From positions 124,001 to 188,000 of the forward strand of contig JAPKMP010000003.1 of the NCBI GenBank assembly GCA_026645935.1: DNA of 64,000 nt, written 5' to 3'. The notes beneath the pieces are model-generated. The model was not told where the DNA came from, searched no databases, and saw only the letters and a list, made by a program, of their open reading frames with translations. The stretch's first letter is position 1; every line of letters begins with the position of its first letter. The stretch comes from Candidatus Villigracilaceae bacterium (GTDB lineage: Bacteria > Chloroflexota > Anaerolineae > Anaerolineales > Villigracilaceae). Both the position numbers and the translations under genes were made by a program. Of the stretch, positions 1 through 64,000 are shown in pieces.

Positions 1-1
1 T

Positions 2-1003
2 AACGATACAGTTGTGCTTGGTCATGGCTCCGGCGGGACCTTGAGTCACGACCTGCTCAGGCGGCTGTTTCTTCCCGAATTAGGCAAAGCCGCGCCGCGC
101 GCATTGGATGATTCTGCTGTGGTGGTGATCGACGGCGAACGATTTGCATTGACGACTGACTCGCACGTCGTCTCTCCATTGTTCTTTCCGGGCGGCGACA
201 TCGGACGGCTCGCAATCTGCGGAACCGTGAACGACCTCGCCATGATCGGGGCGAAACCGATCGCGTTGACCTGCGGGTTCGTGATCGAAGAAGGATTATC
301 GTTCGAGATTTTGCAGCGCGTCGTGGCTTCGATGAAGGAAGCAGCGGACGAAGCGGGAATTTACATCGCGGCAGGAGATACAAAGGTGGTGCAAAAAGGC
401 GGCGCGGACAAGTTGTTCATCAACACATCGGGAATCGGAAGGATCGCAGATGGAGTCGATATCTCCGGCGCGAATGCAAGGGAGGGAGATGTCATTATCC
501 TTTCAGGGACAATTGGGGATCACGGCATTGCAGTTTTATCCGCGCGGGAGGATCTGGGTTTTGAAACGACCCTCGAAAGCGATGTTGCTCCGCTCAATCA
601 TCTCGTGGACGCGATGCTCGACGCCGGTGAAGTTCACGTCTTGCGCGACCCCACCCGCGGCGGACTGGCGACTTCGCTTGTGGAAATCTCGGAGCAATCA
701 AAAGCAATCATTGAGATCGTAGAGGAACGATTGCCGGTTAAGCCTGCCGTTAAAGCCGCATGCGAAATGCTGGGATTCGATCCGTTATTCATTGCCAATG
801 AAGGGAAGTTGGCGGCGTTCGTGAAAGAGAGCGATGCAGATAAAATTTTGAACGCGATGAAGAAAACAAAATACGGAAAAGACGCCGCCGTGATCGGAAA
901 AGTGATCGGAAGCGGAAAACCGCAAGTGAGATTGAAAACCGCCATCGGGGGGACTCGGCTTGTGGATATGCTGCCAGGGGAAATGCTGCCGAGAATTTGT
1001 TAG
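2..1003 (+). CDS. hypE: Carbamoyl dehydratase HypE, 5' end cut by window
   Basis: HypE dehydrates the thiocarbamoyl group on its own C-terminal cysteine to a thiocyanate, the source of the cyanide ligands of [NiFe]-hydrogenase. The protein has the family's N-terminal GHGSGG motif, the DSHVVSPLFFPGGDIG and AICGTVNDLAM motifs, the GDTKVV and RDPTRGG stretches, and ends in the diagnostic PRIC with the active-site cysteine last. The reading frame is open to the left edge (N-D-T-V precede the GTG at 14), so perhaps ten residues are missing. The rest of the hyp operon would lie upstream. It is unrelated to the glycan genes that follow and marks the left border of the locus. Confidence 0.95.
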   Translation, partial: NDTVVLGHGSGGTLSHDLLRRLFLPELGKAAPRALDDSAVVVIDGERFALTTDSHVVSPLFFPGGDIGRLAICGTVNDLAMIGAKPIALTCGFVIEEGLSFEILQRVVASMKEAADEAGIYIAAGDTKVVQKGGADKLFINTSGIGRIADGVDISGANAREGDVIILSGTIGDHGIAVLSAREDLGFETTLESDVAPLNHLVDAMLDAGEVHVLRDPTRGGLATSLVEISEQSKAIIEIVEERLPVKPAVKAACEMLGFDPLFIANEGKLAAFVKESDADKILNAMKKTKYGKDAAVIGKVIGSGKPQVRLKTAIGGTRLVDMLPGEMLPRIC

Positions 1004-1058
1004 CCATTTGCCTGATCCATTTTTTTTCTCATCGCCGATTCATGGTAAAAGTGGGGAT

Positions 1059-2718
1059 ATGATATCCATCCAACGTCGCGATCTTGTGTGGAGTTTGCCG
1101 CTGTCCCTTTTGCTCGGAGCTGGACTCTCCGCCCTCCAGCCGGGGAATTTTTTCATCGGTTGGCTGGGTTTCTCTCTCCTCCTTTTTCTTTCCCTCTTTC
1201 TTCTTTCATCCGCAACGCGCTGGGCTGGCGGTGGTCTCGATACCTTCGTACTCGACCACCGCAAAACCCTCGCATGGATGGTTGCTCTCGCTTTCATTCT
1301 CCGGTTTGCGGGCGGCGTAGGGACCTATCTCGCTTTGCCGGTTTACGGTCACGCAGGGGATGAGGAGCAAAGCGCGGGCTTCACATACACGGATGCCTAC
1401 CGCCGCGATTCTCAAGCTTGGGAACTTGCTTCATCCGACCGCCCAATTCTGGACGCCTTCAACAGCCGCTTCGCCTCGGACCAATATGGCGGTTTGCTGG
1501 CGTTCTGTGCTTTTATCTACCGTTATCTTTCTCCCGACGCGCATCGCGTTTTGTTACTTGTGCTAATGTCCGCTTTGATGGGCGCATTGGGAATCCCGTT
1601 CTTATGGAAGGCGGCGAACTTGCAATGGGGTGAAAAAGTTGCGACGGCAACAAGCTGGATCTTTGCGTTATATCCGGAAAGCATCCTGCTGGGCGGAGTT
1701 CCCATGCGGGAGCCGTATTTGCTGGCATTCAGCGCGTTTTGCCTGTGGGGATTTGTGTCATTGCGAGCGGAGCGAAGCAATCTCCCCCTTGAAACCGGGA
1801 GGCTGCTTCGGGAAGAACACCCTCGTAACGACATAATTGGAAGCAATAAAAAATCATTGGCCTGGCTTGCGCTCGGCGTTTTGGGAATGCTGCTCGTGTC
1901 GCCGTCCATTGCACTGGTCACGCTCATCATCCTCGGCGGGTGGATATACTTTTCCAGCGAGCGCGGACGATTTCCATGGTGGGTTGTGGCTTTATTGGTG
2001 ACTGTTTTTCTTGCCGGACTATTTTTCCTCTCCTCCGCCCTGGACAGGCAGGGAAATCTCGGAGGCGGTGGTCCGCTGGGCGTGATTCAAACCTTCATCC
2101 GCGAGTCGTTCAAATGGAACGCCTATAAGATCGAAGAAGGTTCCGGCTGGGTGCAGAAACTGTTCGATGAAATGCCGGATTGGATGGAACTCCCCTTCGT
2201 GATGATCTACGGGGTGCTGCAACCCATCCTCCCGGCAATTTTTATCGCGCCTACTATCCTCCCCTGGAAAGTGATCGGCATCTTAAGGGCAATCGGTTGG
2301 TATGCGCTGCTTCCGGCGTTGATTCTTTCTTTTTGGTCAGGGTCAGGCAGGGGCGGAGCAATGAGCCGAAGCATCATTCTCTGGTTAAGTTTCATCGTCT
2401 GGGGTTGGATTCTGTTCACGGCTCTGCGCGGGGGCGGCGATCAATGGGACAATCCGCGCTATCGTTTGATCCTGTTTATGTGGCAGGCGATCCTTGCCGG
2501 TCATGTGTGGGCTTGGTGGCGGGAAATGCGTAATGCATGGGTGGGTCGCGTGATCGTCATGGAGCTTGTTTTGGTGGCGGTCTTCTCGCAATGGTATCTC
2601 AACCGGTATTTGCATTTCGGCGGGCAACTGCCTTTTGCTTGGATGGTGGCGCTGATCCTTGGTTCATGGATCTCGATCATCGGTTGGGGCGTGTGGCGCG
2701 ACCGCAAGGCGCATGGTG

Positions 2719-2723
<5 letters not shown>
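1059..2723 (+). CDS. Multi-spanning membrane protein, GT-C glycosyltransferase-like, with in-frame repeat insertion
   Basis: A 554-residue integral membrane protein with about ten or more hydrophobic segments and long aromatic-rich stretches, in the style of GT39/GT83-like lipid-linked sugar transferases; I cannot assign a specific family. I chose the ATG at 1059, which has a GGGG-type ribosome site just upstream; the open frame extends back into hypE but that part is not hydrophobic. Residues about 233-258 (LRAERSNLP...HPRND) are encoded by a degenerate palindromic repeat at 1757-1832 and look foreign to the protein. Context is the left flank of the glycan locus, upstream of gmd. It could act as a polymerase or ligase instead of a sugar transferase. 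Confidence 0.75.
1757..1832. repeat. Degenerate palindromic repeat, in-frame inside a CDS
   Basis: The left arm GTCATTGCGAG is mirrored by CTCGTAACGAC, and the inner GAAGCAATCTCCC by GGGAGGCTGCTTC, giving an imperfect inverted repeat of 76 bases. It belongs to the same style as the copies near 52.65, 57.1 and 61.2 kb. Both arms have mismatches, so the copy looks old. It is translated through without a stop. Confidence 0.8.
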
Positions 2724-3723
<1,000 letters not shown>

Positions 3724-3730
3724 GAGAAGC

Positions 3731-3766
3731 AGGTGACAGTCACTTTATAAGCGACTGTCACCTTTT
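3731..3766. terminator. Perfect 11-bp hairpin with short T run
   Basis: AGGTGACAGTC (3731-3741) is mirrored perfectly by GACTGTCACCT (3753-3763) around an 11-base loop, followed by TTTT (3763-3766). It lies 8 bases after the gmd stop and ends 6 bases before the next start. It could be a weak intrinsic terminator or a dispersed palindrome; the T run is short. Confidence 0.6.
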
Positions 3767-3772
3767 AGGTTT

Positions 3773-5635
3773 ATGACATCTTTCAAACGCTTGAAGACCA
3801 AAGTATTGCCCTCCTGGATTCCGCTTGTTGTGGCGGGCTTGGGGGCGGTTCTTTATTTAATTCGGGCGGTGAATTACGCGCAGACCACTGTCAGCAGTCT
3901 GGATGAAGGCTCGTATCTCATTAAAGGCATGTTCTATCTCAGCGGGACATATCATCCCTTCGAGCCCTATGGTCCGCTGACGAACAAAGCGCCTTTTGCG
4001 TTCCTCATTCCCGGCTTTGCGGAATATGTCTTCGGCGCAGGTTTGCGTACAGGACGTTACTTCTCCATCTTTCTCGGTTTACTCGCAGTTCTCGGCACAT
4101 GGATTACAGCGCGCCGCTGGGCTGGGAATTGGATGGCAGCGTTGACCGTCTGGGTATTTGCGCTCAGCCCGATGATCGTCAAGTTGCACGCCCGCGCAGT
4201 CTCGGAGGTCATCATCGCCTGCATGCTGGCGTGGATCTGTGTGCTTGTCCTCGATGAAAAACGCACTCTATGGAAGATCGTTCTCGCCTCGGTCCTTGCA
4301 TCGGTTGCAATTTTTACCCGGCAGAACATGGCTCCCCTTTTGCCGTTCCTGATCCTTTACGTTTATTTCCAACACGGTAAACGCGCCGGGATGTGGTCGT
4401 TCGCGTCAGGTTCGATAGCCTTGCTCGTCTTCCATCTCATCTACTGGCCCCGCGTCATGACGATCTGGACGCCCTGGCTTCCTGAATCGCTCACGCCTTT
4501 TCTCGATTCATTCCGAATCCCAACCGACTCCGTTCCGATCTGGGACCCGAACATCGATTTTTGGAATCGGCTCAATGCCTTCTTTCAGGGAATCCGCTAT
4601 CACTTCATCCCGATCATCGGCGGACTCTTCGGCTTGATCCTCCTCCCGCCTCGCGCGGACTGGAAGTCTGTTCACGCCATGCGGGCGGCTGTTTTTCTCG
4701 CCGTGAGTTTTTTCACTCTTGTTCTGATGCACGGCTGGGCCGCGATTGCCAGCCGCTATGAAAGTTATTCCTGCGTTTTTTGTTTCTCGAACTATCTCGG
4801 CTTCTTCGACCCTCTGGGAATCCTCTTTTTCGTCGTCGCGTTCGCACATGCATGGAATCAAAACCCACACCGCGCAGCAAGGATCATATCCATCCTTGTG
4901 GTCCTCCTCGTTGCGACAGGGATCGGTTTCTCGCTCTTCGAGTTCGTCGGGAACGGATTGCTCAACCTGCCCATCATTCCCCGCATCCGCTCCGGCGGGT
5001 TTGGCTTCATCGCCATCGTGGACGCGTTGACGCAGGGACTCGATATGTCGCTCGTCCAGGTCAAACGCTGGATCAGTTCCTCGCTCGGGTTGCTCGCCGG
5101 TCTTGGCGTTTTGTTCATTGCATTTCTCGTTTGGAAAAGAAACCGGAAAACCCACATCACCCTCACCCTCGTCAACTTTTTCCTCATTACAGGTTTCCTG
5201 CTCTCTCCGATCCTCCATCTCGGTGAAAGCAGGCCCGACTGCGCGGAGACCGACATCATCCGCGACCATGAACGGCTCGGCGCGTACCTGGCTTCGGTCA
5301 TCCCGCCTGATAGTCTGGTATATTGGGATGGCGGAAACGCCTTCACGCCGATGATCTACGTCCCGCAGGCGCGCATTTTCCCGCCGCAGATCAACGACGG
5401 CTACACCTTCCACATCGGCGGCGACCCGGACGTGCTCTATTTTTTCAGCCATTGGAACGGTGAGCTTGCACAACGCTGGCGCACCGAAGCGGATGTTTTC
5501 ATCATCGAAGCCAAACGCTACGCGGACTGGAAGGACTTCCTTACGCCCTCGGAATTCCAGGAATTTGCCAAGCCCCCGGCTTCACAATCCTGTAATGAAG
5601 GCACCGAACTCAGGGTATTTCAACGACTGCCATGA
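3773..5635 (+). CDS. GT-C (GT39/ArnT-like) membrane glycosyltransferase
   Basis: A 620-residue protein with roughly 11-13 hydrophobic segments and a soluble C-terminal tail. The first extracytoplasmic loop carries an acidic pair (SSLDEGSYL, D44-E45), the position of the catalytic Asp in protein O-mannosyltransferases and ArnT. GT-C enzymes take a sugar from a polyprenyl-phosphate donor outside the membrane. The stop overlaps the start of the polyprenyl-phosphate sugar synthase-like GT2 at 5632 by 4 bases, so donor maker and donor user are probably co-translated. The acceptor cannot be told from sequence. The family-level call is good; the substrate is unknown. Confidence 0.8.
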   Translation: MTSFKRLKTKVLPSWIPLVVAGLGAVLYLIRAVNYAQTTVSSLDEGSYLIKGMFYLSGTYHPFEPYGPLTNKAPFAFLIPGFAEYVFGAGLRTGRYFSIFLGLLAVLGTWITARRWAGNWMAALTVWVFALSPMIVKLHARAVSEVIIACMLAWICVLVLDEKRTLWKIVLASVLASVAIFTRQNMAPLLPFLILYVYFQHGKRAGMWSFASGSIALLVFHLIYWPRVMTIWTPWLPESLTPFLDSFRIPTDSVPIWDPNIDFWNRLNAFFQGIRYHFIPIIGGLFGLILLPPRADWKSVHAMRAAVFLAVSFFTLVLMHGWAAIASRYESYSCVFCFSNYLGFFDPLGILFFVVAFAHAWNQNPHRAARIISILVVLLVATGIGFSLFEFVGNGLLNLPIIPRIRSGGFGFIAIVDALTQGLDMSLVQVKRWISSSLGLLAGLGVLFIAFLVWKRNRKTHITLTLVNFFLITGFLLSPILHLGESRPDCAETDIIRDHERLGAYLASVIPPDSLVYWDGGNAFTPMIYVPQARIFPPQINDGYTFHIGGDPDVLYFFSHWNGELAQRWRTEADVFIIEAKRYADWKDFLTPSEFQEFAKPPASQSCNEGTELRVFQRLP

Positions 5636-6585
5636 ACATTTCGCTCATCATTCCTGTCTATAACGAACAGGATAACCTCCCGATGCTTTTCGAAGCCATC
5701 GCGGACACCATGAATTCCCTCGGCAAAACCTGGGAGGTCATCTATGTCGATGACGGCTCCCGCGACAACAGCCTCTCCCTGCTCGCCGCCCACGCAGAAA
5801 AAGACGCTGAACATGTGCGCGTCATTTCCTTTCGCCGCAACTTCGGGCAGACTGCCGCCATTGCCGCCGGGCTCGATCACTCCCAGGGCGATATCATCGT
5901 TCTGCTCGACGCAGATTTACAGAACGACCCGCGCGACATCCCCATGTTGTTGGAAAAACTCGACGAAGGTTACGACCTGGTCAGCGGCTGGCGCAAACAA
6001 CGCAAGGACAACGCCATCACGCGAAACCTCCCATCGATGATGGCAAACAAACTCATTTCATGGGTCACCGGGGTGGAATTGCACGATTACGGCTGCACGC
6101 TCAAAGCCTACCGCCGCGAAGTATTGGAGGGATTTCGACTCTACGGCGAGATGCACCGCTTCATCCCTGTATTTGCAAACTCGGTTGGCGCGCGCATCAC
6201 AGAAGTCATCGTCAACCACCACCCCCGCCGCTTTGGCAAGACCAAGTACGGGCTGGAACGAACCGCGAAGGTCATCCTCGACCTGTTCACTGTCAAATTT
6301 CTCGTCAGTTTTGCTTCCAAACCCATTTATCTCTTCGGCGGCACAGGCGGATTATTGATGATCATCAGCGCCATCATCATGATCTATCTCTTCATCCGGC
6401 GCATCTTCTTCCTCGTCGGTGTGACGGGCTCGCCTCTCTTCCAGACCAGCGTGATGTTCTTCATCCTCGGCTTTCAATCCATGCTGATGGGTTTGATCGC
6501 GGAATTGCTGGTGCGCACCTATCACGAATCCCAGCGCAAGCCGACATACACCGTGCGAACGAAAATCAACCTCGACGATGACTAA
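5632..6585 (+). CDS. GT2 family, polyprenyl-phosphate sugar synthase-like (GtrB/ArnC/DPM1 type)
   Basis: A 317-residue protein with an N-terminal GT2 domain: IIPVYNEQDN at 6-15, VDDGSRD about 39-45, and the metal-binding DAD at 93-95. Two hydrophobic segments follow near the C-terminus (about 235-255 and 275-300). This is the layout of enzymes that move a sugar from a nucleotide donor to polyprenyl phosphate on the cytoplasmic face. It overlaps the GT-C gene upstream (ATGA) and the flippase-like gene downstream by 8 bases. The three together make a plausible unit: charge the lipid, flip it, use it outside. The sugar is not known. Confidence 0.88.
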   Translation: MNISLIIPVYNEQDNLPMLFEAIADTMNSLGKTWEVIYVDDGSRDNSLSLLAAHAEKDAEHVRVISFRRNFGQTAAIAAGLDHSQGDIIVLLDADLQNDPRDIPMLLEKLDEGYDLVSGWRKQRKDNAITRNLPSMMANKLISWVTGVELHDYGCTLKAYRREVLEGFRLYGEMHRFIPVFANSVGARITEVIVNHHPRRFGKTKYGLERTAKVILDLFTVKFLVSFASKPIYLFGGTGGLLMIISAIIMIYLFIRRIFFLVGVTGSPLFQTSVMFFILGFQSMLMGLIAELLVRTYHESQRKPTYTVRTKINLDDD

Positions 6586-7477
6586 GTGGCTGCGTGAAAA
6601 TCGCCAGACCCTTATTCGCGGGTTGGGCAGTTTGCTGGCGTTAAGCCTGTTGCTTATCTTGATCCGTGAAGAGGGCGACGGCGAATTGTTTTCCGCGATT
6701 CGCCGGGTTGCTTTCGAGTTTTTCCTGCTCGCCGTACTAGCGCTTTTCACTTCCCGGCTTTTCGCAGTGGGAAGATGGCACATCCTTTTAAGATCAGCGG
6801 GAGTGCATGTTACCTTCCTACGCTCTGCGCAACTGACCTTCACCGGAAATTTTGCTTCGAACTTTTTGCCGACCACCATCGGCGGGGATGTGGCGCGCCT
6901 GGCGGGAGCGATGCAATTGGGTTACGACCGCGCGATTTGTCTCGCCTCGCTTGTCGCGGACCGGTTGATCGGGATGGCCGGAATGGGGCTTGCCCTTCCT
7001 TTGGGCTTGATTCCCGTTTTATCTATCGATACCGGTGTTTCGCAAGCAACTGCAGTATCGGCACTTTATCACAAGGTCGTCGATTTCGTGAAACGAACCT
7101 TCGAATCGCTTTCGATCTGGCTGAAGAGACCGGCGACGCTGATCTCTTCCCTTCTCTCCACCCTTGGGAATCAAGCCTTTATTTACCTTGCCATTTATCT
7201 CCTGCTCCAGGGGATCGATCATCATGTTGATTACTGGCTTGTGGCAGGTATGTACACCCTGACGTATTTCGTCACATTGATTCCCATCTCGATCAACGGG
7301 CTGGGCGTGCAGGAACTTTCGATGACCTTCCTGCTCGTTCACCTGGGTGGCCTGACCTCCTCCGAAAGCGCGACGATCGCGTTATTGACCCGCATATTGT
7401 TCATTATTGCCAGCCTGCCCGGCGCGTTCTTCCTGCCATCCATTTTGGCGGCGATGAATGAAAGAAAAGAGGCGTAG
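6578..7477 (+). CDS. LPG-synthase-TM / UPF0104-type membrane protein (flippase-like)
   Basis: A 299-residue protein with seven or eight hydrophobic segments and the hallmark NFLPTTIGGDVARL stretch (about 95-108) and ISINGLGVQE motif (about 233-242) of the UPF0104/YbhN family, related to the membrane half of MprF. Members are often found beside GT2 and GT39 genes and are suspected to move lipid-linked sugars; that role is inferred, not proven. It overlaps the upstream GT2 by 8 bases, so it is translationally coupled. The stop codon lies inside the left arm of the hairpin that starts at 7476. Confidence 0.82.
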   Translation: MTKWLRENRQTLIRGLGSLLALSLLLILIREEGDGELFSAIRRVAFEFFLLAVLALFTSRLFAVGRWHILLRSAGVHVTFLRSAQLTFTGNFASNFLPTTIGGDVARLAGAMQLGYDRAICLASLVADRLIGMAGMGLALPLGLIPVLSIDTGVSQATAVSALYHKVVDFVKRTFESLSIWLKRPATLISSLLSTLGNQAFIYLAIYLLLQGIDHHVDYWLVAGMYTLTYFVTLIPISINGLGVQELSMTFLLVHLGGLTSSESATIALLTRILFIIASLPGAFFLPSILAAMNERKEA

Positions 7478-7511
7478 TCGGCGTTCACTAACGTCGACTG
7501 GCGCATACGCC
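7476..7511. repeat. Tandem hairpin repeat, copy 1
   Basis: AGTCGGCGTT pairs with AACGTCGACT (one G-T pair) around CACT, and directly after it GGCG-CATA-CGCC forms a second perfect hairpin. The first arm includes two bases of the stop codon at 7475-7477. A related hairpin is at 59679. There is no T run, so it is not a classic terminator. Confidence 0.7.
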
Positions 7512-7522
7512 TGGGTAATCTT

Positions 7523-9502
7523 ATGGAAACCGTTTCTGCGAAAAAATTTCTGCAATCATGGCTATGGGCGCAGACGGCCGTCAGCCTGCTTGCGATCCCC
7601 CAGACCATGCAGCGCACAGTGGAGTTGGAGATCATCCTTCTCCGCTCGAAGTGGGTCGGGCTGGTTGGGGTGTTCGCATTGACCGCCGTGTTTGCATTAT
7701 GGCTTTCTTTTTCCCCGCTCCTGAACCGGATCGCTGATTTCTTCGAAAAACCACGACCTGCCACATCATTACGTATTACGTGTTACGTTTTACTTATTCT
7801 CTTTTCCTTCTTTTTTGTCTGGCTTGTCCGCCTTTACGTCTTCGGCTCCATCCTCCCACACGTGATGCCGATTTTATGGGTCTTCATGTGGGCGAGTCTG
7901 GTTCAAACCCTTTTATTGAAACAACTTGGGAAAATGGGATGGGCGGCCGCCTTTGCAATCGTGGTCCTGGCACAGGGGATGATCTACCAAACCTGGGGTA
8001 TTTTTTCAGCAGCGTCAGCCAACCCGTTCTCGATGGGATATTCCGAAGCCGGGCGGCATTATTACGCTTCTTTGTTTTTCTCTAAAAAACTTTACGGAAT
8101 GGATTTAGCACTTCCCTTCCTTCATCCGTCACGCTACATGCTTCTCTCGATTCCTTTTCTCATTGACGGTATACCATTATGGTTACATCGTTTCTGGCAG
8201 GCATTTTTGTGGTTCGGATTGACGCTGGCATCCGCATTTCTGCTTGCCCGGAGAATGAAACAAAGCGCGGGCCTGACGATCCTTATCACCGCCTGGGCGT
8301 TTTTATTCTTCCTTCAAGGGGCGGTGTATTATCACCTGCAAGTGATGGCAATTCTGATTCTGGCGGGCGTATCTGTCAAATATCCGCGGCGTTCGTTGAT
8401 ATTCATCATCCTTGCGTCGCTTTGGGCGGGTATCAGCCGCGTAAATTGGTTTCCTGTCCCTGCCATGCTGGCGATTGCGATTTATATTCTTGAAGTGCAA
8501 TTCGAGATGCGTGGGCGACGTTCTTCAACGTACGCAGGTATTGAGAAGTATTGGCTTGTCCCAGTCCTTTGGGGAATCAGCGGAGTTGCCGCCGCGCTCG
8601 TTTCGCAATTCGTTTATATCCAAATCTCCGATAACGCAGACCTAGCCGCGTTCGGTTCGAGCTTTACTTCGGAGTTGATCTGGAACCGCCTGCTGCCGAA
8701 CGAGACCTCTCCGATGGGAATCCTGCCGGGGATATTGCTCATATCCGCGCCTGCGCTGGTTGCAATTTATCAAATGCTGCGCGGTAAGGCGAGGTATTTG
8801 CATCCACTTCGCTGGCTCGTGCTGATTTCCATGTCGATCGTTTTATTCATCGGCGGGGCGATCGTCAGCACAAAGATCGGCGGCGGCGGCGATCTGCATA
8901 ACATGGATGCATTTCTGGTGATGTTGTCGGTGTTGGTCACGGTTTTTTGGGCGGGACAGGTTGCGGCTGAGTCCGAACCGAAGCCGATGATGGACCGAGT
9001 CGGCTGGGAGGTGGTGATGGCGGGGTTGCTGATTCCACTCGGGTTTGCAATTCGGCACATCGGCTTTTATCCAAGCTTCGATAAAACAACCGCTGAGAGG
9101 GATGTTCAGACCTTGCAGGGAGCGCTTGAAAGCGGCGGCGAAATATTGTTCGTCACTGAAAGGCAGTTAATCACCTTCGATTATTTGGACGGGATAACGC
9201 TCGTGCCCGAATACGAACAGATGGAATTGATGGAGATGGCAATGTCGCGCAACCGCCCATATCTCGAAGCCTTCTACGAAGATTTGCATGACCGGCGCTT
9301 TGCGTTGATCGTTGCCGAAGACCAGAAATTCACACAACAAAAGGAAGGCGCATTCGTGGAGGAAAATGTAGCCTGGGTCCGTTTTGTTGGCGCGCCTTTG
9401 TTGTGCAATTACAAGCCAGTGGTCACACTGACCTCGAACAATTTGCAGGTGTTCGAACCGCGTCCAAAACGAGCCGAATGCAAGGACCCGTTCGTGGACT
9501 GA
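7523..9502 (+). CDS. Large membrane protein with extracytoplasmic C-terminal domain, paralogue of 54993
   Basis: A 659-residue protein with about 12 hydrophobic segments followed by a soluble tail of about 130 residues. I do not recognise a named family; the layout resembles GT-C glycosyltransferases. It is a paralogue of the protein at 54993-57107. Both have an F-S-(M/L)-G-(Y/W)-SE motif mid-protein, the striking KIGGGGDLHNMD motif about residue 450, and alignable tails (RQL.TF.Y, then VPEYEQ or IPEYEK, then FYEDL or FYRDI, and an LLC or VLC triplet near the end). The Gly-rich H-N-M-D loop may be catalytic or bind a lipid phosphate. The start ATG at 7523 has no clear ribosome site, so the N-terminus is uncertain. 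Confidence 0.72.
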   Translation: METVSAKKFLQSWLWAQTAVSLLAIPQTMQRTVELEIILLRSKWVGLVGVFALTAVFALWLSFSPLLNRIADFFEKPRPATSLRITCYVLLILFSFFFVWLVRLYVFGSILPHVMPILWVFMWASLVQTLLLKQLGKMGWAAAFAIVVLAQGMIYQTWGIFSAASANPFSMGYSEAGRHYYASLFFSKKLYGMDLALPFLHPSRYMLLSIPFLIDGIPLWLHRFWQAFLWFGLTLASAFLLARRMKQSAGLTILITAWAFLFFLQGAVYYHLQVMAILILAGVSVKYPRRSLIFIILASLWAGISRVNWFPVPAMLAIAIYILEVQFEMRGRRSSTYAGIEKYWLVPVLWGISGVAAALVSQFVYIQISDNADLAAFGSSFTSELIWNRLLPNETSPMGILPGILLISAPALVAIYQMLRGKARYLHPLRWLVLISMSIVLFIGGAIVSTKIGGGGDLHNMDAFLVMLSVLVTVFWAGQVAAESEPKPMMDRVGWEVVMAGLLIPLGFAIRHIGFYPSFDKTTAERDVQTLQGALESGGEILFVTERQLITFDYLDGITLVPEYEQMELMEMAMSRNRPYLEAFYEDLHDRRFALIVAEDQKFTQQKEGAFVEENVAWVRFVGAPLLCNYKPVVTLTSNNLQVFEPRPKRAECKDPFVD

Positions 9503-9505
9503 TAC

Positions 9506-10633
9506 ATGCGCATCCTGACCGTGATCTATGAATTTCCGCCCATCGGCGGCGGCGGCGGCAGGGCCGCGTATGATATTTGCGCCGAACTAGCGGCGCGCGG
9601 CCATGATGTGACCGTTTTGACCGCGCATATGAACGACCTGCCGCGTGATGAAATACTGGATGGGTTTCGCGTCGTGCGGATTCCGTCGCGGCGAACCGAG
9701 GCTTTTGTGGCAAGTTTCGAGGCCATGCTGTTCTACATCCTCGCCGGGTTTTCGAAAGGGCTGGAGTTGATCCGCCATTCCCGCCCCGATGTGATCCATA
9801 CCCACTTTGCCGTTCCATCGGGCGCGCTGGCATGGATGCTTTCAATACTCACGAATATTCCATATATTCTTACCGCGCATCTCGGCGACGTGCCTGGCGG
9901 CGTGCCTCAAAAGACTGCGCACTGGTTTCGCTGGTTGAAGCCGTTTACAAATCCGATCTGGGGGCGGGCAAAGTACGTTGCGGCGGTGAGCGAATTCACT
10001 CGCCAACTGGCGTTGAAGCATTATCCGGTGGAGATTCGCGTCATCCCCAATGGCGCAGATTTCACCCATATCGTCACCGATAAAGTGGAGATAAATGCAA
10101 CCCCGCGGATCGTATTTGCGGGGCGGTTCGTTTCACAGAAGAATCCGCTGGCAATTGTTCGTGCATTGTCGAGGCTAAAAGATTTGAATTGGGCGTGTTC
10201 GATGCTGGGGGATGGTCCGATGTCGGAGGAAGTAAAGGCGGAGATTGAAAAAAATGGCTTGGGCAAACGTTTTCACCTCACAGGCTGGGTCACGCCTGCG
10301 GATGTTTTGGATGAATTCTCCCGGAGCGATATCCTGTTCATGCCGTCGCTTTCGGAGGGGTTGCCCGTCGTCGGCGTGGATGCGCTTGTGAAAGGACTCG
10401 CCATCGTCGCCAGCAGGATAGGTGGATTCCTCGACCTGGTGGATCAGGATTCGAATGGATGCCTAGTCCAGGTCGAGGATGAGGCGGGGTTTGCATCCGC
10501 TTTGAGGGGGCTGCTTTCAGACCGGGATCGCCTGCTGAAATTCCGGCTTGCGAGTCTGGAAAAGGCGAAGGATTTCGACATCGGCAAGATCGTGGATCAA
10601 TATGAGGGGATGATGCGGGAAGCATTGGGTTAG
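9506..10633 (+). CDS. GT4 family glycosyltransferase
   Basis: A 375-residue GT-B retaining glycosyltransferase. The N-terminal domain starts with the acceptor-side motif EFPPIGGGGGR (G14-G18). The C-terminal nucleotide-binding domain has FAGRFVSQKNP, LTGWV and the SEGLPVVGVDAL stretch, which carries the family's E-x7-E type motif in degenerate form. It probably adds one sugar to the growing lipid-linked glycan at the cytoplasmic face. It starts 3 bases after the preceding stop. The five glycines are encoded by a (GGC)5-like tract. Donor sugar unknown. Confidence 0.88.
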   Translation: MRILTVIYEFPPIGGGGGRAAYDICAELAARGHDVTVLTAHMNDLPRDEILDGFRVVRIPSRRTEAFVASFEAMLFYILAGFSKGLELIRHSRPDVIHTHFAVPSGALAWMLSILTNIPYILTAHLGDVPGGVPQKTAHWFRWLKPFTNPIWGRAKYVAAVSEFTRQLALKHYPVEIRVIPNGADFTHIVTDKVEINATPRIVFAGRFVSQKNPLAIVRALSRLKDLNWACSMLGDGPMSEEVKAEIEKNGLGKRFHLTGWVTPADVLDEFSRSDILFMPSLSEGLPVVGVDALVKGLAIVASRIGGFLDLVDQDSNGCLVQVEDEAGFASALRGLLSDRDRLLKFRLASLEKAKDFDIGKIVDQYEGMMREALG

Positions 10634-10669
10634 TAGGTGAATCGTAGGGAATCTCAGGCGGGACACGGC

Positions 10670-10698
10670 TTGACTCATTGGGGGAATCGTGTCAGAAT
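10670..10698 (+). promoter_or_regulatory. Candidate sigma70-type promoter before the MarR-like regulator
   Basis: TTGACT at 10670-10675 and CAGAAT at 10693-10698 are separated by exactly 17 bases. Transcription would start near 10705, only about 13 bases before the chosen ATG at 10718, so the leader would be very short. It lies in the gap between a GT4 gene and the regulator, where a new transcript is expected. Confidence 0.5.
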
Positions 10699-10717
10699 TC
10701 AAAAACTGAACGCTCAC

Positions 10718-11182
10718 ATGAATACAAAGATCAAACCGCACGAATATGCCCTGCTGGACGAGATCGCACAGGATTCCCTCGTCACGCAGGCGAGCCTTTC
10801 AAAACGCCTCGGCATCGCTGTTGGGAGCGTCAACTGGTACATTAAACGTCTCATCTCCCGCGGCTGGGTCAAGGTCTCGCACCTCGACCGCACCCGCCTG
10901 CAATACGATCTGACCTCTGAAGGCATGAAGGTTTTTACTCAACGCGCCATGAACTATGCGCGGGATTCACTCAAGGTCTACGGCGGGCTGCGCGAGAAAG
11001 CAAAAGTGCTTGCCGCTGACTTAAAACAAAAAGGCGTGAAAAGCGTTTACCTGAACGGCGACGAGCCAATGATGGATATTTTGCGCCTGACTTGCATCGA
11101 AGCTGGGCTGAAAATCAGCGACCTGCCCGATGACTACATCCTCGAATCCGATGGGCGCGGGTATCGAATCCGTTCGAGTTAA
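10718..11182 (+). CDS. MarR-like winged-helix regulator of glycan genes
   Basis: A 154-residue protein with a winged-helix DNA-binding domain at about 5-70: the ASLSKRLGIAVGSVNWYIKRL stretch is a clear helix-turn-helix and is followed by a wing (HLDRTRLQYDLT). The second half (about 85-135) looks like a small alpha/beta domain (VKSVYLNGDEPMMD) and is not a standard MarR dimer helix set. Similar proteins occur in exopolysaccharide clusters as MarR-type EPS-associated regulators. I chose the ATG at 10718; the open frame reaches back to 10637 through the likely promoter. It is the only obvious regulator here and may control the wlb/wbp and export genes downstream. Confidence 0.75.
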   Translation: MNTKIKPHEYALLDEIAQDSLVTQASLSKRLGIAVGSVNWYIKRLISRGWVKVSHLDRTRLQYDLTSEGMKVFTQRAMNYARDSLKVYGGLREKAKVLAADLKQKGVKSVYLNGDEPMMDILRLTCIEAGLKISDLPDDYILESDGRGYRIRSS

Positions 11183-11193
11183 CAAAGGAGAAC

Positions 11194-12135
11194 ATGATAA
11201 ATAATTTTGCCGTGATCGGCGTCGGCGGTTACATTGCGCCCCGCCACTTGAAAGCAATAAGAGATACGGGTAATCGGCTTGTTGCGGCCGTGGACCCGAA
11301 AGATTCGGTCGGTATCCTCGATCAGTATTCCTACGATGTGAAGTTCTTTACCGAGATCGAGCGCTTTGATCGCCATCTGGAAAAACTTCGCCGCGGATTC
11401 GAAGCCGAACGCATCCATTATGTTTCGATCTGTTCGCCGAACTATTTGCATGATGCACACTGCCGCCTTGCCCTGCGTGTTGGCGCGGATGTGATTTGCG
11501 AAAAGCCTTTGGTGATCAACCCCTGGAATTTGGATGCCCTCGAAGAGATCGAAGCAGAGACGAAACACCGCATCTTTACGATCCTACAATTGCGTGTCCA
11601 CCCCAGCCTGATCAAACTCCGTGAGATGCTGCGATCCGCGAAGGATATCCACGATGTGGAACTTACCTACGTCACCAGCCGCGGTCCGTGGTATCAAGTT
11701 TCTTGGAAGGGTGACCACGATAAATCTGGCGGTGTGGCGACGAATATCGGGATTCACTTTTTCGACCTGCTGATGTGGTTGTTTGGGTCGGTAAATGGCA
11801 TCAAGGTCTATCACAAGGATGACGAGCGCATGTCCGGTTTTATCGAATTGGAGCGGGCGCGGGTAAGATGGTTCCTCTCGGTGGATAAGAACGACCTGCC
11901 CGAGCAGGCAAAGGCACATGGCAAGACCACGTATCGCTCGATCACAGTGGACGGGAAAGAAATCGAATTTTCCGAAGGTTTTACCGACCTGCATACGAAA
12001 GTTTACGAGGAGACACTCGCCAACCGCGGGTTTGGCATCAAGGAAGCCCGTCCCTCCGTGCAGTTGACGCATGATATCCGGCAAGCCCCACTCTCTCCCG
12101 TCGACACGCTGGCGCATCCGTTGCTGAGGAAATAA
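11194..12135 (+). CDS. wlbA: UDP-GlcNAc uronate 3-dehydrogenase, WlbA/WbpB-like (Gfo/Idh/MocA)
   Basis: A 313-residue Gfo/Idh/MocA oxidoreductase with a Rossmann motif ([11 protein letters not shown], 9-19), the catalytic E-K-P at 103-105, and [14 protein letters not shown] with His188. The sequence style ([19 protein letters not shown]) matches WlbA/WbpB, which oxidises C3 of UDP-GlcNAc uronate using NAD. The next two genes encode the matching N-acetyltransferase and aminotransferase, so the pathway assignment rests on both sequence and operon. AAAGGAG precedes the ATG. A UDP-GlcNAc 6-dehydrogenase (WbpA), which would supply the substrate, is not in the window. Confidence 0.88.
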
Positions 12136-12137
12136 AA

Positions 12138-12719
12138 ATGGGTGATTATTTTGTGCATGAATCCAGCTATGTCGACGAAGGCGCAGAAATCGGCGCCGGG
12201 ACGAAGATCTGGCATTTCTGTCACGTCATGCCGCGCGCGAAAATCGGTGAACGCTGCAACATCGGGCAGAATGTGCTTGTTTCTTCTGGTGTTACCATTG
12301 GGACGAACGTGAAGATTCAGAATAATGTTTCGCTTTATACCGGTGTGACCGTGGAAGATGATGTCTTCCTTGGGCCTTCGATGGTGTTTACGAATGTCAT
12401 CAATCCGCGCAGTCATGTCAGCCGCAAGGACGAGTACAAGACCACGCTGGTGAAGAAGGGCGCGTCCATCGGCGCAAATGCCACCATCGTGTGTGGGACG
12501 ACACTGGGACGCTTTTGTTTCGTCGGCGCGGGAGCAGTGGTGACAAAGGACGTACCCGACTACGCGCTGGTGTACGGTACCCCAGCCCGCATCCGGGGAT
12601 GGGTGTGTCAATGCGGTGAACAATTGAACTTCGAGGGCGAACGCGCCGTCTGCTCGAAGTGTGGAGACGCTTACAGGAAACAGGATCAGGTTGTGATGCC
12701 GGAAAGAGGCGTTAAATGA
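12138..12719 (+). CDS. wbpD: UDP-3-amino uronate N-acetyltransferase, WbpD-like (left-handed beta helix)
   Basis: A 193-residue acyltransferase made of hexapeptide repeats (about 10-150; for example [37 protein letters not shown]). The C-terminus has two Cys pairs (CQCGEQ and CSKCGD, about 157-178) that could bind zinc. WbpD acetylates the 3-amino group of the UDP-2-acetamido-3-amino uronate made by the dehydrogenase and aminotransferase encoded on either side. It lies 2 bases after wlbA and overlaps the aminotransferase by 4 bases. Paralogues acting on other amino sugars cannot be excluded, but the three-gene set makes this call strong. Confidence 0.87.
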
Positions 12720-13816
12720 TTTCATTGGTCGATCTCACTGCGCAATATCATTCCATCAAGAAGGAAATCGATGCGGCGGTTCTATCCACGCTCGAGTCGG
12801 GGCATTTCATCCTCGGTCCGCAAGTTGTGAAGTTCGAGGAAAGCGTCGCTTCATATCTGGGAGTCAAACACGCGATAGGTCTTGCTTCCGGCACGGACGC
12901 GCTTGTGATTGCAATGCGCGCCTTGAATATCGGCGAAGGCGACGAGGTTATCATCCCGGCGTATACTTTTTTTGCCACGGCGGGCACGGTCATGTCTGTG
13001 GGCGCGAAACCGGTGATCGTGGACATTGATCCGCAGAGCTATCAGATCGATGTGAGCAAGATCGAAGCCGCGATCACGCCGAAGACGAAGGCGATCATTC
13101 CCGTGCATTTGTATGGGCATCCAGCGGAGATGAATCCAATTTTGGAAATTGCCCGCAAACGCAGTTTGAAAGTGATCGAAGATAATGCACAGGGATTTGG
13201 CGCGGAATATCTTGGAAAAAAAACCGGTTCGATGGGCGACATCGGCTGTTTGAGTTTCTTCCCGACTAAAAATCTCGGCGCATACGGTGACGGCGGCATG
13301 GTGGTCACCGATGACGATTCTCTTGCCGAACAGATGCGTATGCTGCGCGCGCACGGCTGGAAGAAAAAATATTATTCCGAGATGGTCGGCTATAACAGCC
13401 GTCTCGATGCCATGCAAGCGGCTATCCTGCAAGCCAAGTTCCCGCATCTGGACGAATGGAACGAAAAGCGCCGCGAGTTATCCAAACGCTATAACGAATA
13501 TCTCGCGCCACTGGGGATTGTCACGCCGGTGGAACGCGAGTGGGCAAAACACGTTTATCACCTCTACATCATCCGCTCTGCGAATCGCGATGAGTTGCAG
13601 GCATTCTTGAAAGAAAAGGGAATCGCTTCGGAAGTGTATTACCCGATCCCGCCGCATCTTTCGGTGCCATGCCGCAAGTATGGCTACAAAGAAGGCGACT
13701 TTCCACTTGCAGAAAAAGCAGCGAAGGAAACGCTTGCCCTGCCGCTTTACCCGGAGTTGACTTTGAACCAGCAGGATGAAGTGATTGCGACAGTGAAGGA
13801 ATTTGTGAGTAAATAA
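12716..13816 (+). CDS. wbpE: Sugar 3-aminotransferase, WbpE/WlbC-like (DegT/DnrJ/EryC1/StrS)
   Basis: A 366-residue PLP-dependent sugar aminotransferase. Lys185 in [14 protein letters not shown] is the Schiff-base lysine; D156 and Q159 ([10 protein letters not shown]) contact the cofactor; LASGTDAL (57-63) binds the phosphate. With WlbA and WbpD it would turn UDP-GlcNAc uronate into the 2,3-diacetamido sugar. It is the only DegT-type aminotransferase in the window, so it might in principle also serve the legionaminic acid step normally done by LegC, though its neighbours argue for WbpE. The gene contains an A8 run at about 13216. Confidence 0.88.
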
Positions 13817-14680
13817 ATGACGACGGATTTGAAGGCAATGGAAGAAAACTGGTCGCTGGTCATCCGCCCGCAGCGCGCGTGGTGGGATTTGCGGCTGGGC
13901 GAACTGTGGCGCTACCGCGACCTGGTGTGGCTTTTCGTCTGGCGAGATTTTGTGGCGTATTACAAGCAGACAGTACTGGGTCCGCTCTGGTACCTCATCC
14001 AGCCGATCATGACAACCGGGGTTTTTACCATTATCTTCGGGAATATTGCCCAACTATCCACTGATGGATTACCGCCGTTCCTCTTTTATCTTGCAGGCAA
14101 TACTGTGTGGACGTATTTCTCTGCGAGTCTCACCAGCACCTCCAGCACGTTTACCAGCAACGCGGGCTTGTTCGGCAAGGTGTATTTCCCACGGCTTGTC
14201 ATTCCACTGTCTATTGTTATCTCCCAGATTATTTCGTTTGGGCTTCGCTTCCTAGTGTTTCTGGGGTTCCTCATTTATTTCATGTCCGCCGGGTCGGATG
14301 TACGCCCGAACTGGTGGATCTTGATCCTCCCCTTTCAGCTTGTCATCATGGCGGGGCTGGGATTGGGACTCGGCATCATCGTCTCTTCACTCACCACCAA
14401 ATACCGCGATCTCCAGCAGCTGGTGGCGTTTGGGGCGCAATTGCTGATGTACGGCACGCCGGTTATTTATCCTCTTTCTTCCATTACAGGAGGATGGCGC
14501 TGGCTGATTCTTGCCAACCCCATGACGCCGGTGGTGGAGTCCTTTCGCCTCGCGTTTTTGGGGACGAGTGCGATGTCTCCCGTTTATCTTCTTTACAGCC
14601 TCGGGTTTACTTTTGTAGTTCTTCTTATTGGCGTGTTGATCTTCAATCGCGTCGAGAACAACTTCATGGATACGGTTTAG
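13817..14680 (+). CDS. wzm: ABC-2 type polysaccharide exporter, membrane subunit (Wzm-like)
   Basis: A 287-residue protein with six hydrophobic segments after a cytoplasmic N-terminal stretch (WELWRYRDLVWLFVWRDF-like region at about 28-48), the normal layout of Wzm/KpsM/TagG permeases. It forms the channel for finished undecaprenyl-linked glycan, powered by the ATPase encoded 2 bases downstream. Its presence says that chains are completed on the cytoplasmic side, in contrast to a Wzx/Wzy route; no Wzx or Wzy was recognised. Confidence 0.92.
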   Translation: MTTDLKAMEENWSLVIRPQRAWWDLRLGELWRYRDLVWLFVWRDFVAYYKQTVLGPLWYLIQPIMTTGVFTIIFGNIAQLSTDGLPPFLFYLAGNTVWTYFSASLTSTSSTFTSNAGLFGKVYFPRLVIPLSIVISQIISFGLRFLVFLGFLIYFMSAGSDVRPNWWILILPFQLVIMAGLGLGLGIIVSSLTTKYRDLQQLVAFGAQLLMYGTPVIYPLSSITGGWRWLILANPMTPVVESFRLAFLGTSAMSPVYLLYSLGFTFVVLLIGVLIFNRVENNFMDTV

Positions 14681-14682
14681 CC

Positions 14683-15948
14683 ATGTCCGATACCGTCATT
14701 TCTGTCGAACGTCTTTCCAAGACCTATCAACTCGGTGTGATCGGCACCGGCACGTTTTTCGGCGATGTGAATCGCTGGTGGGCGAAGAAATTGGGAAAGC
14801 CGGATCCTTATGCAAAGATCGGTGAAAAGGATCATGGCAATCGTATGGGGGAGACGATCCATGCGTTACGGGATGTCAGTTTTAAGGTGCCTCAGGGTGA
14901 GGCGCTGGGTATTATTGGGCGCAATGGAGCGGGGAAGAGCACATTACTTAAGATCCTTTCACGGGTTACCGCACCTACCTCAGGCGCAGTAAAGACCAAA
15001 GGTCGAGTTGCCAGTTTATTGGAAGTGGGAACCGGTTTTCATCCTGAACTGACTGGGCGCGAGAATATTTATCTAAATGGCGCGATTTTGGGTATGAGCC
15101 GTGTCGAGGTTAATCAAAAATTCGATGAGATCGTGGATTTCTCTGGCGTGGAGAAATTTATTGACACACCAGTGAAACGTTATTCCAGCGGTATGTATGT
15201 GCGCCTTGCGTTTTCGGTGGCGGCGCATTTGGAACCTGATATTTTGGTCGTGGATGAAGTGTTGGCTGTGGGGGATCTGGAGTTTCAGAACAAATGCCTC
15301 GGTCGGATGGGAGAAGTTAGTCAAGGAGGGCGGACGGTGCTGTTTGTAAGCCATAATATGGGCGCCATCTCGCGCTTCTGTTCACGTGTGATATTGATGC
15401 AGAAGGGCGAAATTCTTGTAGATGGACCGACTCGGAATGTAATTGATGCCTACCATGAAAATATTCAGGGAAGACGCGAAGTCGTCGAAAGTGACCGTGT
15501 AGTGACGACTCCCATGGGGTTTGTGAGATGGTCTGTGGGAGAGGATAGTGGCGGGATGTCATACCAAACCCAGTCTCTAAAGCCTTTAACGATGACATTT
15601 CGATTGTTTGTAAATGAACCCGTTCGGCAGGCCCATTTTGGTCTCGCCATTTACTCTACAGACGGGCAGTTGATCTGGGCAATGAAGACCGCAGATACTT
15701 ACAAGGAATACTTGGATTTTGATACTGGTGCATACGATATTCAATTTATGTTCCCTTCATTGCCATTAAGGGAAGGTAATTATTTTTTGAAGGTTTCAGC
15801 AAATACGAGACTTAAGCAGTATGATGTTTGGGATGTTGAGCCTGCATTAGAGATTGTCACAAAAACAGATTCTGTGCTGCCTAACAGATGGCAGGGTGTT
15901 GTGAATATGCCTTGTGAAGTTAATATTTTGCCGACTGGAGAAAAATAA
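14683..15948 (+). CDS. wzt: ABC polysaccharide exporter ATPase with C-terminal carbohydrate-binding domain (Wzt-like)
   Basis: A 421-residue ATPase: Walker A GRNGAGKS (79-86), signature YSSGM (167-171), Walker B ILVVDE (187-192). After about residue 250 comes a beta-rich domain of about 170 residues, like the Wzt C-terminal domain that recognises the modified end of the chain before export. Such long Wzt proteins usually work with a terminator that methylates or otherwise caps the non-reducing end; the methyltransferase at 15951 starts 2 bases after and is a good candidate. I chose the ATG at 14683; upstream in-frame sequence overlaps wzm in another frame. AT content rises in the 3' third. 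Confidence 0.93.
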   Translation: MSDTVISVERLSKTYQLGVIGTGTFFGDVNRWWAKKLGKPDPYAKIGEKDHGNRMGETIHALRDVSFKVPQGEALGIIGRNGAGKSTLLKILSRVTAPTSGAVKTKGRVASLLEVGTGFHPELTGRENIYLNGAILGMSRVEVNQKFDEIVDFSGVEKFIDTPVKRYSSGMYVRLAFSVAAHLEPDILVVDEVLAVGDLEFQNKCLGRMGEVSQGGRTVLFVSHNMGAISRFCSRVILMQKGEILVDGPTRNVIDAYHENIQGRREVVESDRVVTTPMGFVRWSVGEDSGGMSYQTQSLKPLTMTFRLFVNEPVRQAHFGLAIYSTDGQLIWAMKTADTYKEYLDFDTGAYDIQFMFPSLPLREGNYFLKVSANTRLKQYDVWDVEPALEIVTKTDSVLPNRWQGVVNMPCEVNILPTGEK

Positions 15949-15950
15949 AC

Positions 15951-16733
15951 ATGAATGATATTGTCAGGAACTCAATGTTTGCCGTTGGAAAAAAAATGAA
16001 GTCGATGGGAGAGAAACTTATAACTCGCTCCAGGTTTTTGAAATCTGAAAAAGAAAAAATAAAGATTTTTCAAAATGAAACTTATCAGCAGATCAATAAT
16101 GCCCGCCTTAAGCATCTTGCTTCATTAAATCTTCCGTTGGCCGGAAAAACAGTGTTGGAAGTTGGCGCTGGCGTTGGACTTCATACTCATTTTTTTGAAG
16201 AATTGGACTGTAAAGTAGTTTCCACTGATGGACGTGAGGAAAATGTTGATGACATGAAACGACATTTTCCAAACAGGGATAATCGCCTGTTTAACCTTTT
16301 GGATTTCGATTCTTACGCCTCATTCGGAGAGTTTGATATCGTTTATTGCTATGGAACACTCTATCATACACCCAAGCCAGGTGAAATACTAAAAGGATTA
16401 AGCTCTCTCAGCCGTGAGATGTTGCTTCTGGAAACTTGTGTAACGCCAGGGGAGCATATTGGTATTCATCTCACCCTTGAAACAGAGTCTTTTGATCAGG
16501 CTATTGGAGTTGTCGGGTGCCGCCCCACCCGCCCATGGATTATGGAAGCCTTGAAAAAATATTGTGGTTACTCGTATGTTACGAAAACTCAGCCCAATCA
16601 TATTGACTTTGATCTTGACTGGCAGATACCCGTGAAAAAGCAAAATCACCGTGCTGTATTTGTTGGTTCCAAAAAAACTATTATCAACCCGCTACTTTTA
16701 ACCGAATTGCCAGATTTTCAAGAGCGCAATTAA
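15951..16733 (+). CDS. Class I SAM-dependent methyltransferase
   Basis: A 260-residue methyltransferase with motif I LEVGAGVGLHTHFF (about 69-82), an acidic end to strand 2 (VSTDGRE), and YCYGTLYHT in the post-II region. It directly follows Wzt by 2 bases. In ABC-exported O-antigens a chain-terminating methyltransferase is often encoded beside Wzt, so capping the chain end is a fair guess, but the sequence does not show its substrate. The first codons contain an A8 run (about 15989). Base composition is clearly more AT-rich than in the genes before wzt. Confidence 0.82.
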   Translation: MNDIVRNSMFAVGKKMKSMGEKLITRSRFLKSEKEKIKIFQNETYQQINNARLKHLASLNLPLAGKTVLEVGAGVGLHTHFFEELDCKVVSTDGREENVDDMKRHFPNRDNRLFNLLDFDSYASFGEFDIVYCYGTLYHTPKPGEILKGLSSLSREMLLLETCVTPGEHIGIHLTLETESFDQAIGVVGCRPTRPWIMEALKKYCGYSYVTKTQPNHIDFDLDWQIPVKKQNHRAVFVGSKKTIINPLLLTELPDFQERN

Positions 16734-16816
16734 TTATTCGTAATGATTTCTAAAGAGATTTGCTTTCAGCCTGGTAATTATTTAATACTGACTATTGCTT
16801 TTGATTGGAAATGTAA

Positions 16817-17815
16817 ATGAAGGAATTGATTCTGAAAGCCTTGCTGTTTATTGCCAGTTATGTTCGTGCCTTGATGCCGTTTGCAATTGGTATGGCTAAA
16901 AGATATTTAGAGGTCGAATATCGTTCAGCATTAACTGGTGGCGAACTTTCCTTGAAGGCAAAAAAATTACAGTACCTTGCATTGCTCCGAAAGAAACTCC
17001 ATCCCCCGACGGAGTTTTACCCAATCACCATATCCTTGGAATCTGGAATATCTCTAAAGGCAAATTTGTGCCAACAGTACTGTGGTGACATCTATTATGG
17101 CTTGGGTTTTGAAAAAAACGAATTGGCATTGGTGAAGCGTCTAATAGCTTTGAATGACACCGTCTTGGATGTAGGGGCAAATATTGGAATTTATACTGTT
17201 TTGGTAGCAGATCTTGTTGGTTGTGGCGGAAAGGTTTATTCCTTTGAGCCGTTGCCTGATGTGTTCAGCATGTTGGGTGAAAATGTTGCGACAAACCAGT
17301 GTGTGAATGTTTCAATTAATCAAGTTGCAGTCAGCGATAATAACGGTGAAGCGCAAATTTTTGTGAATACCCAGAATGCTTTGTCCAGTTTGGGGAACAC
17401 CAATCGCGGCAAAGTTCTTCGTTCCCAGAAAGTTTCTGTGGTTAGTTTGGATGCGTATGCTGAGGCGTCTGCCATAGAACATGCTGATTTTCTGAAAATT
17501 GATGTTGAAGGATATGAAGGGCATGTTTTACGCGGGGCGCTAAAGCTGATCAGGAATTCGCCAGACCTTGTGATTATGAGTGAACTAGCAAGAAAAAATT
17601 TTGAGCCACTGGGATTTTCTGTGAATGAAGTTATAACCTTTATGGTTGATCTTGGTTTTGAAGCATGGATGATGGAAAATCACGCTGAAATACAATTGTA
17701 TCCCGTCATAATGCAGTCAGGTGAGTATCCGTTCCAAAATTTTCTTTTTATTAGACCTGATAGTGCGAAATATTCACTATTGAAAGATTATATGACGCTT
17801 GGCCAGGTGCATTAA
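16817..17815 (+). CDS. FkbM family methyltransferase, copy 1
   Basis: A 332-residue protein with an N-terminal region of about 95 residues that includes a hydrophobic stretch, then a FkbM methyltransferase domain: LDVGANIGIY (117-126), FEPLPDVF, and KIDVEGYEGHVLRGA (about 222-236). FkbM enzymes O-methylate sugars or related hydroxyls. It sits in the AT-rich patch. The 83 bases before it are AT-rich with no gene and no convincing promoter. It overlaps nothing upstream; the next FkbM gene begins 1 base after its stop. Confidence 0.86.
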   Translation: MKELILKALLFIASYVRALMPFAIGMAKRYLEVEYRSALTGGELSLKAKKLQYLALLRKKLHPPTEFYPITISLESGISLKANLCQQYCGDIYYGLGFEKNELALVKRLIALNDTVLDVGANIGIYTVLVADLVGCGGKVYSFEPLPDVFSMLGENVATNQCVNVSINQVAVSDNNGEAQIFVNTQNALSSLGNTNRGKVLRSQKVSVVSLDAYAEASAIEHADFLKIDVEGYEGHVLRGALKLIRNSPDLVIMSELARKNFEPLGFSVNEVITFMVDLGFEAWMMENHAEIQLYPVIMQSGEYPFQNFLFIRPDSAKYSLLKDYMTLGQVH

Positions 17816-17816
17816 G

Positions 17817-18800
17817 ATGATAGATCTTCCAGAAGAAATCAAACGATCTTTTGTGTATGTGGATTGCGGTGCGCGTGGCGAAAGCAACCATGCTTTCGTT
17901 TCCGCTTTTCCTGGTGTGCAATATATTGGGTTTGAGGCAGATCCAAGTGAAGCGGCGAGAGTTCAAGTTGATGTCAAGAATGGCGGAAGGATTTTTCCCG
18001 TTGCCCTTGGCGATTCGAAAGCCAGCCTCCCCTTTTATATGACAAGAAATCCTGCATGTTCATCATTTCTTGAACCTGACCCCTCTCTGTTTTCTCAATT
18101 TCTTGATGCTTCTTCGGATATCGAAATTGAGTCTCAGGTGGAACTCCCTGTTGTTAAGATTGACGATTACCTTCCATCCATGAATGTTGTTTCCGTTGAT
18201 TTTATGGAGCTTGATACACAAGGAAGCGAATTAAGCATCCTCGTGGGCTCTGAGCGTTTTCTGAAAGATACAGTTCTTGGTTTGCGGATCGAAGTGGAGT
18301 TTTTCCCCATTTACAAAGATCAGCCGCTGTTTGCCGATGTTGATACTTATGCCAGGTCTCATGGGTTTGAACTTTTCGACCTGTCCAGGCATCGATACCG
18401 TAGAGCGGGCGCTCCCAAAGGTTTTCCCACAATTGGACAGGTTGTTTATGGACATGCCATCTACTTGAAAAATTACCGCTTGTTCCAGGGAGATGATGCC
18501 TGGCTTAGAATATTAAAACTGATCATGATCGCTGACTTTTTTGGATTTAAAGATTATGTGTATGAGATGATCGATTATTTAGAGAAACAACCTCACTTGC
18601 AGGACAGAGAAATATTTCTAGGGATCTTTGATAGGTACAAAGGTAGTTTGGCCCCACGTACGAGAGTGCATTCCATTCTAAACCTGATCAAATATTTACG
18701 GCTTCAAAAAATCTTTGAACGCCTTCTTCGCATTGGAGAAAAAATTTCTGATGCATACCGGGCTGACATCCGCCAAAGTCGAAAAACCTGGGCAGACTAA
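17817..18800 (+). CDS. FkbM family methyltransferase, copy 2
   Basis: A 327-residue protein. The SAM-binding region is at the very N-terminus (VDCGARGESNHAF, FEADPSEA), lacking the N-terminal extension of the previous gene. ELDTQGSELSILVG (about 127-140) replaces the usual KID-EG motif, typical of one FkbM branch. The last 110 residues are not part of the methyltransferase fold and are of unknown role. I chose the ATG at 17817, just past the preceding stop, over a TTG at 17799. It lies in the AT-rich patch. Confidence 0.82.
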   Translation: MIDLPEEIKRSFVYVDCGARGESNHAFVSAFPGVQYIGFEADPSEAARVQVDVKNGGRIFPVALGDSKASLPFYMTRNPACSSFLEPDPSLFSQFLDASSDIEIESQVELPVVKIDDYLPSMNVVSVDFMELDTQGSELSILVGSERFLKDTVLGLRIEVEFFPIYKDQPLFADVDTYARSHGFELFDLSRHRYRRAGAPKGFPTIGQVVYGHAIYLKNYRLFQGDDAWLRILKLIMIADFFGFKDYVYEMIDYLEKQPHLQDREIFLGIFDRYKGSLAPRTRVHSILNLIKYLRLQKIFERLLRIGEKISDAYRADIRQSRKTWAD

Positions 18801-18807
18801 GGTTGGA

Positions 18808-19743
18808 ATGTTGCCGGTAAATACAAAAAACGATTACCTGACCATTCTGGTTGCAACCTACAACCGTCTTAACGCGCTCAAGATCGCGATAGATGCCATT
18901 CAGAAGCAGACTCAAACTCCCCATGAGCTGATCGTTATCGATGGTGGCTCGACAGATGGCACTATCGAATACTTGAAATCAAGTAAAGACATAACGCCGG
19001 TATTCCAGGGAAAACTTCTGGGTGTTCCGCGTTCTTACAATGAGGTTTGGCGGCAGGTGAAAAGTAAATATACCTGCTGGCTCAGCGATGATACCGAGTT
19101 GACGAATAATGGTATTGATCTGGCGGTTGAGATTCTTGAGAAAGACCCTGATATTGGCATGGTTGGGCTGAAGACAAAGGACGTAATTGGCTCAAGGATT
19201 GATAAACCCTATGTTGGGGCGTTATCTGAGTATCAGATATTGAATTGTAACCATGGCGTTATGCCTTTCGATCTGGTCAGGTCAATAGGTTTTTTCAATG
19301 AAGATTACCCAATGTACATGGTTGATCCAGACTTGACAGCCTCCATATTGTGTACTGGAAAAAAAGTTGTTATGACGAAGCAAGTATGCGTCTTGCATCG
19401 CCCGGAGTGGGCTTTGTCTGGACGAGCCGCCCAAAAAGAAGCTCGCTTGAAGGGCGTGAACCACTTGAAGATTTACAAGGAGAAATTTGCGTTTCTTCGC
19501 CAGCACTCATTTATTGAAAGGGTGGTCCGGCGTCTTCGCCATTTGGTGCAAGTGCCTGTGATCTCGAATCTTATGTCCAGGTCAATGCATTTGAATTCAC
19601 GCGATCTGAAAAACCTACAAGGCAGCAGATTCATCAGCCCGCTCGACCCTGTTACAAATATCAATAAACCCTTCCATAATGTGCAGCAGATTCCCCGCCG
19701 CGTTCTTCGACGGGAGGGGAATCCATACAAGGCGCTGGTATAG
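18808..19743 (+). CDS. GT2 family glycosyltransferase
   Basis: A 311-residue GT-A fold enzyme: TILVATYNRLNAL near the start, IDGGSTDGT, and a metal-binding region WLSDDTEL (about 85-92), a D-D variant in place of D-x-D. The last 90 residues are basic and may touch the membrane. The ATG at 18808, preceded by AAGG, is preferred; the frame is open further upstream and overlaps the FkbM gene. It probably transfers a sugar during chain assembly. Donor unknown. Confidence 0.82.
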   Translation: MLPVNTKNDYLTILVATYNRLNALKIAIDAIQKQTQTPHELIVIDGGSTDGTIEYLKSSKDITPVFQGKLLGVPRSYNEVWRQVKSKYTCWLSDDTELTNNGIDLAVEILEKDPDIGMVGLKTKDVIGSRIDKPYVGALSEYQILNCNHGVMPFDLVRSIGFFNEDYPMYMVDPDLTASILCTGKKVVMTKQVCVLHRPEWALSGRAAQKEARLKGVNHLKIYKEKFAFLRQHSFIERVVRRLRHLVQVPVISNLMSRSMHLNSRDLKNLQGSRFISPLDPVTNINKPFHNVQQIPRRVLRREGNPYKALV

Positions 19744-19758
19744 ATTGGGAATACACGT

Positions 19759-21177
19759 ATGAAAATCGCTTTTGTGCTTTCCCGCGGTATCCATTATTTT
19801 TATTACGATCGTGTAGTGCGTTTGCTCCATGCCTGGGGGCATGAGGTCCGCATTGTTTCCTCTGCCGATTTTTCGGATGAAGGGAATAAATCCAGCCGGG
19901 CGTTGAAAAAACTCCTTATAGATGAATCTGGAATTGTCCTTGAAGATGCTTTGCCCCGCAAAAACTACATCTACCTCTGTGAGTTGATTCGAGGGCTTCG
20001 GGATTATGCCAATTTCATCCGCCCGGAGCATCCCACCCCGCATTTGGCTGTGAATTGGGTCAGAAAGGAACTATCTCCGAAGGTCTTGAATCTGATTCAA
20101 AAGCCGCTCATTATGCAAATTATTGCAACAAAATCCGCAAGGGCGTTTTTATCTTTTCTCGAGTCGTTGATCCTGCCTGAGGAGCAAATCGTCAAATGGT
20201 TGAAAGATTTCCAACCGCAGATCGTTTTTGCTTCTCCTTATGTATTCACCGGCGAGATTGAGATCGAATATACCAAGGCGGCGCAGTCGCTGAATATTCC
20301 AGTTATTGCTTCGTTATTAAGTTGGGATAATCTGACCAGTAAAGGCACCTATAAGATCAGGCCCGACTGGCTTTTTGTGTGGAACCAAAACCTGAAGGAC
20401 GAAGCGATTCAGATCCATGATTTTGAAAAAGAGCATGTGGTTATCGCAGGCGCTCCGGTGTATGATCCGTGGTTCGAGTTGACTCCTTCCTTGGATAGAG
20501 CGTCGATCTGTCTGCAGGCAGGCATCAATCCAGAGAAACCATATATACTATATTTGTGTTCCTCGCGCGGGATTTCGGATAATGAAATTGGGTTGATCCG
20601 GGAGCTGACAGCCTGCCTGGGAAAGATGGAACCAGCAGAACGCCCATCCGTCATAATCCGCCCTCATCCATTCAACCCGGTAGAGCCCGGCGAGGTCGAG
20701 AACGATTGGGTGAAGGTATTTCCAAAAGGCGGGCAGAGACCAGATAGCGACGAGACGCGCCAGTTATATTACGACAGTCTGCACCACAGCGCGGTTGTCT
20801 TCGGTATTAATACCACCGGGTTCCTGGAAGCGGCGTTGGTGGATAAGCCCTGTGTAACCCTGGTCAATCCATTAACCAATTATGGGCAGGAACAACGTGC
20901 GCATTTCAGGCACCTTACGGAGGCGGATTTCATCGAAATTGCAAAAGACTTTGAAGGGCTGGCAGACTGCATCGCAGGGATTATCAAAGGCGAGGACGCA
21001 AAAAAGGCAAACCGGCGGAATTTCGTCCATCAATTCCTGCGCCCGCAGGGAATGAACATCCCCGCATCACGGGTCGTGGCTGGAGCGATTCTTGCCGTGG
21101 GACGCGGAGAGAAGCCGGAAAACTGGGACATGCGAAATTCACCCGAGGAGATTCTGGCGTCGTCGCTGGTTCCATGA
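19759..21177 (+). CDS. GT-B fold glycosyl/glycerophosphotransferase-like protein, family copy 1
   Basis: A 472-residue two-domain protein. The N-terminus has the LSRGIHYFYYDRVVRLL and WGHEVRIVS motifs of a GT-B acceptor domain. Mid-protein LSWDNLTSKGTY, then IIRPHPFNP and VVFGINTTGFLEAALVDKPCVTL in the C-terminal domain resemble CDP-glycerol glycerophosphotransferases and related capsule GT-B enzymes. It is homologous to the proteins at 21363 (close) and 28949 (distant). I cannot name the reaction; transfer of a nucleotide-activated sugar, possibly a CMP-linked one, is a guess based on fold and neighbours. Confidence 0.7.
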   Translation: MKIAFVLSRGIHYFYYDRVVRLLHAWGHEVRIVSSADFSDEGNKSSRALKKLLIDESGIVLEDALPRKNYIYLCELIRGLRDYANFIRPEHPTPHLAVNWVRKELSPKVLNLIQKPLIMQIIATKSARAFLSFLESLILPEEQIVKWLKDFQPQIVFASPYVFTGEIEIEYTKAAQSLNIPVIASLLSWDNLTSKGTYKIRPDWLFVWNQNLKDEAIQIHDFEKEHVVIAGAPVYDPWFELTPSLDRASICLQAGINPEKPYILYLCSSRGISDNEIGLIRELTACLGKMEPAERPSVIIRPHPFNPVEPGEVENDWVKVFPKGGQRPDSDETRQLYYDSLHHSAVVFGINTTGFLEAALVDKPCVTLVNPLTNYGQEQRAHFRHLTEADFIEIAKDFEGLADCIAGIIKGEDAKKANRRNFVHQFLRPQGMNIPASRVVAGAILAVGRGEKPENWDMRNSPEEILASSLVP

Positions 21178-21362
21178 AACATATTTCCATTGAACTTGAG
21201 TGCGAGCGAGTTCATTATTAAATCGGCTGATTGCGGTTATTATTGCGATCCTTCCTGTCGAGCGGAAACTTGCCAGACGCTGTAACGCAGTTGATTTCGT
21301 ACGAGCCATATGACAGAAACAAAAATTTCCGGCCATATACCAGGATTTTAAGTTGGAGAAAA

Positions 21363-22769
21363 ATGCGAGTCCTTTTTGTTTCAGCAAATTACAGTTACTA
21401 CTTTACCATTGACCCTGTCGTACGGGAGTTGGATCGTCGCGGCCACGAGGTTCATGTAGCGACAGGCTGGTGGGAGAAGCGGAATTTTCCGGCCGATTCG
21501 TTGAAAAAAGCCCAGGCGGACTTGTCGAACCTGGCAGTTCATTCTTTGTTGAAGCGCCGATTTCTGTATCGCTTCGCGCGGAATTTGCGCGAGGTGCTTA
21601 ATTATGCTTTCATCCTAAATCATGAAGAGACGAGATCCTTCGACGTCGTCCTTTGGGGTCGGTTTTTTCCTTCATGGTTATGGCGCATCATCGGAATACC
21701 CGCAGTGAAGGCGAAATTGAAGAACCGTACCTTTCAACAAATGTTGCGCGCATGGGAACAGAAAATACCGGTGGATCCGTTCATTGTGAAGGAGATTCGA
21801 CGCATTGAACCGGATGTTGTTCTGTTGTTACCGCTAGTGAACCCCGACTCCCGCGAAACGGAATATTTGCGGGCGGCAAAGGCGCTTGGAATTCCCACCA
21901 TCTATGCCATGGCGAGTTGGGACAATACTTCCACCAAGGGAACGTTTCACGGGTTTCCCGATCATTGTTTGGTATGGAATCATCCTCTTGCCGATGAGGT
22001 AGTGCGTCTCCACGGGCTTCCCCGTGAAAGCGTTTATACGACTGGCACGCCCCGGTTGTCCCATCTGTTCAGCGGCGCAACGGAGGAGTACATTCTTCCG
22101 CGCGATGAGTTTTTCCGCCTTGCCGGGTTGGATGCGGACAAACCCTTTGTTCTTTATGTATGCTCGACTTTCTTATTGAATGCCGAAAGACAGAAGGTCG
22201 AGGAGTCGCTGGTCATCCTTGAAGCCGCCAAGGCGTTGAAAATGAATCCGCGCACAAAGGATATGAATATGCTGGTCCGTCCGCATCCGTTCAACATGAA
22301 ATACATCCTCGACCTGGTCGGCAGGAGCACTTCGAATATCGTGGCGTTCCCCGTGAACGGCGAAATACCGGATACCGAGGAAAAAATGAAGCGATACTAC
22401 AGCTCGATTTATTATTCCTCAGCGGTGATGGGCGTGAATACGACGGCGTTTTTGGAGGTTGCGGCGCTCGACAAGCCCTGTATTACCCTGTATTTCGGGG
22501 AATATACGGAAACCCAGTCCCTGCCCCATTTCCATCATCTGGTTGATGGAAATTTCTTGGAGACGGCGAGAGACGCCGTTGAAGCCGCCGCCCTGGTCGA
22601 GAAGATCAGGAATGGAGCCGACATGCACGCCAGGCAGCGCCGCGAATTTGCGAAGTATTTTCTCCATCCTTGCGATAAACCGGCCGTCGTTGTCTATGCC
22701 GATCTAATCGAAAAAATCGCCATGCAAAAATCGTTGGCAATCTCCGACCATGTCAGAAGGGAGATGTGA
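21363..22769 (+). CDS. GT-B fold glycosyl/glycerophosphotransferase-like protein, family copy 2
   Basis: A 468-residue protein that aligns along its length with the one at 19759: RVLFVSANYSYYFTIDPVV, RRGHEVHVATG, MASWDNTSTKGTF, LVRPHPFNMK and VMGVNTTAFLEVAALDKPCITL. GGAG lies 5 bases before the ATG at 21363, so I prefer it to an upstream start at 21231. The stretch 21178-21362 between the copies holds no gene. Gene order suggests tandem duplication followed by divergence. Function is unknown beyond a probable transferase. Confidence 0.72.
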   Translation: MRVLFVSANYSYYFTIDPVVRELDRRGHEVHVATGWWEKRNFPADSLKKAQADLSNLAVHSLLKRRFLYRFARNLREVLNYAFILNHEETRSFDVVLWGRFFPSWLWRIIGIPAVKAKLKNRTFQQMLRAWEQKIPVDPFIVKEIRRIEPDVVLLLPLVNPDSRETEYLRAAKALGIPTIYAMASWDNTSTKGTFHGFPDHCLVWNHPLADEVVRLHGLPRESVYTTGTPRLSHLFSGATEEYILPRDEFFRLAGLDADKPFVLYVCSTFLLNAERQKVEESLVILEAAKALKMNPRTKDMNMLVRPHPFNMKYILDLVGRSTSNIVAFPVNGEIPDTEEKMKRYYSSIYYSSAVMGVNTTAFLEVAALDKPCITLYFGEYTETQSLPHFHHLVDGNFLETARDAVEAAALVEKIRNGADMHARQRREFAKYFLHPCDKPAVVVYADLIEKIAMQKSLAISDHVRREM

Positions 22770-23612
22770 ATGAAAGAAAACGAAAGGCTCCATGACAGGA
22801 TTGCCTTCAAGATTGTGAATTTATTTGGCGCCACCTTCAAAGCGCGCCTCATGGATAAGCTCCCGCTGTATCGTGAAGCATTCTTTTGCAAAGGCGTGTT
22901 TTGTTATATTTCTTCGATGATGGAATTAAGCCGAAGCGAGCGGTTATATTTGCCCGAAGTCCGCGCCTGGCTGGAAAGTTTTGCGCCTGGCGATGTTTTC
23001 TACGATATCGGCGCCAATATCGGCATGTTCAGCCTGACTGTTGCAAAGATCCACCGTGGACAGATCAAAGCGTATGCGTTCGAACCATCATTCTCGACCT
23101 TTGGCTCCTTCGTCCACAATGTGATCGGAAACGGGTTTGAAGATGTCATCATTCCTTTTTCCATTGCATTGGGTCGCGGGCAGGAATTGCTCGATTTCAA
23201 CTACACGGATATAACATCCGGCGCTTCCGTGCATACACTGGGCAGGTTGGTCAACCAGACCGGCGGAGAATTTACCCCCGCTTTCAAACAGCAGGTCATC
23301 AGTTATTCGCTGGATAACCTTGTGGATCAGTTCGATTTCCCCGTGCCAACCCACATAAAAATCGATGTGGACGGCGGTGAAACTGAAATTATTGAGGGTA
23401 TGCAAAAGACTTTAGCCAGGCCGGATGTAAAATCCGTGTTGGTCGAGGTAACTGAGGTTAGCAAGGACGATCCGTCGGTCAGGCAGATCATATCCAATTT
23501 CGAGATTGCCGGATTCAAGGAGGAACTGAGAATCCGCCATCCCGGTTACAAGAATTACCCCTTCGTCTTCGAAATCCTATTTACAAAGAACTGGAAATTT
23601 TCCCATGCTTAG
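22770..23612 (+). CDS. FkbM family methyltransferase, copy 3
   Basis: A 280-residue FkbM enzyme: YDIGANIGMFSLTVAK (about 75-90), AFEPSFSTF, and KIDVDGGETEIIEGM (about 190-204), where DG replaces the usual EG. It starts right after the preceding stop with GGGAG upstream and overlaps the neuB gene by 8 bases, so it may be translated with the nonulosonate operon. It could methylate the nonulosonate or the residue next to it; that is inference from position. Confidence 0.85.
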   Translation: MKENERLHDRIAFKIVNLFGATFKARLMDKLPLYREAFFCKGVFCYISSMMELSRSERLYLPEVRAWLESFAPGDVFYDIGANIGMFSLTVAKIHRGQIKAYAFEPSFSTFGSFVHNVIGNGFEDVIIPFSIALGRGQELLDFNYTDITSGASVHTLGRLVNQTGGEFTPAFKQQVISYSLDNLVDQFDFPVPTHIKIDVDGGETEIIEGMQKTLARPDVKSVLVEVTEVSKDDPSVRQIISNFEIAGFKEELRIRHPGYKNYPFVFEILFTKNWKFSHA

Positions 23613-24654
23613 AAATCTTGAAATTGACAGATATACCATCTCCGACGACAGCGACTGTTTCGTGATCGCTGAGATCGGCAACAACCACCAGGGCAACCTG
23701 CAAAAGGCGATGGACCTGTTCAAATCCGCCAAGGAGTGTGGAGTGGATGCGGTCAAATTGCAGAAGCGCGATAACAAGTCCCTGCTGACCAAAGCAGCGT
23801 ATGACAAACCGTATGATAATGAGAATAGCTTTGGCGCAACTTATGGCGAACACCGTGAGGCGCTGGAATTCGGTAAAAAAGAATATGTTGAACTAAAAAA
23901 ATATGCCGAGGAAATCGGTTTGACCATGTTCGCCACTGCCTTTGATATGAAAAGTGCAGACTTCCTTGCCGAGCTTGATATGCCGCTTTACAAGATTGCT
24001 TCAGGCGATTTGAAGAACACGCCGCTTCTCAAGCACGTTGCCAAAATCGGTAAGCCGATGATAATCAGCACCGGTGGTGGTTTAATGGAAGATGTTCAGC
24101 GTGCATATGACGCCATCATGCCAATCAACAAACAGTTGGCGATTCTGCAATGCACTGCATCGTATCCTGCTGAGCCACAGGATCTGAATTTGCGGGTTAT
24201 CACTACTTACCGCGAGAAGTTCCCGGATGTGGTTGTTGGTTTGTCCGACCATGAAAATGGAATTGCGATGGCGCTGGCAGCGTATGTACTTGGTTCACGT
24301 ATGGTGGAACAACACTTTACGCTCAATCACACCTGGAAGGGCACCGACCATGCTTTTTCCCTTGAACCAATTGGTATGAAGAAACTAGTTCGCGATTTGC
24401 GGCGGGTAAAGCTGGCAATGGGTGATGGTGAGAAACGCATTTATCCGAGTGAGGTTAACCCGATTCACAAGATGGGCAAGAAACTTGTTGCTGCGCGTGA
24501 TCTCAAAGCGGGTCAGGTTCTGACCCGTGACGACATTGCCATCAAATCGCCCAGCGACGGCATCCCGCCGTATGAGCTGGATAATGTCATTGGCAAGACT
24601 CTCACCAAAGACTTGCATGAAGACGATAATTTTGCGTTCGAGATTTTGAAGTGA
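23605..24654 (+). CDS. neuB: NeuB-family nonulosonate/ulosonate synthase, copy 1
   Basis: A 349-residue enzyme that condenses phosphoenolpyruvate with an aldose or hexosamine derivative to give a 3-deoxy-2-keto acid. FVIAEIGNNHQGNL (about 20-33), VKLQKR, YKIASGD, LQCTASYPA, GLSDHENG and the metal ligands of the barrel are present, and a C-terminal SAF (antifreeze-like) domain covers about 290-345. It is distinct from the second NeuB-family protein on the minus strand at 47669-48703. Its operon partners are an aldehyde dehydrogenase, a CMP-sugar synthetase and a transketolase, which is unusual. The aldose substrate is therefore uncertain: ManNAc, a bacillosamine-type sugar or a non-amino sugar are all possible. 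Confidence 0.9.
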   Translation: MLRNLEIDRYTISDDSDCFVIAEIGNNHQGNLQKAMDLFKSAKECGVDAVKLQKRDNKSLLTKAAYDKPYDNENSFGATYGEHREALEFGKKEYVELKKYAEEIGLTMFATAFDMKSADFLAELDMPLYKIASGDLKNTPLLKHVAKIGKPMIISTGGGLMEDVQRAYDAIMPINKQLAILQCTASYPAEPQDLNLRVITTYREKFPDVVVGLSDHENGIAMALAAYVLGSRMVEQHFTLNHTWKGTDHAFSLEPIGMKKLVRDLRRVKLAMGDGEKRIYPSEVNPIHKMGKKLVAARDLKAGQVLTRDDIAIKSPSDGIPPYELDNVIGKTLTKDLHEDDNFAFEILK

Positions 24655-24661
24655 TGACTGA

Positions 24662-24688
24662 GTAAGTCACGCTCAAAGCGTGACCTAC
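24662..24688. repeat. Palindromic repeat after neuB
   Basis: GTCACGCT and AGCGTGAC form a perfect 8-bp stem around CAA (24666-24684); GTA and TAC extend it beyond one mismatch. It begins 8 bases after the neuB stop. There is no T run, so I read it as a dispersed palindrome and not a normal terminator. Confidence 0.65.
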
Positions 24689-24708
24689 GGATTGTTTCAA
24701 AGGCACAT

Positions 24709-26169
24709 ATGCTTTCAAACCAAATCCCTAACTGGATCGGCACACAAGAACAGCCCACTCAAGCCAATGAGTGGTTCGAAAAACTCAACCCCGCGAACGG
24801 ACAGGTCCTCTTCAAAGTGGCGCGTTCCCGTTCAACGGATATTGTTCAAGCCATTGAAGCGGCAAAGAAAGTCCAACCTGCCTGGGCAGATACGCCTGCC
24901 GTACAGCGCGGCATGATTCTGCACAAGATCGTGGTGGGGATGCAGAACCGTCAGAGTGAGATCGCTGCCATTGTCGCCGCTGAAACTGGAAAGTCCATGA
25001 AAGAGGCGTTGGGCGAAACGGGCGGAGCGATCCAATGCGGATTGTTCTACGCTAGCGAAGGTCAACGTCTATATGGTCGCACTACCACGAGCGGCACGGC
25101 GAATAAATATGCGATGACCATTCGTCAGCCCATCGGTGTGGCGGGACTCATCATCGCTGCGAACACGCCGATCGCGAATGTGGCGTGGAAGGTTTTCCCG
25201 GCGCTCATCTGCGGCAATGCCGCCATTTTGAAAGCCGCCGAAGATACGCCAGCCACAGCGTGGATCTTTGGGCAGATCGCGAAAGAAGCGGGTTTGCCCG
25301 ATGGTGTCTTGAGCATCATGCAGGGATTTGGCGAAGAGGCGGGCGCGCCATTGGTTGCGCACAATGATGTCGGCGTGATCAGTTTCACCGGCTCAACCGA
25401 AGTGGGACGCATCATCAACCGTGTCGCAGGGGAACGCTTCGCGCGCATCTCGCTGGAATTGGGCGGGAAGAATCCGCTCGTGGTGTGTGACGACGCTGAC
25501 TTGGAGAACGCCGTCAAATGGGTGCTGCTCTCTGCCTTCAGTAATGCGGGACAGCGTTGCGCGTCAACCAGCCGCATTATCATTTTCGAATCAGTGTACG
25601 AAAAATTCCGTGATCTGCTCGTGGAAAAGACGAAGAAGTTGAAGATTGGCACGGCAGATGATTGTGATTTCGGCGCAGTTATCAATGAAGGGCAATTGCT
25701 CAATATGGTGGACGCCGTACAAAAAGCCAAAAAGAACGGCGCGACCATCCTTTGTGGCGGCGAGCGCATGACCGATGCCGAACACAAAGACGGTTACTAC
25801 ATGGCACCGACATTGATCGAGAATGTTGATCCGCACGATGAAATTTCAGAATGCGAGTTGTTTGGACCGGTAGCTTTATTGTTCAAAGTGAAGGATTTTG
25901 AACACGCGCTTCAAATGGCGAATGATACACCTTATGGTTTGACCGCCAGCATTCACACCAAAAGTATTCATCGTGCTACACGTTTCTATGACAAGGTTCA
26001 AACGGGTGTGGCAGTTGTCAATGCCGGGACTCATGGCTCTGAGCCCCATATGCCTTTTGGCGGACGTAAACTTTCGGGCAATGGTTCGCGTGAGCCGGGT
26101 ACCGAGGCGCTCAATATTTATTCTGAATTGAAAGATGTGTACATTAACATCGACCCGACGCAGGTATGA
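24709..26169 (+). CDS. Aldehyde dehydrogenase family protein in nonulosonate operon
   Basis: A 486-residue NAD(P)-dependent aldehyde dehydrogenase with all catalytic parts: the N of AANTP (about 153), K of ILKAAEDTP (about 177), FTGSTEVG, the general-base E of LELGGKNP (about 251) and the nucleophile C of NAGQRCAST (about 285). It oxidises an aldehyde to a carboxylate in the cytoplasm. Its place between neuB and neuA, with a 4-base overlap with neuA, ties it to sugar synthesis, not to general metabolism. It might make a uronic or aldaric acid, or act before the NeuB step on an aldose. No ALDH is part of the known NeuAc, Leg or Pse pathways. Confidence 0.9.
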   Translation: MLSNQIPNWIGTQEQPTQANEWFEKLNPANGQVLFKVARSRSTDIVQAIEAAKKVQPAWADTPAVQRGMILHKIVVGMQNRQSEIAAIVAAETGKSMKEALGETGGAIQCGLFYASEGQRLYGRTTTSGTANKYAMTIRQPIGVAGLIIAANTPIANVAWKVFPALICGNAAILKAAEDTPATAWIFGQIAKEAGLPDGVLSIMQGFGEEAGAPLVAHNDVGVISFTGSTEVGRIINRVAGERFARISLELGGKNPLVVCDDADLENAVKWVLLSAFSNAGQRCASTSRIIIFESVYEKFRDLLVEKTKKLKIGTADDCDFGAVINEGQLLNMVDAVQKAKKNGATILCGGERMTDAEHKDGYYMAPTLIENVDPHDEISECELFGPVALLFKVKDFEHALQMANDTPYGLTASIHTKSIHRATRFYDKVQTGVAVVNAGTHGSEPHMPFGGRKLSGNGSREPGTEALNIYSELKDVYINIDPTQV

Positions 26170-26915
26170 GCAAAAGTAATCCTTCGATCATCGCCTTGAT
26201 TCCCGCACGCGCCGGTTCGAAACGCGTGCAGGGAAAAAATATCCGCCCGTTGGTGGGGCATCCGTTGATTGCGTATACGATCTGCGCCGCGAAGCAAAGC
26301 GGAATTTTTGCGGATATTCTCGTCTCGACTGACTCAGAAGAGTATGCTGAAATTTCGCGACAATACGGCGCGGAAGTTCCTTTTCTTCGTCCTGCCGAAA
26401 TTGCAGGCGATTTAGCGCTCGATATCGAATGGTTGGACTTTACGCTTCACAAACTGAAAGAGATGGGACGCGAGTACGATTGCTTCAGCATCCTGCGCCC
26501 GACCAGTCCCTTCCGTTTGCCGAGCACCATTCAGCGTGCATGGAATGCGTTCAAAGCCGAAGAAGGCGTGGACTCGCTCCGCGCTGTGGAGAAGGTCAAG
26601 GAACACCCCGGTAAGATGTGGGTGATTCGCGGCAAACGCATGATGCCTTTGCTGCCATTTGGACCGAAGGAACAGCCATGGCACAGTACGCCCTATCAAG
26701 GCTTGCCTGAAGTCTATTCGCAGAATGCCAGCCTTGAAATTGCCTGGTCGCGTGTGGTCTTCAATGGACGAACTATCGCAGGTGAAGTGGTTATGCCGTT
26801 CATCTCGGAAGGCTATGAAGGTTTTGATGTCAATCATCCCTACGATTGGGATCTGGCAGAACGTCTCGTGGCAAGTGGAGAGGCGCAACTGCCAAAGGTA
26901 GAAAAAATTTCTTAG
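26166..26915 (+). CDS. neuA: CMP-nonulosonate synthetase (NeuA-like), copy 1
   Basis: A 249-residue nucleotidyltransferase with the CMP-sialate synthetase opening ALIPARAGSKRVQGKNIR (about 10-27), VSTDSEEYA, and RPTSPFR. It activates an ulosonic acid with CTP. It overlaps the ALDH gene by 4 bases (ATGA). A second CMP-synthetase gene lies on the minus strand at 49555-50271, matching the second NeuB, so the two sets probably handle different sugars. It lacks the extra domains seen in bifunctional NeuA proteins. Confidence 0.9.
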   Translation: MSKSNPSIIALIPARAGSKRVQGKNIRPLVGHPLIAYTICAAKQSGIFADILVSTDSEEYAEISRQYGAEVPFLRPAEIAGDLALDIEWLDFTLHKLKEMGREYDCFSILRPTSPFRLPSTIQRAWNAFKAEEGVDSLRAVEKVKEHPGKMWVIRGKRMMPLLPFGPKEQPWHSTPYQGLPEVYSQNASLEIAWSRVVFNGRTIAGEVVMPFISEGYEGFDVNHPYDWDLAERLVASGEAQLPKVEKIS

Positions 26916-26969
26916 AAAAGAATCAGGTGCGAGCGCGGGGTGAGGCACAGCGTCTATAAAGAGGAAAAC

Positions 26970-28946
26970 ATGGTCGAATTGAAATTGATCCCCGTGGAAG
27001 AATTCAAGCGCGTGCGCAACTCTTCTGCCGACAAATACAAGAAACTCCAACTCATCGCGGACATGTGCCGCGCCAACACACTCACCGAAGTGAAGCGCGC
27101 CGGGTCGGGTCATCTTGGCTCGAGCTTCAGCGCGATGGATATTGTGGTGTGGATGTATTACGAAGAGATGAACACGCTCAAGGTTGGTTTCGACAGCCCT
27201 GACCGCGATATTTATTTTTCGTCGAAGGGACATGATGTGCCGGGCTTGTATGCGGTTCTTCATTCGCTTGGCGAAATCCCCGATCATATGCTCATGTCGC
27301 TACGTCGCCTCAATGGATTAAACGGTCATCCTGACATCGGCAATCGCGGCATGGAAGCCAACTCGGGTTCGCTCGGCATGGGCATCTCGAAGGGACGCGG
27401 CATGGCGTGGGCGAAGAAGTACAACAACAATGGCGGACATGTCTTCGTGATGACCGGTGATGGTGAGTTGCAGGAAGGTCAGAATTACGAAGCCTTGCAT
27501 GTCACCGCGCATCACAAGGTGGATAACCTCACCGTCATCGTTGATGACAACAAAGTGCAATCTGATAAGCCTGTTGCCGAGATCATCGATCTTCGCAACC
27601 TTGTCGAAAAGTTCACCGCGTTCGGCTGGCATGTCATTCGCATCGATGGGCATGATTTTCGTTCCATCGAAAAGGCGCTTGCCGAAGCCAAGCAGGTCAA
27701 AGGCAAGCCGCAGATCATCATCGCTGATACCATCAAAGGTCGCGGCATTTCCTTCATGGAACATCCCGCCGCACTTGAAATTGGAAAAGGTCTCTATCCC
27801 TGGCATTCGGGCGCGCCGGATGATGCAGCCTTCGAAGCAGGTTTCTCTGAACTGATTCAGCGCATCAATGCGGACCTCGTAGCAGTGTCGCTCGACCCGT
27901 TGCATTTGACTCCCGTTGAGCCGGAAGCAAAGACCGCCACACCTTCCATGTTGGAAGGTGAACCTCTCAGCCAGGCGGCGTTGGATCGTTTATCCGTGAA
28001 GCCAACAGATGAATACGTATCGCGGGCGTATGGTCAAGCCTTGGTGGAACTTGCCGCCAAGCGCAAAGACATTGTTGTGCTCGACGCTGACCTCTCTTCT
28101 GATTGCAAAGTCCGCGATTTTGAAAATACCTATCCCGACCGTTTCATCGAAAACGGTATTGCCGAACAGGATATGGTCTCTATGGCGGCTGGTCTTGCCC
28201 GTCAGGGACTTTTACCTGTCGTCAACTCGTTTGCCAGTTTCCTTGCATCCCGCGCTAATGAGCAGATCTATAACGCGGCAGGGGAGAAGTCCAAAATTAT
28301 TTATGCCTTACATTATGCGGGTCTGATTCCCGCTGGTCCGGGCAAGTCACACCAATCCCTGCGCGATATTTCGCTCTTCTCCGCGTTGCCGAATTGCACC
28401 ATCCTGCAGCCTTGCAGCGCCGAAGAGACGCGCATGGCGATGGATTATGCCGTGAACAAAACCGATGACGTGGTTGCGCTGCGCCTCATCATCGGACCCA
28501 GTCCGCGCCGGATCGCGCTCCCGGCTGGGTATGAGTTCAAGGCTGGGGTGGGCTGTCAACTCACACCGGGGAAAGATGCGGTCATGTTCGCGTATGGACC
28601 GGTCATGCTGCACGAAGCGCTCCTCGCCAGCGAACTCCTCGCCGAGCGCGGATTTGGCTTGAGCATCGTCAACATGCCCTGGCTCAACCGCGTGGATGTG
28701 AAGTGGCTGGCTGAAGTCCTCAAGCCTTACTCAAATATCTTTATGCTCGAAGATCATCACCCCGCTGGCGGACTGATGGATAACATTCTCACCGTTTGTA
28801 GCGAACATGGCTTGTTGAATGGCAAGCAGATAATTAAGTTTGCTGTAGAAGGATATCCTGCTTGTGGTACGCCGCAACAGGCGTTGGTATTTCATGAAAT
28901 GGACGGGTTGTCCCTGTCCAAACGTGTGATAAAGTATTGTGGATAA
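26970..28946 (+). CDS. Transketolase, full length, in nonulosonate operon
   Basis: A 658-residue thiamine-diphosphate enzyme with N-terminal cofactor domain (GSGHLGSSFSA with His48; GDGELQEGQ at 163-171, then DDNK), central pyrimidine domain with the ENGIAEQD motif carrying the cofactor-activating Glu (about 410), and a C-terminal domain. AAAGAGG precedes the ATG at 26970; a GTG at 26940 is less likely. It moves a two-carbon ketol group between sugars. Motifs such as SSKGHDVPGLYAVL differ from housekeeping transketolase. Being co-linear with neuB, ALDH and neuA, it probably builds or trims the carbon chain of the aldose that NeuB uses, or makes a branched sugar. That role is inference. Confidence 0.88.
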   Translation: MVELKLIPVEEFKRVRNSSADKYKKLQLIADMCRANTLTEVKRAGSGHLGSSFSAMDIVVWMYYEEMNTLKVGFDSPDRDIYFSSKGHDVPGLYAVLHSLGEIPDHMLMSLRRLNGLNGHPDIGNRGMEANSGSLGMGISKGRGMAWAKKYNNNGGHVFVMTGDGELQEGQNYEALHVTAHHKVDNLTVIVDDNKVQSDKPVAEIIDLRNLVEKFTAFGWHVIRIDGHDFRSIEKALAEAKQVKGKPQIIIADTIKGRGISFMEHPAALEIGKGLYPWHSGAPDDAAFEAGFSELIQRINADLVAVSLDPLHLTPVEPEAKTATPSMLEGEPLSQAALDRLSVKPTDEYVSRAYGQALVELAAKRKDIVVLDADLSSDCKVRDFENTYPDRFIENGIAEQDMVSMAAGLARQGLLPVVNSFASFLASRANEQIYNAAGEKSKIIYALHYAGLIPAGPGKSHQSLRDISLFSALPNCTILQPCSAEETRMAMDYAVNKTDDVVALRLIIGPSPRRIALPAGYEFKAGVGCQLTPGKDAVMFAYGPVMLHEALLASELLAERGFGLSIVNMPWLNRVDVKWLAEVLKPYSNIFMLEDHHPAGGLMDNILTVCSEHGLLNGKQIIKFAVEGYPACGTPQQALVFHEMDGLSLSKRVIKYCG

Positions 28947-28948
28947 AA

Positions 28949-30355
28949 ATGAGTGAAATGAAAATTGCCATCCCGCTTCATGGGAAGATGTCGTCTCGTG
29001 TATTTCACCAGCCCCTATTTCGGGAGCGGTTGAAGTCCTCGGGTTTCGAGCCGTTTTTTTTCCTTAGCCCCCAATATTTCAGGGCTTTCGAGTTCGACCC
29101 TAATCGCTATTTTGAACTGAAGACAGGCGATTACGATGAGTATTTTAGCCAACATGCTTTTCTTCAACAACTCAGGTTATTAAGACGATTTGTGGTCGTC
29201 ACGGAGACGACGGATCTTCGGTTTCGAGAAACCGTGGAAGAGAAATTGTTTCATTCCAGAGCCTGGGGTGTGGCGGCTACCTTGATCTATATCGATGTGT
29301 TGCGGCGCATTCCGAAATTGGGATGGTTGCTGTCCGTCGTTGAAAGGAATTTATACGTTCCGAACGTCCATCGCCCGCAATTGAGAGAGATTGGCGTTGG
29401 ATGTGTCCTGACTCCCGGGATGGGATATTATGGCTTCTGGAACGAAGGCAACTTTGCTCTCGAGGCGAAAAGGTTGGGGTTGCCTGTGTTCTCCGCAGTA
29501 ACCAATTACGACGCCATCGTGAACAAAGGCTATCCGGGTTTTCTGCCATCCTGCCTCGCTGTGTGGAGCCGCCAAATGGCTGATGAGGCGATGAAGTTGT
29601 TTGGACTCCCGGCTCGAAAGATCGAGGTTACCGGGCCGATTCAGTATGACAGGTTTTTACTTCCATTACCAATGAGCCGGGAAATATTTCTCCGATCGAT
29701 CGGGCTGGATCCAAGACTCAAGACAATTTTCTTTGCAGGAGGCGTGAATGTAACCCGGTATTTCGAAATGTATAATTTTCTGGTGGAGAGGGCGGAAACT
29801 GTCAGGCGGAAGGAATTCAACGTTGTTATTCGTCCTTATCCGCACGCTAAATTGCTTGTCTCGCCAGGATGGAAGGTCCTGGAAAAATTATTTAGAGCGC
29901 AGGGAGTGTATATCTCCCATCCGGGTTCCATTGATGCGGAAGATCGCAGCAATGAGTATAAACAGGATTTATGGCTTGACGATAGTGTCGATGAATTGAG
30001 TTACCTTCTTCGATACAGCGACGTGATGGTAAATTATTTTTCCACGATCAGCCTGGAGGCCGCCATTTGCGATCTGCCTGTGATCCATCTTGGATACGAC
30101 GATTACTCATTCGGGCATCGCTATGGAATTACTTCAGAATTTCAACAGCGACAGACCCACAATCGCCGCAAATTGCGTCTTGCCGCCTCGAAAGTGGCGA
30201 GGAACGAGGGAGAATTGATCGCCTTTGTGGATCGCTATCTGTCGGATCGAACGCTGGATCGCGAACGGCGGCGTGAGTATGCCGTATCGGAATGCGGGGA
30301 ACTAGATGGAAATGCGGGTTCCCGCGTTGTGGAGATGATCCGGAGCCGCCTGTGA
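28949..30355 (+). CDS. GT-B fold transferase-like protein, family copy 3 (divergent)
   Basis: A 468-residue protein distantly homologous to those at 19759 and 21363: TNYDAIVNKGYPGF, LAVWSRQMADEAMKLFGLP, GPIQYDRF, VVIRPYPHAKL, and a NYFSTISLEAAICDLPVIHL segment that matches the INTT-LEAA-DKP region of the others. The ATG at 28949 overlaps the end of the transketolase gene by a few bodies' worth of sequence only (stop at 28944-28946, so it starts 3 bases after). An upstream TTG at 28937 is possible. Direct linkage to the nonulosonate operon hints that this family may use CMP-linked acidic sugars, which is only a hypothesis. Confidence 0.68.
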   Translation: MSEMKIAIPLHGKMSSRVFHQPLFRERLKSSGFEPFFFLSPQYFRAFEFDPNRYFELKTGDYDEYFSQHAFLQQLRLLRRFVVVTETTDLRFRETVEEKLFHSRAWGVAATLIYIDVLRRIPKLGWLLSVVERNLYVPNVHRPQLREIGVGCVLTPGMGYYGFWNEGNFALEAKRLGLPVFSAVTNYDAIVNKGYPGFLPSCLAVWSRQMADEAMKLFGLPARKIEVTGPIQYDRFLLPLPMSREIFLRSIGLDPRLKTIFFAGGVNVTRYFEMYNFLVERAETVRRKEFNVVIRPYPHAKLLVSPGWKVLEKLFRAQGVYISHPGSIDAEDRSNEYKQDLWLDDSVDELSYLLRYSDVMVNYFSTISLEAAICDLPVIHLGYDDYSFGHRYGITSEFQQRQTHNRRKLRLAASKVARNEGELIAFVDRYLSDRTLDRERRREYAVSECGELDGNAGSRVVEMIRSRL

Positions 30356-30387
30356 CAGCAACCGCGACAGGCTACAGGAGAAAGTGA

Positions 30388-31563
30388 ATGAAGAATTATT
30401 CTGAAAAGGTCGAAACGATATCAAAACTTCTTGAAGAAAGAGCGGCGGTATTCCCGGTGCGCGACTCTTCCTACGAAAGGTTAAGTTCGGAGCTGCAATT
30501 CTTTGCGGAGGAATTACTCGCCGAGGTGGATTTCGAGAATTACAAATACGACGAGGAACTCATCGGCGCGGCGATGAGCCTCTCCGGATCGCCTGTATTT
30601 ATTTGCGGCTCGATGAAGTCGGGGACGACCCTGCTCTGTCACTTGTTCGATTCTCACCCCGATCTTCTGGTCATGCCGGGAGACTCGCATTTCCATAACG
30701 ACCTGGATAAATGGGATCGGACGCAATTCAGGGAAATTGCGACGTATTGGGTGCATCGACTGGCGAATCCATCCGGCCAGGAACCGTTCTGGTTCTTCGG
30801 GCAGGAAGAGAAAACGTTCAAGACGTTTCTTGCCTATCTGAATTATTTCCTGCGAAATACGGATAAGAGCGTTTTTGTCTGCGCGGTCATGTCATTTTAT
30901 GCCGTGCATGCAATGCTGGCTGGATTGTCCCCCAAAAAACATTGGGTGGAAAAGACTCCGCACAATGAGGATCATGCCCGGCACTTGAGCCGATTGTTTC
31001 CCAAGGCGAAGTTCATCCACGTCCTCAGGGATCCACTGAACAACATCGTATCCCTCAGAAAGCTCGACTCGTATCGCGGGTGGAGGGGCTCCGCGCTCGA
31101 CCACGCTCGCGTGATCAGGGGACTCTTCAGAATCGCGCGATCAAACCTTGAAGCATTGGGCCGTGAGAAATATTTGATCGTCAAGTATGAGGATTTGACC
31201 AGAGACCCGTCGGCGGTGATGCAAAAAATCTGTGGCTTTCTGAATATTCCCTTCGATCCGATTCTTCTCACTCCGACCGAGAACAGCAAACCCGCGAGTT
31301 CGAATTCCATGTTCCGGAGCGACAGGGTGAAGGGCGAGATATTGGATCGCGGGAAAAGCGACCGGTATCGAAGGGAACTTGCGCCGAGCGAACTCCGGGA
31401 CGTTGTCACCACCTTGTATATTGACGCATTGAAGGCGGGTTACGACTGGGAGACCGAGGAAATCTCACAATACAAGAAAAGGGGCTTTTCTTATCTGCTC
31501 CATCGCATCGTGGAAACTCTTGATTCCATCCTCTTCAAAATGCGATCTGCCGCGGCGAAATAA
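30388..31563 (+). CDS. Sulfotransferase family protein
   Basis: A 391-residue cytoplasmic-type sulfotransferase. FICGSMKSGTTLL (71-83) is the 5'-phosphosulfate-binding loop for PAPS, and HVLRDPLNNIVSLRKL (about 211-226) is the 3'-phosphate-binding motif. The EKTPHN stretch (about 190) lies before it, as in Stf/NodH-type enzymes. It would add sulfate to a hydroxyl of the glycan or of its lipid carrier. AGGAG stands before the ATG. The stop overlaps the next methyltransferase start by 1 base. No PAPS-making genes are in the window. Confidence 0.87.
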   Translation: MKNYSEKVETISKLLEERAAVFPVRDSSYERLSSELQFFAEELLAEVDFENYKYDEELIGAAMSLSGSPVFICGSMKSGTTLLCHLFDSHPDLLVMPGDSHFHNDLDKWDRTQFREIATYWVHRLANPSGQEPFWFFGQEEKTFKTFLAYLNYFLRNTDKSVFVCAVMSFYAVHAMLAGLSPKKHWVEKTPHNEDHARHLSRLFPKAKFIHVLRDPLNNIVSLRKLDSYRGWRGSALDHARVIRGLFRIARSNLEALGREKYLIVKYEDLTRDPSAVMQKICGFLNIPFDPILLTPTENSKPASSNSMFRSDRVKGEILDRGKSDRYRRELAPSELRDVVTTLYIDALKAGYDWETEEISQYKKRGFSYLLHRIVETLDSILFKMRSAAAK

Positions 31564-32255
31564 TGAGAGAGAATTCCATTCCACCCCGAAATTTCTTTCG
31601 GAATAAAGACTACGTCACCTACCGTCGTCTGTGGCTAGATACGTTGCTCGAGGCATCCGCACACGAGATGCGCGGCTTGGTAATCGACCTGGGTGGCAAG
31701 CGTACAAACAAGCGCGGCTCCTTTCAACCGCCCCAGCATCAGGCACGGGCCTGGTGGTATATCAACCTGGACCTCGAAACGAAACCAGATGTGTATGCCG
31801 ATGTTGCGCAAGTCCCTATAAGGGAAAAAAGCGTGGATTGCGTGATCTGCACCGAAGTTCTGGAACATCTTCCCCGTCCGGAGCGATGCGTGGAGGAAAT
31901 TCACCGCCTCCTTCATGATGGCGGGGTGGTCTTTGCCTCGACGCCTTTCTTCTACCCGGTCCATGCCGACCCGCACGATTATCAGCGATTCACCGAGGAC
32001 GGCTTGCGGCGTCTCTTTCATGAATTCAAGAAGGTGGAGATTCATCGTATGGGCGGGTATGCCGGTGTGCTGGGTTTGTTGGTTGAACTGGGCAGCGCGG
32101 GCGTGGAGGGAAACTCATTTCCAAACAAAGTCCTCCGCTGGGCGATGAAATGGATTTCCCGCTGGTTGTTCCTTCGCGATCTCTCGCTGTATGGAACCGA
32201 GACCAGGTCCTGGATGAATTTCACGACCGGTTATTTTGTCCGGGCGGTTCGATGA
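31563..32255 (+). CDS. Class I SAM-dependent methyltransferase
   Basis: A 230-residue protein of the Methyltransf_11 style: VIDLGGKR (about 39-46) is a variant motif I, then DVAQVPIREKSVDCVICTEVLEHLPRP covers motifs II-III region, followed by FASTPFFYPVHADPHDYQRFT, common in glycan-cluster methyltransferases. It starts at TAATG overlapping the sulfotransferase stop and overlaps the next GT2 start by 4 bases, so three genes are tightly coupled. Substrate unknown. Confidence 0.8.
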   Translation: MRENSIPPRNFFRNKDYVTYRRLWLDTLLEASAHEMRGLVIDLGGKRTNKRGSFQPPQHQARAWWYINLDLETKPDVYADVAQVPIREKSVDCVICTEVLEHLPRPERCVEEIHRLLHDGGVVFASTPFFYPVHADPHDYQRFTEDGLRRLFHEFKKVEIHRMGGYAGVLGLLVELGSAGVEGNSFPNKVLRWAMKWISRWLFLRDLSLYGTETRSWMNFTTGYFVRAVR

Positions 32256-33109
32256 TTTTCGCGAGAAACGGGAAGAGCGACATGACGACTCCGCAAATTG
32301 TCGGAAGTATCCAAGTTAGAAACGAGGACATCTACATCGAACAGGTGGTTTCGAATGTAGTGGATTTTTGCGACAGGATCATCATTTCCGATCATCGGTC
32401 GACAGATCATACCTTCGAGATCTGTCACCGCTTCTCGGAACGATATTCCAAGGTGGAACTTATAAGCATCCAAACTCCCCGTGAAGCGGCGGTTGCCATC
32501 GAACCGTTCTTCGGTACGAACACCTGGATCTTCGGCGTGGACGGGGACGAGATCTATGATCCTGCCGGGCTGCAAACCATGCGCAGGCACTTGCTGAATG
32601 GCACTTTTTCAAAAGATTGGTGTGTATTCGGAAACGTGTTGAATGTGACATCGCTGAATCGAAGACAAAACAAAGCCAGCGGATATCTTGCCCCCCCGTC
32701 CCGCCCCATGACCAAACTTTATAATTTCTCCATAATCGAAGGCTGGGATAACTGCCCAGAAAGACTTCTCGGCGATGAGATCAGGTTCAAGCCGGGATTT
32801 AACGCAAAATTACGCAAGTATCTGCACCTGGAATTCGCCTGGGAGGATTCTTACTTCAGATGTCTTCACATGCCTTTCATGCGAAGAAGTTCCCAGGAAC
32901 GGATTCGCGTAGCACGGACGCGCCCCAACCCCGATGAAATCAACAGAATTAATCTCGAAAAGAAAGCATGGAAAAGATTGATGCGAATGATCCAGGTCTG
33001 GGCGCTACCCTTCCTTGGCGTGGATTGGAAGAGCCGGAAATATCGGCAGGGTCCACTGGTGGAAAAGGAAGTTTCTCCTTTTTTCCGCGATCGCGGCTTG
33101 AGTACGTGA
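32252..33109 (+). CDS. GT2-like glycosyltransferase
   Basis: A 285-residue GT-A type protein: VGSIQVRNEDIYIEQ at the start, IISDHRSTDHT (replacing the usual DGS-DGT), and GVDGDEIYD (about 93-101) as the metal-binding acidic motif. This resembles the GT2 branch related to WaaE/KdtX. Start choice: ATG at 32252 overlaps the previous stop (ATGA); ATG at 32282 is an alternative with a GGGAAGAG upstream. A C7 run occurs at 32691-32697, one base slip of which would break the gene. Confidence 0.75.
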   Translation: MIFARNGKSDMTTPQIVGSIQVRNEDIYIEQVVSNVVDFCDRIIISDHRSTDHTFEICHRFSERYSKVELISIQTPREAAVAIEPFFGTNTWIFGVDGDEIYDPAGLQTMRRHLLNGTFSKDWCVFGNVLNVTSLNRRQNKASGYLAPPSRPMTKLYNFSIIEGWDNCPERLLGDEIRFKPGFNAKLRKYLHLEFAWEDSYFRCLHMPFMRRSSQERIRVARTRPNPDEINRINLEKKAWKRLMRMIQVWALPFLGVDWKSRKYRQGPLVEKEVSPFFRDRGLST

Positions 33110-33130
33110 AATTATGAACGGAAAAGATTT

Positions 33131-33928
33131 ATGAATGCCCAAAAGATAATCAGCAAGGACAACCGTCAGGTAGAAAATGGGCGGTTGGTCTATTACAACA
33201 AAAAGGCGGATACGGGATTTTGGGAAGGTGTCTGGTCGAGGGATGTCGGGCAGGAGTATTACAAACCCTTTCTCTCCGGCAACCTATACACCTTTGAAAG
33301 GATATTCAGTCGTCACCTTCCCAGGCAGGGCAAAATCCTTGAAGCCGGTTGTGGTTCCGCCCAGCTTGTCGTCGCATTGAATGCAAGAGGGTACGACTGC
33401 ACGGGGGCGGATTTTGCCACCCAAGCGTTGGGAAAGGCACAAACCATGGCGGGACCGTTGAAATTGTTTTCCGGCGATCTGACCGCCCTTGGGGTCTTGG
33501 ACGAAGCCTTCGATGCAATTATCTCGATCGGGGTTGTCGAGCATCGCCGCGAAGGACCGGAACCTTTCCTCAAGGAAAAATATCGTATCCTGAAGAAAGG
33601 CGGCACGTTGTTGATCTCCGTACCCTACTTTAATGCGTTACGCCAATGGAGAGCAAGGCGCGGGGCGTATCAAGACGATGTCAGCGGTTATGATTTTTAT
33701 CAATATGCGTTTACGAGCAGGGAATTTGCCGGTTTGATCGAAAAGGCCGGATTTCACGTCGAAAGAATGTATTCATACGCACATCAAAATACCTTGACCC
33801 AGGAGCTGACATGGATAAACGGGATGCCGGGCTTTCTGAAAAAATTCGTTCTGAGAATCAGCAAATACGTACCATATGTGAATTCAAATCTTGGACACAT
33901 GCTGATGATTGTGGCACGGAAAAGGTGA
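33131..33928 (+). CDS. Class I SAM-dependent methyltransferase
   Basis: A 265-residue enzyme with motif I LEAGCGSAQLVVAL (about 70-83), GADFATQAL at strand 2, and ISIGVVEHRREGPEPF in the post-II region, then KKGGTLLISVPYFN. The C-terminus is basic and slightly hydrophobic. It belongs to the run of small transferase genes at 30-38 kb. The substrate is probably a sugar hydroxyl or carboxyl of the glycan. Confidence in the fold is good, in the role low. Confidence 0.83.
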   Translation: MNAQKIISKDNRQVENGRLVYYNKKADTGFWEGVWSRDVGQEYYKPFLSGNLYTFERIFSRHLPRQGKILEAGCGSAQLVVALNARGYDCTGADFATQALGKAQTMAGPLKLFSGDLTALGVLDEAFDAIISIGVVEHRREGPEPFLKEKYRILKKGGTLLISVPYFNALRQWRARRGAYQDDVSGYDFYQYAFTSREFAGLIEKAGFHVERMYSYAHQNTLTQELTWINGMPGFLKKFVLRISKYVPYVNSNLGHMLMIVARKR

Positions 33929-33932
33929 CTTG

Positions 33933-34907
33933 ATGGCAGTCAAGATCGGTCTGCGCAGGAAATTGTCGAATTTTTTGGCGCTGGCGCAAGGATATTTCAC
34001 CTCCGCCGACCTGTCCATTTTCCACGAATTCGAGCCGCCCCCCGCCGGAGGCGGGCATCAATTCCTGCGCGCGTTGATGAAACAGGCAGGGGCAAAAGGA
34101 TTCCGAGTCGAAAACAATCGAATCGCGCGCACAACCCGCGCTTGTCTGTTCAACTCGTTCAATTTCGATGAAAACCGTCTTCTGCTGACTAAGCGCCCTT
34201 CAGCGGTATACGTCCACCGTGTGGACGGACCCATTGACATCTATCGCGGCTGGGATGGCGGCGTGGATCGGGGCATCCACTCGATCAATCGGAAGGCGGC
34301 GGATAAAACGATCTTTCAATCGCGCTACAGCCTCGAAAAACACCTAGAGCTCGGCATGGAATTCCGCAACCCGGTCGTGATTATGAACGCCGCCGACCCG
34401 GAGATTTTTCATCCGCGCGGCAGGGTCACGTTTTCCCGCGATCGAAAGATACGGCTGATCGCGACCAGCTGGTCTCTCAATATAAACAAAGGTGCGCCGG
34501 TCTATCAATGGCTGGATGAGAATTTGGATTGGGAACGATTCGAGTTTACCTTTGTAGGTCAAATTCCGGTCCAATTCAGGAACATCCGCATGATCCCGCC
34601 GGTGGATTCGTATAAACTTGCGGCGCTCCTGCGCCAGCACGACATTTACGTCACAGCCAGTAAAAACGATCCGTGTTCCAATTCGTTGATCGAAGCCCTG
34701 ACTTGCGGACTTCCGGCGATTTACCTCCAGAGTGGCGGCCACCCCGAGATCGTGAAACAGGCTGGGGCGGGATTCGAAGCGGCGGAGCAAATCCCACAAC
34801 TGCTGGAGCAGATCGTGAACGGGTACGAATCGTTCCAATCCAATATTTCCCTCCCTTCCATCGAAGAGGTCAGCGGAGAATATCTGAAAATCCTGGAGTT
34901 GTTGTGA
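33933..34907 (+). CDS. GT4-like glycosyltransferase
   Basis: A 324-residue GT-B protein: SIFHEFEPPPAGGGHQFLRAL near the start is the GT4 acceptor-side glycine loop, DKTIFQSRYSLEKHLE and VVIMNAADPEIFHP mark the interdomain hinge, and SKNDPCSNSLIEALTCGLPAIY carries the E-x7-E type donor motif. I chose the ATG at 33933, 4 bases after the preceding stop. Its last bases overlap the GTG start of the next gene. Donor unknown. Confidence 0.84.
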   Translation: MAVKIGLRRKLSNFLALAQGYFTSADLSIFHEFEPPPAGGGHQFLRALMKQAGAKGFRVENNRIARTTRACLFNSFNFDENRLLLTKRPSAVYVHRVDGPIDIYRGWDGGVDRGIHSINRKAADKTIFQSRYSLEKHLELGMEFRNPVVIMNAADPEIFHPRGRVTFSRDRKIRLIATSWSLNINKGAPVYQWLDENLDWERFEFTFVGQIPVQFRNIRMIPPVDSYKLAALLRQHDIYVTASKNDPCSNSLIEALTCGLPAIYLQSGGHPEIVKQAGAGFEAAEQIPQLLEQIVNGYESFQSNISLPSIEEVSGEYLKILELL

Positions 34908-36007
34908 AGTTCGTTAATCCTTTATTGCAAGGCGCGGCGCAGGCTGTCATTGGGACGGCATCCTTGAATTGGAAACCGCATTCGCGCCTGATCTTTTATG
35001 GAGAGGACTCCGGCTGGTCGCTGGATTGGGATATTTGGGAGTTGAGCCGGATCGCGCGAAGACTCGGGGTCCGCATTGCCAAACCGGTTTGGAAACACGC
35101 CGCCGCGCCGCAATCCATCTTCTTTGCCAGCCAGTTCTTTCTTGTGGATGGCACTTACGAACGTTTTTCACGCCACCGTTTGGGCTTTTCCTATTTTCAC
35201 GGTTTGCCCGGCGCGGGCGAACCTGATTTCGATGCAGTGTACAGGGCGTTGTGCAGGCTTCATGAAAAGATCGCGCGCGTGCAGGTGTCCCATACTCAAA
35301 TGAGGGATGCGGTGCTGCAAACGGGAATCGATCCCTCGAAGGTTTTTCTCATTCCCATCGGGATCAATCTCGATTTCTTTCCGCCTCCCACCCCGGAAAT
35401 GAAACATCAGGCGCGCATGGAATTGGGGATCCCCGAATCTGCTTTCGTCGTGGGCTCGTTTCAAAAAGACGGGGTCGGTTGGGGCGATGGAATGGAGCCG
35501 AAACTGATTAAGGGGCCGGATGTCTTCCTTTCCGTCCTGCGAATGGTGAAGGAGGATACCCCGGAGTTGTTTGTCCTGCTAACCGGTCCCTCGCGCGGAT
35601 TCATCATGCGCGGATTGGAAGAAATGAAGATACCCTATCGTCACACGTTCCTACATTCTTATCCGGATGTGGCGAAGATGTATCGCGCCCTCGATTTGTA
35701 TCTGGTGGCGTCGCGTCAGGAAGGAGGGCCGAAGGCGGTTTTAGAGAGCATGGCGAATCTTGTCCCATTGGTCACCACGCGGGTTGGGCAGGCAATGGAT
35801 TTGGTTAAACACGGTGAAAATGGCTGGATGGTCGAGGTGGAGGATGCCGAAGGTCTCGCAGAAGGAGTCCGGCGGATGTACAGCATGGGGCAGGAAGAAA
35901 GGCGTACATTGCTCGCAAAAGGACGCGCCACGGCGGAGGCGAATCGTTATAAAAACCAGGATCCCATGTGGGCTACATTCATGAAGGGATTTGTGGAGAT
36001 CCCCTAA
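34904..36007 (+). CDS. GT4-like glycosyltransferase
   Basis: A 367-residue GT-B protein: LIPIGINLDFFPP hinge, VGSFQKDGVGWGDG and KGPDVFL in the nucleotide domain, and ASRQEGGPKAVLESMANLVPLV as the E-x7-E type motif. The N-terminal domain is short. I chose GTG at 34904, which overlaps the preceding stop (GTGA) and has GGAG about 6 bases upstream; the open frame runs further back but overlaps the previous gene fully. Probable role in cytoplasmic chain assembly. Confidence 0.83.
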   Translation: MKFVNPLLQGAAQAVIGTASLNWKPHSRLIFYGEDSGWSLDWDIWELSRIARRLGVRIAKPVWKHAAAPQSIFFASQFFLVDGTYERFSRHRLGFSYFHGLPGAGEPDFDAVYRALCRLHEKIARVQVSHTQMRDAVLQTGIDPSKVFLIPIGINLDFFPPPTPEMKHQARMELGIPESAFVVGSFQKDGVGWGDGMEPKLIKGPDVFLSVLRMVKEDTPELFVLLTGPSRGFIMRGLEEMKIPYRHTFLHSYPDVAKMYRALDLYLVASRQEGGPKAVLESMANLVPLVTTRVGQAMDLVKHGENGWMVEVEDAEGLAEGVRRMYSMGQEERRTLLAKGRATAEANRYKNQDPMWATFMKGFVEIP

Positions 36008-36008
36008 C

Positions 36009-37160
36009 TTGTTGCGAAATTTTCTTGATGTGTTGAAGCGAATGTTTCCCGGTTTCTTTGGGACTCTCTTCCTTGTGCGAGATTTTCTCCTGATCCATGT
36101 CCTTGCATGGGTGCAGGTTCTTCGTCTCAGGAAATCGGATGCGGCGTCGGTTCGGGTCTTTTATCTGACGACCAACTTTCCCAGGCGCCCCGCAACGCGG
36201 AGGGAACATGCGCACGGCGGTGCGGTCAAATTAACCTATCTTGCCGAGACATTTCCGCATCATTTTCCTTCCGCAAATCTCGCTTACGTCGTGACGACGG
36301 TCGGGCATCCCTTGCAGGATGAAATCGTGGACGCGTCGAAACGCAAAGGATTGAAACTCATCGTCAACCATGACGGCGTCGCCTTTCCAGCATGGGCGGG
36401 CGACAAGTATATCGAGTTCAATCAGATTTCAAAGCGTATTTTAGACCAGGCAGATTTCATCGTTTATCAAAGTCGTTTTTCAAAAATAAGCGCAGACCTG
36501 TACCTCTCGCCGCCTGATGTCCCGCATGAAATTGTATATAACCCGGTGGATGTCCATCACTTCTCGCCCCAAGATGTAAGGAAGCCGAAGGAGTTGACGT
36601 TATTGCTTGGGGGAAATCAATATGAAAAATACCGCCTTGAACTGGCATTGCAGGCGCTTCACTCCCTGCTCAAGCTTGTTCCCACAGCCAGGTTGATCGT
36701 CACCGGGACCTTGTGGCTGCCCGAGCCGCAATCCTGGGCATGGACAAATGCCGCTCTAAAAGAGATGGATCTGATGGACCATGTGGAGTTCGTCGGAAAA
36801 TATACCCAGGCGGATGCGCCGCGGTTATATTCAAGGGCGCACCTGCTCATACACACCAAATACGCCGACCCCTGCCCCGGCTTGATCCCCGAAGCGCTCG
36901 GCTGCGGACTACCTGTTGTCTGCGTGGGGAATGGCGGCATGCCGGAATTAGTGGAGGATGCGGGAATCAGCGTTCCTATTGAGCATAGTTGGGAGCGCAT
37001 CAACCTACCCAATCCTCAGGTTATGTCGGAGGCGGTCTTGCATGTATTCGAAAACCTGGACAGTTATTCCCAAGCCGCCCGCGAACAAGCGCATAAATTC
37101 GCGCTTGAAAGGTTCATTGATCGGCATGAGAAAATCTTTGCGGAGGTACTGGCATCATGA
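36009..37160 (+). CDS. GT4-like glycosyltransferase with hydrophobic N-terminus
   Basis: A GT-B protein of about 383 residues. A hydrophobic stretch (FFGTLFLVRDFLLIHVLAW) near the N-terminus may anchor it to the membrane. IVYNPVDVHHFSP is the hinge; LLLGGNQYEKYR and ADPCPGLIPEALGCGLPVVC give the nucleotide domain and E-x7-E type motif. The start is uncertain: TTG at 36009 follows GGAG with spacing of 10, but ATG at 36042 is possible. It overlaps the next gene by 4 bases. Confidence 0.78.
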   Translation: MLRNFLDVLKRMFPGFFGTLFLVRDFLLIHVLAWVQVLRLRKSDAASVRVFYLTTNFPRRPATRREHAHGGAVKLTYLAETFPHHFPSANLAYVVTTVGHPLQDEIVDASKRKGLKLIVNHDGVAFPAWAGDKYIEFNQISKRILDQADFIVYQSRFSKISADLYLSPPDVPHEIVYNPVDVHHFSPQDVRKPKELTLLLGGNQYEKYRLELALQALHSLLKLVPTARLIVTGTLWLPEPQSWAWTNAALKEMDLMDHVEFVGKYTQADAPRLYSRAHLLIHTKYADPCPGLIPEALGCGLPVVCVGNGGMPELVEDAGISVPIEHSWERINLPNPQVMSEAVLHVFENLDSYSQAAREQAHKFALERFIDRHEKIFAEVLAS

Positions 37161-38074
37161 CTTCAACCATCACTGTCATCATTTGTACCCGCAACCGGCT
37201 GGACGATTTCCGCGAGACGCTTGCCTCGCTCATGAAACAAAAGCGCCTGCCAGATGAATTGGTGGTTGTAGATTCATCGGACACGCGGATGCTCGAGGAT
37301 TATCTGAAATCTGTCAGCCTGCCTGTGGCTGCGAAATACATCCACTCGGCGCCGGGACTCACCTTGCAGCGAAACGTTGGAGTAAAAGGCAGCGCTGGCG
37401 ATCTGATCTGCTTTTTCGACGACGACACCGAACTCGATGAAAATTACCTGGCAATCATCGAAGCCGTCTTTGCCCGACACGATCTGGAAGGTCTCGGCGC
37501 AGTAGGCGGGCGGCTTGAAAATCTGTTTGGCGACCAGCCCATGACCGTGCATTTTCGCCTGGAGAGAATGGTTTTTGGTTTCCTGCGCTTTGTCTTCGGC
37601 TTGGACGATTATGGCAGCGGACGTTTCCGTCTTTCGGGAATGGCGACCTTCCCGCATCGCCTGATGCATGAAAAATACATCGAATGCTTGAGCGGAGGCT
37701 TGATGTCCTTTCGCCGTGAAGTTTTCAAAAAGGCGCAGTTTGATGAAGGTTTGCCCGGCTATGGATTGATGGAAGACTGGTCTATCTCCAAAAGTGTGAT
37801 GGATGCCGGATACAAAATCTATTACGAACCTTCCGCTTCATTGATCCACAAGGAAAGCCCGCAAAATCGCTTCAATTACTCCCGCTGGGCGGAGATGTTC
37901 ATCGTGAACTATGACTATCTTTTCCAAAAATACTGGCGACGCGATTGGTATCGCATCCCGTTCTATTACTGGGCATTGATCGGATTTCTCATCGTCAATC
38001 TTCATAACCGTGACGCCTTGCACGGCGCAATCAGCGGATTGAAAAAGATATTCGTGAGGCTCCCGGCGGCTTGA
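37157..38074 (+). CDS. GT2 family glycosyltransferase
   Basis: A 305-residue GT-A enzyme: VIICTRNRLDDFRET at 7-21, VVDSSDT, and the acidic FFDDDTELD (about 91-99) that binds the metal-nucleotide. GLMEDWSISK (about 208-217) holds the conserved ED motif of inverting GT2 enzymes. The C-terminal 60 residues have a hydrophobic segment that could bind the membrane. It starts in ATGA overlap with the previous GT4 gene. Likely inverting sugar transferase; donor unknown. Confidence 0.86.
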   Translation: MTSTITVIICTRNRLDDFRETLASLMKQKRLPDELVVVDSSDTRMLEDYLKSVSLPVAAKYIHSAPGLTLQRNVGVKGSAGDLICFFDDDTELDENYLAIIEAVFARHDLEGLGAVGGRLENLFGDQPMTVHFRLERMVFGFLRFVFGLDDYGSGRFRLSGMATFPHRLMHEKYIECLSGGLMSFRREVFKKAQFDEGLPGYGLMEDWSISKSVMDAGYKIYYEPSASLIHKESPQNRFNYSRWAEMFIVNYDYLFQKYWRRDWYRIPFYYWALIGFLIVNLHNRDALHGAISGLKKIFVRLPAA

Positions 38075-38084
38075 GCGATATATT

Positions 38085-38993
38085 ATGAAACGTGCGCTCA
38101 TCACAGGCATTTCTGGTTTTGTCGGCAGGCATCTGCGAAATGAACTCATCCACGCAGGCTGGCAGGTGTATGGATTCGATATCCGCCCGGCGGGAGAAAA
38201 TACCTTCGTCGGTGACCTTTCTGACCACGCAGCTCTGTCTCGTGTTGTGGCGGATTGCCAACCCGATGCCGTGTTCCACCTTGCAGGCATTATCAAATCA
38301 ATAGACCCGCAAGCCTATTACACATCTAATCTATTTGGAACGTTGAATCTTCTCGATGCGGTCTTGCAAATGGAGAAGCAACCCAAGGTGGTGCTGGCAA
38401 GTTCGAGCGCAGTTTATGGACTGACCAAGAGTGTTCGCCCTATCACAGAGCGTTCACCCTTGCGCCCGGTGACGGAATATGCCGTGAGCAAGGTGGCGCA
38501 AGAGACGGCGGCTCTGCGGTATCATTACGCGTTCGGGTTGAACGTGGTCATTGTACGAATGTTTAACCTGCTCGGACCTGGTCAATCACCTGACCTGGCT
38601 TGTTCGGCATTTGCCCGTCAGATCGCGTTGGCGGAGATTTCGGAACAGAATGAAATCGTCACTGGCAATCTTGATGCCAAGCGTGATTTTGTCGATGTAC
38701 GTGACGCGGCGCGTGCCTTTGCTTTGCTCTCAGAAAAGGGTGATGCCGGGCAGACGTATAATGTTTGTACCGGAAATGCTGTCGCGATTCAGCAATGCTT
38801 GAGTGAGATGATGCTCAGGTCGAAGAAGCAGCTATCGGTCAGGGTTGATCCGGCGCGGGTCCAAATGAATGATGTGCCTGTGCAGGTTGGAAGTTTCCAG
38901 AAGCTGCAAAAGGCTGTGGGTTGGAATCCGCGCATTCCTCTAAATGAATCTTTAGCAGACTTGCTCAACGATTGGCGTGAACGAATCAAATAA
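38085..38993 (+). CDS. rmd: GDP-6-deoxy-D-lyxo-4-hexulose reductase-like SDR (Rmd)
   Basis: A 302-residue extended SDR with GISGFVGRHL (8-17), SSSAVYG (about 105-111) and Y-x3-K in EYAVSKVAQE (about 128-136). The GNLDAKRDFVDVRDAARAF stretch is characteristic of the RMD branch, which reduces GDP-4-keto-6-deoxymannose to GDP-D-rhamnose. The needed substrate would come from Gmd (2758-3723). The two genes are 34 kb apart, unusual but within one locus. A different nucleotide-sugar 4-ketoreductase cannot be ruled out. Confidence 0.78.
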   Translation: MKRALITGISGFVGRHLRNELIHAGWQVYGFDIRPAGENTFVGDLSDHAALSRVVADCQPDAVFHLAGIIKSIDPQAYYTSNLFGTLNLLDAVLQMEKQPKVVLASSSAVYGLTKSVRPITERSPLRPVTEYAVSKVAQETAALRYHYAFGLNVVIVRMFNLLGPGQSPDLACSAFARQIALAEISEQNEIVTGNLDAKRDFVDVRDAARAFALLSEKGDAGQTYNVCTGNAVAIQQCLSEMMLRSKKQLSVRVDPARVQMNDVPVQVGSFQKLQKAVGWNPRIPLNESLADLLNDWRERIK

Positions 38994-38997
38994 AATC

Positions 38998-39047
38998 CGC
39001 TAATCTTCGCAAATTTGCACGAATGATTAATTTTGCGAAGATTAGCG
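38998..39047. repeat. Perfect 16-bp inverted repeat
   Basis: CGCTAATCTTCGCAAA at 38998-39013 is matched exactly by TTTGCGAAGATTAGCG at 39032-39047 around an 18-base loop. It starts 5 bases after the rmd stop. A strong hairpin without T run; could stabilise mRNA ends or slow transcription. Confidence 0.75.
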
Positions 39048-39075
39048 TAGATTAGTGGATAAAAATGGAGTTGAA

Positions 39076-40065
39076 ATGATTTGGAACGGTAAAAAAGTTT
39101 TGGTAACAGGCGCGGGCGGATTCATCGCCAGCCATTTGATTGAACGGCTTGTAACCGAAGGCGCGGACATGCGCGGATTTGTGCGGTACAACTCGCGCAA
39201 TGACCTCGGCATGTTGAAGTGGCTTGCACCTGAAATTCTTTCGCAGGTGGAGATCATGCAAGGCGACCTGCGTGACACCGAAGCCGTGCGCAATGCTGTG
39301 CGCGGCGTAGATACGGTCTTTCATCTCGGCGCGTTGATCGCGATCCCGTATTCGTATGTGAACCCGCGTGAAGTGATTGATGTGAACATCATGGGCACGC
39401 TCAATGTGCTGATGGCGGCGCGTGATTTTGGAACGCGGCGCGTAGTGCATACATCCACGAGCGAAGTATATGGCACGGCGCAATATGTGCCGATCGACGA
39501 GAAGCATCCCTTGCAGGGACAGTCACCTTACTCTGCCAGCAAGATCGGCGCGGATCGTATTGCTGAAAGTTTTTATCGTTCGTTTGAAACGCCTGTCGTC
39601 ACACTGCGCCCGTTCAATACTTTCGGTCCAGGTCAGTCGATGCGCGCGGTTATCCCGACCATCATCGTGCAGGCGCTCACTCGCGATGAAGTCAAACTCG
39701 GCAGTCTTGAGCCTTCGCGCGATTTCACTTTTGCGAAAGATACTGCCAACGGTTTTGTGAAAGTTGCTGAAGTTGAAGGCGTGCTTGGTGAAGAGATCAA
39801 CCTCGGCAACGATAACACCATCCGCATTGGTGACCTTGCCGAAAAGATTTTCAAGATCATCGGTAAGACTCCGAAAATTGTGGCAGACCCTCAGCGCGTG
39901 CGACCGGGCAAAAGCGAAGTGATGAAGTTGTGGGCGTCGAACGAAAAAGCAAAACGCATGATCGGATGGGAACCCCGCATCTCTCTCGACGAAGGCTTGC
40001 GTGCCACCATCGAGTGGATCTCCGCTCATATTGACCTCTACCGGCCCGACCAATACACGGTGTAA
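39076..40065 (+). CDS. legB: NAD-dependent nucleotide-sugar 4,6-dehydratase, LegB-like
   Basis: A 329-residue extended SDR: VTGAGGFIASHL near the start, HTSTSEVYG, and Y-x3-K in SPYSASKIGADR. FNTFGPGQSMRAVIPTIIVQAL and GSLEPSRDFTFAKDTANGF are typical of the LegB-type dehydratases that begin legionaminic acid synthesis from UDP- or GDP-GlcNAc. GGAG lies 5 bases before ATG 39076. The legX-like gene starts 1 base after its stop, which fits a GDP-GlcNAc route. A bacillosamine-type or other deoxysugar role is possible. Confidence 0.8.
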   Translation: MIWNGKKVLVTGAGGFIASHLIERLVTEGADMRGFVRYNSRNDLGMLKWLAPEILSQVEIMQGDLRDTEAVRNAVRGVDTVFHLGALIAIPYSYVNPREVIDVNIMGTLNVLMAARDFGTRRVVHTSTSEVYGTAQYVPIDEKHPLQGQSPYSASKIGADRIAESFYRSFETPVVTLRPFNTFGPGQSMRAVIPTIIVQALTRDEVKLGSLEPSRDFTFAKDTANGFVKVAEVEGVLGEEINLGNDNTIRIGDLAEKIFKIIGKTPKIVADPQRVRPGKSEVMKLWASNEKAKRMIGWEPRISLDEGLRATIEWISAHIDLYRPDQYTV

Positions 40066-40066
40066 T

Positions 40067-40777
40067 ATGCGAGCAGTCATTCTTGCTGGCGGCAAGGGAA
40101 CACGCCTTGCCCCCTACACAACCGTTCTGCCCAAGCCGCTCATGCCCATCGGTGAGATGCCGATCCTTGAGATCGTGATTCGTCAGTTGCAAAAGAAAGG
40201 TTTTGACGACATTACCTTGGCAACTGGCTATCTCGCCGAATTGCTCATGGCATACTGCGGTGATGGAAGCAAGTTCAATACTCGTATTGATTACTCCCGC
40301 GAAGAACAACCCCTCGGCACGGCGGGACCGATTGCCCTTGTCCCAAATTTGACCGACACCTTTTTGGTGATGAACGGCGACTTGCTCACAACCATCGATT
40401 ACAGTGCCATGCTCAACTATCACCGTGAACGCGGCGCACTTGCTACGGTTGCGTGTTATCAACGCGATGTAAAAATTGATCTCGGTGTGATCGAAGTAGA
40501 TAGCGATAATTGGATTTCCAACTATATCGAAAAACCCACCTATCACTATTCGGTCAGCATGGGTATTTATCTCTTCGAGCCGGAAATCTTGAACCACATC
40601 CCAAAAGGCGAACGGCTTGACCTGCCCGAACTGGTCTTGAAGTTGATGCGCGACGGTAAGAAAGTCAATGTCTTCAATTTCGATGGCTACTGGCTAGACA
40701 TTGGCAGACACGATGATTACGAACAAGCCATCGAAGAGTTTGCGAAACATCGCGAAGCGTTTTTGCCCTCACCTTAG
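40067..40777 (+). CDS. Sugar-1-phosphate nucleotidyltransferase, LegX/PtmE-like without CBS domains
   Basis: A 236-residue nucleotidyltransferase with the pyrophosphorylase signature AVILAGGKGTRLAPYT (3-18), LPKPLMPIG, and NGDLLT for metal binding (about 107-112). Known LegX/PtmE proteins make GDP-GlcNAc and carry N-terminal CBS domains; this one is the catalytic domain alone. Its place 1 base after the legB-like gene supports that role. The last codons and stop (PSP, TAG 40775-40777) fall inside a palindromic repeat, so the natural C-terminus may have been replaced. A mannose-1-phosphate or glucose-1-phosphate substrate is an alternative. Confidence 0.8.
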   Translation: MRAVILAGGKGTRLAPYTTVLPKPLMPIGEMPILEIVIRQLQKKGFDDITLATGYLAELLMAYCGDGSKFNTRIDYSREEQPLGTAGPIALVPNLTDTFLVMNGDLLTTIDYSAMLNYHRERGALATVACYQRDVKIDLGVIEVDSDNWISNYIEKPTYHYSVSMGIYLFEPEILNHIPKGERLDLPELVLKLMRDGKKVNVFNFDGYWLDIGRHDDYEQAIEEFAKHREAFLPSP

Positions 40778-40836
40778 CCCTCTCCCAAAGGGAGAGGGGA
40801 CTCCCTTCCCATCGGGGGAAGGGCTGGGGATGAGGG
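40766..40836. repeat. Large composite palindrome carrying a gene's stop codon
   Basis: Outer arms CCCTCA/TGAGGG and AGCCC/GGGCT enclose two perfect hairpins: CCCTCTCCC-AAA-GGGAGAGGG (40778-40798) and CCCTTCCC/GGGAAGGG (40803-40823). The TAG of the upstream CDS lies in it. This type of C-rich/G-rich palindrome is known as a dispersed repeat in several phyla. Confidence 0.85.
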
Positions 40837-40856
40837 AGAATGAAGAGTCTTTATTA

Positions 40857-42101
40857 ATGATCCTCCTTCTATTTTCCAACTCCTACCCCTACGATTACGC
40901 AACCGAACAGACCTTTCTCAAAGGTGAAGTGGAGATCCTCCGCAAGCGGTTCGAACGTGTGGTTCTCGTCCCGCGCATTGCAAAGGGAAATTTGACTCCC
41001 ATCCCTGAGGGGGTGGAAGTAGATACAAGTTTTTCTGAAGTTTTCACCTTCGGCAAGCGGCTGGCGGAAAGCGCCTTGGCGGTTTTCTCGAAGGATTTTT
41101 ATCTGGAGTTGAAGAGTCGTTTTCCTTCCTCTCTACGCCCTTCCTACTTACGAAGAGTTTTTTCATTTGTCGCTGGCGCAAACCTGACCCACAAGTGGAT
41201 GGAGAATTGGCTGAAGTCCAATCGTGTTTCGGTAGATGAAGTGATTTGCAACACTTTTTGGTTCGACGAACTTGCTATGGGGATTGGGTTGGCAAAGAAC
41301 GGGTATCCATCCTTACGGGTTATTTCTCGTGCTCATGGATACGACCTCTATGAAGAACTTTACGGAGATTGGCCCTGCCGTCCGCGTGCGATTGAATTGG
41401 TTGATGGACTATTTCCCGATTCAGATATTGGCGTCAATTATCTGCGCGAAAAATATCCCCGGTTCAAAGAAAAATATGAGGCGGCATTGCTCGGCGTGAA
41501 AGACCCGGGCGGTATTGCCAACCCTTCGGAAGATGGCGTGCTGCGATTTGTCTCCTGTTCTAATTTCCATCCAGTCAAGCGCATTGATCTGCTTTTTGAA
41601 GGTGTCATTAATGCTGCGAAAAAACGACCCACTCAAAAAATCGAATGGACGCATTTTGGCGGCGCGGAAGAAATTAGACAGCAATACATACAGCGGGTCG
41701 CAAATGAATTCCCCGTGAATGCCAGGGCAGGTTTCCCCGGCTATCAAAGCCAGCATGAACTTATTCAAACTTACCTTTCCAACCCGGTGGATGTCTTCCT
41801 CAATGTCAGCTCCACCGAAGGTACATCGGTGGCGATGATGGAAGCCATCAGTTGCGGAATCCCAGTGATAGCCACATCAGTGGGCGGAAACGTGGAAGTT
41901 GTCCGCGAGAAGAATGGATTTTTGCTCAGCGAAAATCCCACCCCCGATGAAATTGCGGATGCGCTTTTGAACATTTGTGATAACCACGATGTATGGCTGG
42001 AGAAACGTAAAGGCAGCCGGGACGTTTGGCAGGAACGATATAATGAAACGACCAACTTTGAGGCGTTTGCCCAAAAACTGGTCGAGATAAGGAAGCGATA
42101 A
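40857..42101 (+). CDS. GT4 family glycosyltransferase
   Basis: A 414-residue GT-B protein: LFSNSYPYDYATEQTFLKGEV opens the acceptor domain; CSNFHPVKRIDLLFEG and PGYQSQHELIQTYL lie in the nucleotide domain; SSTEGTSVAMMEAISCGIPVIA contains the E-x7-E motif. I chose ATG 40857; the frame is open further back but that stretch is simply the translation of the palindromic repeat and shadows the previous gene. Follows the legX-like gene by 79 bases. Confidence 0.85.
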   Translation: MILLLFSNSYPYDYATEQTFLKGEVEILRKRFERVVLVPRIAKGNLTPIPEGVEVDTSFSEVFTFGKRLAESALAVFSKDFYLELKSRFPSSLRPSYLRRVFSFVAGANLTHKWMENWLKSNRVSVDEVICNTFWFDELAMGIGLAKNGYPSLRVISRAHGYDLYEELYGDWPCRPRAIELVDGLFPDSDIGVNYLREKYPRFKEKYEAALLGVKDPGGIANPSEDGVLRFVSCSNFHPVKRIDLLFEGVINAAKKRPTQKIEWTHFGGAEEIRQQYIQRVANEFPVNARAGFPGYQSQHELIQTYLSNPVDVFLNVSSTEGTSVAMMEAISCGIPVIATSVGGNVEVVREKNGFLLSENPTPDEIADALLNICDNHDVWLEKRKGSRDVWQERYNETTNFEAFAQKLVEIRKR

Positions 42102-42105
42102 CTTT

Positions 42106-43992
42106 ATGTGTGGCATTACTGGATTTTGGAATCTGGATGGCAGACCGGTCAATCGTGAGGAATTGATCCGCTTTACGAATCAACTCGCGCATCGCGGACC
42201 CGACGGTTGGGACATTCACATCGAAGAATCTGCCAACCTCGGCTTTGGTCACCGCCGCCTCGCCATCATTGACTTGAACACCGGCGACCAGCCCATGTCT
42301 TACATGGACGAGCGCTATTGGATCGTTTTCAATGGCGAAATTTATAATTTTGTTGAATTACGCAAAGAGCTTGAATCACTTGGTTATTCATTTAAAACTG
42401 AATCAGATACAGAGATTGTTCTTGCAGCCTATGATAAATGGGGCGAAGATTTTCAGTTCAAACTCAATGGCATGTGGGCATGCGCGATTTGGGATAGCCG
42501 CGAGCGTAAGTTGTTCGTCTCGCGCGACCGCTTCGGCGTGAAGCCGATGATCTATCTCTTCGATGGCAAACGTTTTGCATTTGCATCCGAAATGAAAGCC
42601 TTTCTCGCACTCGGTAACTTCCGCGCAGAATACAACCCAACTGTGTTTGCCAACTCGCTTGAAGATGCAACACTTGTCGAAGGTGCGGAAGATTGTTTGT
42701 TTCAGGGACTCAAACGTTTGTTGGGCGGACATTGTCTCACGCTCAATGCCAATGGCGATATAAAGATTCGCCGCTGGTGGCACACACTTGATCATCTTCC
42801 CAACGTGCCAGAAAAATATGAAGACCAAGTAGCACAGTATCGTGAGTTGTTTCTTGATGCTTGCCGCATCCGTATGAGAAGTGATGTGCCAATTGGTACA
42901 GCATTAAGCGGCGGCTTGGATTCAAGCTCGGTTCTCTCTTCGATGAGTCACATTCGTAAATCTGGTGACGCCACCATGCGCATGGCGCACGAGTGGCAGA
43001 AGGCTTTCATTGGCACTTGGCCCGGCAAGGTTATTGATGAGCGTCATTATGCTGATGAGGTCATCAAGAAGACCGGCGTCAACCCGATTTACTGCGAAAT
43101 GAATGCGGATATGTACCTCGAACATTTCAACGAGATCCTTTATCAATTTGAAGAACTCTCCGACATTCATCTCGGTCCTTGGTTCGTTCACAAGATGCAA
43201 CGCCAGAACGGAGTGGTCGTTACCATCGACGGGCACGGCGGCGACGAAGCCCTCGGCGGCTACACCTGGCACGTCTTCGCTGCCATGCGCGACGCCAACC
43301 CGATGCGATATGCCGAACTCGCCTTGATCCGCAACAGCATGAGCTTGACTCATGGACTCGATACCTACATCAACGCCATCAAAAATCGCTTGACTGGAAA
43401 AAAATCCGCCTCAAACGGGACCTCATGGCTGGTCGCTCAACCCAAGCCTTTCTCTACACCTGCAATGGAGCAAGATGTCCCGCGCCTCACTGGGCGGGAT
43501 GAACTCTTCAAAACGCTTTACACTGATTTTCACTTTACCCATTTACCTATGAACCTGCGTGACTTCGACCGCCTCTCCATGGCGCATGGAGTCGAAGTCC
43601 GCTCGCCGTTCATGGACTGGCGTTTGATTACATTTGCATTTGCAATCCCATCTGCTCATAAAATTGGCGGCGGCTACACCAAACGAATTTTGCGCGATGC
43701 AATGAAAGGCATCCTGCCAGATTCCATCCGTACCCGCACCAAGAAAATGGGTTTCCCAAATCTCAACGAAGGTTGGGATTCTCCGCGTGGGCATCAGTTC
43801 ATCAAAGATGCCGTTGCTTCTGCTGATTTCAGATCAGCTTCTCTTTGGGATGGCAAGCGCGTGAACTCAGACTTGGAAATCGCCTTCCAAACCGATGACA
43901 AAACTCGCATCCACAAAGCGTGGCGGTTGGTGCAGGCTCAGTCCTTGCTAAATATGTTCCGCGAGAAGACAGAGAAAGTGAGCATGGCATGA
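42106..43992 (+). CDS. AsnB-like glutamine-dependent amidotransferase
   Basis: A 628-residue two-domain protein. Cys2 is the N-terminal nucleophile of the glutaminase domain (RGPDG, NGEIYN follow), and ALSGGLDSSSV (266-276) is the ATP-pyrophosphatase loop of the synthetase domain. Family members make asparagine, but in O-antigen loci such as those with WbpS they amidate uronic acids. The gene overlaps hisH by 4 bases and leads the hisH-hisF-wbpG set, so an amide on the diacetamido uronic acid or another acidic sugar is more likely than asparagine supply. Confidence 0.85.
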   Translation: MCGITGFWNLDGRPVNREELIRFTNQLAHRGPDGWDIHIEESANLGFGHRRLAIIDLNTGDQPMSYMDERYWIVFNGEIYNFVELRKELESLGYSFKTESDTEIVLAAYDKWGEDFQFKLNGMWACAIWDSRERKLFVSRDRFGVKPMIYLFDGKRFAFASEMKAFLALGNFRAEYNPTVFANSLEDATLVEGAEDCLFQGLKRLLGGHCLTLNANGDIKIRRWWHTLDHLPNVPEKYEDQVAQYRELFLDACRIRMRSDVPIGTALSGGLDSSSVLSSMSHIRKSGDATMRMAHEWQKAFIGTWPGKVIDERHYADEVIKKTGVNPIYCEMNADMYLEHFNEILYQFEELSDIHLGPWFVHKMQRQNGVVVTIDGHGGDEALGGYTWHVFAAMRDANPMRYAELALIRNSMSLTHGLDTYINAIKNRLTGKKSASNGTSWLVAQPKPFSTPAMEQDVPRLTGRDELFKTLYTDFHFTHLPMNLRDFDRLSMAHGVEVRSPFMDWRLITFAFAIPSAHKIGGGYTKRILRDAMKGILPDSIRTRTKKMGFPNLNEGWDSPRGHQFIKDAVASADFRSASLWDGKRVNSDLEIAFQTDDKTRIHKAWRLVQAQSLLNMFREKTEKVSMA

Positions 43993-44609
43993 TCGTCGTT
44001 GTAGATTATGGCGTCGGCAACCTCGGTTCCATCGTTAATATGTTCAAGAAGGTTGGCGCGAAAGCCGTCGCTTCGTCTGACCCGGCGGTGATCAAAGATG
44101 CTGAGAAGTTGATCCTGCCTGGCGTCGGCGCGTTCGATGCGGCGATGCGAAAATTCCACGAGACGGGTTTGGCTCCTGTAGTGGGTGAACTTGTGCTGGA
44201 GAAGAAAATTCCCGTCCTCGGTTTATGCGTGGGACTCCAACTTATGACCAAGGGCAGCGAAGAAGGACGCGAAGCAGGATTGGGCTGGTTCGATGCAGAG
44301 ACTATCCGCTTCAAATTTGATGGCGAAAATGCTCATCTCAAAGTCCCACATATGGGTTGGAATGAAGCACATGTGGTGCGTGACCATCCCCTGGTCGCAG
44401 ATTGGGACCCTGAGTCGCGCTTTTATTTTGTTCACTCGTATCATGTGGTGGCGAAGGAAACGGATGCGGTGCTGGCTGAAACAGATTACGGCGTGAACAT
44501 TCATTCCATTCTCGGCAGAGGCAACATCATGGGCACGCAATTCCACCCGGAGAAAAGCCATCGTTTTGGAATGCGCCTGCTCAAAAATTTTGCGGAGAAT
44601 ATTCGATGA
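43989..44609 (+). CDS. hisH: HisH-type glutaminase subunit (glycan amidotransferase)
   Basis: A 206-residue class I glutamine amidotransferase. The triad is complete: Cys80 (GLCVGLQLM), and H186/E188 (GTQFHPEKS). It hydrolyses glutamine to ammonia and passes it to a HisF-like barrel. It overlaps the AsnB-like gene (ATGA) and the HisF-like gene by 4 bases. Because the partner lacks a HisF catalytic residue and a WbpG-type gene follows, the ammonia is used to make an acetamidino group and not for histidine, as in P. aeruginosa HisH2. Confidence 0.9.
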   Translation: MIVVVDYGVGNLGSIVNMFKKVGAKAVASSDPAVIKDAEKLILPGVGAFDAAMRKFHETGLAPVVGELVLEKKIPVLGLCVGLQLMTKGSEEGREAGLGWFDAETIRFKFDGENAHLKVPHMGWNEAHVVRDHPLVADWDPESRFYFVHSYHVVAKETDAVLAETDYGVNIHSILGRGNIMGTQFHPEKSHRFGMRLLKNFAENIR

Positions 44610-45364
44610 TCCGTCCACGCGTCATTCCTGCTTTGTTATTAAGGGGACAAGGCTTGGTCAAGACGGTTAAGTTCAAGGAGCCGAAGTATCTTGGCGACCC
44701 AATCAACATGGTGCGCATTTTCAACGATAAAGAAGTGGATGAGCTCGTTCTGCTCGACATCACCGCCACACCCGAAAATCGCGGACCGCAATTCGACTTG
44801 TTGAAGAATATCACCAGCGAGGCGTTCATTCCGCTGGCATATGGCGGTGGAATCCGCTCGATGGACGATGTAAAAAAACTTCTCAGCATCGGCATCGAGA
44901 AGTTGATTATGAATACTTCAGCGGTGGAGAATGTTTCCCTAATCCGCGAAACCGCAGACCATGCAGGCAGTCAGGCAGTAGTTGCCTCCATTGACGTAAA
45001 GAAAAATTTCCTTGGCAAATACGAAGTCTTGACCCGCTGCGGGCAAAAGAAGACCGGGCTTGACCCCGTGAAGCATGCTGTTGAAATGGAACTGATGGGC
45101 GCGGGTGAGATCATTATCAACTCGATAGACCGCGACGGCACGATGCAGGGCTACGACGTCGAACTCGTCAGGCGGGTGGCGGATGTGGTTCAAGTACCAG
45201 TTGTCGCCTGCGGAGGAGCCGGGAATTTATCCCACGTTTCCGAAGTCATCAAGCAAGGTCACGCTTCTGCGGCGGCAGCTGGCAGTATCTTCGTCTTCCA
45301 AGGTCCACTCCGCGGTGTGCTGATCAGTTACCCCACGCCCAAAGAATTGAAGGAATTTATCTAA
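44606..45364 (+). CDS. HisF-like ammonia-channel subunit lacking the first catalytic Asp (HisF2/WbuZ type)
   Basis: A 252-residue TIM barrel clearly homologous to HisF, with GDP at the phosphate loops, INSIDRDGTMQGYD and VACGGAGN. In true HisF the N-terminal sequence is I-P-C-L-D with the catalytic Asp at 11; here it reads VIPALLLRGQG, with Leu at 11. The second Asp (ASID, about 130) is kept. The paralogue therefore should not do the cyclase reaction but can still carry ammonia to the amidotransferase encoded next. The KTVKFKEPKYLGDPINMVRIF stretch is typical of this branch. The downstream gene starts immediately. Confidence 0.9.
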   Translation: MIRPRVIPALLLRGQGLVKTVKFKEPKYLGDPINMVRIFNDKEVDELVLLDITATPENRGPQFDLLKNITSEAFIPLAYGGGIRSMDDVKKLLSIGIEKLIMNTSAVENVSLIRETADHAGSQAVVASIDVKKNFLGKYEVLTRCGQKKTGLDPVKHAVEMELMGAGEIIINSIDRDGTMQGYDVELVRRVADVVQVPVVACGGAGNLSHVSEVIKQGHASAAAAGSIFVFQGPLRGVLISYPTPKELKEFI

Positions 45365-46489
45365 ATGACCGAATATCGAATGTGCAAGCGCTGTGTGATG
45401 GACACCAGCGACCCAGAAATTACGTTTGATGAAAACGGCCTGTGTAATCATTGCCACACGTATGATCGTTTGGTACGTGAGCATATAGTGGATGGAGAGG
45501 CGGGACGCCAGCGGCTTGAGAAGTTGGTGACGGATATTAAGCGCGCGGGGCAGGGCAAACAATACGATTGTCTCATCGGCGTCAGCGGCGGCGTGGACAG
45601 CACCTATGTGGCATTTCTTGTGAAGAAACTTGGGTTGCGCCCGCTTGCGATTCATTTGGATAACGGCTGGGACTCGGAGCTTGCGGTTAAAAATATCGAA
45701 GAGACGCTCAAACGCTTGGAGATCGACCTGTATACCGAAGTCCTCGATTGGGAAGAATTTCGGGATATTCAATCTGCCTTTCTCATAGCCTCCACGCCTG
45801 ACTCTGAAATCCCCACAGACCACGCCATCGTTGCCGTCCTTGGCAATATGGCGGCGAAACTCGGGGTGAAATACATTCTCATTGGGAATAATGTGCGCAC
45901 AGAAACCCATCTTCCCAGCGCCTGGTCCGAAGGACATTTCGACTGGAAATATATTCGTGAACTGCACAAACGCTTCGGAACACGCCCGTTGAAGACCTTC
46001 CCACATTTTGGCTTTTTCACCTACTACATGCGCATGATCACCCAAAAGCGTATTGCGATCCTGGATTATGTCCACTACACTAAAAAAGAGGCGCTGCGCG
46101 TCTTGCAGGAAGAGCTTGGCTGGAAATACTATGGCGGCAAACATTACGAGTCGATATATACACGCTTTTACCAGGGGTACCTTCTTCCCGTGAAATTCGG
46201 CTACGACAAACGGCGCTGCCACCTTTCCAGCCTGATCTGCTCTGGTGAGAAGACTCGCGAGCAGGCATTGGAGGAATTAAAGATACCGGCATATTCGCCG
46301 TCCATGCAGGAGGAAGATCGTGAGTATGTTGCAAAAAAACTCGGTCTTACCGATGATGAATTCACTGCCATCATGAGTGCGCCGAAAAAGAGTTATTGGG
46401 ATTATCCATCCTACGGTCATTTCATGGAACAGCCGATGATCAAGAGCCTGGTGCCTGTTGTCAAGAAGGTGATGAAGCTTTTCAATTAA
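45365..46489 (+). CDS. wbpG: N-acetyl sugar amidotransferase (WbpG/WbuX/PseA type)
   Basis: A 374-residue amidotransferase with an N-terminal zinc-type Cys cluster (MCKRCVMD at about 6-13; GLCNHC about 26-31) and an ATP-pyrophosphatase loop GVSGGVDSTYV (about 72-82). It activates the acetamido group of a sugar and, with ammonia from the HisH-HisF pair, makes an acetamidino group. Targets known for the family are UDP-diacetamido-mannuronic acid, legionaminic acid and pseudaminic acid; this locus has candidate pathways for the first two. The next gene, on the other strand, ends only 7 bases away. Confidence 0.92.
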   Translation: MTEYRMCKRCVMDTSDPEITFDENGLCNHCHTYDRLVREHIVDGEAGRQRLEKLVTDIKRAGQGKQYDCLIGVSGGVDSTYVAFLVKKLGLRPLAIHLDNGWDSELAVKNIEETLKRLEIDLYTEVLDWEEFRDIQSAFLIASTPDSEIPTDHAIVAVLGNMAAKLGVKYILIGNNVRTETHLPSAWSEGHFDWKYIRELHKRFGTRPLKTFPHFGFFTYYMRMITQKRIAILDYVHYTKKEALRVLQEELGWKYYGGKHYESIYTRFYQGYLLPVKFGYDKRRCHLSSLICSGEKTREQALEELKIPAYSPSMQEEDREYVAKKLGLTDDEFTAIMSAPKKSYWDYPSYGHFMEQPMIKSLVPVVKKVMKLFN

Positions 46490-46496
46490 TCACGAA

Positions 46497-47660
46497 TCAA
46501 GCGGTGTCGCGGTTGTTTACATCGAAATCAATGAATTGTTTCTGTCTGGGAGTATTCCAGAGGGACTCATTGTTCAATTCCTTCACGAACAATTGGGCGC
46601 TTTCCCCCTTTCCAAAATGGAGGCTCGGTTTCACGGAATGAGGGAGGTTATTCAGCGCGTTCAGGATATCCCCCCTGCTGTAATCCACATTGATAATGGA
46701 CTCGTACTCGTACCGGTTCATCTGACGCGTCCCGATATTGATCGTCGGAACGCCGTACACCGGCGCTTCCCTGATTCCTGCGCTCGAATTCCCGACAATG
46801 ACCTTCGCGTTCTTTAGCAGTGTAAGAAAGTGTTCGAAGCGCATCGAAGGAATCATACGCATGAAAGGGTTCCCCTTGAGGCGGTTCAACTCCTGCATGA
46901 TGATATCCGCGCCGATGTCGTTATTTGGGTAAATCACGACATAATTCAATTTCGATTCGATCAGGGCATCCACGACCTCCTGGATATGAGCCGCTAGGTT
47001 TTCAATCTCTGTGGTGACAGGATGGTAAATAAAGATGCAGTATTCCTGGAAGGAAATACCATACTTGTCCTTGACAGCGTCGAGCTCCGGCAACTGATCG
47101 GAAAGCATGATGTCAATATCGGGCGAACCGATCACAAATATGGAACCGGGCATCTCTCCCATTTGGATCAAACGGTTTCGCGCCTCCTTATTCGAGACGA
47201 AGTGAATATGGGATAACTTTGTGATCGCATGGCGGATGAGTTCATCTACCGTTCCCGAGCGTTCCCCACCCTCGATATGGGCAACCAGGATGTTATTCAA
47301 TGCGCCGACAATCGCGCCGGCAAGAGATTCCACGCGATCTCCATGCACGACGAGCAGGTCGGGTTTGTATTCCCGGACGTAATATGCCAGCCCTTGAACT
47401 GTCGTGGCAAGGACCAGGTCCATCTGGGACGTGATCGCGCTGTCCTGGTTGATAAACGAATATATATTATCGAAACCGGCTTTCTGGATTTCGATGACCG
47501 TCATTCCGTAGATAGACAGCATGTGCATTCCGGTCGCGAAGATCTGGTATGAAAAATCCTCAGATTCCTTGACCTGCTGGATCAACGGCTTGATCTTCCC
47601 AAAATCCGCCCTTGTGCCAGATACGAATAGAACCTTCTTGGGAATCTTTTCCTCGTTCAT
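46497..47660 (-). CDS. legG: Hydrolysing sugar 2-epimerase, NeuC/LegG-like
   Basis: A 387-residue UDP-GlcNAc 2-epimerase fold protein with the VSGTRADFGKI opening (about 13-23) that marks the hydrolysing NeuC group, plus LLVVHGDRVES, HIEGGERSGTVDE and GNSSAGIREAP. It releases UDP (or GDP) and epimerises C2 to give the free ManNAc-type sugar used by a NeuB-type synthase. Its neighbour is a NeuB-like gene 8 bases upstream in transcription. AAGGA stands before the ATG. In the legionaminic route it would be LegG; NeuC for plain NeuAc is the alternative. It is the last gene of the minus-strand operon. Confidence 0.88.
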   Translation of the reverse strand: MNEEKIPKKVLFVSGTRADFGKIKPLIQQVKESEDFSYQIFATGMHMLSIYGMTVIEIQKAGFDNIYSFINQDSAITSQMDLVLATTVQGLAYYVREYKPDLLVVHGDRVESLAGAIVGALNNILVAHIEGGERSGTVDELIRHAITKLSHIHFVSNKEARNRLIQMGEMPGSIFVIGSPDIDIMLSDQLPELDAVKDKYGISFQEYCIFIYHPVTTEIENLAAHIQEVVDALIESKLNYVVIYPNNDIGADIIMQELNRLKGNPFMRMIPSMRFEHFLTLLKNAKVIVGNSSAGIREAPVYGVPTINIGTRQMNRYEYESIINVDYSRGDILNALNNLPHSVKPSLHFGKGESAQLFVKELNNESLWNTPRQKQFIDFDVNNRDTA

Positions 47661-47668
47661 TTTGGTCC

Positions 47669-48703
47669 TTAGTTGAAGTCATCCCATTTCAACTGGGCAT
47701 TTTTGGCAATGGCCTTATTGGTTTTCTTCCCAAGCAAACTTTCAAAATACACCGCTTTGATCTCTCCCGTGCCGGGACGTTTGACCCAGATATTTGCACG
47801 GGTCAATTCCTCTCCAGCAGCAATGTCCTTAATGGATACGACACAGGCGTAAGCAAAGTCAATGGTTGGCTGTTCCTCTGGCAGGATATCCTTTGAGCCG
47901 GGCAGGGCTTGGAAGATCGCCATAGAACCTTCGATCAGTTCCTTCAATTCGGCAGGGTTAATGGAGATGGGCACGTCAGGACCGGGCCAGGTTTTATCTG
48001 AGGTAAAGTGTTTTTCCAGAATACGTGCGCCGAGAGCAACGGCAGCAAAGCAGGTGTAATTGCCTAGGGAATGGTCGCTTAAGCCAAGCAGAGCATTCGG
48101 AAATTTTTGTGCCATGCTTTTCAGCGCGCCAAGGCGCACTTTATCGTAAGGCGTCGGGTACATGGACGTGCAGTGCGTTAACGCATAGGGAACGCCAGCC
48201 TTTTCAAGGATCTCGACCCCGGGTTGGATGGAATCCAGATTATTCATACCGGTGCTAAGAATGACAGGTTTGCCAAACGAGGCGATGTGCGCGATAAGCG
48301 GATAATTATTGCATTCACCCGATCCAATCTTGTATGCATCCACGTTCATTTTGTGAAGGCGGTCTGCTGCAGCGCGGGAGAAGGGTGTACAGAGGTAGAT
48401 CATTCCTTTTGACTCAACGTATGTCTTTATCTTGATTTCCTGATCTTCATCGAGGGCACAACGTTTCATAATGTCCCAAATGGATTCGGTTGCATTGCCG
48501 GGGATGACATTGTTTGGAATCATTTCATCTTCAATAACATGCGATTGAAACTTCACGCATTCGCATCCGGCTTTATAGGCATCGTCCACCATCTGAATAG
48601 CTTTCTCGTAGCTACCTTCATGGTTGATACCGATTTCTGCCAGAACGAGCGGCGGGTGATTTTCGCCCACCCAGCGATTCGCGATCTTGAATTCTATTGC
48701 CAT
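47669..48703 (-). CDS. legI: NeuB-family nonulosonate synthase, copy 2 (LegI-like)
   Basis: A 344-residue synthase: VLAEIGINHEGSYEKA (about 20-35), VKFQSHV, YKIGSGECNNYPL, LTHCTSMYPTP, LGLSDHSLGN and EKHFTSDK, with a C-terminal SAF domain (about 285-340). GECNNYPL is of the NeuB/LegI style. The start ATG at 48703 is fixed by GGAGG 6 bases upstream, so a longer frame from 48727 is unlikely. Its operon (NeuC-like, SDR, CMP-synthetase, Gfo/Idh) matches the Campylobacter ptm/leg gene content. It is only moderately similar to the copy at 23605. Confidence 0.9.
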   Translation of the reverse strand: MAIEFKIANRWVGENHPPLVLAEIGINHEGSYEKAIQMVDDAYKAGCECVKFQSHVIEDEMIPNNVIPGNATESIWDIMKRCALDEDQEIKIKTYVESKGMIYLCTPFSRAAADRLHKMNVDAYKIGSGECNNYPLIAHIASFGKPVILSTGMNNLDSIQPGVEILEKAGVPYALTHCTSMYPTPYDKVRLGALKSMAQKFPNALLGLSDHSLGNYTCFAAVALGARILEKHFTSDKTWPGPDVPISINPAELKELIEGSMAIFQALPGSKDILPEEQPTIDFAYACVVSIKDIAAGEELTRANIWVKRPGTGEIKAVYFESLLGKKTNKAIAKNAQLKWDDFN

Positions 48704-48720
48704 GCATTCCTCCGTTGAAT

Positions 48721-49542
48721 CTACCAAATTGTCCAGCCGCCATCCACGACCAGGTTATGTCCGTTGCAATAAGCGGAAGCGTCCGAAGCGAGGTACACAA
48801 TGGCGCCGCGCAGTTCTTCTTTTTTCTCCATTCGTCCCATCGGGTTCAGGTTGGAGAAACGCTCCACGAACAATTCGCTGTGATTATTGTACACACCACC
48901 CGGTGTAACGCAATTGGTGCGGATGCCCTTCTCGCCCCACAAGCCCGCCAAATAACGGGTCAATGCAATGACACCGGATTTGCTGACCGAATAAGCAACA
49001 GGCTGATTGATGCCAGTGCCAGGATACATTTTATGGTTTGGGCTGACCACTCCATACAACGAAGCGAAGTTGATGATGCTGCCCTTGCCTTGCTCCAACA
49101 TTTGCTTGCCGATCACCTGACAGCCCAGGAAGGAGCCGGTTAAATTGACGTCCAGGATCCGGTTCCAGTCTTCGAGCGGGAAATCTGGGAACGAAGCCGC
49201 GAAATTTGCCGAACGGGATTGGTTCGTGAATGCGGCATTGTTGATCAATACATCTACGCGCCCGAACTCGTTCATGACCTTTGCAAGCACGGTTTCCCAA
49301 TCTAAGGTTTTTGTCACATCGCAGGGTAGCGCCAGGCTGGGGTTTCCAGTTCGAGTAGTAAGAGACTTGGCGCGTTCCTGGATGATGTCAGTGGTTAGGT
49401 CTGTCATTACAACCGTGGCGCCGAAATCGCTTAAGGCGAGCGCATGTTGTTCGCCCAACAACCCGCCTGCGCCGGTAATAATGGCAACTTTTCCGTCCAA
49501 TCGAAAAAGATTGAGTGTGTCCAACTTTTGTGTTTCTTCCAT
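48721..49542 (-). CDS. SDR oxidoreductase, PtmA-like
   Basis: A 273-residue classical SDR: IITGAGGLLGEQHAL (21-35), NNAAFTNQ, the serine in INFASLYG, and Y-x3-K in YSVSKSGVIAL. PGGVYNN and DGGW complete the fold. In legionaminic acid clusters an SDR of this type (PtmA) is thought to work with a Gfo/Idh enzyme (PtmF) in making the amino-sugar precursor; both types are present here, at 48721 and 50268. The exact reaction cannot be read from sequence. It lies between the NeuB-like and the CMP-synthetase genes. Confidence 0.82.
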   Translation of the reverse strand: MEETQKLDTLNLFRLDGKVAIITGAGGLLGEQHALALSDFGATVVMTDLTTDIIQERAKSLTTRTGNPSLALPCDVTKTLDWETVLAKVMNEFGRVDVLINNAAFTNQSRSANFAASFPDFPLEDWNRILDVNLTGSFLGCQVIGKQMLEQGKGSIINFASLYGVVSPNHKMYPGTGINQPVAYSVSKSGVIALTRYLAGLWGEKGIRTNCVTPGGVYNNHSELFVERFSNLNPMGRMEKKEELRGAIVYLASDASAYCNGHNLVVDGGWTIW

Positions 49543-49554
49543 ATAGCGTGTCCT

Positions 49555-50271
49555 TTATTCAGGAGTTTTAGCTTTCATCAGGAATTCTACAAAACGGAAA
49601 TCCAATTCCGTATCAATGTCAACGGCTCTTTCATGCGGAATTAAACAGATTTTCATTTTTGAATGCGCCCAATGGTCGTACTTCCAAAGCGCATCGCGGC
49701 GGATGGCATACACAGCGGGGGAAAGTCCATAGACCTGTGGTGCATCCTGCCTGCGTGTGATGGCGTTCACCTGCGGCTTGGATACTCGCGCAAAGCCGTT
49801 CTCATCTATTTCAACCATATTGAAATAGGGATTCCTATCCGGTACATAGGCGGTGACAACCACATCGACGCCATCGTCTGCAAGCATGGTATGGATGCAT
49901 TCTGTAATATCCTCCGGCTTTCGCAAAGGCACACCTGTGTCCACATCCACCAGAATATCGACACGGCGTTTGTCCTGCGCTTCAAGCGTTTCTACGACAT
50001 GACGGAATACATCCCATTTGGAAGAGGTATCTTGTGCCAGGTGGGCGGGACGCATGAAGGGCACTTCTGCGCCATATTGAAGTGCGATTTGTGCAAATTC
50101 CTTGTCATCAGTGGAGATGATGGTTCTATCCAACTCAGAGCATGCCCGAGCACACTCGATTGTATAATAGATAAGAGGTTTTCCATTTAAAGGACGGATA
50201 TTCTTGCGGGCAACGCCTTTAGACCCGCCCCGGGCGCAGATCGACCCGACAATATGTGGCCTTGAACTCAC
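49555..50271 (-). CDS. legF: CMP-nonulosonate synthetase, copy 2 (LegF/NeuA-like)
   Basis: A 238-residue cytidylyltransferase with SICARGGSKGVARKNIRPL (about 8-26), ISTDDKEFA, and DVDTGVPLR in place of the common RPTSP. It activates the 3-deoxy-2-ketonononate with CTP. The start is GTG at 50271, overlapping the stop of the upstream gene (GTGA); upstream in-frame sequence only shadows that gene. It pairs with the NeuB-like gene at 47669 and differs clearly from the NeuA at 26166. Confidence 0.87.
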   Translation of the reverse strand: MSSRPHIVGSICARGGSKGVARKNIRPLNGKPLIYYTIECARACSELDRTIISTDDKEFAQIALQYGAEVPFMRPAHLAQDTSSKWDVFRHVVETLEAQDKRRVDILVDVDTGVPLRKPEDITECIHTMLADDGVDVVVTAYVPDRNPYFNMVEIDENGFARVSKPQVNAITRRQDAPQVYGLSPAVYAIRRDALWKYDHWAHSKMKICLIPHERAVDIDTELDFRFVEFLMKAKTPE

Positions 50272-51251
50272 TGTAGCAATACCGCCTTTCCTGTTTTGCC
50301 GGACTCTTTTGCGGCGAGAGCGATCTTCAATGAACGACTGCCGCTTTCCAAGTTTACCTCTGGTTCTGCTTTTCCCTGCAGACAATCCAGAAAGTGTTTC
50401 ATTTCGGCAAGAAAGCGGTCGTTACGTTGGAATCCGGCATACGAGAAATCCTGCCAAGTCTTATTTTCTGCCAGAAACCACGAGACCTGTTGTTCCATTA
50501 AGTCCCAGGTGATGGTTCCTTCTTCACCCACAATGCGACAGGAGCGCGAGAGCGTGCGCTGGATATAGTCCAGATTGATTGTGCCAATGGCATTGTTCAT
50601 AAAACGGATCAAGATCGCCGCTGTATCTTCGGTCTGTATCTCCAAACTGCTTACCCGCCCGCTCATAGACATTACTTCTTTAGCTTCGCCCATTAGCCAA
50701 GTGACGTAGTCAATTTCGTGGATAAGGTCCAGGATCACCCCGCCGCCGGTATCGGCTTGGGCGCTGACACCCTTGCGGTAATCTTCCCACGGATGCCAGT
50801 CTGGCAGGTATTGACCCACCTGGGCTTGTATGGCTGTCACACGTCCGATCACGCCATCCTCGAGCAGTTGATGCACTTTTCGGAGTCCCGGGTCAAAGTG
50901 CATATCAAAGCCAACCATTCCAATGAGTTCTTTCTGCTTTACGGTGGCTAACAGCGTATCGACATCCTGCCAGGTATGCGAGAGCGGCTTTTCTAGAAAG
51001 AGATGGCAGCCCGCTTTGGCAGCTGGCAGGGCTATATCAAGGTGCTGCGAGGTAGGGTTGGAGACGATCACGGCATCTGGGTTTTGGTTCAGAGCATTTT
51101 GTAAAATTGTAAATATCGGTAAATGAGGAGCCTCTTTTACAACTTCGTTCTTCGTTCTCAAAAGCAAAATGTCTTCCGCTCCCAGTTGAAGCAGATTTTT
51201 CAGGTGCCTTAAGCCAATGGAACCCAGCCCGGCAATTAGAATACGTGGCAT
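50268..51251 (-). CDS. Gfo/Idh/MocA oxidoreductase, PtmF-like
   Basis: A 327-residue oxidoreductase with a Rossmann motif ILIAGLGSIGLRHL (4-17), the EKPLSH triplet region (about 92-97) with the catalytic Lys, and GGGVILDLIHEIDYVTWL (about 170-187) with the C-terminal His. GGAG precedes the ATG. It is the first gene of the minus-strand operon, reading from the 300-base gap. In Campylobacter legionaminic clusters a Gfo/Idh protein has a precursor-making role; assigning that here is inference. It is only distantly like the WlbA protein at 11194. Confidence 0.82.
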   Translation of the reverse strand: MPRILIAGLGSIGLRHLKNLLQLGAEDILLLRTKNEVVKEAPHLPIFTILQNALNQNPDAVIVSNPTSQHLDIALPAAKAGCHLFLEKPLSHTWQDVDTLLATVKQKELIGMVGFDMHFDPGLRKVHQLLEDGVIGRVTAIQAQVGQYLPDWHPWEDYRKGVSAQADTGGGVILDLIHEIDYVTWLMGEAKEVMSMSGRVSSLEIQTEDTAAILIRFMNNAIGTINLDYIQRTLSRSCRIVGEEGTITWDLMEQQVSWFLAENKTWQDFSYAGFQRNDRFLAEMKHFLDCLQGKAEPEVNLESGSRSLKIALAAKESGKTGKAVLLQ

Positions 51252-51552
51252 TTAATTCTCCAAAATTCAAGGGGAGTGGCGTCCCGGCATGTATTGTACT
51301 AGAACTAACCAAAACCATCATGCGATAAAATTGAAGTACAATCTGGTTCGAGTATTATCATCAAGAAAAAAGGTAAGTACATGTGTAGCCGTAGTGCAAA
51401 AAGCAAAACGCGAATTAAGCCAATCGAGCCAATGACGCGAAAAACTATAAATCATTCACGGAATTCGCCTACTTTGCATTGTTAGCGTTAAGATTTTTGT
51501 CTTATCCACCGCTTGCGCGTTCATCACACATGAGCTAAAAGGTCATAAATTA
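51252..51552. promoter_or_regulatory. Divergent intergenic region with candidate plus-strand promoter
   Basis: The only gene-free stretch of about 300 bases, between the minus-strand nonulosonate operon and plus-strand genes. For the plus strand, TTGAAG (51331-51336) and TATTAT (51353-51358) are 16 bases apart, leaving a 190-base leader. For the minus strand, TACAAT (complement of about 51295-51300) lies 45 bases before the ATG but has no good -35 box. The region is AT-richer than its flanks. No binding palindrome is obvious. Confidence 0.4.
51381..51485 (+). CDS. Candidate small ORF in leader (34 residues)
   Basis: ATG at 51381 with AAGG 7-10 bases upstream opens a 34-residue frame ending TAG. 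The peptide is short, basic (many Lys and Arg) and shows no membrane or known motif. It lies between the candidate promoter and the GT4 gene. It may be chance; nothing beyond the ribosome site and position supports it. Confidence 0.15.
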   Translation: MCSRSAKSKTRIKPIEPMTRKTINHSRNSPTLHC

Positions 51553-52647
51553 ATGCGCATTGCCTATGTTACCATTCATGTTGCGCCTGAGATCATGCGG
51601 GGCGGCGTGGGGAAGAAGATCAAGACCCAGACGGGCATCTGGCGGGAGATGGGACATGAAGTAACTCTTTTCAGCCTCACGCCAACGGATATTCCCTTTC
51701 CGGATGAGCGACAATTTATCTTCGATGCAAAGACCAACCTCCTGAAACGCGAATCAAACCGCGCGTCAGAGTTGATGCGCATGTTGGAGTCGATTCGGGA
51801 ATACAAACCGGATGTCATCTATCTGCGATTCGGACTTTATTCCTATCCCCTGCATCGTCTCTTCAAGATCGCGCCGGTTGTGTTGGAGACGAACTCCGAC
51901 GACCGGCAGGAATATCATAAACGCGGCATGTTCTTCTATTGGATGAACCGCCTCACACGCAATCTGACGTTTGGTCCTGCCTCCGGAATCATTTTCCCCT
52001 CCCATGAGTTGGTGGACGTGCTAATGCCGAAGCGCGACAAACCGTTCCGCGTCATCTCCAACGGCATTGACCTGAGCCAGACGGAGATGCTGCCGCCGAC
52101 GAATAATAAGCAGCCGGTTATCACCATGGTCTGCTCGCCCGGCATGAAATGGCACGGTGTCGATAAATTGATGGAATTTGCAGAGAAGACGCCGGATGTA
52201 TTCGTGAATTTGGCTGGTTACGCTGAAAAGGACCTGCACATGCCCGCGCCATCCAACGTAAAACTGCATGGTTTTCTCGACAAGCAAGGCATACGAGAGG
52301 TATTAATGCAAACCGACGTTGCACTTGGAACGCTTGCCTTGCATCGCAATCAAATGCAGGAGGCATCTGTGCTTAAGGTCCGCGAAGCGCTGGCGTATGG
52401 GATCCCGGTCGTGATCGCGTATCACGATACAGACCTGCACGATGTTGAACTCGAAACGATTCTCCACATCCCAAATACGGAGAGGAATGTCGCAGAGAAT
52501 ATGGAGCGTATCCGCCTGTTTGCGTATGGCATGGTCGGCAGGCGGATAAATATCAATACAGTCGCGCCGCATCTCGACCAGCGCAAAAAAGAAGAGACTC
52601 GGTTGGAGTTCTTCGAGCAAATTTGTAAAAAGCAATCTTTCAGCTAA
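51553..52647 (+). CDS. GT4 family glycosyltransferase
   Basis: A 364-residue GT-B protein: YVTIHVAPEIMRGGVGKKIK opens the acceptor domain with the GG loop; VISNGIDLSQTE is the hinge; CSPGMKWHGVDKLMEFA and LKVREALAYGIPVVIAY lie in the donor domain, where the usual first Glu of E-x7-E is not obvious (EASVLKVREALA). AAAGG lies about 10 bases before the ATG. First gene of the right-hand plus-strand segment. Donor unknown. Confidence 0.83.
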   Translation: MRIAYVTIHVAPEIMRGGVGKKIKTQTGIWREMGHEVTLFSLTPTDIPFPDERQFIFDAKTNLLKRESNRASELMRMLESIREYKPDVIYLRFGLYSYPLHRLFKIAPVVLETNSDDRQEYHKRGMFFYWMNRLTRNLTFGPASGIIFPSHELVDVLMPKRDKPFRVISNGIDLSQTEMLPPTNNKQPVITMVCSPGMKWHGVDKLMEFAEKTPDVFVNLAGYAEKDLHMPAPSNVKLHGFLDKQGIREVLMQTDVALGTLALHRNQMQEASVLKVREALAYGIPVVIAYHDTDLHDVELETILHIPNTERNVAENMERIRLFAYGMVGRRININTVAPHLDQRKKEETRLEFFEQICKKQSFS

Positions 52648-52652
52648 TTCTT

Positions 52653-52692
52653 AGATTGCTTCGGGCGGAAGAACACCGCCTTCGCAATGACA
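52653..52692. repeat. Half copy of the GTCATT-type palindromic repeat
   Basis: AGATTGCTTCGGGCGG... followed by TTCGCAATGACA is the right half of the repeat seen whole at 1757-1832. AGCAATCT in the 3' end of the upstream CDS (52631-52638) pairs with AGATTGCT (52653-52660), giving an 8-bp hairpin that spans the stop codon at 52645. Confidence 0.65.
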
Positions 52693-52703
52693 GGAATTGC
52701 TTT

Positions 52704-52712
52704 TGTTATAAT
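52704..52712 (+). promoter_or_regulatory. Extended -10 promoter candidate
   Basis: TGTTATAAT at 52704-52712 is a perfect extended -10 (TG-n-TATAAT). It lies 38 bases before the epimerase ATG at 52750, and just beyond the repeat copy. ATGACA at 52687, from the repeat, resembles a -35 box but is only 14 bases away, too close for normal use; extended -10 promoters do not need one. Confidence 0.5.
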
Positions 52713-52749
52713 CCCGTCGCTTTTCAAATCGAAAAATGGAATATCCTTT

Positions 52750-53811
52750 ATGAGAATTCTCACAGTGGTAGGGGCGCGTCCGCAGTTTGTGAAGGCGGCA
52801 GCTGTCAGCCGCATCCTGCGCGAAAAACATGCCGAAGTGATCCTGCACACAGGCCAGCATTATGATGAACGCATGTCGGAAGTTTTCTTCCAGGAATTGG
52901 ATATTCCAGAACCTGATTACAACCTTGAGGTCGGCTCGGCAGGGCATTCCGTGCAGACGGGTGAAATGCTCATCCGCATGGAGCCCATCTTCGAGAGGGA
53001 AAAGCCAGATTGGGTGCTGGTATATGGCGACACGAATTCCACCCTGGCAGGCGCATTGGTCGCTTCGAAACTGCACATTCCTGTCGCGCATGTCGAAGCG
53101 GGATTGCGCAGCTTCAACCGCGAGATGCCGGAAGAGATCAATCGAGTGCTGACCGATCATGTCTCAGATTTATTATTTTGCCCGGCACAAAAAGCAGTGG
53201 ACAACCTCAAACTCGAAGGCGTGACCTCCGGCGTGTATATCGTCGGCGACGTGATGTACGATGCGGTCTTGCGCCACTCTAAAAGGGCGGAAAAGAAATC
53301 CACGATCCTAAATTCATTAAAATTGAGATCAAAACTGTTCCTTTTGGCGACGGTCCATCGCGCCTCGAATGTGGACGATACAAATACATTGCTGAACATC
53401 CTTGAAACATTTTCGATGCTTGGCGAAACCATCCTCTTCCCTGTCCATCCGCGAACGCGCAAGGTGATCCAGATGGCAGGGTTTACCCCCGGTGCGAATA
53501 TCAGATTAATCGAGCCGGTTGGTTATCTTGACATGCTCTGGCTGGAAAAGAACGCCCGCATGATCCTGACGGACTCAGGCGGCGTACAAAAAGAGGCTTA
53601 TTGGTTTGGCACGCCCTGTGTCACTTTACGCGAAGAGACAGAATGGGTGGAAACAGTCGACGCTGGCTGGAATGTGGTGGTTGGAACAGAAAGGGAACGC
53701 ATCTTGAATGCGGTTCGAATGTTTACACCGCCCATCTCACACCCAAACCTTTTCGGCGATGGTACTGCTTCGCAAAATATTGTCCGCCTGTTGGAAAATG
53801 AACGCAAGTAA
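52750..53811 (+). CDS. UDP-GlcNAc 2-epimerase family, WecB/WbpI-like
   Basis: A 353-residue epimerase: VGARPQFVKAAAV (6-18), HTGQHYDERM, LVYGDTNSTLAG, HVEAGLRSFNREMPEE and ILTDSGGVQKEAYW are all family motifs of the non-hydrolysing group. WecB makes UDP-ManNAc; WbpI acts on UDP-2,3-diacetamido-glucuronate. Because wlbA-wbpD-wbpE genes are present, WbpI is attractive, giving the manno-configured uronate that WbpG/HisH/HisF would amidate. I cannot separate the two by eye. ATG 52750 is preferred over an in-frame one at 52687 that would precede the candidate promoter. Confidence 0.85.
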   Translation: MRILTVVGARPQFVKAAAVSRILREKHAEVILHTGQHYDERMSEVFFQELDIPEPDYNLEVGSAGHSVQTGEMLIRMEPIFEREKPDWVLVYGDTNSTLAGALVASKLHIPVAHVEAGLRSFNREMPEEINRVLTDHVSDLLFCPAQKAVDNLKLEGVTSGVYIVGDVMYDAVLRHSKRAEKKSTILNSLKLRSKLFLLATVHRASNVDDTNTLLNILETFSMLGETILFPVHPRTRKVIQMAGFTPGANIRLIEPVGYLDMLWLEKNARMILTDSGGVQKEAYWFGTPCVTLREETEWVETVDAGWNVVVGTERERILNAVRMFTPPISHPNLFGDGTASQNIVRLLENERK

Positions 53812-53815
53812 AACC

Positions 53816-54970
53816 ATGTCTTCTTACTCCATCATTTTCCTCGGCACGCAAATGGCGGTGGGAGGCGCGCAGAAACTTCTGCTGGAACAGGCGCTTTGGT
53901 TCCAATCTCGCGGACATAAAGTGACCGTTCTTTTTTTCTACGACCGCGACAACCTGCACGAAAAGTGGAAACAGACATACCCGTTTGAAATCACCAATCT
54001 GGAAGCCTTCGATAAAAAAGCGGGCGGACTTCGCAGCCTGCTAAAACTGTTCTCTGGTCTGATGAAATTATGGCGGGTTCTTAAACACGGGAACCATGAC
54101 GCCATCATTACCTTCACGCACGACAGCAACCTGCTAGGCATCCCGCTTGCCAAACTGGCAGGGATTCGCGCCCGCGTGGGTACGCATCTCGGTGAGATTC
54201 GCGGCATGTCCGGATGGCGTGAGGGGCTGCACACTTTCCTCATTAATCGAGGTGTGATTCAAACATTGGTGGCTTCCTCGGCACGAACCAGGGACAACGC
54301 TGTCGAAGCAGGCGTAAAACCCGAAAGAATAACGACCATCTACAATGCCATCACGCCCTTCAATGTCGACCATATCGACCGCGATTCCGTAAGGCAGAAG
54401 CTAAACCTAAACCGGGATGAAGTATTCCTTGTAGCAGTCGGGCGACTCGTGTTCGAAAAGGGACATGTATTTCTTGTCGAAGCCATGTCCATGGTTGCAA
54501 AGGAAAATCCGCGCGCCGTTGCAGGGATATGCGGCGCGGGACCGCTGCATGATGAATTACAAGCGCAGATCGAAAGATTGAATTTGCAACATAAAGTCAG
54601 GCTGCTCGGCCAATGGGATGAAATCCCCGAACTGCTCGCGGCTTCTGACGTTTTCGTCCTGCCATCGCGTTGGGAGGGACTGCCAATGGCGCTGCTCGAA
54701 GGCATGATGGCGGGGCTTCCCGTGATCGCCACGCGGGTCGAAGGCGTGGATGAAGTCGTCCAACCGGGTGAACATGGACTCTTGGTGCCACTTGAGTCCC
54801 CGACAGAGTTGGCACAGGCTATATTACAATTGCTCCGCTCGCCGGAAGACCTTCAACGCATGGGCAGGGCGGCGCGGGAACGGGTCTTGAGTACTTATAC
54901 AACCGACCGCATGTGCGAAGCATATTTGCAGGTCATTGAACAAGGATTGAGCGAGGGGAAAGTCGCATAG
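53816..54970 (+). CDS. GT4 family glycosyltransferase
   Basis: A 384-residue GT-B enzyme: GTQMAVGGAQKLLLEQAL (10-27) acceptor loop, TIYNAITPFNVDH hinge, VAVGRLVFEKGHVFLVEAM, LLGQWDEIPELLAASDVFVLPS and SRWEGLPMALLEGMMAGLPVIA with a clear E-x7-E motif. A good match to Pfam-type Glycos_transf_1 enzymes in O-antigen loci. Start at 53816; ATG at 53798 would overlap the previous gene by 14 bases. Donor unknown. Confidence 0.88.
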   Translation: MSSYSIIFLGTQMAVGGAQKLLLEQALWFQSRGHKVTVLFFYDRDNLHEKWKQTYPFEITNLEAFDKKAGGLRSLLKLFSGLMKLWRVLKHGNHDAIITFTHDSNLLGIPLAKLAGIRARVGTHLGEIRGMSGWREGLHTFLINRGVIQTLVASSARTRDNAVEAGVKPERITTIYNAITPFNVDHIDRDSVRQKLNLNRDEVFLVAVGRLVFEKGHVFLVEAMSMVAKENPRAVAGICGAGPLHDELQAQIERLNLQHKVRLLGQWDEIPELLAASDVFVLPSRWEGLPMALLEGMMAGLPVIATRVEGVDEVVQPGEHGLLVPLESPTELAQAILQLLRSPEDLQRMGRAARERVLSTYTTDRMCEAYLQVIEQGLSEGKVA

Positions 54971-54992
54971 CGAAATCAGAAAAAGGTTAAGG

Positions 54993-57107
54993 ATGAAGCG
55001 TTCGTCAATCGATTTTGGAAAATGGGTCGCGATCACGGCTTCCGCATGGATTCTCGTCGGCGCATGTATCGAGTTCCATGATGTGGCATGGGGAACGGGC
55101 AAAGCGATCGGGGAGTTTTCACACCGGTGGTTTATCCTCTTCGCGTTTTTTGTTTTGTTTTGCCTCATTCTTTATGCAAGTTCCGGTATTGCTGTTCTCG
55201 ACCGCGGACGAATGTTTCCCGCGTTTCAAAAGCTGGTTTCATTCAGGAAAGGTCTGTCCTTCTTCCGGTGGCTTATCGTTGTAGTTGCTCTTCTCCTTCC
55301 GCCATGGTTTCTCCAGCGGACAATGTGGGGCATTGTCTTCGACGGAATTTATTTCCGTCTTCTATTGTGGACAGTATCGATCGTTCTGATTTCGTTTTTC
55401 ATCACGCGCGGCGACTCTTTGATCGATTGGAAGCCGCTCCTTGCATCCCTCATCCTTGCATCGAGCGCATTCACGATCGCCGTTTCCCTGCAAAATGTAA
55501 CGGATTATCCGTTCTCGCTGGGTTGGTCCGAAGGCAATCGCATATGGGATTACTCCATGCGTTTTGGGCGCGACCGTTATGGCATTGCTGATAATCAGGA
55601 TATTTATGTTTTGCTTGATTCGGGGCGCATGTTGGTGGGTGGTCTTCCATTCATAATACCCAATGTCACCATTGAGACCGTCCGCATGTGGATTGGTCTT
55701 ACGCTTATCCTCCCGTATTTTTTGGTCGGGCTTGCCGCCTATATTGTTGCCGATAAAAACACCCGCATCTGGGTGTTGATGACTCTGTGGGTCTTTCTTT
55801 TCTTACGGCAGGGTCCCATTCATTCGCCGCTTGTGCTCGCCGCAGCATTCACGATCTTTCTCTGGCGTAAACCATTGTGGATCGCAATCCCCTTGATCAT
55901 TTATGTGGGATATTTCGCCCAGTCGAGTCGATTCACCTGGTTGTTCGCTCCCGGTTTATGGATCGGGATGCTGGAACTGGCAGGCGCCTCCTTGCGTGAC
56001 GGGAGGCTGGATCGGTCCCATTGGGTTCGGGCTATTTCCCTGGGCTTGTGCGGCGCCTTCGGCGGATACATCCTGCCGAAACTGATTCCCCTCCTCCATA
56101 TCGAACTGACCACCACCGCCGATGTGACTGAACAGATCACCAGCACGGGTGTTACTTCCGAGTTTGTGGCGTACGCCGTCACCGACCAACCATTGTTGTG
56201 GTACCGCCTGCTTCCCAACCCCACCTATGGGACGGGGATATTGCTCGGTTTGCTTATCGCTGTCCTGCCAGTAACAATTATCCTGACATGGCTTTCGACG
56301 TCGAAAAAATGGCGGCTGAACATCTGGCAGAAACTTGCCATTGCCGGTCCTTTGCTTGCCTTTCTCATCGTCGGGCTGGTCGCCAGCACCAAGATCGGCG
56401 GAGGCGGCGACCTGCACAACATGGACATGTTCCTGATCGGCATGGCGTTCACTGTCTTCATTGCCTGGGTCAACGGCGGCAAAGATGCGGTGATGATGAA
56501 TGAAATGCCAGGCTGGGTGCGGTTTGTCCTTGTCGCCGCCCTGGTCCTGCCCGCTGTCACTCCAGTCCGACAGTTACGTTCCTACGATTACGGTGACGAG
56601 ATCAGTACGCTGCTGGTGTTGACCGACAAAACCGCCGTGGAAGCCAAATCGTTCGATATGCTGCCGGATAGCGCAACCGTCGCTGCCGCCCTGACGGAAA
56701 TCCGGGAGGCTGTGAATGAGTATCAAGCGAAAGGTGATGTGCTTTTCATGGATCAGCGCCAGCTGCTGACGTTCGGTTATATCCATGAAACGAAGTTCAT
56801 TCCCGAATACGAGAAAAAGGTTTTGATGAACGAGGCGCTCAGCACGAATTACGAATACTATTCGTCATTCTACAGAGATATTACCAGCCAGCGTTTCTCG
56901 CTCATTATCACCGAGCCGCTGCGCACCCCCGTCAAGGACAGTTCGTTCGAATTCGGTGAGGAGAATAATGCCTGGGTCAATTGGGTATCGATCCCCGTGC
57001 TTTGTTATTATCAGGAAATCCAGACGTACAAAGAGGTCAACGTGATGCTGCTCGTCCCCAAACCTGTGCCGGATGAATGTTCGCAATACATCCCGCCGAA
57101 GAATTGA
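54993..57107 (+). CDS. Large membrane protein with extracytoplasmic C-terminal domain, paralogue of 7523
   Basis: A 704-residue protein with about 12-14 hydrophobic segments and a soluble tail of about 140 residues. It shares with the 7523 protein the (M/L)G(W/Y)SE motif, the KIGGGGDLHNMD motif (about 466-477) and the tail motifs RQLLTFGY, FIPEYEKK, FYRDITSQRFSLI and VLCYY. AAGG precedes the ATG at 54993. No named family recognised; the layout resembles GT-C transferases or O-antigen ligases. Each copy lies near one end of the glycan locus. The stop is followed at once by a palindromic repeat. Confidence 0.75.
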   Translation: MKRSSIDFGKWVAITASAWILVGACIEFHDVAWGTGKAIGEFSHRWFILFAFFVLFCLILYASSGIAVLDRGRMFPAFQKLVSFRKGLSFFRWLIVVVALLLPPWFLQRTMWGIVFDGIYFRLLLWTVSIVLISFFITRGDSLIDWKPLLASLILASSAFTIAVSLQNVTDYPFSLGWSEGNRIWDYSMRFGRDRYGIADNQDIYVLLDSGRMLVGGLPFIIPNVTIETVRMWIGLTLILPYFLVGLAAYIVADKNTRIWVLMTLWVFLFLRQGPIHSPLVLAAAFTIFLWRKPLWIAIPLIIYVGYFAQSSRFTWLFAPGLWIGMLELAGASLRDGRLDRSHWVRAISLGLCGAFGGYILPKLIPLLHIELTTTADVTEQITSTGVTSEFVAYAVTDQPLLWYRLLPNPTYGTGILLGLLIAVLPVTIILTWLSTSKKWRLNIWQKLAIAGPLLAFLIVGLVASTKIGGGGDLHNMDMFLIGMAFTVFIAWVNGGKDAVMMNEMPGWVRFVLVAALVLPAVTPVRQLRSYDYGDEISTLLVLTDKTAVEAKSFDMLPDSATVAAALTEIREAVNEYQAKGDVLFMDQRQLLTFGYIHETKFIPEYEKKVLMNEALSTNYEYYSSFYRDITSQRFSLIITEPLRTPVKDSSFEFGEENNAWVNWVSIPVLCYYQEIQTYKEVNVMLLVPKPVPDECSQYIPPKN

Positions 57108-57108
57108 A

Positions 57109-57179
57109 TGTCATTCTGAGCGAAGCGAAGAATCCCTGCACCAATCTTAGAGACCCTTCGCCTCCGGCTCAGGGTGACA
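57109..57179. repeat. Palindromic repeat, GTCATT type
   Basis: TGTCATTCTGAG at the left is mirrored by CTCAGGGTGACA at the right, with CGAAG/CTTCG inside. It begins one base after the TGA of the upstream CDS and ends 15 bases before the next ATG. Same style as the copies at 1757, 52653 and 61177. Confidence 0.8.
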
Positions 57180-57194
57180 TGATGACCGATATTC

Positions 57195-58010
57195 ATGAAC
57201 ATCCGCTACCTTCTCCTTCGACTCATCCGCCACTTCATGCCGGAGGGACTCGCGCGTTTCCTCCTCAAACAACGCTGGATCATCAAACCCGGCTTGGAAT
57301 CCACCGACCCGTTTGCGGCTTCGCAAAGATATGTCGAGGCACTTTCTGCGCAGGGAGTGGATATCAAAGGCAAACGAGTTCTTGTCTTCGGCTACGGCGG
57401 CCGGTTTGCCGTCGGCGTGGACCTGCTCAAGCGCGGAGCGGCTCACATTGTTTTGTGCGACCATTTTGTTCTGTTGGATAATGAACGAAATCGCGAACTA
57501 CTGTCGGGGTATGGAAGTTTCCTGAAAGTGGAACAGGATGAGGTCCATCCGCGAGGCGAACTTATCACCTTGCTGCATGGCGATATCCGCGAAGAATCCA
57601 TTCAGGAGCAGATTTCGAAGGTGGATATTATCCTCAGCACTTCGGTCTTTGAGCATTTGGACGATGTGCCCGGCATCACGAAGGCGCTGGCAACGTTGAC
57701 AACGCCTCAGGGAATCCATTTACATTTTGTGGACCTGCGCGATCATTTCTTCAAGTATCCGTTCGAGATGTTGAAATTTTCGGAAAGTGTTTGGAAATAT
57801 TTCCTGAACCCCACCAGCAATTTGAATCGCTATCGTCTGAAAGATTACAAACGCGTTTTCCAAATGAATTTTTCAAAGACAGATTTCACTGTGCTGGAAA
57901 GACTCGCGGATGAATTCCTCAAAGCAAAGGAAAGGGTCCGCCCGGAATTCAAGACCGGGGATGATGAAGCTGATGCAGTCACACTGATCCTTGTGACCGC
58001 GCGCAGGTAA
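57195..58010 (+). CDS. Class I SAM-dependent methyltransferase
   Basis: A 271-residue protein. VLVFGYGGRFAVGVDLLKRG (about 63-82) is a motif I variant, then CDHFVLLDN, and STSVFEHLDDVPGITKAL in the post-II region, with HLHFVDLRDHFF after it. The N-terminal 30 residues are basic and hydrophobic. Sits between a membrane protein gene and a GT-C gene, so it may methylate a sugar added late. Substrate unknown. Confidence 0.78.
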   Translation: MNIRYLLLRLIRHFMPEGLARFLLKQRWIIKPGLESTDPFAASQRYVEALSAQGVDIKGKRVLVFGYGGRFAVGVDLLKRGAAHIVLCDHFVLLDNERNRELLSGYGSFLKVEQDEVHPRGELITLLHGDIREESIQEQISKVDIILSTSVFEHLDDVPGITKALATLTTPQGIHLHFVDLRDHFFKYPFEMLKFSESVWKYFLNPTSNLNRYRLKDYKRVFQMNFSKTDFTVLERLADEFLKAKERVRPEFKTGDDEADAVTLILVTARR

Positions 58011-58025
58011 AGCATGGAGAGATCA

Positions 58026-59669
58026 ATGCTTAAGAAATTAAGTCTGCTTTTCTCACGACGCGAATTTTTATTGCCGTTGTTTTTATTTTCCCTGTTCCTG
58101 GCTGCCTCCCTGCCGGGAATCAGCTGGGGCGCGCCTGCATTGTGGAATCCTGATGAACTGGTCTGGCGCGTGGATATGGCGCTCAATGGGGCGATGCAGT
58201 TCGACGTGACCGAACCGGATTACAACTATCCATCCCTGCCCAAGTATGTGATGTACGCCATCGGCTCGATCACCTATGGCTTGGGGCGCTCGTCCTACGC
58301 GTTCATCGTGGCGGCGCGTTGCTTCTCGGCTTTTCTCGGCGCGATTGCGGGCGTATTGATCTATTATCTTGTGCGAAAAATCGGCGCGCGAAAGCGCATT
58401 GCCTTTCTCGCCGGTCTCCTCTACATCGCCAGCGGGGCGGCAGCGGAAAATGGTCGGTTCGCCCATAACGATATGTATTTGCTGGTGTTCACGATCCTCT
58501 CGGCGTTCTTTGTCGTTCAATATCAAAAAACGCTTTCCCTCCGCTGGTTGTATCTCTCTTTCTTGATGGTCGGTCTGGCGGCGTCATGCAAATACACGGG
58601 GGGGAGTCTGATCATCCTGCCGGTCATCGTTTATCTTGCCGCAAATTGGAAGAGCATCAAGACCCAATGGCTCTCCATCATTGGCAAACTGATTGCAGGC
58701 GGGGCTATATCCTATTTAGGATACGGGCTTGGAACACCAAGAGCCTTTCTTTCGCCGGTGGATTATTTTTCGAGCGTCTTTCCCGCCCTAAGAAATCTTA
58801 CAAATTACGGCTTCAACACGGGAACGCCGCCTGGGTTGATCGGTCAATGGCCCGTCCTCAAAGAAACGGTCGGCATTTTCTGTTATTACATTTTCCTCGC
58901 AGGCATCCTTTGGTTTGTGCTACGCTGGCTTCTTTGGATATTTGGAAGAACCACATTCGCAAATGGATCGGGGTCAACCATCGGCGCATTTTTACTTATC
59001 CTGTTCATCTTCGACCTGCCCTTCATGATCTCGATCAACTACATCGGAAGGTATTTCATCCCTTTCATTCCCTTCATGTCGATCCTGAGCGCGATGATGA
59101 TCGAAGAGATTCTGCGCCTCGCCCCGGACCGGAAGCTGGTCGCCATCCATCCGGTGTTGATCACGCTGTTGGTTCTTGGCCTCGGCTATTCCGCCCTGCG
59201 CATTGTGAGCATCGCCCTGCTGTTCCTGAACGACTCCCGCATCCCCGCCACGGAATATATCGCTTCGATTCGCGGCTATCAAAAAAGCATCGAATACACG
59301 CTTTACCCCCCGATGTTCGAGAAGCGCAGGTTCGAACGCGCGCATAACTATCCGATCTATTTCATCGAATGGGAAGGGGACGAAGTACCAACCGGCGGGC
59401 GGTTCGAGTATAACCAGGCAGAAAAGGGTTTGCTCGAACGCGACACGGATTATTTCGTGATCGACAGTTTCACTTATGGGCGTTTCTACTCCGACACGAT
59501 CTGCGCCACCACGCCCGGGGAGTGCGACTTCTTCAAGCGTTTAATCGCCGGTGAAGTGGAGTCATTCCGCCTGCTGAGGGAATTCACCTATCGACTGCCG
59601 CCCTATCTGCCGCAGGTATCGCTCACCGCTGTCAACCCGGATATTTTGATCTTTGAACGGGTTAGATAA
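58026..59669 (+). CDS. GT-C (GT39/PMT-like) membrane glycosyltransferase
   Basis: A 547-residue protein with about 10-12 hydrophobic segments. The first loop has ALWNPDELVWRVDMALNG, with the D-E pair where GT39 enzymes have the catalytic acid, followed by YNYPSLPKYVMYAIG. The rest fits the phospholipid-linked mannosyltransferase-like family. GGAG with 6-base spacing selects the ATG at 58026 over that at 58014. Acceptor may be the exported glycan or a protein. Distinct from the paralogue pair at 7523 and 54993. Confidence 0.8.
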   Translation: MLKKLSLLFSRREFLLPLFLFSLFLAASLPGISWGAPALWNPDELVWRVDMALNGAMQFDVTEPDYNYPSLPKYVMYAIGSITYGLGRSSYAFIVAARCFSAFLGAIAGVLIYYLVRKIGARKRIAFLAGLLYIASGAAAENGRFAHNDMYLLVFTILSAFFVVQYQKTLSLRWLYLSFLMVGLAASCKYTGGSLIILPVIVYLAANWKSIKTQWLSIIGKLIAGGAISYLGYGLGTPRAFLSPVDYFSSVFPALRNLTNYGFNTGTPPGLIGQWPVLKETVGIFCYYIFLAGILWFVLRWLLWIFGRTTFANGSGSTIGAFLLILFIFDLPFMISINYIGRYFIPFIPFMSILSAMMIEEILRLAPDRKLVAIHPVLITLLVLGLGYSALRIVSIALLFLNDSRIPATEYIASIRGYQKSIEYTLYPPMFEKRRFERAHNYPIYFIEWEGDEVPTGGRFEYNQAEKGLLERDTDYFVIDSFTYGRFYSDTICATTPGECDFFKRLIAGEVESFRLLREFTYRLPPYLPQVSLTAVNPDILIFERVR

Positions 59670-59678
59670 CAGCGCGCA

Positions 59679-59700
59679 ATCGGCGTTCTTTAACGCCGAT
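59679..59700. repeat. Hairpin repeat, copy 2 of the TCGGCGTT type
   Basis: ATCGGCGTT-CTTT-AACGCCGAT is a perfect 9-bp stem, 10 bases after the preceding stop, with CCTATAGG a few bases on. It matches the first hairpin at 7476. It lies between convergent genes and could stop transcription from both sides, though there is no T run. The rest of the 93-base gap holds nothing else. Confidence 0.7.
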
Positions 59701-59762
59701 GAGAGAACACGCCCTATAGGCATTAGCCTGTCCTGAACCGACGATCCAGGAAGAATGTCAGG

Positions 59763-60506
59763 CTACGCCTTCTTCTCCAACACAACCATTAATCGCGTGG
59801 CGAACAACGCCGGGAAGGGTTGAAGCGACTTTTCGATCCATTTGATCAGGGGATACACCACCGTCGGGTAGAGTTGTGGTCCCGAGTACCCGCCGGATGC
59901 GGCGTAGGCGAGAGCCGGAATCTGTTTCACTTCAACAATATTCCAACCATCCAAACGATCTGTAAATCGTCTCCGGATGAATATGCGTGTGGCATTGCCC
60001 TGTGCCGCGTAATAATCCGGATCGTCCCCGTGCCAGCCATCGGGGGCGAACCAAGTGATTTCCCTGTTCCAAGCAATCGGTTCGACGTGGAAAATCCCAT
60101 AAACGAGCCTGCCAAGCAAACCCATCCCGGGTTCCATGATGATCACCCTCCCGCCCGGAACAAGAACGCGGAGGAATTCGGTCAGCGCGGTGCCGGGATA
60201 ACGCAAATGATGAAATACATCCGTCATGAGCAGGTTGGAGATTGAATTATCGGTAAAACTCAGGCGGTAGGCGTTTTCGATCTGGTCGATCCAGGGATAG
60301 GGGAAAAGGTCGGTACGGATGCATTCCGGGATGATTTCATGAATGCTTCCCATCCCTGATCCAAGTTCCACCGTCTTCCCTGCAGCGGCGCTAAGGTATC
60401 CGCTCATTTCACGATAAAGCTCCATATAGACCATATGCAACAATGGTTTGCGTTTCCATAAGTTATGATTCTTTTCGATCAGTTCGTTGTGAAGCTCGAT
60501 GCCCAT
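59763..60506 (-). CDS. Class I SAM-dependent methyltransferase
   Basis: A 247-residue Methyltransf_11-type enzyme: VELGSGMGSIHEI (about 46-58), RTDLFPYPWID at strand 2, MTDVFHHLRYPGTALTEFLRVL and PGGRVIIMEPGMG (about 118-130). Ends 3 bases after... read on the minus strand it starts 3 bases downstream of the stop of the methyltransferase gene at 60510. It ends near the 93-base gap with hairpin. Substrate unknown; position suggests glycan or lipid-carrier decoration. Confidence 0.8.
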   Translation of the reverse strand: MGIELHNELIEKNHNLWKRKPLLHMVYMELYREMSGYLSAAAGKTVELGSGMGSIHEIIPECIRTDLFPYPWIDQIENAYRLSFTDNSISNLLMTDVFHHLRYPGTALTEFLRVLVPGGRVIIMEPGMGLLGRLVYGIFHVEPIAWNREITWFAPDGWHGDDPDYYAAQGNATRIFIRRRFTDRLDGWNIVEVKQIPALAYAASGGYSGPQLYPTVVYPLIKWIEKSLQPFPALFATRLMVVLEKKA

Positions 60507-60509
60507 GAA

Positions 60510-61157
60510 CTATGCCGGTTTGATGAAGTTACCGATTTCGTAAACATCCCCGAAAAACGAGGGGATGGACTTCATCGCCTTGACGGAAATCTTCCGGAGC
60601 GTTGTTTCCGCAGCATGCTCCACGTCCCTTTCAGTGGAGAAATGATGCTGGCGGATATCGTATCCCAACAGGCGGAACATGAAGACCATAAAAGGACGCT
60701 CCACTGGCACGCCGTATACGACCTGTCCGCCCGGTTTGAGGACGCGATGTATTTCTTTGAACGCCTGCTGGAGTTCGTCCGGTTTCAGGTGTTCAAGGAT
60801 ACTGATCAAAAGGACGGTATCGAACTGACCATCCTCATAAGGCATTTCCAACACATTCCCATTACAGAGGTCCGGGAATATACCATGAGGGGCAAAAACC
60901 CCTTTTACGACATCCACGTCGCAGGTCAGGTCGAGCCCATGAATCTGTTTATACATGTTGTTAAGGTTAAGAAAAGTCAGACCACTGCCGAATCCGACCT
61001 CAAGGATGCTGTCCCCGCCTTTGCATTGCTCGATGCATAACTCCACGCGGCGGCGATACATCGCGCCGAAGACGGGCAGGTAATAAAAAATCACAGAGTA
61101 GATTTTCTCGACGCCCTTGTATTCCTTGTATGGCAATAAACGAAGTTTTGTTTCCAT
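60510..61157 (-). CDS. Class I SAM-dependent methyltransferase
   Basis: A 215-residue enzyme: LEVGFGSGLTFLNL (about 52-65), GLDLTCDVDVVK at strand 2, FDTVLLISILEHLKPDEL (about 113-130) and LKPGGQVVYGVP. The start is ATG at 61157 with AGGA 5 bases upstream, not the in-frame TTG at 61172. It is followed after 3 bases by another methyltransferase gene. Both could act on the same chain. Confidence 0.82.
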   Translation of the reverse strand: METKLRLLPYKEYKGVEKIYSVIFYYLPVFGAMYRRRVELCIEQCKGGDSILEVGFGSGLTFLNLNNMYKQIHGLDLTCDVDVVKGVFAPHGIFPDLCNGNVLEMPYEDGQFDTVLLISILEHLKPDELQQAFKEIHRVLKPGGQVVYGVPVERPFMVFMFRLLGYDIRQHHFSTERDVEHAAETTLRKISVKAMKSIPSFFGDVYEIGNFIKPA

Positions 61158-61176
61158 GGATTCCTGGTTCAAGAAT

Positions 61177-61243
61177 TGTCACCCTGCGCAAAGCGAAGGG
61201 TCTCTGCGATACTGAGTGGCGCAAGGCACCCCTCAGCATGACA
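61177..61243. repeat. Palindromic repeat, GTCA type
   Basis: TGTCACCCTG at the left and CAGCATGACA at the right frame a degenerate inverted repeat; CGAAGGGTCTC and the CACCCCTCAG region pair in part. It abuts (1 base) the stop of the minus-strand fusion gene at 61245. Same style as at 57109. Confidence 0.7.
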
Positions 61244-61244
61244 T

Positions 61245-62681
61245 TTAGACAAATTTGATTCTCCGGGCTGCGAAGGAGACCATCCTCAGCAAGAGGACGC
61301 CGTGCTTCCAGCGGGAGATGTTGGTCGTGCCGTAGGTCCGCTCGCGGTAACGGATGGGCAGGTCGACGATCTTCAGGTTGAGCTTTGCTGCGCCGAAGAT
61401 CAGGTCGAAGTCGCCAAAGGGGTCGAAATCGCCGAAATAGGAACGGTTGGCGGCGATATCCTCGTAATCTTTCCTCCACATGACCTTGGTGCCGCAGAGC
61501 GTATCCTTGATGGACTGTCCCAATAACCACGAAAACGCCACGCTGAAGAACTTGTTGCCGATGAAGTTCAAGGTGCGCATCGCCTCCTTTTCCATCGGGT
61601 AGACAAGCCTCACCCCATTGATGAACTCTCCCTTCCGCGAGACAATGGCCTCGTAAAAGCGCGGAAGGTCTTCGGGAGGAACGGTCAGGTCGGCGTCGAG
61701 GATCATTAGAATGTCGCCGGAGGCTTTTTCGAAGCCGAGACGAATCGCATCGGCTTTGCCAATGCCCGTTTGTCGGAAGAGCAGGTTCGAGGTCCGGGGG
61801 TGAAGCGGCATTTCCTTCTCGATGGTCTCGTAGGTCTTATCGCGCGAGTGTCCTTCGACGAAGATCAGTTCGGTCTTCGAACCCATTACAGGCATGCGCT
61901 CGAAAATGCTTTTGATATTGCCCTCTTCATTGCGTGCCGCAACGACGACCGAAACGCTTGGATTTGTTATTACCGGCTGTGGCGCCGGGCGTGCGATCAC
62001 AAAATTGGAAAGGGCAAATTCGCGAAAGGGCCAGAGGCGCACAAGATAACGATTGGCAAATCCGCCGAACGGCAGGGGCCAGAGGATCTCGTTCGAATTG
62101 CGGATCGTCTCGAAGCCCGCCAGGTTCAAAAGGTTAGTCACATCGGGAACGGTCAGCCAATTTTGGCTCAGAATGGGCGTTGCAAGGTTCAGGTTTTGCG
62201 CGATGGCAAGCGGAAGCTGCCAGAGATGGCTGTAAAAATTCAAGATCAGCCGTGTGTGTGGAACGCAAAATTTACGGATCTGTTCGAGCGCGCGCTGGAC
62301 ATCCCACAGATCGTTGATGGCGTCGGAAAAGATGATGATATCGAATTCGCCTTCGAGGTCTGAAAGATCGTGGGCGTCGAGTTGATGGAACTCGAGATGC
62401 GGGTGGCGTTCCTTTGCCCGCGAAATGGCTTCGGCGGAAAAATCCACGCCGACGCCGCGCGATGGCTCGAGGCTTGCGACCAGATCGCCAAGCCCGCATC
62501 CGACCTCCAGGATGCGCTGTTTGGGACTGACAAGAAACTTGTAACATTCAGCAAGGCGCTTGTGATACCAGCCGCCCATGCCTTTCCAGGCATCGCGTTT
62601 GACGGCGTTCCTGTCCCATTGCATCATGCGCGTCCGCTGATATTCGTTCCCGGCTTCGTCGAACAAGGATTTGGAATTCAT
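61245..62681 (-). CDS. Fusion: SAM methyltransferase + GT2 glycosyltransferase
   Basis: A 478-residue two-domain protein. Residues about 45-200 are a class I methyltransferase: ILEVGCGLGDLVASL (57-71), GVDFSAEAI, FSDAINDLWDVQRAL. Residues about 240-478 are a GT2 domain of the DPM1/GtrB style: VSVVVAARNEEGNI (243-256), FVEGHSRDKT, and the metal-binding ILDADL (327-332). The joint is at about 230-240, rich in Pro. This could add and methylate a sugar in one step, or make a polyprenyl-phosphate sugar. Unlike the GT2 at 5632 it has no long C-terminal membrane segments. The repeat at 61177 begins right after its stop. Confidence 0.87.
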   Translation of the reverse strand: MNSKSLFDEAGNEYQRTRMMQWDRNAVKRDAWKGMGGWYHKRLAECYKFLVSPKQRILEVGCGLGDLVASLEPSRGVGVDFSAEAISRAKERHPHLEFHQLDAHDLSDLEGEFDIIIFSDAINDLWDVQRALEQIRKFCVPHTRLILNFYSHLWQLPLAIAQNLNLATPILSQNWLTVPDVTNLLNLAGFETIRNSNEILWPLPFGGFANRYLVRLWPFREFALSNFVIARPAPQPVITNPSVSVVVAARNEEGNIKSIFERMPVMGSKTELIFVEGHSRDKTYETIEKEMPLHPRTSNLLFRQTGIGKADAIRLGFEKASGDILMILDADLTVPPEDLPRFYEAIVSRKGEFINGVRLVYPMEKEAMRTLNFIGNKFFSVAFSWLLGQSIKDTLCGTKVMWRKDYEDIAANRSYFGDFDPFGDFDLIFGAAKLNLKIVDLPIRYRERTYGTTNISRWKHGVLLLRMVSFAARRIKFV

Positions 62682-62699
62682 AGCGGCGGTGATTTTACC

Positions 62700-64000
62700 T
62701 TATCCGTCCTTGCGGTGAAGGTCCGGCTTGCGAATGAGAAAATACATGAAAAGCCCCGCCAAGCCGGCACTAAAGCCAAGCCATTGATAGCGCAAGCGGA
62801 TTCGAGCCGGATATTCGAGTTCGTATGTTCTGCCGTTTGTCTCCGGGTCGCTGTTGTCGGATGCGGAGAAAAACAGGAATTTTTCCTTCAAGATGTAACT
62901 GCCCCTTCCCAGTTCGATGATGAACGACTGACTTTCATGCGGCTGGTAGAGCAGAACCCCGTCTTCATACAGGTAGGTAGGGTAATCCCTGTAGTTCGTG
63001 TCGCTGATTCGGCTGTCACCTGTGTTGTATGCGTACATAAATCCGTCACGGTGCTGGACCTTTTCCGGCTCGATGATTCTCCGCTCCCATGCAAGCGGGA
63101 CGAGCCCGGTCATGTGCAAAATCATCAACAAACCGCAAGCCATCAAAACAGCCGACACAATGCCCAATGGCATTTTTCGGGTGGAGAGTCTCCAGAATCC
63201 TATCATCGATACAAAGAGAATGCCGAAGACAAGCCACAATCCTCCCGAGCGGAGAGACCGAATGAACACTTGCGCCGAAGCCGATAATGGACCCGAATCC
63301 ACAACCTGATATTCAGGTTGTGGCGCGGTGTAGAAACCGGGATATTGCGGTTCCTCCACACACCAGGTATAAACCCCCGCCTTTGGTATCCCTTTTGTGA
63401 TCACAAAACTACTCACAGCCAAAGGCGGCGTATCGAAATCATCAAGTACCATCCTTGGTATTGTGATGGTCGTTCCCGGTTCCAGTTGAAGCACCATCTC
63501 CTTTTCTTCCGGGGTCAATTGCTGTTCAGGGTTGACGAGCTTTCCATAAAACCGGAGCCGGTCGAGATTGGGAACAATCGAATTTTCTTTTTCAGACGCA
63601 AGCGTAATGCTCGACCCTCCTGCAATCACAAACACAAGTTTTTGCCCGCCAACCCCGCAATCGATGACCGGGTTGGGCTTGGGAGGCTGTCCCGTCATTT
63701 TTATCAAAACTGGCAGGATGAAAGAGGAGGCAAGGATGATCACGCTCAACACCAATGGGATGGAAAACCCCGCCTCATTCCCCGCCGAAAGCTTCGCTCC
63801 CGGCAGGAATTTTCCCGGTAAAGCGACTCCCATCGCGACAATGTAACAGGTCATCGGAATGGTTGCGGCATAGGCACGCATTTGGGTCGAATCGGCCGGC
63901 GGGACCAACGCCACCGAAAACAAGATGCCGAGGAAAAAAACAAACGAGATACTATACTCCGATTTCTGCCGGTGTATGAGCCCGGAAATCAGACCGGTGA
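62700..64000 (-). CDS. Membrane protein, 5' part beyond window
   Basis: The frame is open to the right edge, so the N-terminus is missing; at least 433 residues are present. Hydrophobic segments occur near the start (IPMTCYIVAMGVALPG, IPLVLSVIILASSFILPVLI) and the C-terminal third (WLVFGILFVSMIGFW, GIVSAVLMACGLLMIL, and a last one by FSAGLAGLFMYFLI). Between them is a long outside domain (about 100-230) with Ser/Val/Thr-rich strands. The tail is basic (RKPDLHRKDG). I do not recognise the family. It could be a further glycan-linked membrane transferase. Confidence 0.6.
   Translation of the reverse strand, partial: TGLISGLIHRQKSEYSISFVFFLGILFSVALVPPADSTQMRAYAATIPMTCYIVAMGVALPGKFLPGAKLSAGNEAGFSIPLVLSVIILASSFILPVLIKMTGQPPKPNPVIDCGVGGQKLVFVIAGGSSITLASEKENSIVPNLDRLRFYGKLVNPEQQLTPEEKEMVLQLEPGTTITIPRMVLDDFDTPPLAVSSFVITKGIPKAGVYTWCVEEPQYPGFYTAPQPEYQVVDSGPLSASAQVFIRSLRSGGLWLVFGILFVSMIGFWRLSTRKMPLGIVSAVLMACGLLMILHMTGLVPLAWERRIIEPEKVQHRDGFMYAYNTGDSRISDTNYRDYPTYLYEDGVLLYQPHESQSFIIELGRGSYILKEKFLFFSASDNSDPETNGRTYELEYPARIRLRYQWLGFSAGLAGLFMYFLIRKPDLHRKDG

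Follow-up and report, generated by a model that had tools for sequence, protein, structure and literature searches.

The Kdn pathway of Bacteroides thetaiotaomicron comprises a Kdn-9-P synthase, a Kdn-9-P phosphatase and a CMP-Kdn synthetase, and we know of no SDR, transketolase (TK), aldehyde dehydrogenase (ALDH) or aminotransferase step in it. In the legionaminic and pseudaminic pathways, a diamino hexose is assembled by a dehydratase, an aminotransferase, an acetyltransferase and an epimerase or hydrolase, and the Kdo8N pathway employs the aminotransferase KdnA and the alcohol dehydrogenase KdnB. The Kdn pathway of B. thetaiotaomicron is referred to in excerpts of PMC10483923. For transketolases acting on acidic ketoses, the available text of PMC12016104 describes an E. 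coli TktA variant (R358I/H461S/R520Q) with 55.3% more activity on 5-ketogluconate, which it converts to tartaric semialdehyde; the same text says that a complete natural microbial pathway to tartaric acid is lacking. In sulfo-TK clusters, the TK-made aldehyde is oxidised in some cases and reduced in others (PMC9594981, in excerpt). Here we analyse an operon in a window of 64,000 nucleotides (the whole stretch of DNA studied), together with its relatives. As in the Kdn pathway, the operon set includes a NeuB-family synthase, a small C0-type HAD phosphatase and a cytidylyltransferase, but the HAD enzyme of one relative (locus L026) passes the TIGR01670 model (KdsC type) and falls under the NF058599 cut-off for Kdn-9-P phosphatase (102 of 180 bits).

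An ulosonate operon with a transketolase and an aldehyde dehydrogenase

The window operon consists of four intact genes on the + strand: neuB (23605..24654; NeuB-family ulosonate synthase of the NeuB1 type, 349 aa, Pfam NeuB and SAF), an ALDH gene (24709..26169; alpha-ketoglutaric-semialdehyde-dehydrogenase-like, 486 aa, Pfam Aldedh 1.1e-152), neuA (26166..26915; PseF/NeuA-like CMP-ulosonate cytidylyltransferase, 249 aa, Pfam CTP_transf_3) and a gene for a single-chain TK paralogue (26973..28946; 657 aa, Pfam Transketolase N, pyr and C). Open reading frames, Pfam matches and motif checks bear out the preliminary description of four co-directional genes with intact motifs, the middle two overlapping; the ALDH/neuA overlap spans 4 bases (ATGA). 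For the TK, the ATG at 26973 was preferred over the GTG at 26940 because homologues align from the ATG. The start of neuB is overlapped by an FkbM-family methyltransferase gene (22770..23612, + strand; Pfam PF05050, TIGR01444), which lies outside the conserved core. The TK gene of the window, like that of its near relatives, is followed by a gene for a BFO_1060-like or CDP-glycerol-transferase-like glycosyltransferase (28952..30355, + strand; cluster c6), a candidate transferase for the sugar.

The window NeuB matches PF03102 (3.3e-79) and has a SAF domain, scoring under the NeuB_NnaB and PseI equivalog cut-offs, and the window NeuA matches PF02348 and reaches 135 of 206 bits with the PseF model. 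At the position equivalent to Arg314 of N. meningitidis NeuB, whose role we take to bear on dependence on an N-acetyl sugar, NeuB1 sequences carry Ser in 34 of 37 cases (the window among them) and Arg in none of the 37; the human 9-phosphate synthase is likewise without Arg there. The operon shares its NeuB and NeuA families with the legionaminic and pseudaminic pathways, and a related SDR lies in the window's other nonulosonate locus, but the diamino-hexose steps fall outside the conserved core and NeuB1 has no Arg at the Arg314 position, unlike the second NeuB of the window (NeuB2).

The gene set recurs across phyla

The operon TK and its relatives (clade TKs) form a lineage apart from the paralogues of their own genomes, as do 35 of 37 operon ALDHs. 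The search for related loci used the best 80 of 154 relatives, and 86 clade-TK loci were considered; the count covers the 57 of them with at least 5 kb upstream and excludes the other 29. Ulosonate genes lie within 9.5 kb of the clade TK in 41 of these 57, by gene-naming thresholds of our own choice; the window and its near relatives account for 12 of the 41, so that independent cases are fewer. The full set of neuB, HAD phosphatase, SDR, ALDH, neuA and TK was found in 10 loci. Loci with the gene set are labelled Chloroflexota, Thermodesulfobacteriota, Myxococcota, Planctomycetota, Gemmatimonadota, Acidobacteriota, Methylomirabilota and Omnitrophota, together with two methanogens, and a curiosity confined to the window is ruled out by this recurrence. 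Neither the housekeeping grouping nor the unconserved gene order that the preliminary description had named as a contrary outcome was found, and its proposed tie of TK and ALDH to the ulosonate genes is supported.

The same description had kept as its null view that ALDH and TK are unrelated neighbours, which would fit the 16 of 57 loci in which the clade TK has no ulosonate genes nearby. However, in all six genomes examined from this group of 16, the ulosonate pathway is encoded elsewhere, and the gene set recurs across phyla. Moreover, within one set of 12 genomes, some of them picked for neuB-adjacent loci, neuB lies within 10 kb of 7 of 12 clade TKs and of 0 of 9 classical TKs. Given the separate TK clade and the recurrent gene set, we reject this view as highly improbable. 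That the ulosonate genes and a special TK would form a dedicated, recurrent pathway is well supported by these genomic comparisons.

The composition around this core varies. At locus L030, the neighbours of the TK are NeuA-, NeuB- (38%) and NeuC-like genes that belong to another type. Two clusters, c17 (epimerase/dehydratase) and c19 (DegT aminotransferase), are each found near five loci, the window included, mostly its near relatives, and both stand outside the shared core; across the shared core of the clade-TK loci, diamino-hexose dehydratase, aminotransferase and epimerase/hydrolase genes are not conserved partners. In Mantel tests run without eleven near copies, SDR distances track neither NeuB (r = 0.14) nor ALDH (r = 0.10), and the correlation between ALDH and TK is weak (r = 0.22).

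Two recurrent partners outside the window operon

Relatives of the operon carry two further recurrent genes, encoding a KdsC/Kdn-9-P-phosphatase-like HAD enzyme and an SDR. Both are missing from the window operon, with such genes present elsewhere in the same genome. These HAD and SDR partners were out of sight for the preliminary description, which was based on the window, and the ALDH is not obligatory (see below). For the operon SDR of locus L063, the best NCBIfam models are D-mannonate oxidoreductase and gluconate 5-dehydrogenase, both far below cut-offs; judged by sequence, the operon SDR appears to resemble aldonate C5-dehydrogenases. A gluconate 5-dehydrogenase-like SDR in the window's other nonulosonate locus (48721..49542, − strand; 41% to the L063 SDR) is one of two candidates for supplying the SDR step in trans.

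A NeuA–HAD fusion is encoded on contig C11 of the same genome as the window. All 11 window-type genomes have this marker, and so do all 16 tested relatives that lack a clade TK (two of the latter matches with in-frame stops and one split over contigs), and the same SDR type is also found in a TK-less nonulosonate locus with the marker. Recruitment of the contig C11 HAD and SDR for the operon is unsupported, because the marker occurs in TK-less relatives too, and these genes are therefore merely available.

The transketolase clade has changed its phosphosugar contacts

A housekeeping role for the operon TK was rejected, as its own genome has another TK, about 27–35% identical. Residues that we take to form the thiamine-diphosphate site of TK are retained in clade TKs (H26, H66, H100, D155, E160, N185, D381, F434, F437 and H473 in 83 of 83, and E411 in 82 of 83). 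For H261, an active-site His in classical TK, the count depends on how a variable stretch is aligned: it is retained in 1 of 83 or in 40 of 75 clade TKs. At the five positions presumed to contact the phosphosugar in classical TK, R358 is kept in 0 of 83 clade TKs, and all 83 have S385 replaced by Asp, H461 by Tyr, Phe or Leu, D469 by Pro and R520 by Ile or Ser. All five contacts are retained in the six readable classical TKs, a seventh (L127) being gapped at these positions. The active-site alignment took TKs with at least 600 aligned residues and excluded shorter pieces; one profile comparison was unreliable around S385 and R358, and the separate 83-TK alignment was used instead. Other alignments also show the phosphosugar contacts changed.

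These changes bear on where the TK would act. It had been proposed that the TK makes or reshapes the aldose before NeuB, with the ALDH oxidising the aldose end and NeuB building a diacid. Aldose phosphates are indeed normal TK products, but all five phosphosugar contacts are altered throughout the clade, a classical TK is already present alongside the clade TK in 9 of 12 genomes, and the KdsC-like phosphatase in the relatives' operon implies that the NeuB product is phosphorylated. Because of the lost contacts and the phosphatase, we consider action before NeuB unlikely; the TK more likely acts after NeuB.

End-group genes alternate between loci

Among the 41 clustered loci, an ALDH gene is present in 31, an aminotransferase gene in five and both in none; the corresponding figures for the 29 short-upstream loci are eight, three and none. 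In the sister operon, an aldehyde-type aminotransferase replaces the ALDH. Neither gene is found in 5 of the 41 clustered loci (L023, L025, L027, L049 and L119), which rejects the ALDH as an obligatory partner, nor in L020 and L118 (short upstream) or L036/L096. Searches of the genomes of four of these five loci, of L020 and of L036 found no ALDH above 41% identity, and the aldehyde would therefore need another fate there. Two loci have an ALDH from another lineage in the same slot. The motifs ELGG and GQRC (catalytic Glu and Cys) are present in 36 of 36 operon ALDHs. The best NCBIfam match was alpha-ketoglutaric-semialdehyde or 2,5-dioxovalerate dehydrogenase in 11 of 12 scanned ALDHs, far below cut-offs; for the window ALDH, the alpha-ketoglutaric-semialdehyde dehydrogenase equivalog is the best of all models but its cut-off is missed (431 of 770 bits).

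Some TK-like enzymes build branched sugars, and the clade TK could likewise add carbon: the SDR would create a ketone on the nonulosonate, the TK would add a C2 unit to give a branched or lengthened ulosonate, and the ALDH or aminotransferase would modify the added or terminal group. A ketone acceptor also fits the loss of phosphate contacts, and such a route suits loci with neither ALDH nor aminotransferase. Against it, ALDHs do not accept a branch ketone as substrate, yet most clustered loci have an ALDH, and the operon ALDH resembles omega-aldehyde dehydrogenases of 2-oxo acids. Furthermore, three of the changed TK positions are those whose mutation favours keto-aldonate cleavage in the available text of PMC12016104. 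We regard carbon addition as doubtful, if somewhat less so than remodelling before NeuB. A further reading is that TK and ALDH yield a small acid, such as a glycolyl group, that decorates the sugar. TK carries glycolaldehyde units, and glycolaldehyde is oxidisable by ALDH. However, no acyltransferase or CoA ligase is found among the 21 annotated clusters of the 22 open reading frame clusters recurring in at least five loci (the remaining one being about 150 aa), and the similarity of the ALDH to 2-oxo-acid semialdehyde dehydrogenases also speaks against this reading, which we judge improbable.

A proposed route to chain-shortened ulosonates

We favour, at slightly less than even confidence, a reading in which the operon leads to a CMP-activated, chain-shortened ulosonic acid. 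NeuB would join PEP to a hexose that carries a phosphate and probably no N-acetyl group. The Kdn-9-P-like product, a nonulosonate 9-phosphate, would lose its phosphate through the HAD enzyme. The SDR would then oxidise the penultimate hydroxyl at C8 to give CH2OH-CO-CHOH-, a transketolase donor; read from C9, the 8-keto product of a D-glycero-D-galacto nonulosonate would have the D-fructose configuration. The clade TK would remove C8–C9 as a glycolaldehyde unit to some acceptor, leaving a C7 aldehyde, which the ALDH would convert to 3-deoxy-hept-2-ulosaric acid or, in the sister operon, the aminotransferase to 7-amino-3,7-dideoxy-heptulosonate. NeuA would form the CMP-sugar for a surface polysaccharide. 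The proposal does not fix the order of the steps from the SDR onwards, and another locus would have to supply the HAD and SDR activities in the window lineage. With such a TK in the gene set, a plain C9 end product seems less likely, and the ulosaric acid suggested in the preliminary description is still the favoured product. More tentatively, we propose a widespread surface-sugar module, scattered horizontally among prokaryotes, in which a TK specialised for keto-ulosonates would shorten nonulosonates from C9 to C7 and the choice of gene would set the end group: an acid with ALDH (CMP-3-deoxy-hept-2-ulosaric acid), an amine with a GSA-type aminotransferase, and an aldehyde or alcohol with neither.

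Parts of this scheme have counterparts elsewhere. The Kdo8N pathway also oxidises and aminates the end of an ulosonate, but it removes no carbon and uses other enzyme families. In the tartaric acid route via 5-ketogluconate, a TK altered at three residues that are also changed in the clade TK cuts a keto-aldonate to an acid semialdehyde, which a semialdehyde dehydrogenase oxidises; that route differs in its six-carbon aldonate, its engineered TK and its lack of a NeuB or CMP step (PMC12016104, available text). The sulfo-TK pathway of sulfoquinovose breakdown (SqwGH) likewise has a TK acting on an unphosphorylated anionic ketose, but is catabolic, involves a sulfonate rather than a carboxylate, uses a glyceraldehyde-phosphate acceptor and has no NeuB or NeuA (PMC9594981, in excerpt). 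The predicted product has the carbon skeleton and oxidation pattern of Dha (3-deoxy-D-lyxo-heptulosaric acid) of plant rhamnogalacturonan II, for which enzymes and nucleotide form are listed as unknown in sections of PMC12168206. Dha itself was rejected as the product, since by Fischer projection a Kdn precursor would give the L-arabino rather than the D-lyxo configuration.

Significance

Within the partial texts reached by our literature searches, nothing ties transketolase to nonulosonates, co-mentions of these genes being separate, and no biosynthetic route to CMP-linked ulosaric acids appeared ('ulosaric' alone at the level of titles and opening lines); for the gene ptmA, these texts gave nothing beyond its frequency. 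If the proposal is right, the chemistry of transketolases, familiar from central metabolism and the breakdown of sulfosugars, would also serve anabolic sugar tailoring, providing a new way to acidic surface sugars and a route to CMP-linked ulosaric acids. It would also explain genes annotated merely as transketolase, glutamate-1-semialdehyde aminomutase or aldehyde dehydrogenase, and environmental prokaryotes would make a class of acidic sugar that nonulosonate surveys tuned to C9 may miss.

A four-gene operon that recurs with a separate transketolase lineage

The preliminary description of four co-directional genes is confirmed: neuB (23605-24654), an aldehyde dehydrogenase gene (ALDH; 24709-26169), neuA (26166-26915) and a transketolase gene (TK; 26973-28946) all lie on the + strand, embedded in a long surface-polysaccharide region on contig C33 of the genome (4.33 Mb). 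On one side they are joined by an FkbM methyltransferase gene that overlaps the neuB start, and on the other by a BFO_1060-like glycosyltransferase gene, which follows TK. A search based on TK gave 80 loci (the best 80 of 154 relatives), and ORF clustering together with tblastn served to chart the genes around them; judged by the closest of these matches (97% in TK), the genome of the window is that of an Anaerolineales-type Chloroflexota. With the window and loci added later, 86 loci carry this TK lineage (clade TK, as distinct from the ordinary, classical TK), and for 57 of them 5 kb or more of upstream sequence is available.

Ulosonate genes lie within 9.5 kb of clade TK, midpoint to midpoint, in 41 of these 57 loci. 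The complete six (neuB, HAD phosphatase, SDR, ALDH, neuA and TK) are close together in 10 loci, including two from methanogens (L080, and L061 with a rearranged order), and the plain insert-free order is not present in all 10; L075 and L116 are two examples of a complete locus; the set lacking HAD and SDR accounts for 12 loci, namely the window and its near relatives. Of the 41 clustered loci, 31 have ALDH as the end-group gene and 5 have a class III aminotransferase; the two never occur together, and the remaining 5 loci have neither. Likewise, the 29 loci with short upstream sequence contain ALDH in 8 cases, the aminotransferase in 3 and both in none. Same-strand neighbours are frequently separated by at most 250 bp (ALDH-neuA, 32/35 pairs; SDR-ALDH, 20/23; neuB-HAD, 16/18; neuA-TK, 31/44; HAD-SDR, 18/31). 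Taken over one set of 12 genomes, TK lies within 10 kb of neuB for 7 of 12 clade TKs and for 0 of 9 classical TKs; these genomes were picked for holding clade TK loci, some known to adjoin neuB, so only the contrast between clade and classical TK counts. Clade TK is scarce in the phylum of the window (9 of 400 genomes, its own counted), a patchy distribution that suggests horizontal transfer. We consider it very probable that the operon constitutes a dedicated pathway.

Clade transketolases have altered sugar-binding positions

Residues were counted in an alignment of 83 clade and 7 classical TKs at positions that we take to be cofactor-binding or sugar-binding; among solved structures, human transketolase and the split Carboxydothermus transketolase come nearest in sequence. 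H26, H66, H100, D155, E160, N185, D381, F434, F437 and H473 are kept in all 83 clade TKs, and E411 in 82 (the exception is L119). By contrast, R358 is Arg in none of the 83, and in every one S385 is replaced by Asp, H461 by Tyr, Phe or Leu, D469 by Pro and R520 by Ile or Ser, whereas six of the seven classical TKs keep all five residues and the seventh (L127) is gapped there. An alternative alignment places Cys or Leu at H461 and Ala at D469, and alignment with the human and split enzymes gives Tyr and Pro; no alternative brings back the five changed residues. The count for H261, which in classical TK also belongs to the active site, depends on the alignment (conserved in 1/83 clade TKs in the main one, in 40/75 in the alternative one) and carries no weight here. 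The Ignavibacteria TKs carry the same changes as the other clade TKs.

Classical TK is also present in 9 of the 12 genomes (415-503 bits against PF00456), and the matches in G009 and G010 are short and of the N-chain type. In the assembled sequence of G007, the methanogen (archaeal) MAG that contains L061, clade TK is the only PF00456 match, so that it has no classical TK beside it there. Loci of the same kind (L116, 9294-11222; L117, 9646-11574; L119, 9461-11410) also house a second TK group, further removed from the window TK (43-46%); its motif reads GSLAGLIPGGPGHSHQ in L116 and GSLAGLLPGGPGHSHQ in L117.

In an engineering study, the R358I/H461S/R520Q variant of TktA reportedly raised activity on 5-keto-D-gluconate by 55.3%, cleaving it to tartaric semialdehyde, for which oxidation to tartaric acid by a semialdehyde dehydrogenase was proposed (PMC12016104). 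The three engineered sites are among the five positions changed naturally in clade TK. In the sulfo-TK pathway, an unphosphorylated sulfo-ketose is cut by TK; Clostridia reduce the aldehyde formed at the end, and other clusters have a dehydrogenase instead (PMC9594981). An end-group enzyme that can be exchanged therefore has a precedent.

Partner enzymes suggest a phosphorylated ulosonate and aldehyde chemistry

The HAD of locus L026 passes the KdsC-type model TIGR01670 (121.5 against a cut-off of 107) but, at 102, falls short of the 180 set for Kdn-9-P phosphatase. Given the KdsC-type match, the NeuB product is probably a phosphorylated ulosonate, of whatever chain length. The residue corresponding to Arg314 of N. 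meningitidis NeuB is Ser in 34/37 NeuB proteins of the operon type and Arg in 0/37, and it is Arg in the second NeuB of the window (NeuB2); because this Arg is missing, the operon substrate is read as something other than free N-acetylhexosamine, with Kdn not singled out.

For one operon SDR (L063), the best models, matched far under curated cut-offs, are those of D-mannonate oxidoreductase and gluconate 5-dehydrogenase, enzymes whose target in a hexonate is the penultimate hydroxyl. Similarly, 11 of 12 ALDHs scanned best match, again far under the cut-offs, alpha-ketoglutaric-semialdehyde or 2,5-dioxovalerate dehydrogenase, enzymes for omega-aldehydes of 2-oxo acids; the ALDH of L021, a locus whose carrier seems to be the cultured strain NaphS2, matched none of the models under the strict threshold applied. 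In a quick tree with long branches, 35 of 37 operon ALDHs are separate from five own-genome paralogues, and those of L067 and L083 cluster with four of the five, so the ALDH slot seems to have been filled on two occasions. The aminotransferase best matches the glutamate-1-semialdehyde (GSA) aminomutase type in all three scanned, and its relatives of solved structure include aminoglycoside C-6' aminotransferases; both likenesses would again imply that an aldehyde is the substrate. Among the matches listed for 16 genomes that lie outside the group with this aminotransferase, the best full-length one to it reached 38%.

Clade transketolases at a distance from ulosonate genes

The 16 of 57 loci without ulosonate genes nearby comprise 14 in the Ignavibacteria-type TK clade plus L036 and L069. 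We inspected the rest of the genome for six of them, and the remainder of a pathway was present at a distance in all six. Four Ignavibacteria (L094, L095, L097, L098) have an SpsF-aminotransferase-SDR-HAD-NeuB' operon elsewhere; the L036 genome has neuB-SDR-neuA at L096, with a HAD gene 1.4 kb away and no ALDH above 37% identity; and the L069 genome has neuB-HAD-SDR-ALDH-neuA at a separate locus, L122.

In Bacteroidales and Kapabacteria (L034, L053, L055, L060, L079), TK lies within the aminotransferase operon. This SpsF-aminotransferase operon, with an aminotransferase of the GSA type, spans these two groups and the four Ignavibacteria, and clade TK either is one of its genes or lies elsewhere in the same genome; its HAD was not detected in L060 and L079. 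It may represent a separate amino-ulosonate pathway. At L030 (450-5295), a clade TK at the contig start adjoins genes of another type that resemble NeuA, NeuB (38%) and NeuC, in a genome with neither the operon-type ALDH nor the operon-type aminotransferase.

Two further nonulosonate loci in the same genome

The window-lineage operons lack HAD and SDR. Contig C11 of the same genome carries a third nonulosonate locus (L093, 6053-11703) with NeuB' (C terminus not SAF-length), a 423-aa NeuA-HAD fusion, an SDR, a sulfotransferase-looking gene and a Capsule_synth-like gene, and a further SDR lies at 48721-49542 of the window. The fusion occurs in 11/11 window-type genomes but also in 16/16 relatives without clade TK; it would indicate only that HAD and SDR activities are at hand where the operon lost them. 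The second nonulosonate locus (window 42106-51251), whose layout we take to be legionaminic-like, has asparagine-synthase-like, glutamine-amidotransferase (HisH-like) and HisF-like genes on the + strand and UDP-GlcNAc 2-epimerase-like, NeuB2, SDR, NeuA-like and Gfo/Idh oxidoreductase genes on the - strand.

A candidate route to a shortened nonulosonate

One line of steps would accommodate an SDR that acts on a penultimate hydroxyl, a TK without phosphosugar recognition and an ALDH for omega-aldehydes of 2-oxo acids. The SDR would oxidize the penultimate hydroxyl of a nonulosonate to give an 8-keto-nonulosonate, clade TK would remove a two-carbon unit to leave a C7 aldehyde, and the ALDH would convert this to a C7 diacid. 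In Fischer projection from the C9 end, an 8-keto D-glycero-D-galacto nonulosonate would be configured like D-fructose (C3 left, C4 right, C5 right), as TK donors normally are. From Kdn, the diacid would be 3-deoxy-L-arabino-hept-2-ulosaric acid and would differ from plant Dha, which is D-lyxo. For a start from Kdn, the calculated neutral masses would be 268.08 for Kdn, 266.06 for the 8-keto form, 206.04 for the C7 aldehyde, 222.04 for the heptulosaric acid, 527.08 for its CMP ester and 207.07 for the 7-amino product.

Several observations count against a CMP-activated nonulosonate shortened by two carbons, with TK and then ALDH or aminotransferase setting the end group. No end-group gene accompanies the five clustered loci L023, L025, L027, L049 and L119, nor L020, L118 and L036/L096; no ALDH above 41% was found in the four genomes searched of those five (all but L119). 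The operon SDR type is also found without TK. Separately, the ALDH-less locus L118 has a NUDIX-looking gene (11947-12477) between SDR and neuA. Mantel comparisons of gene distances were strong for NeuB-ALDH (r 0.86; 20 loci), moderate for NeuB-TK (r 0.43; 25 loci) and weak for ALDH-TK (r 0.22, equalled or exceeded in 87/999 permutations), and distances did not agree for SDR-NeuB (r 0.14) or SDR-ALDH (r 0.10). The weak ALDH-TK and absent SDR agreement suggests that TK and SDR have been swapped between loci. That TK takes two carbons off is tentative, a little short of an even chance, and a heptulosaric acid as the product is somewhat less likely again.

A literature search, with subscription journals mostly outside its reach, found nothing linking transketolase with nonulosonate, neuB, pseudaminic, legionaminic, Kdn or cytidylyltransferase. 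The papers surveyed on 'ulosaric' largely concern plant pectin, and one account gives the biosynthetic enzymes and nucleotide form of Dha as unknown (PMC12168206). We rate the operon as a new form of nonulosonate biosynthesis.
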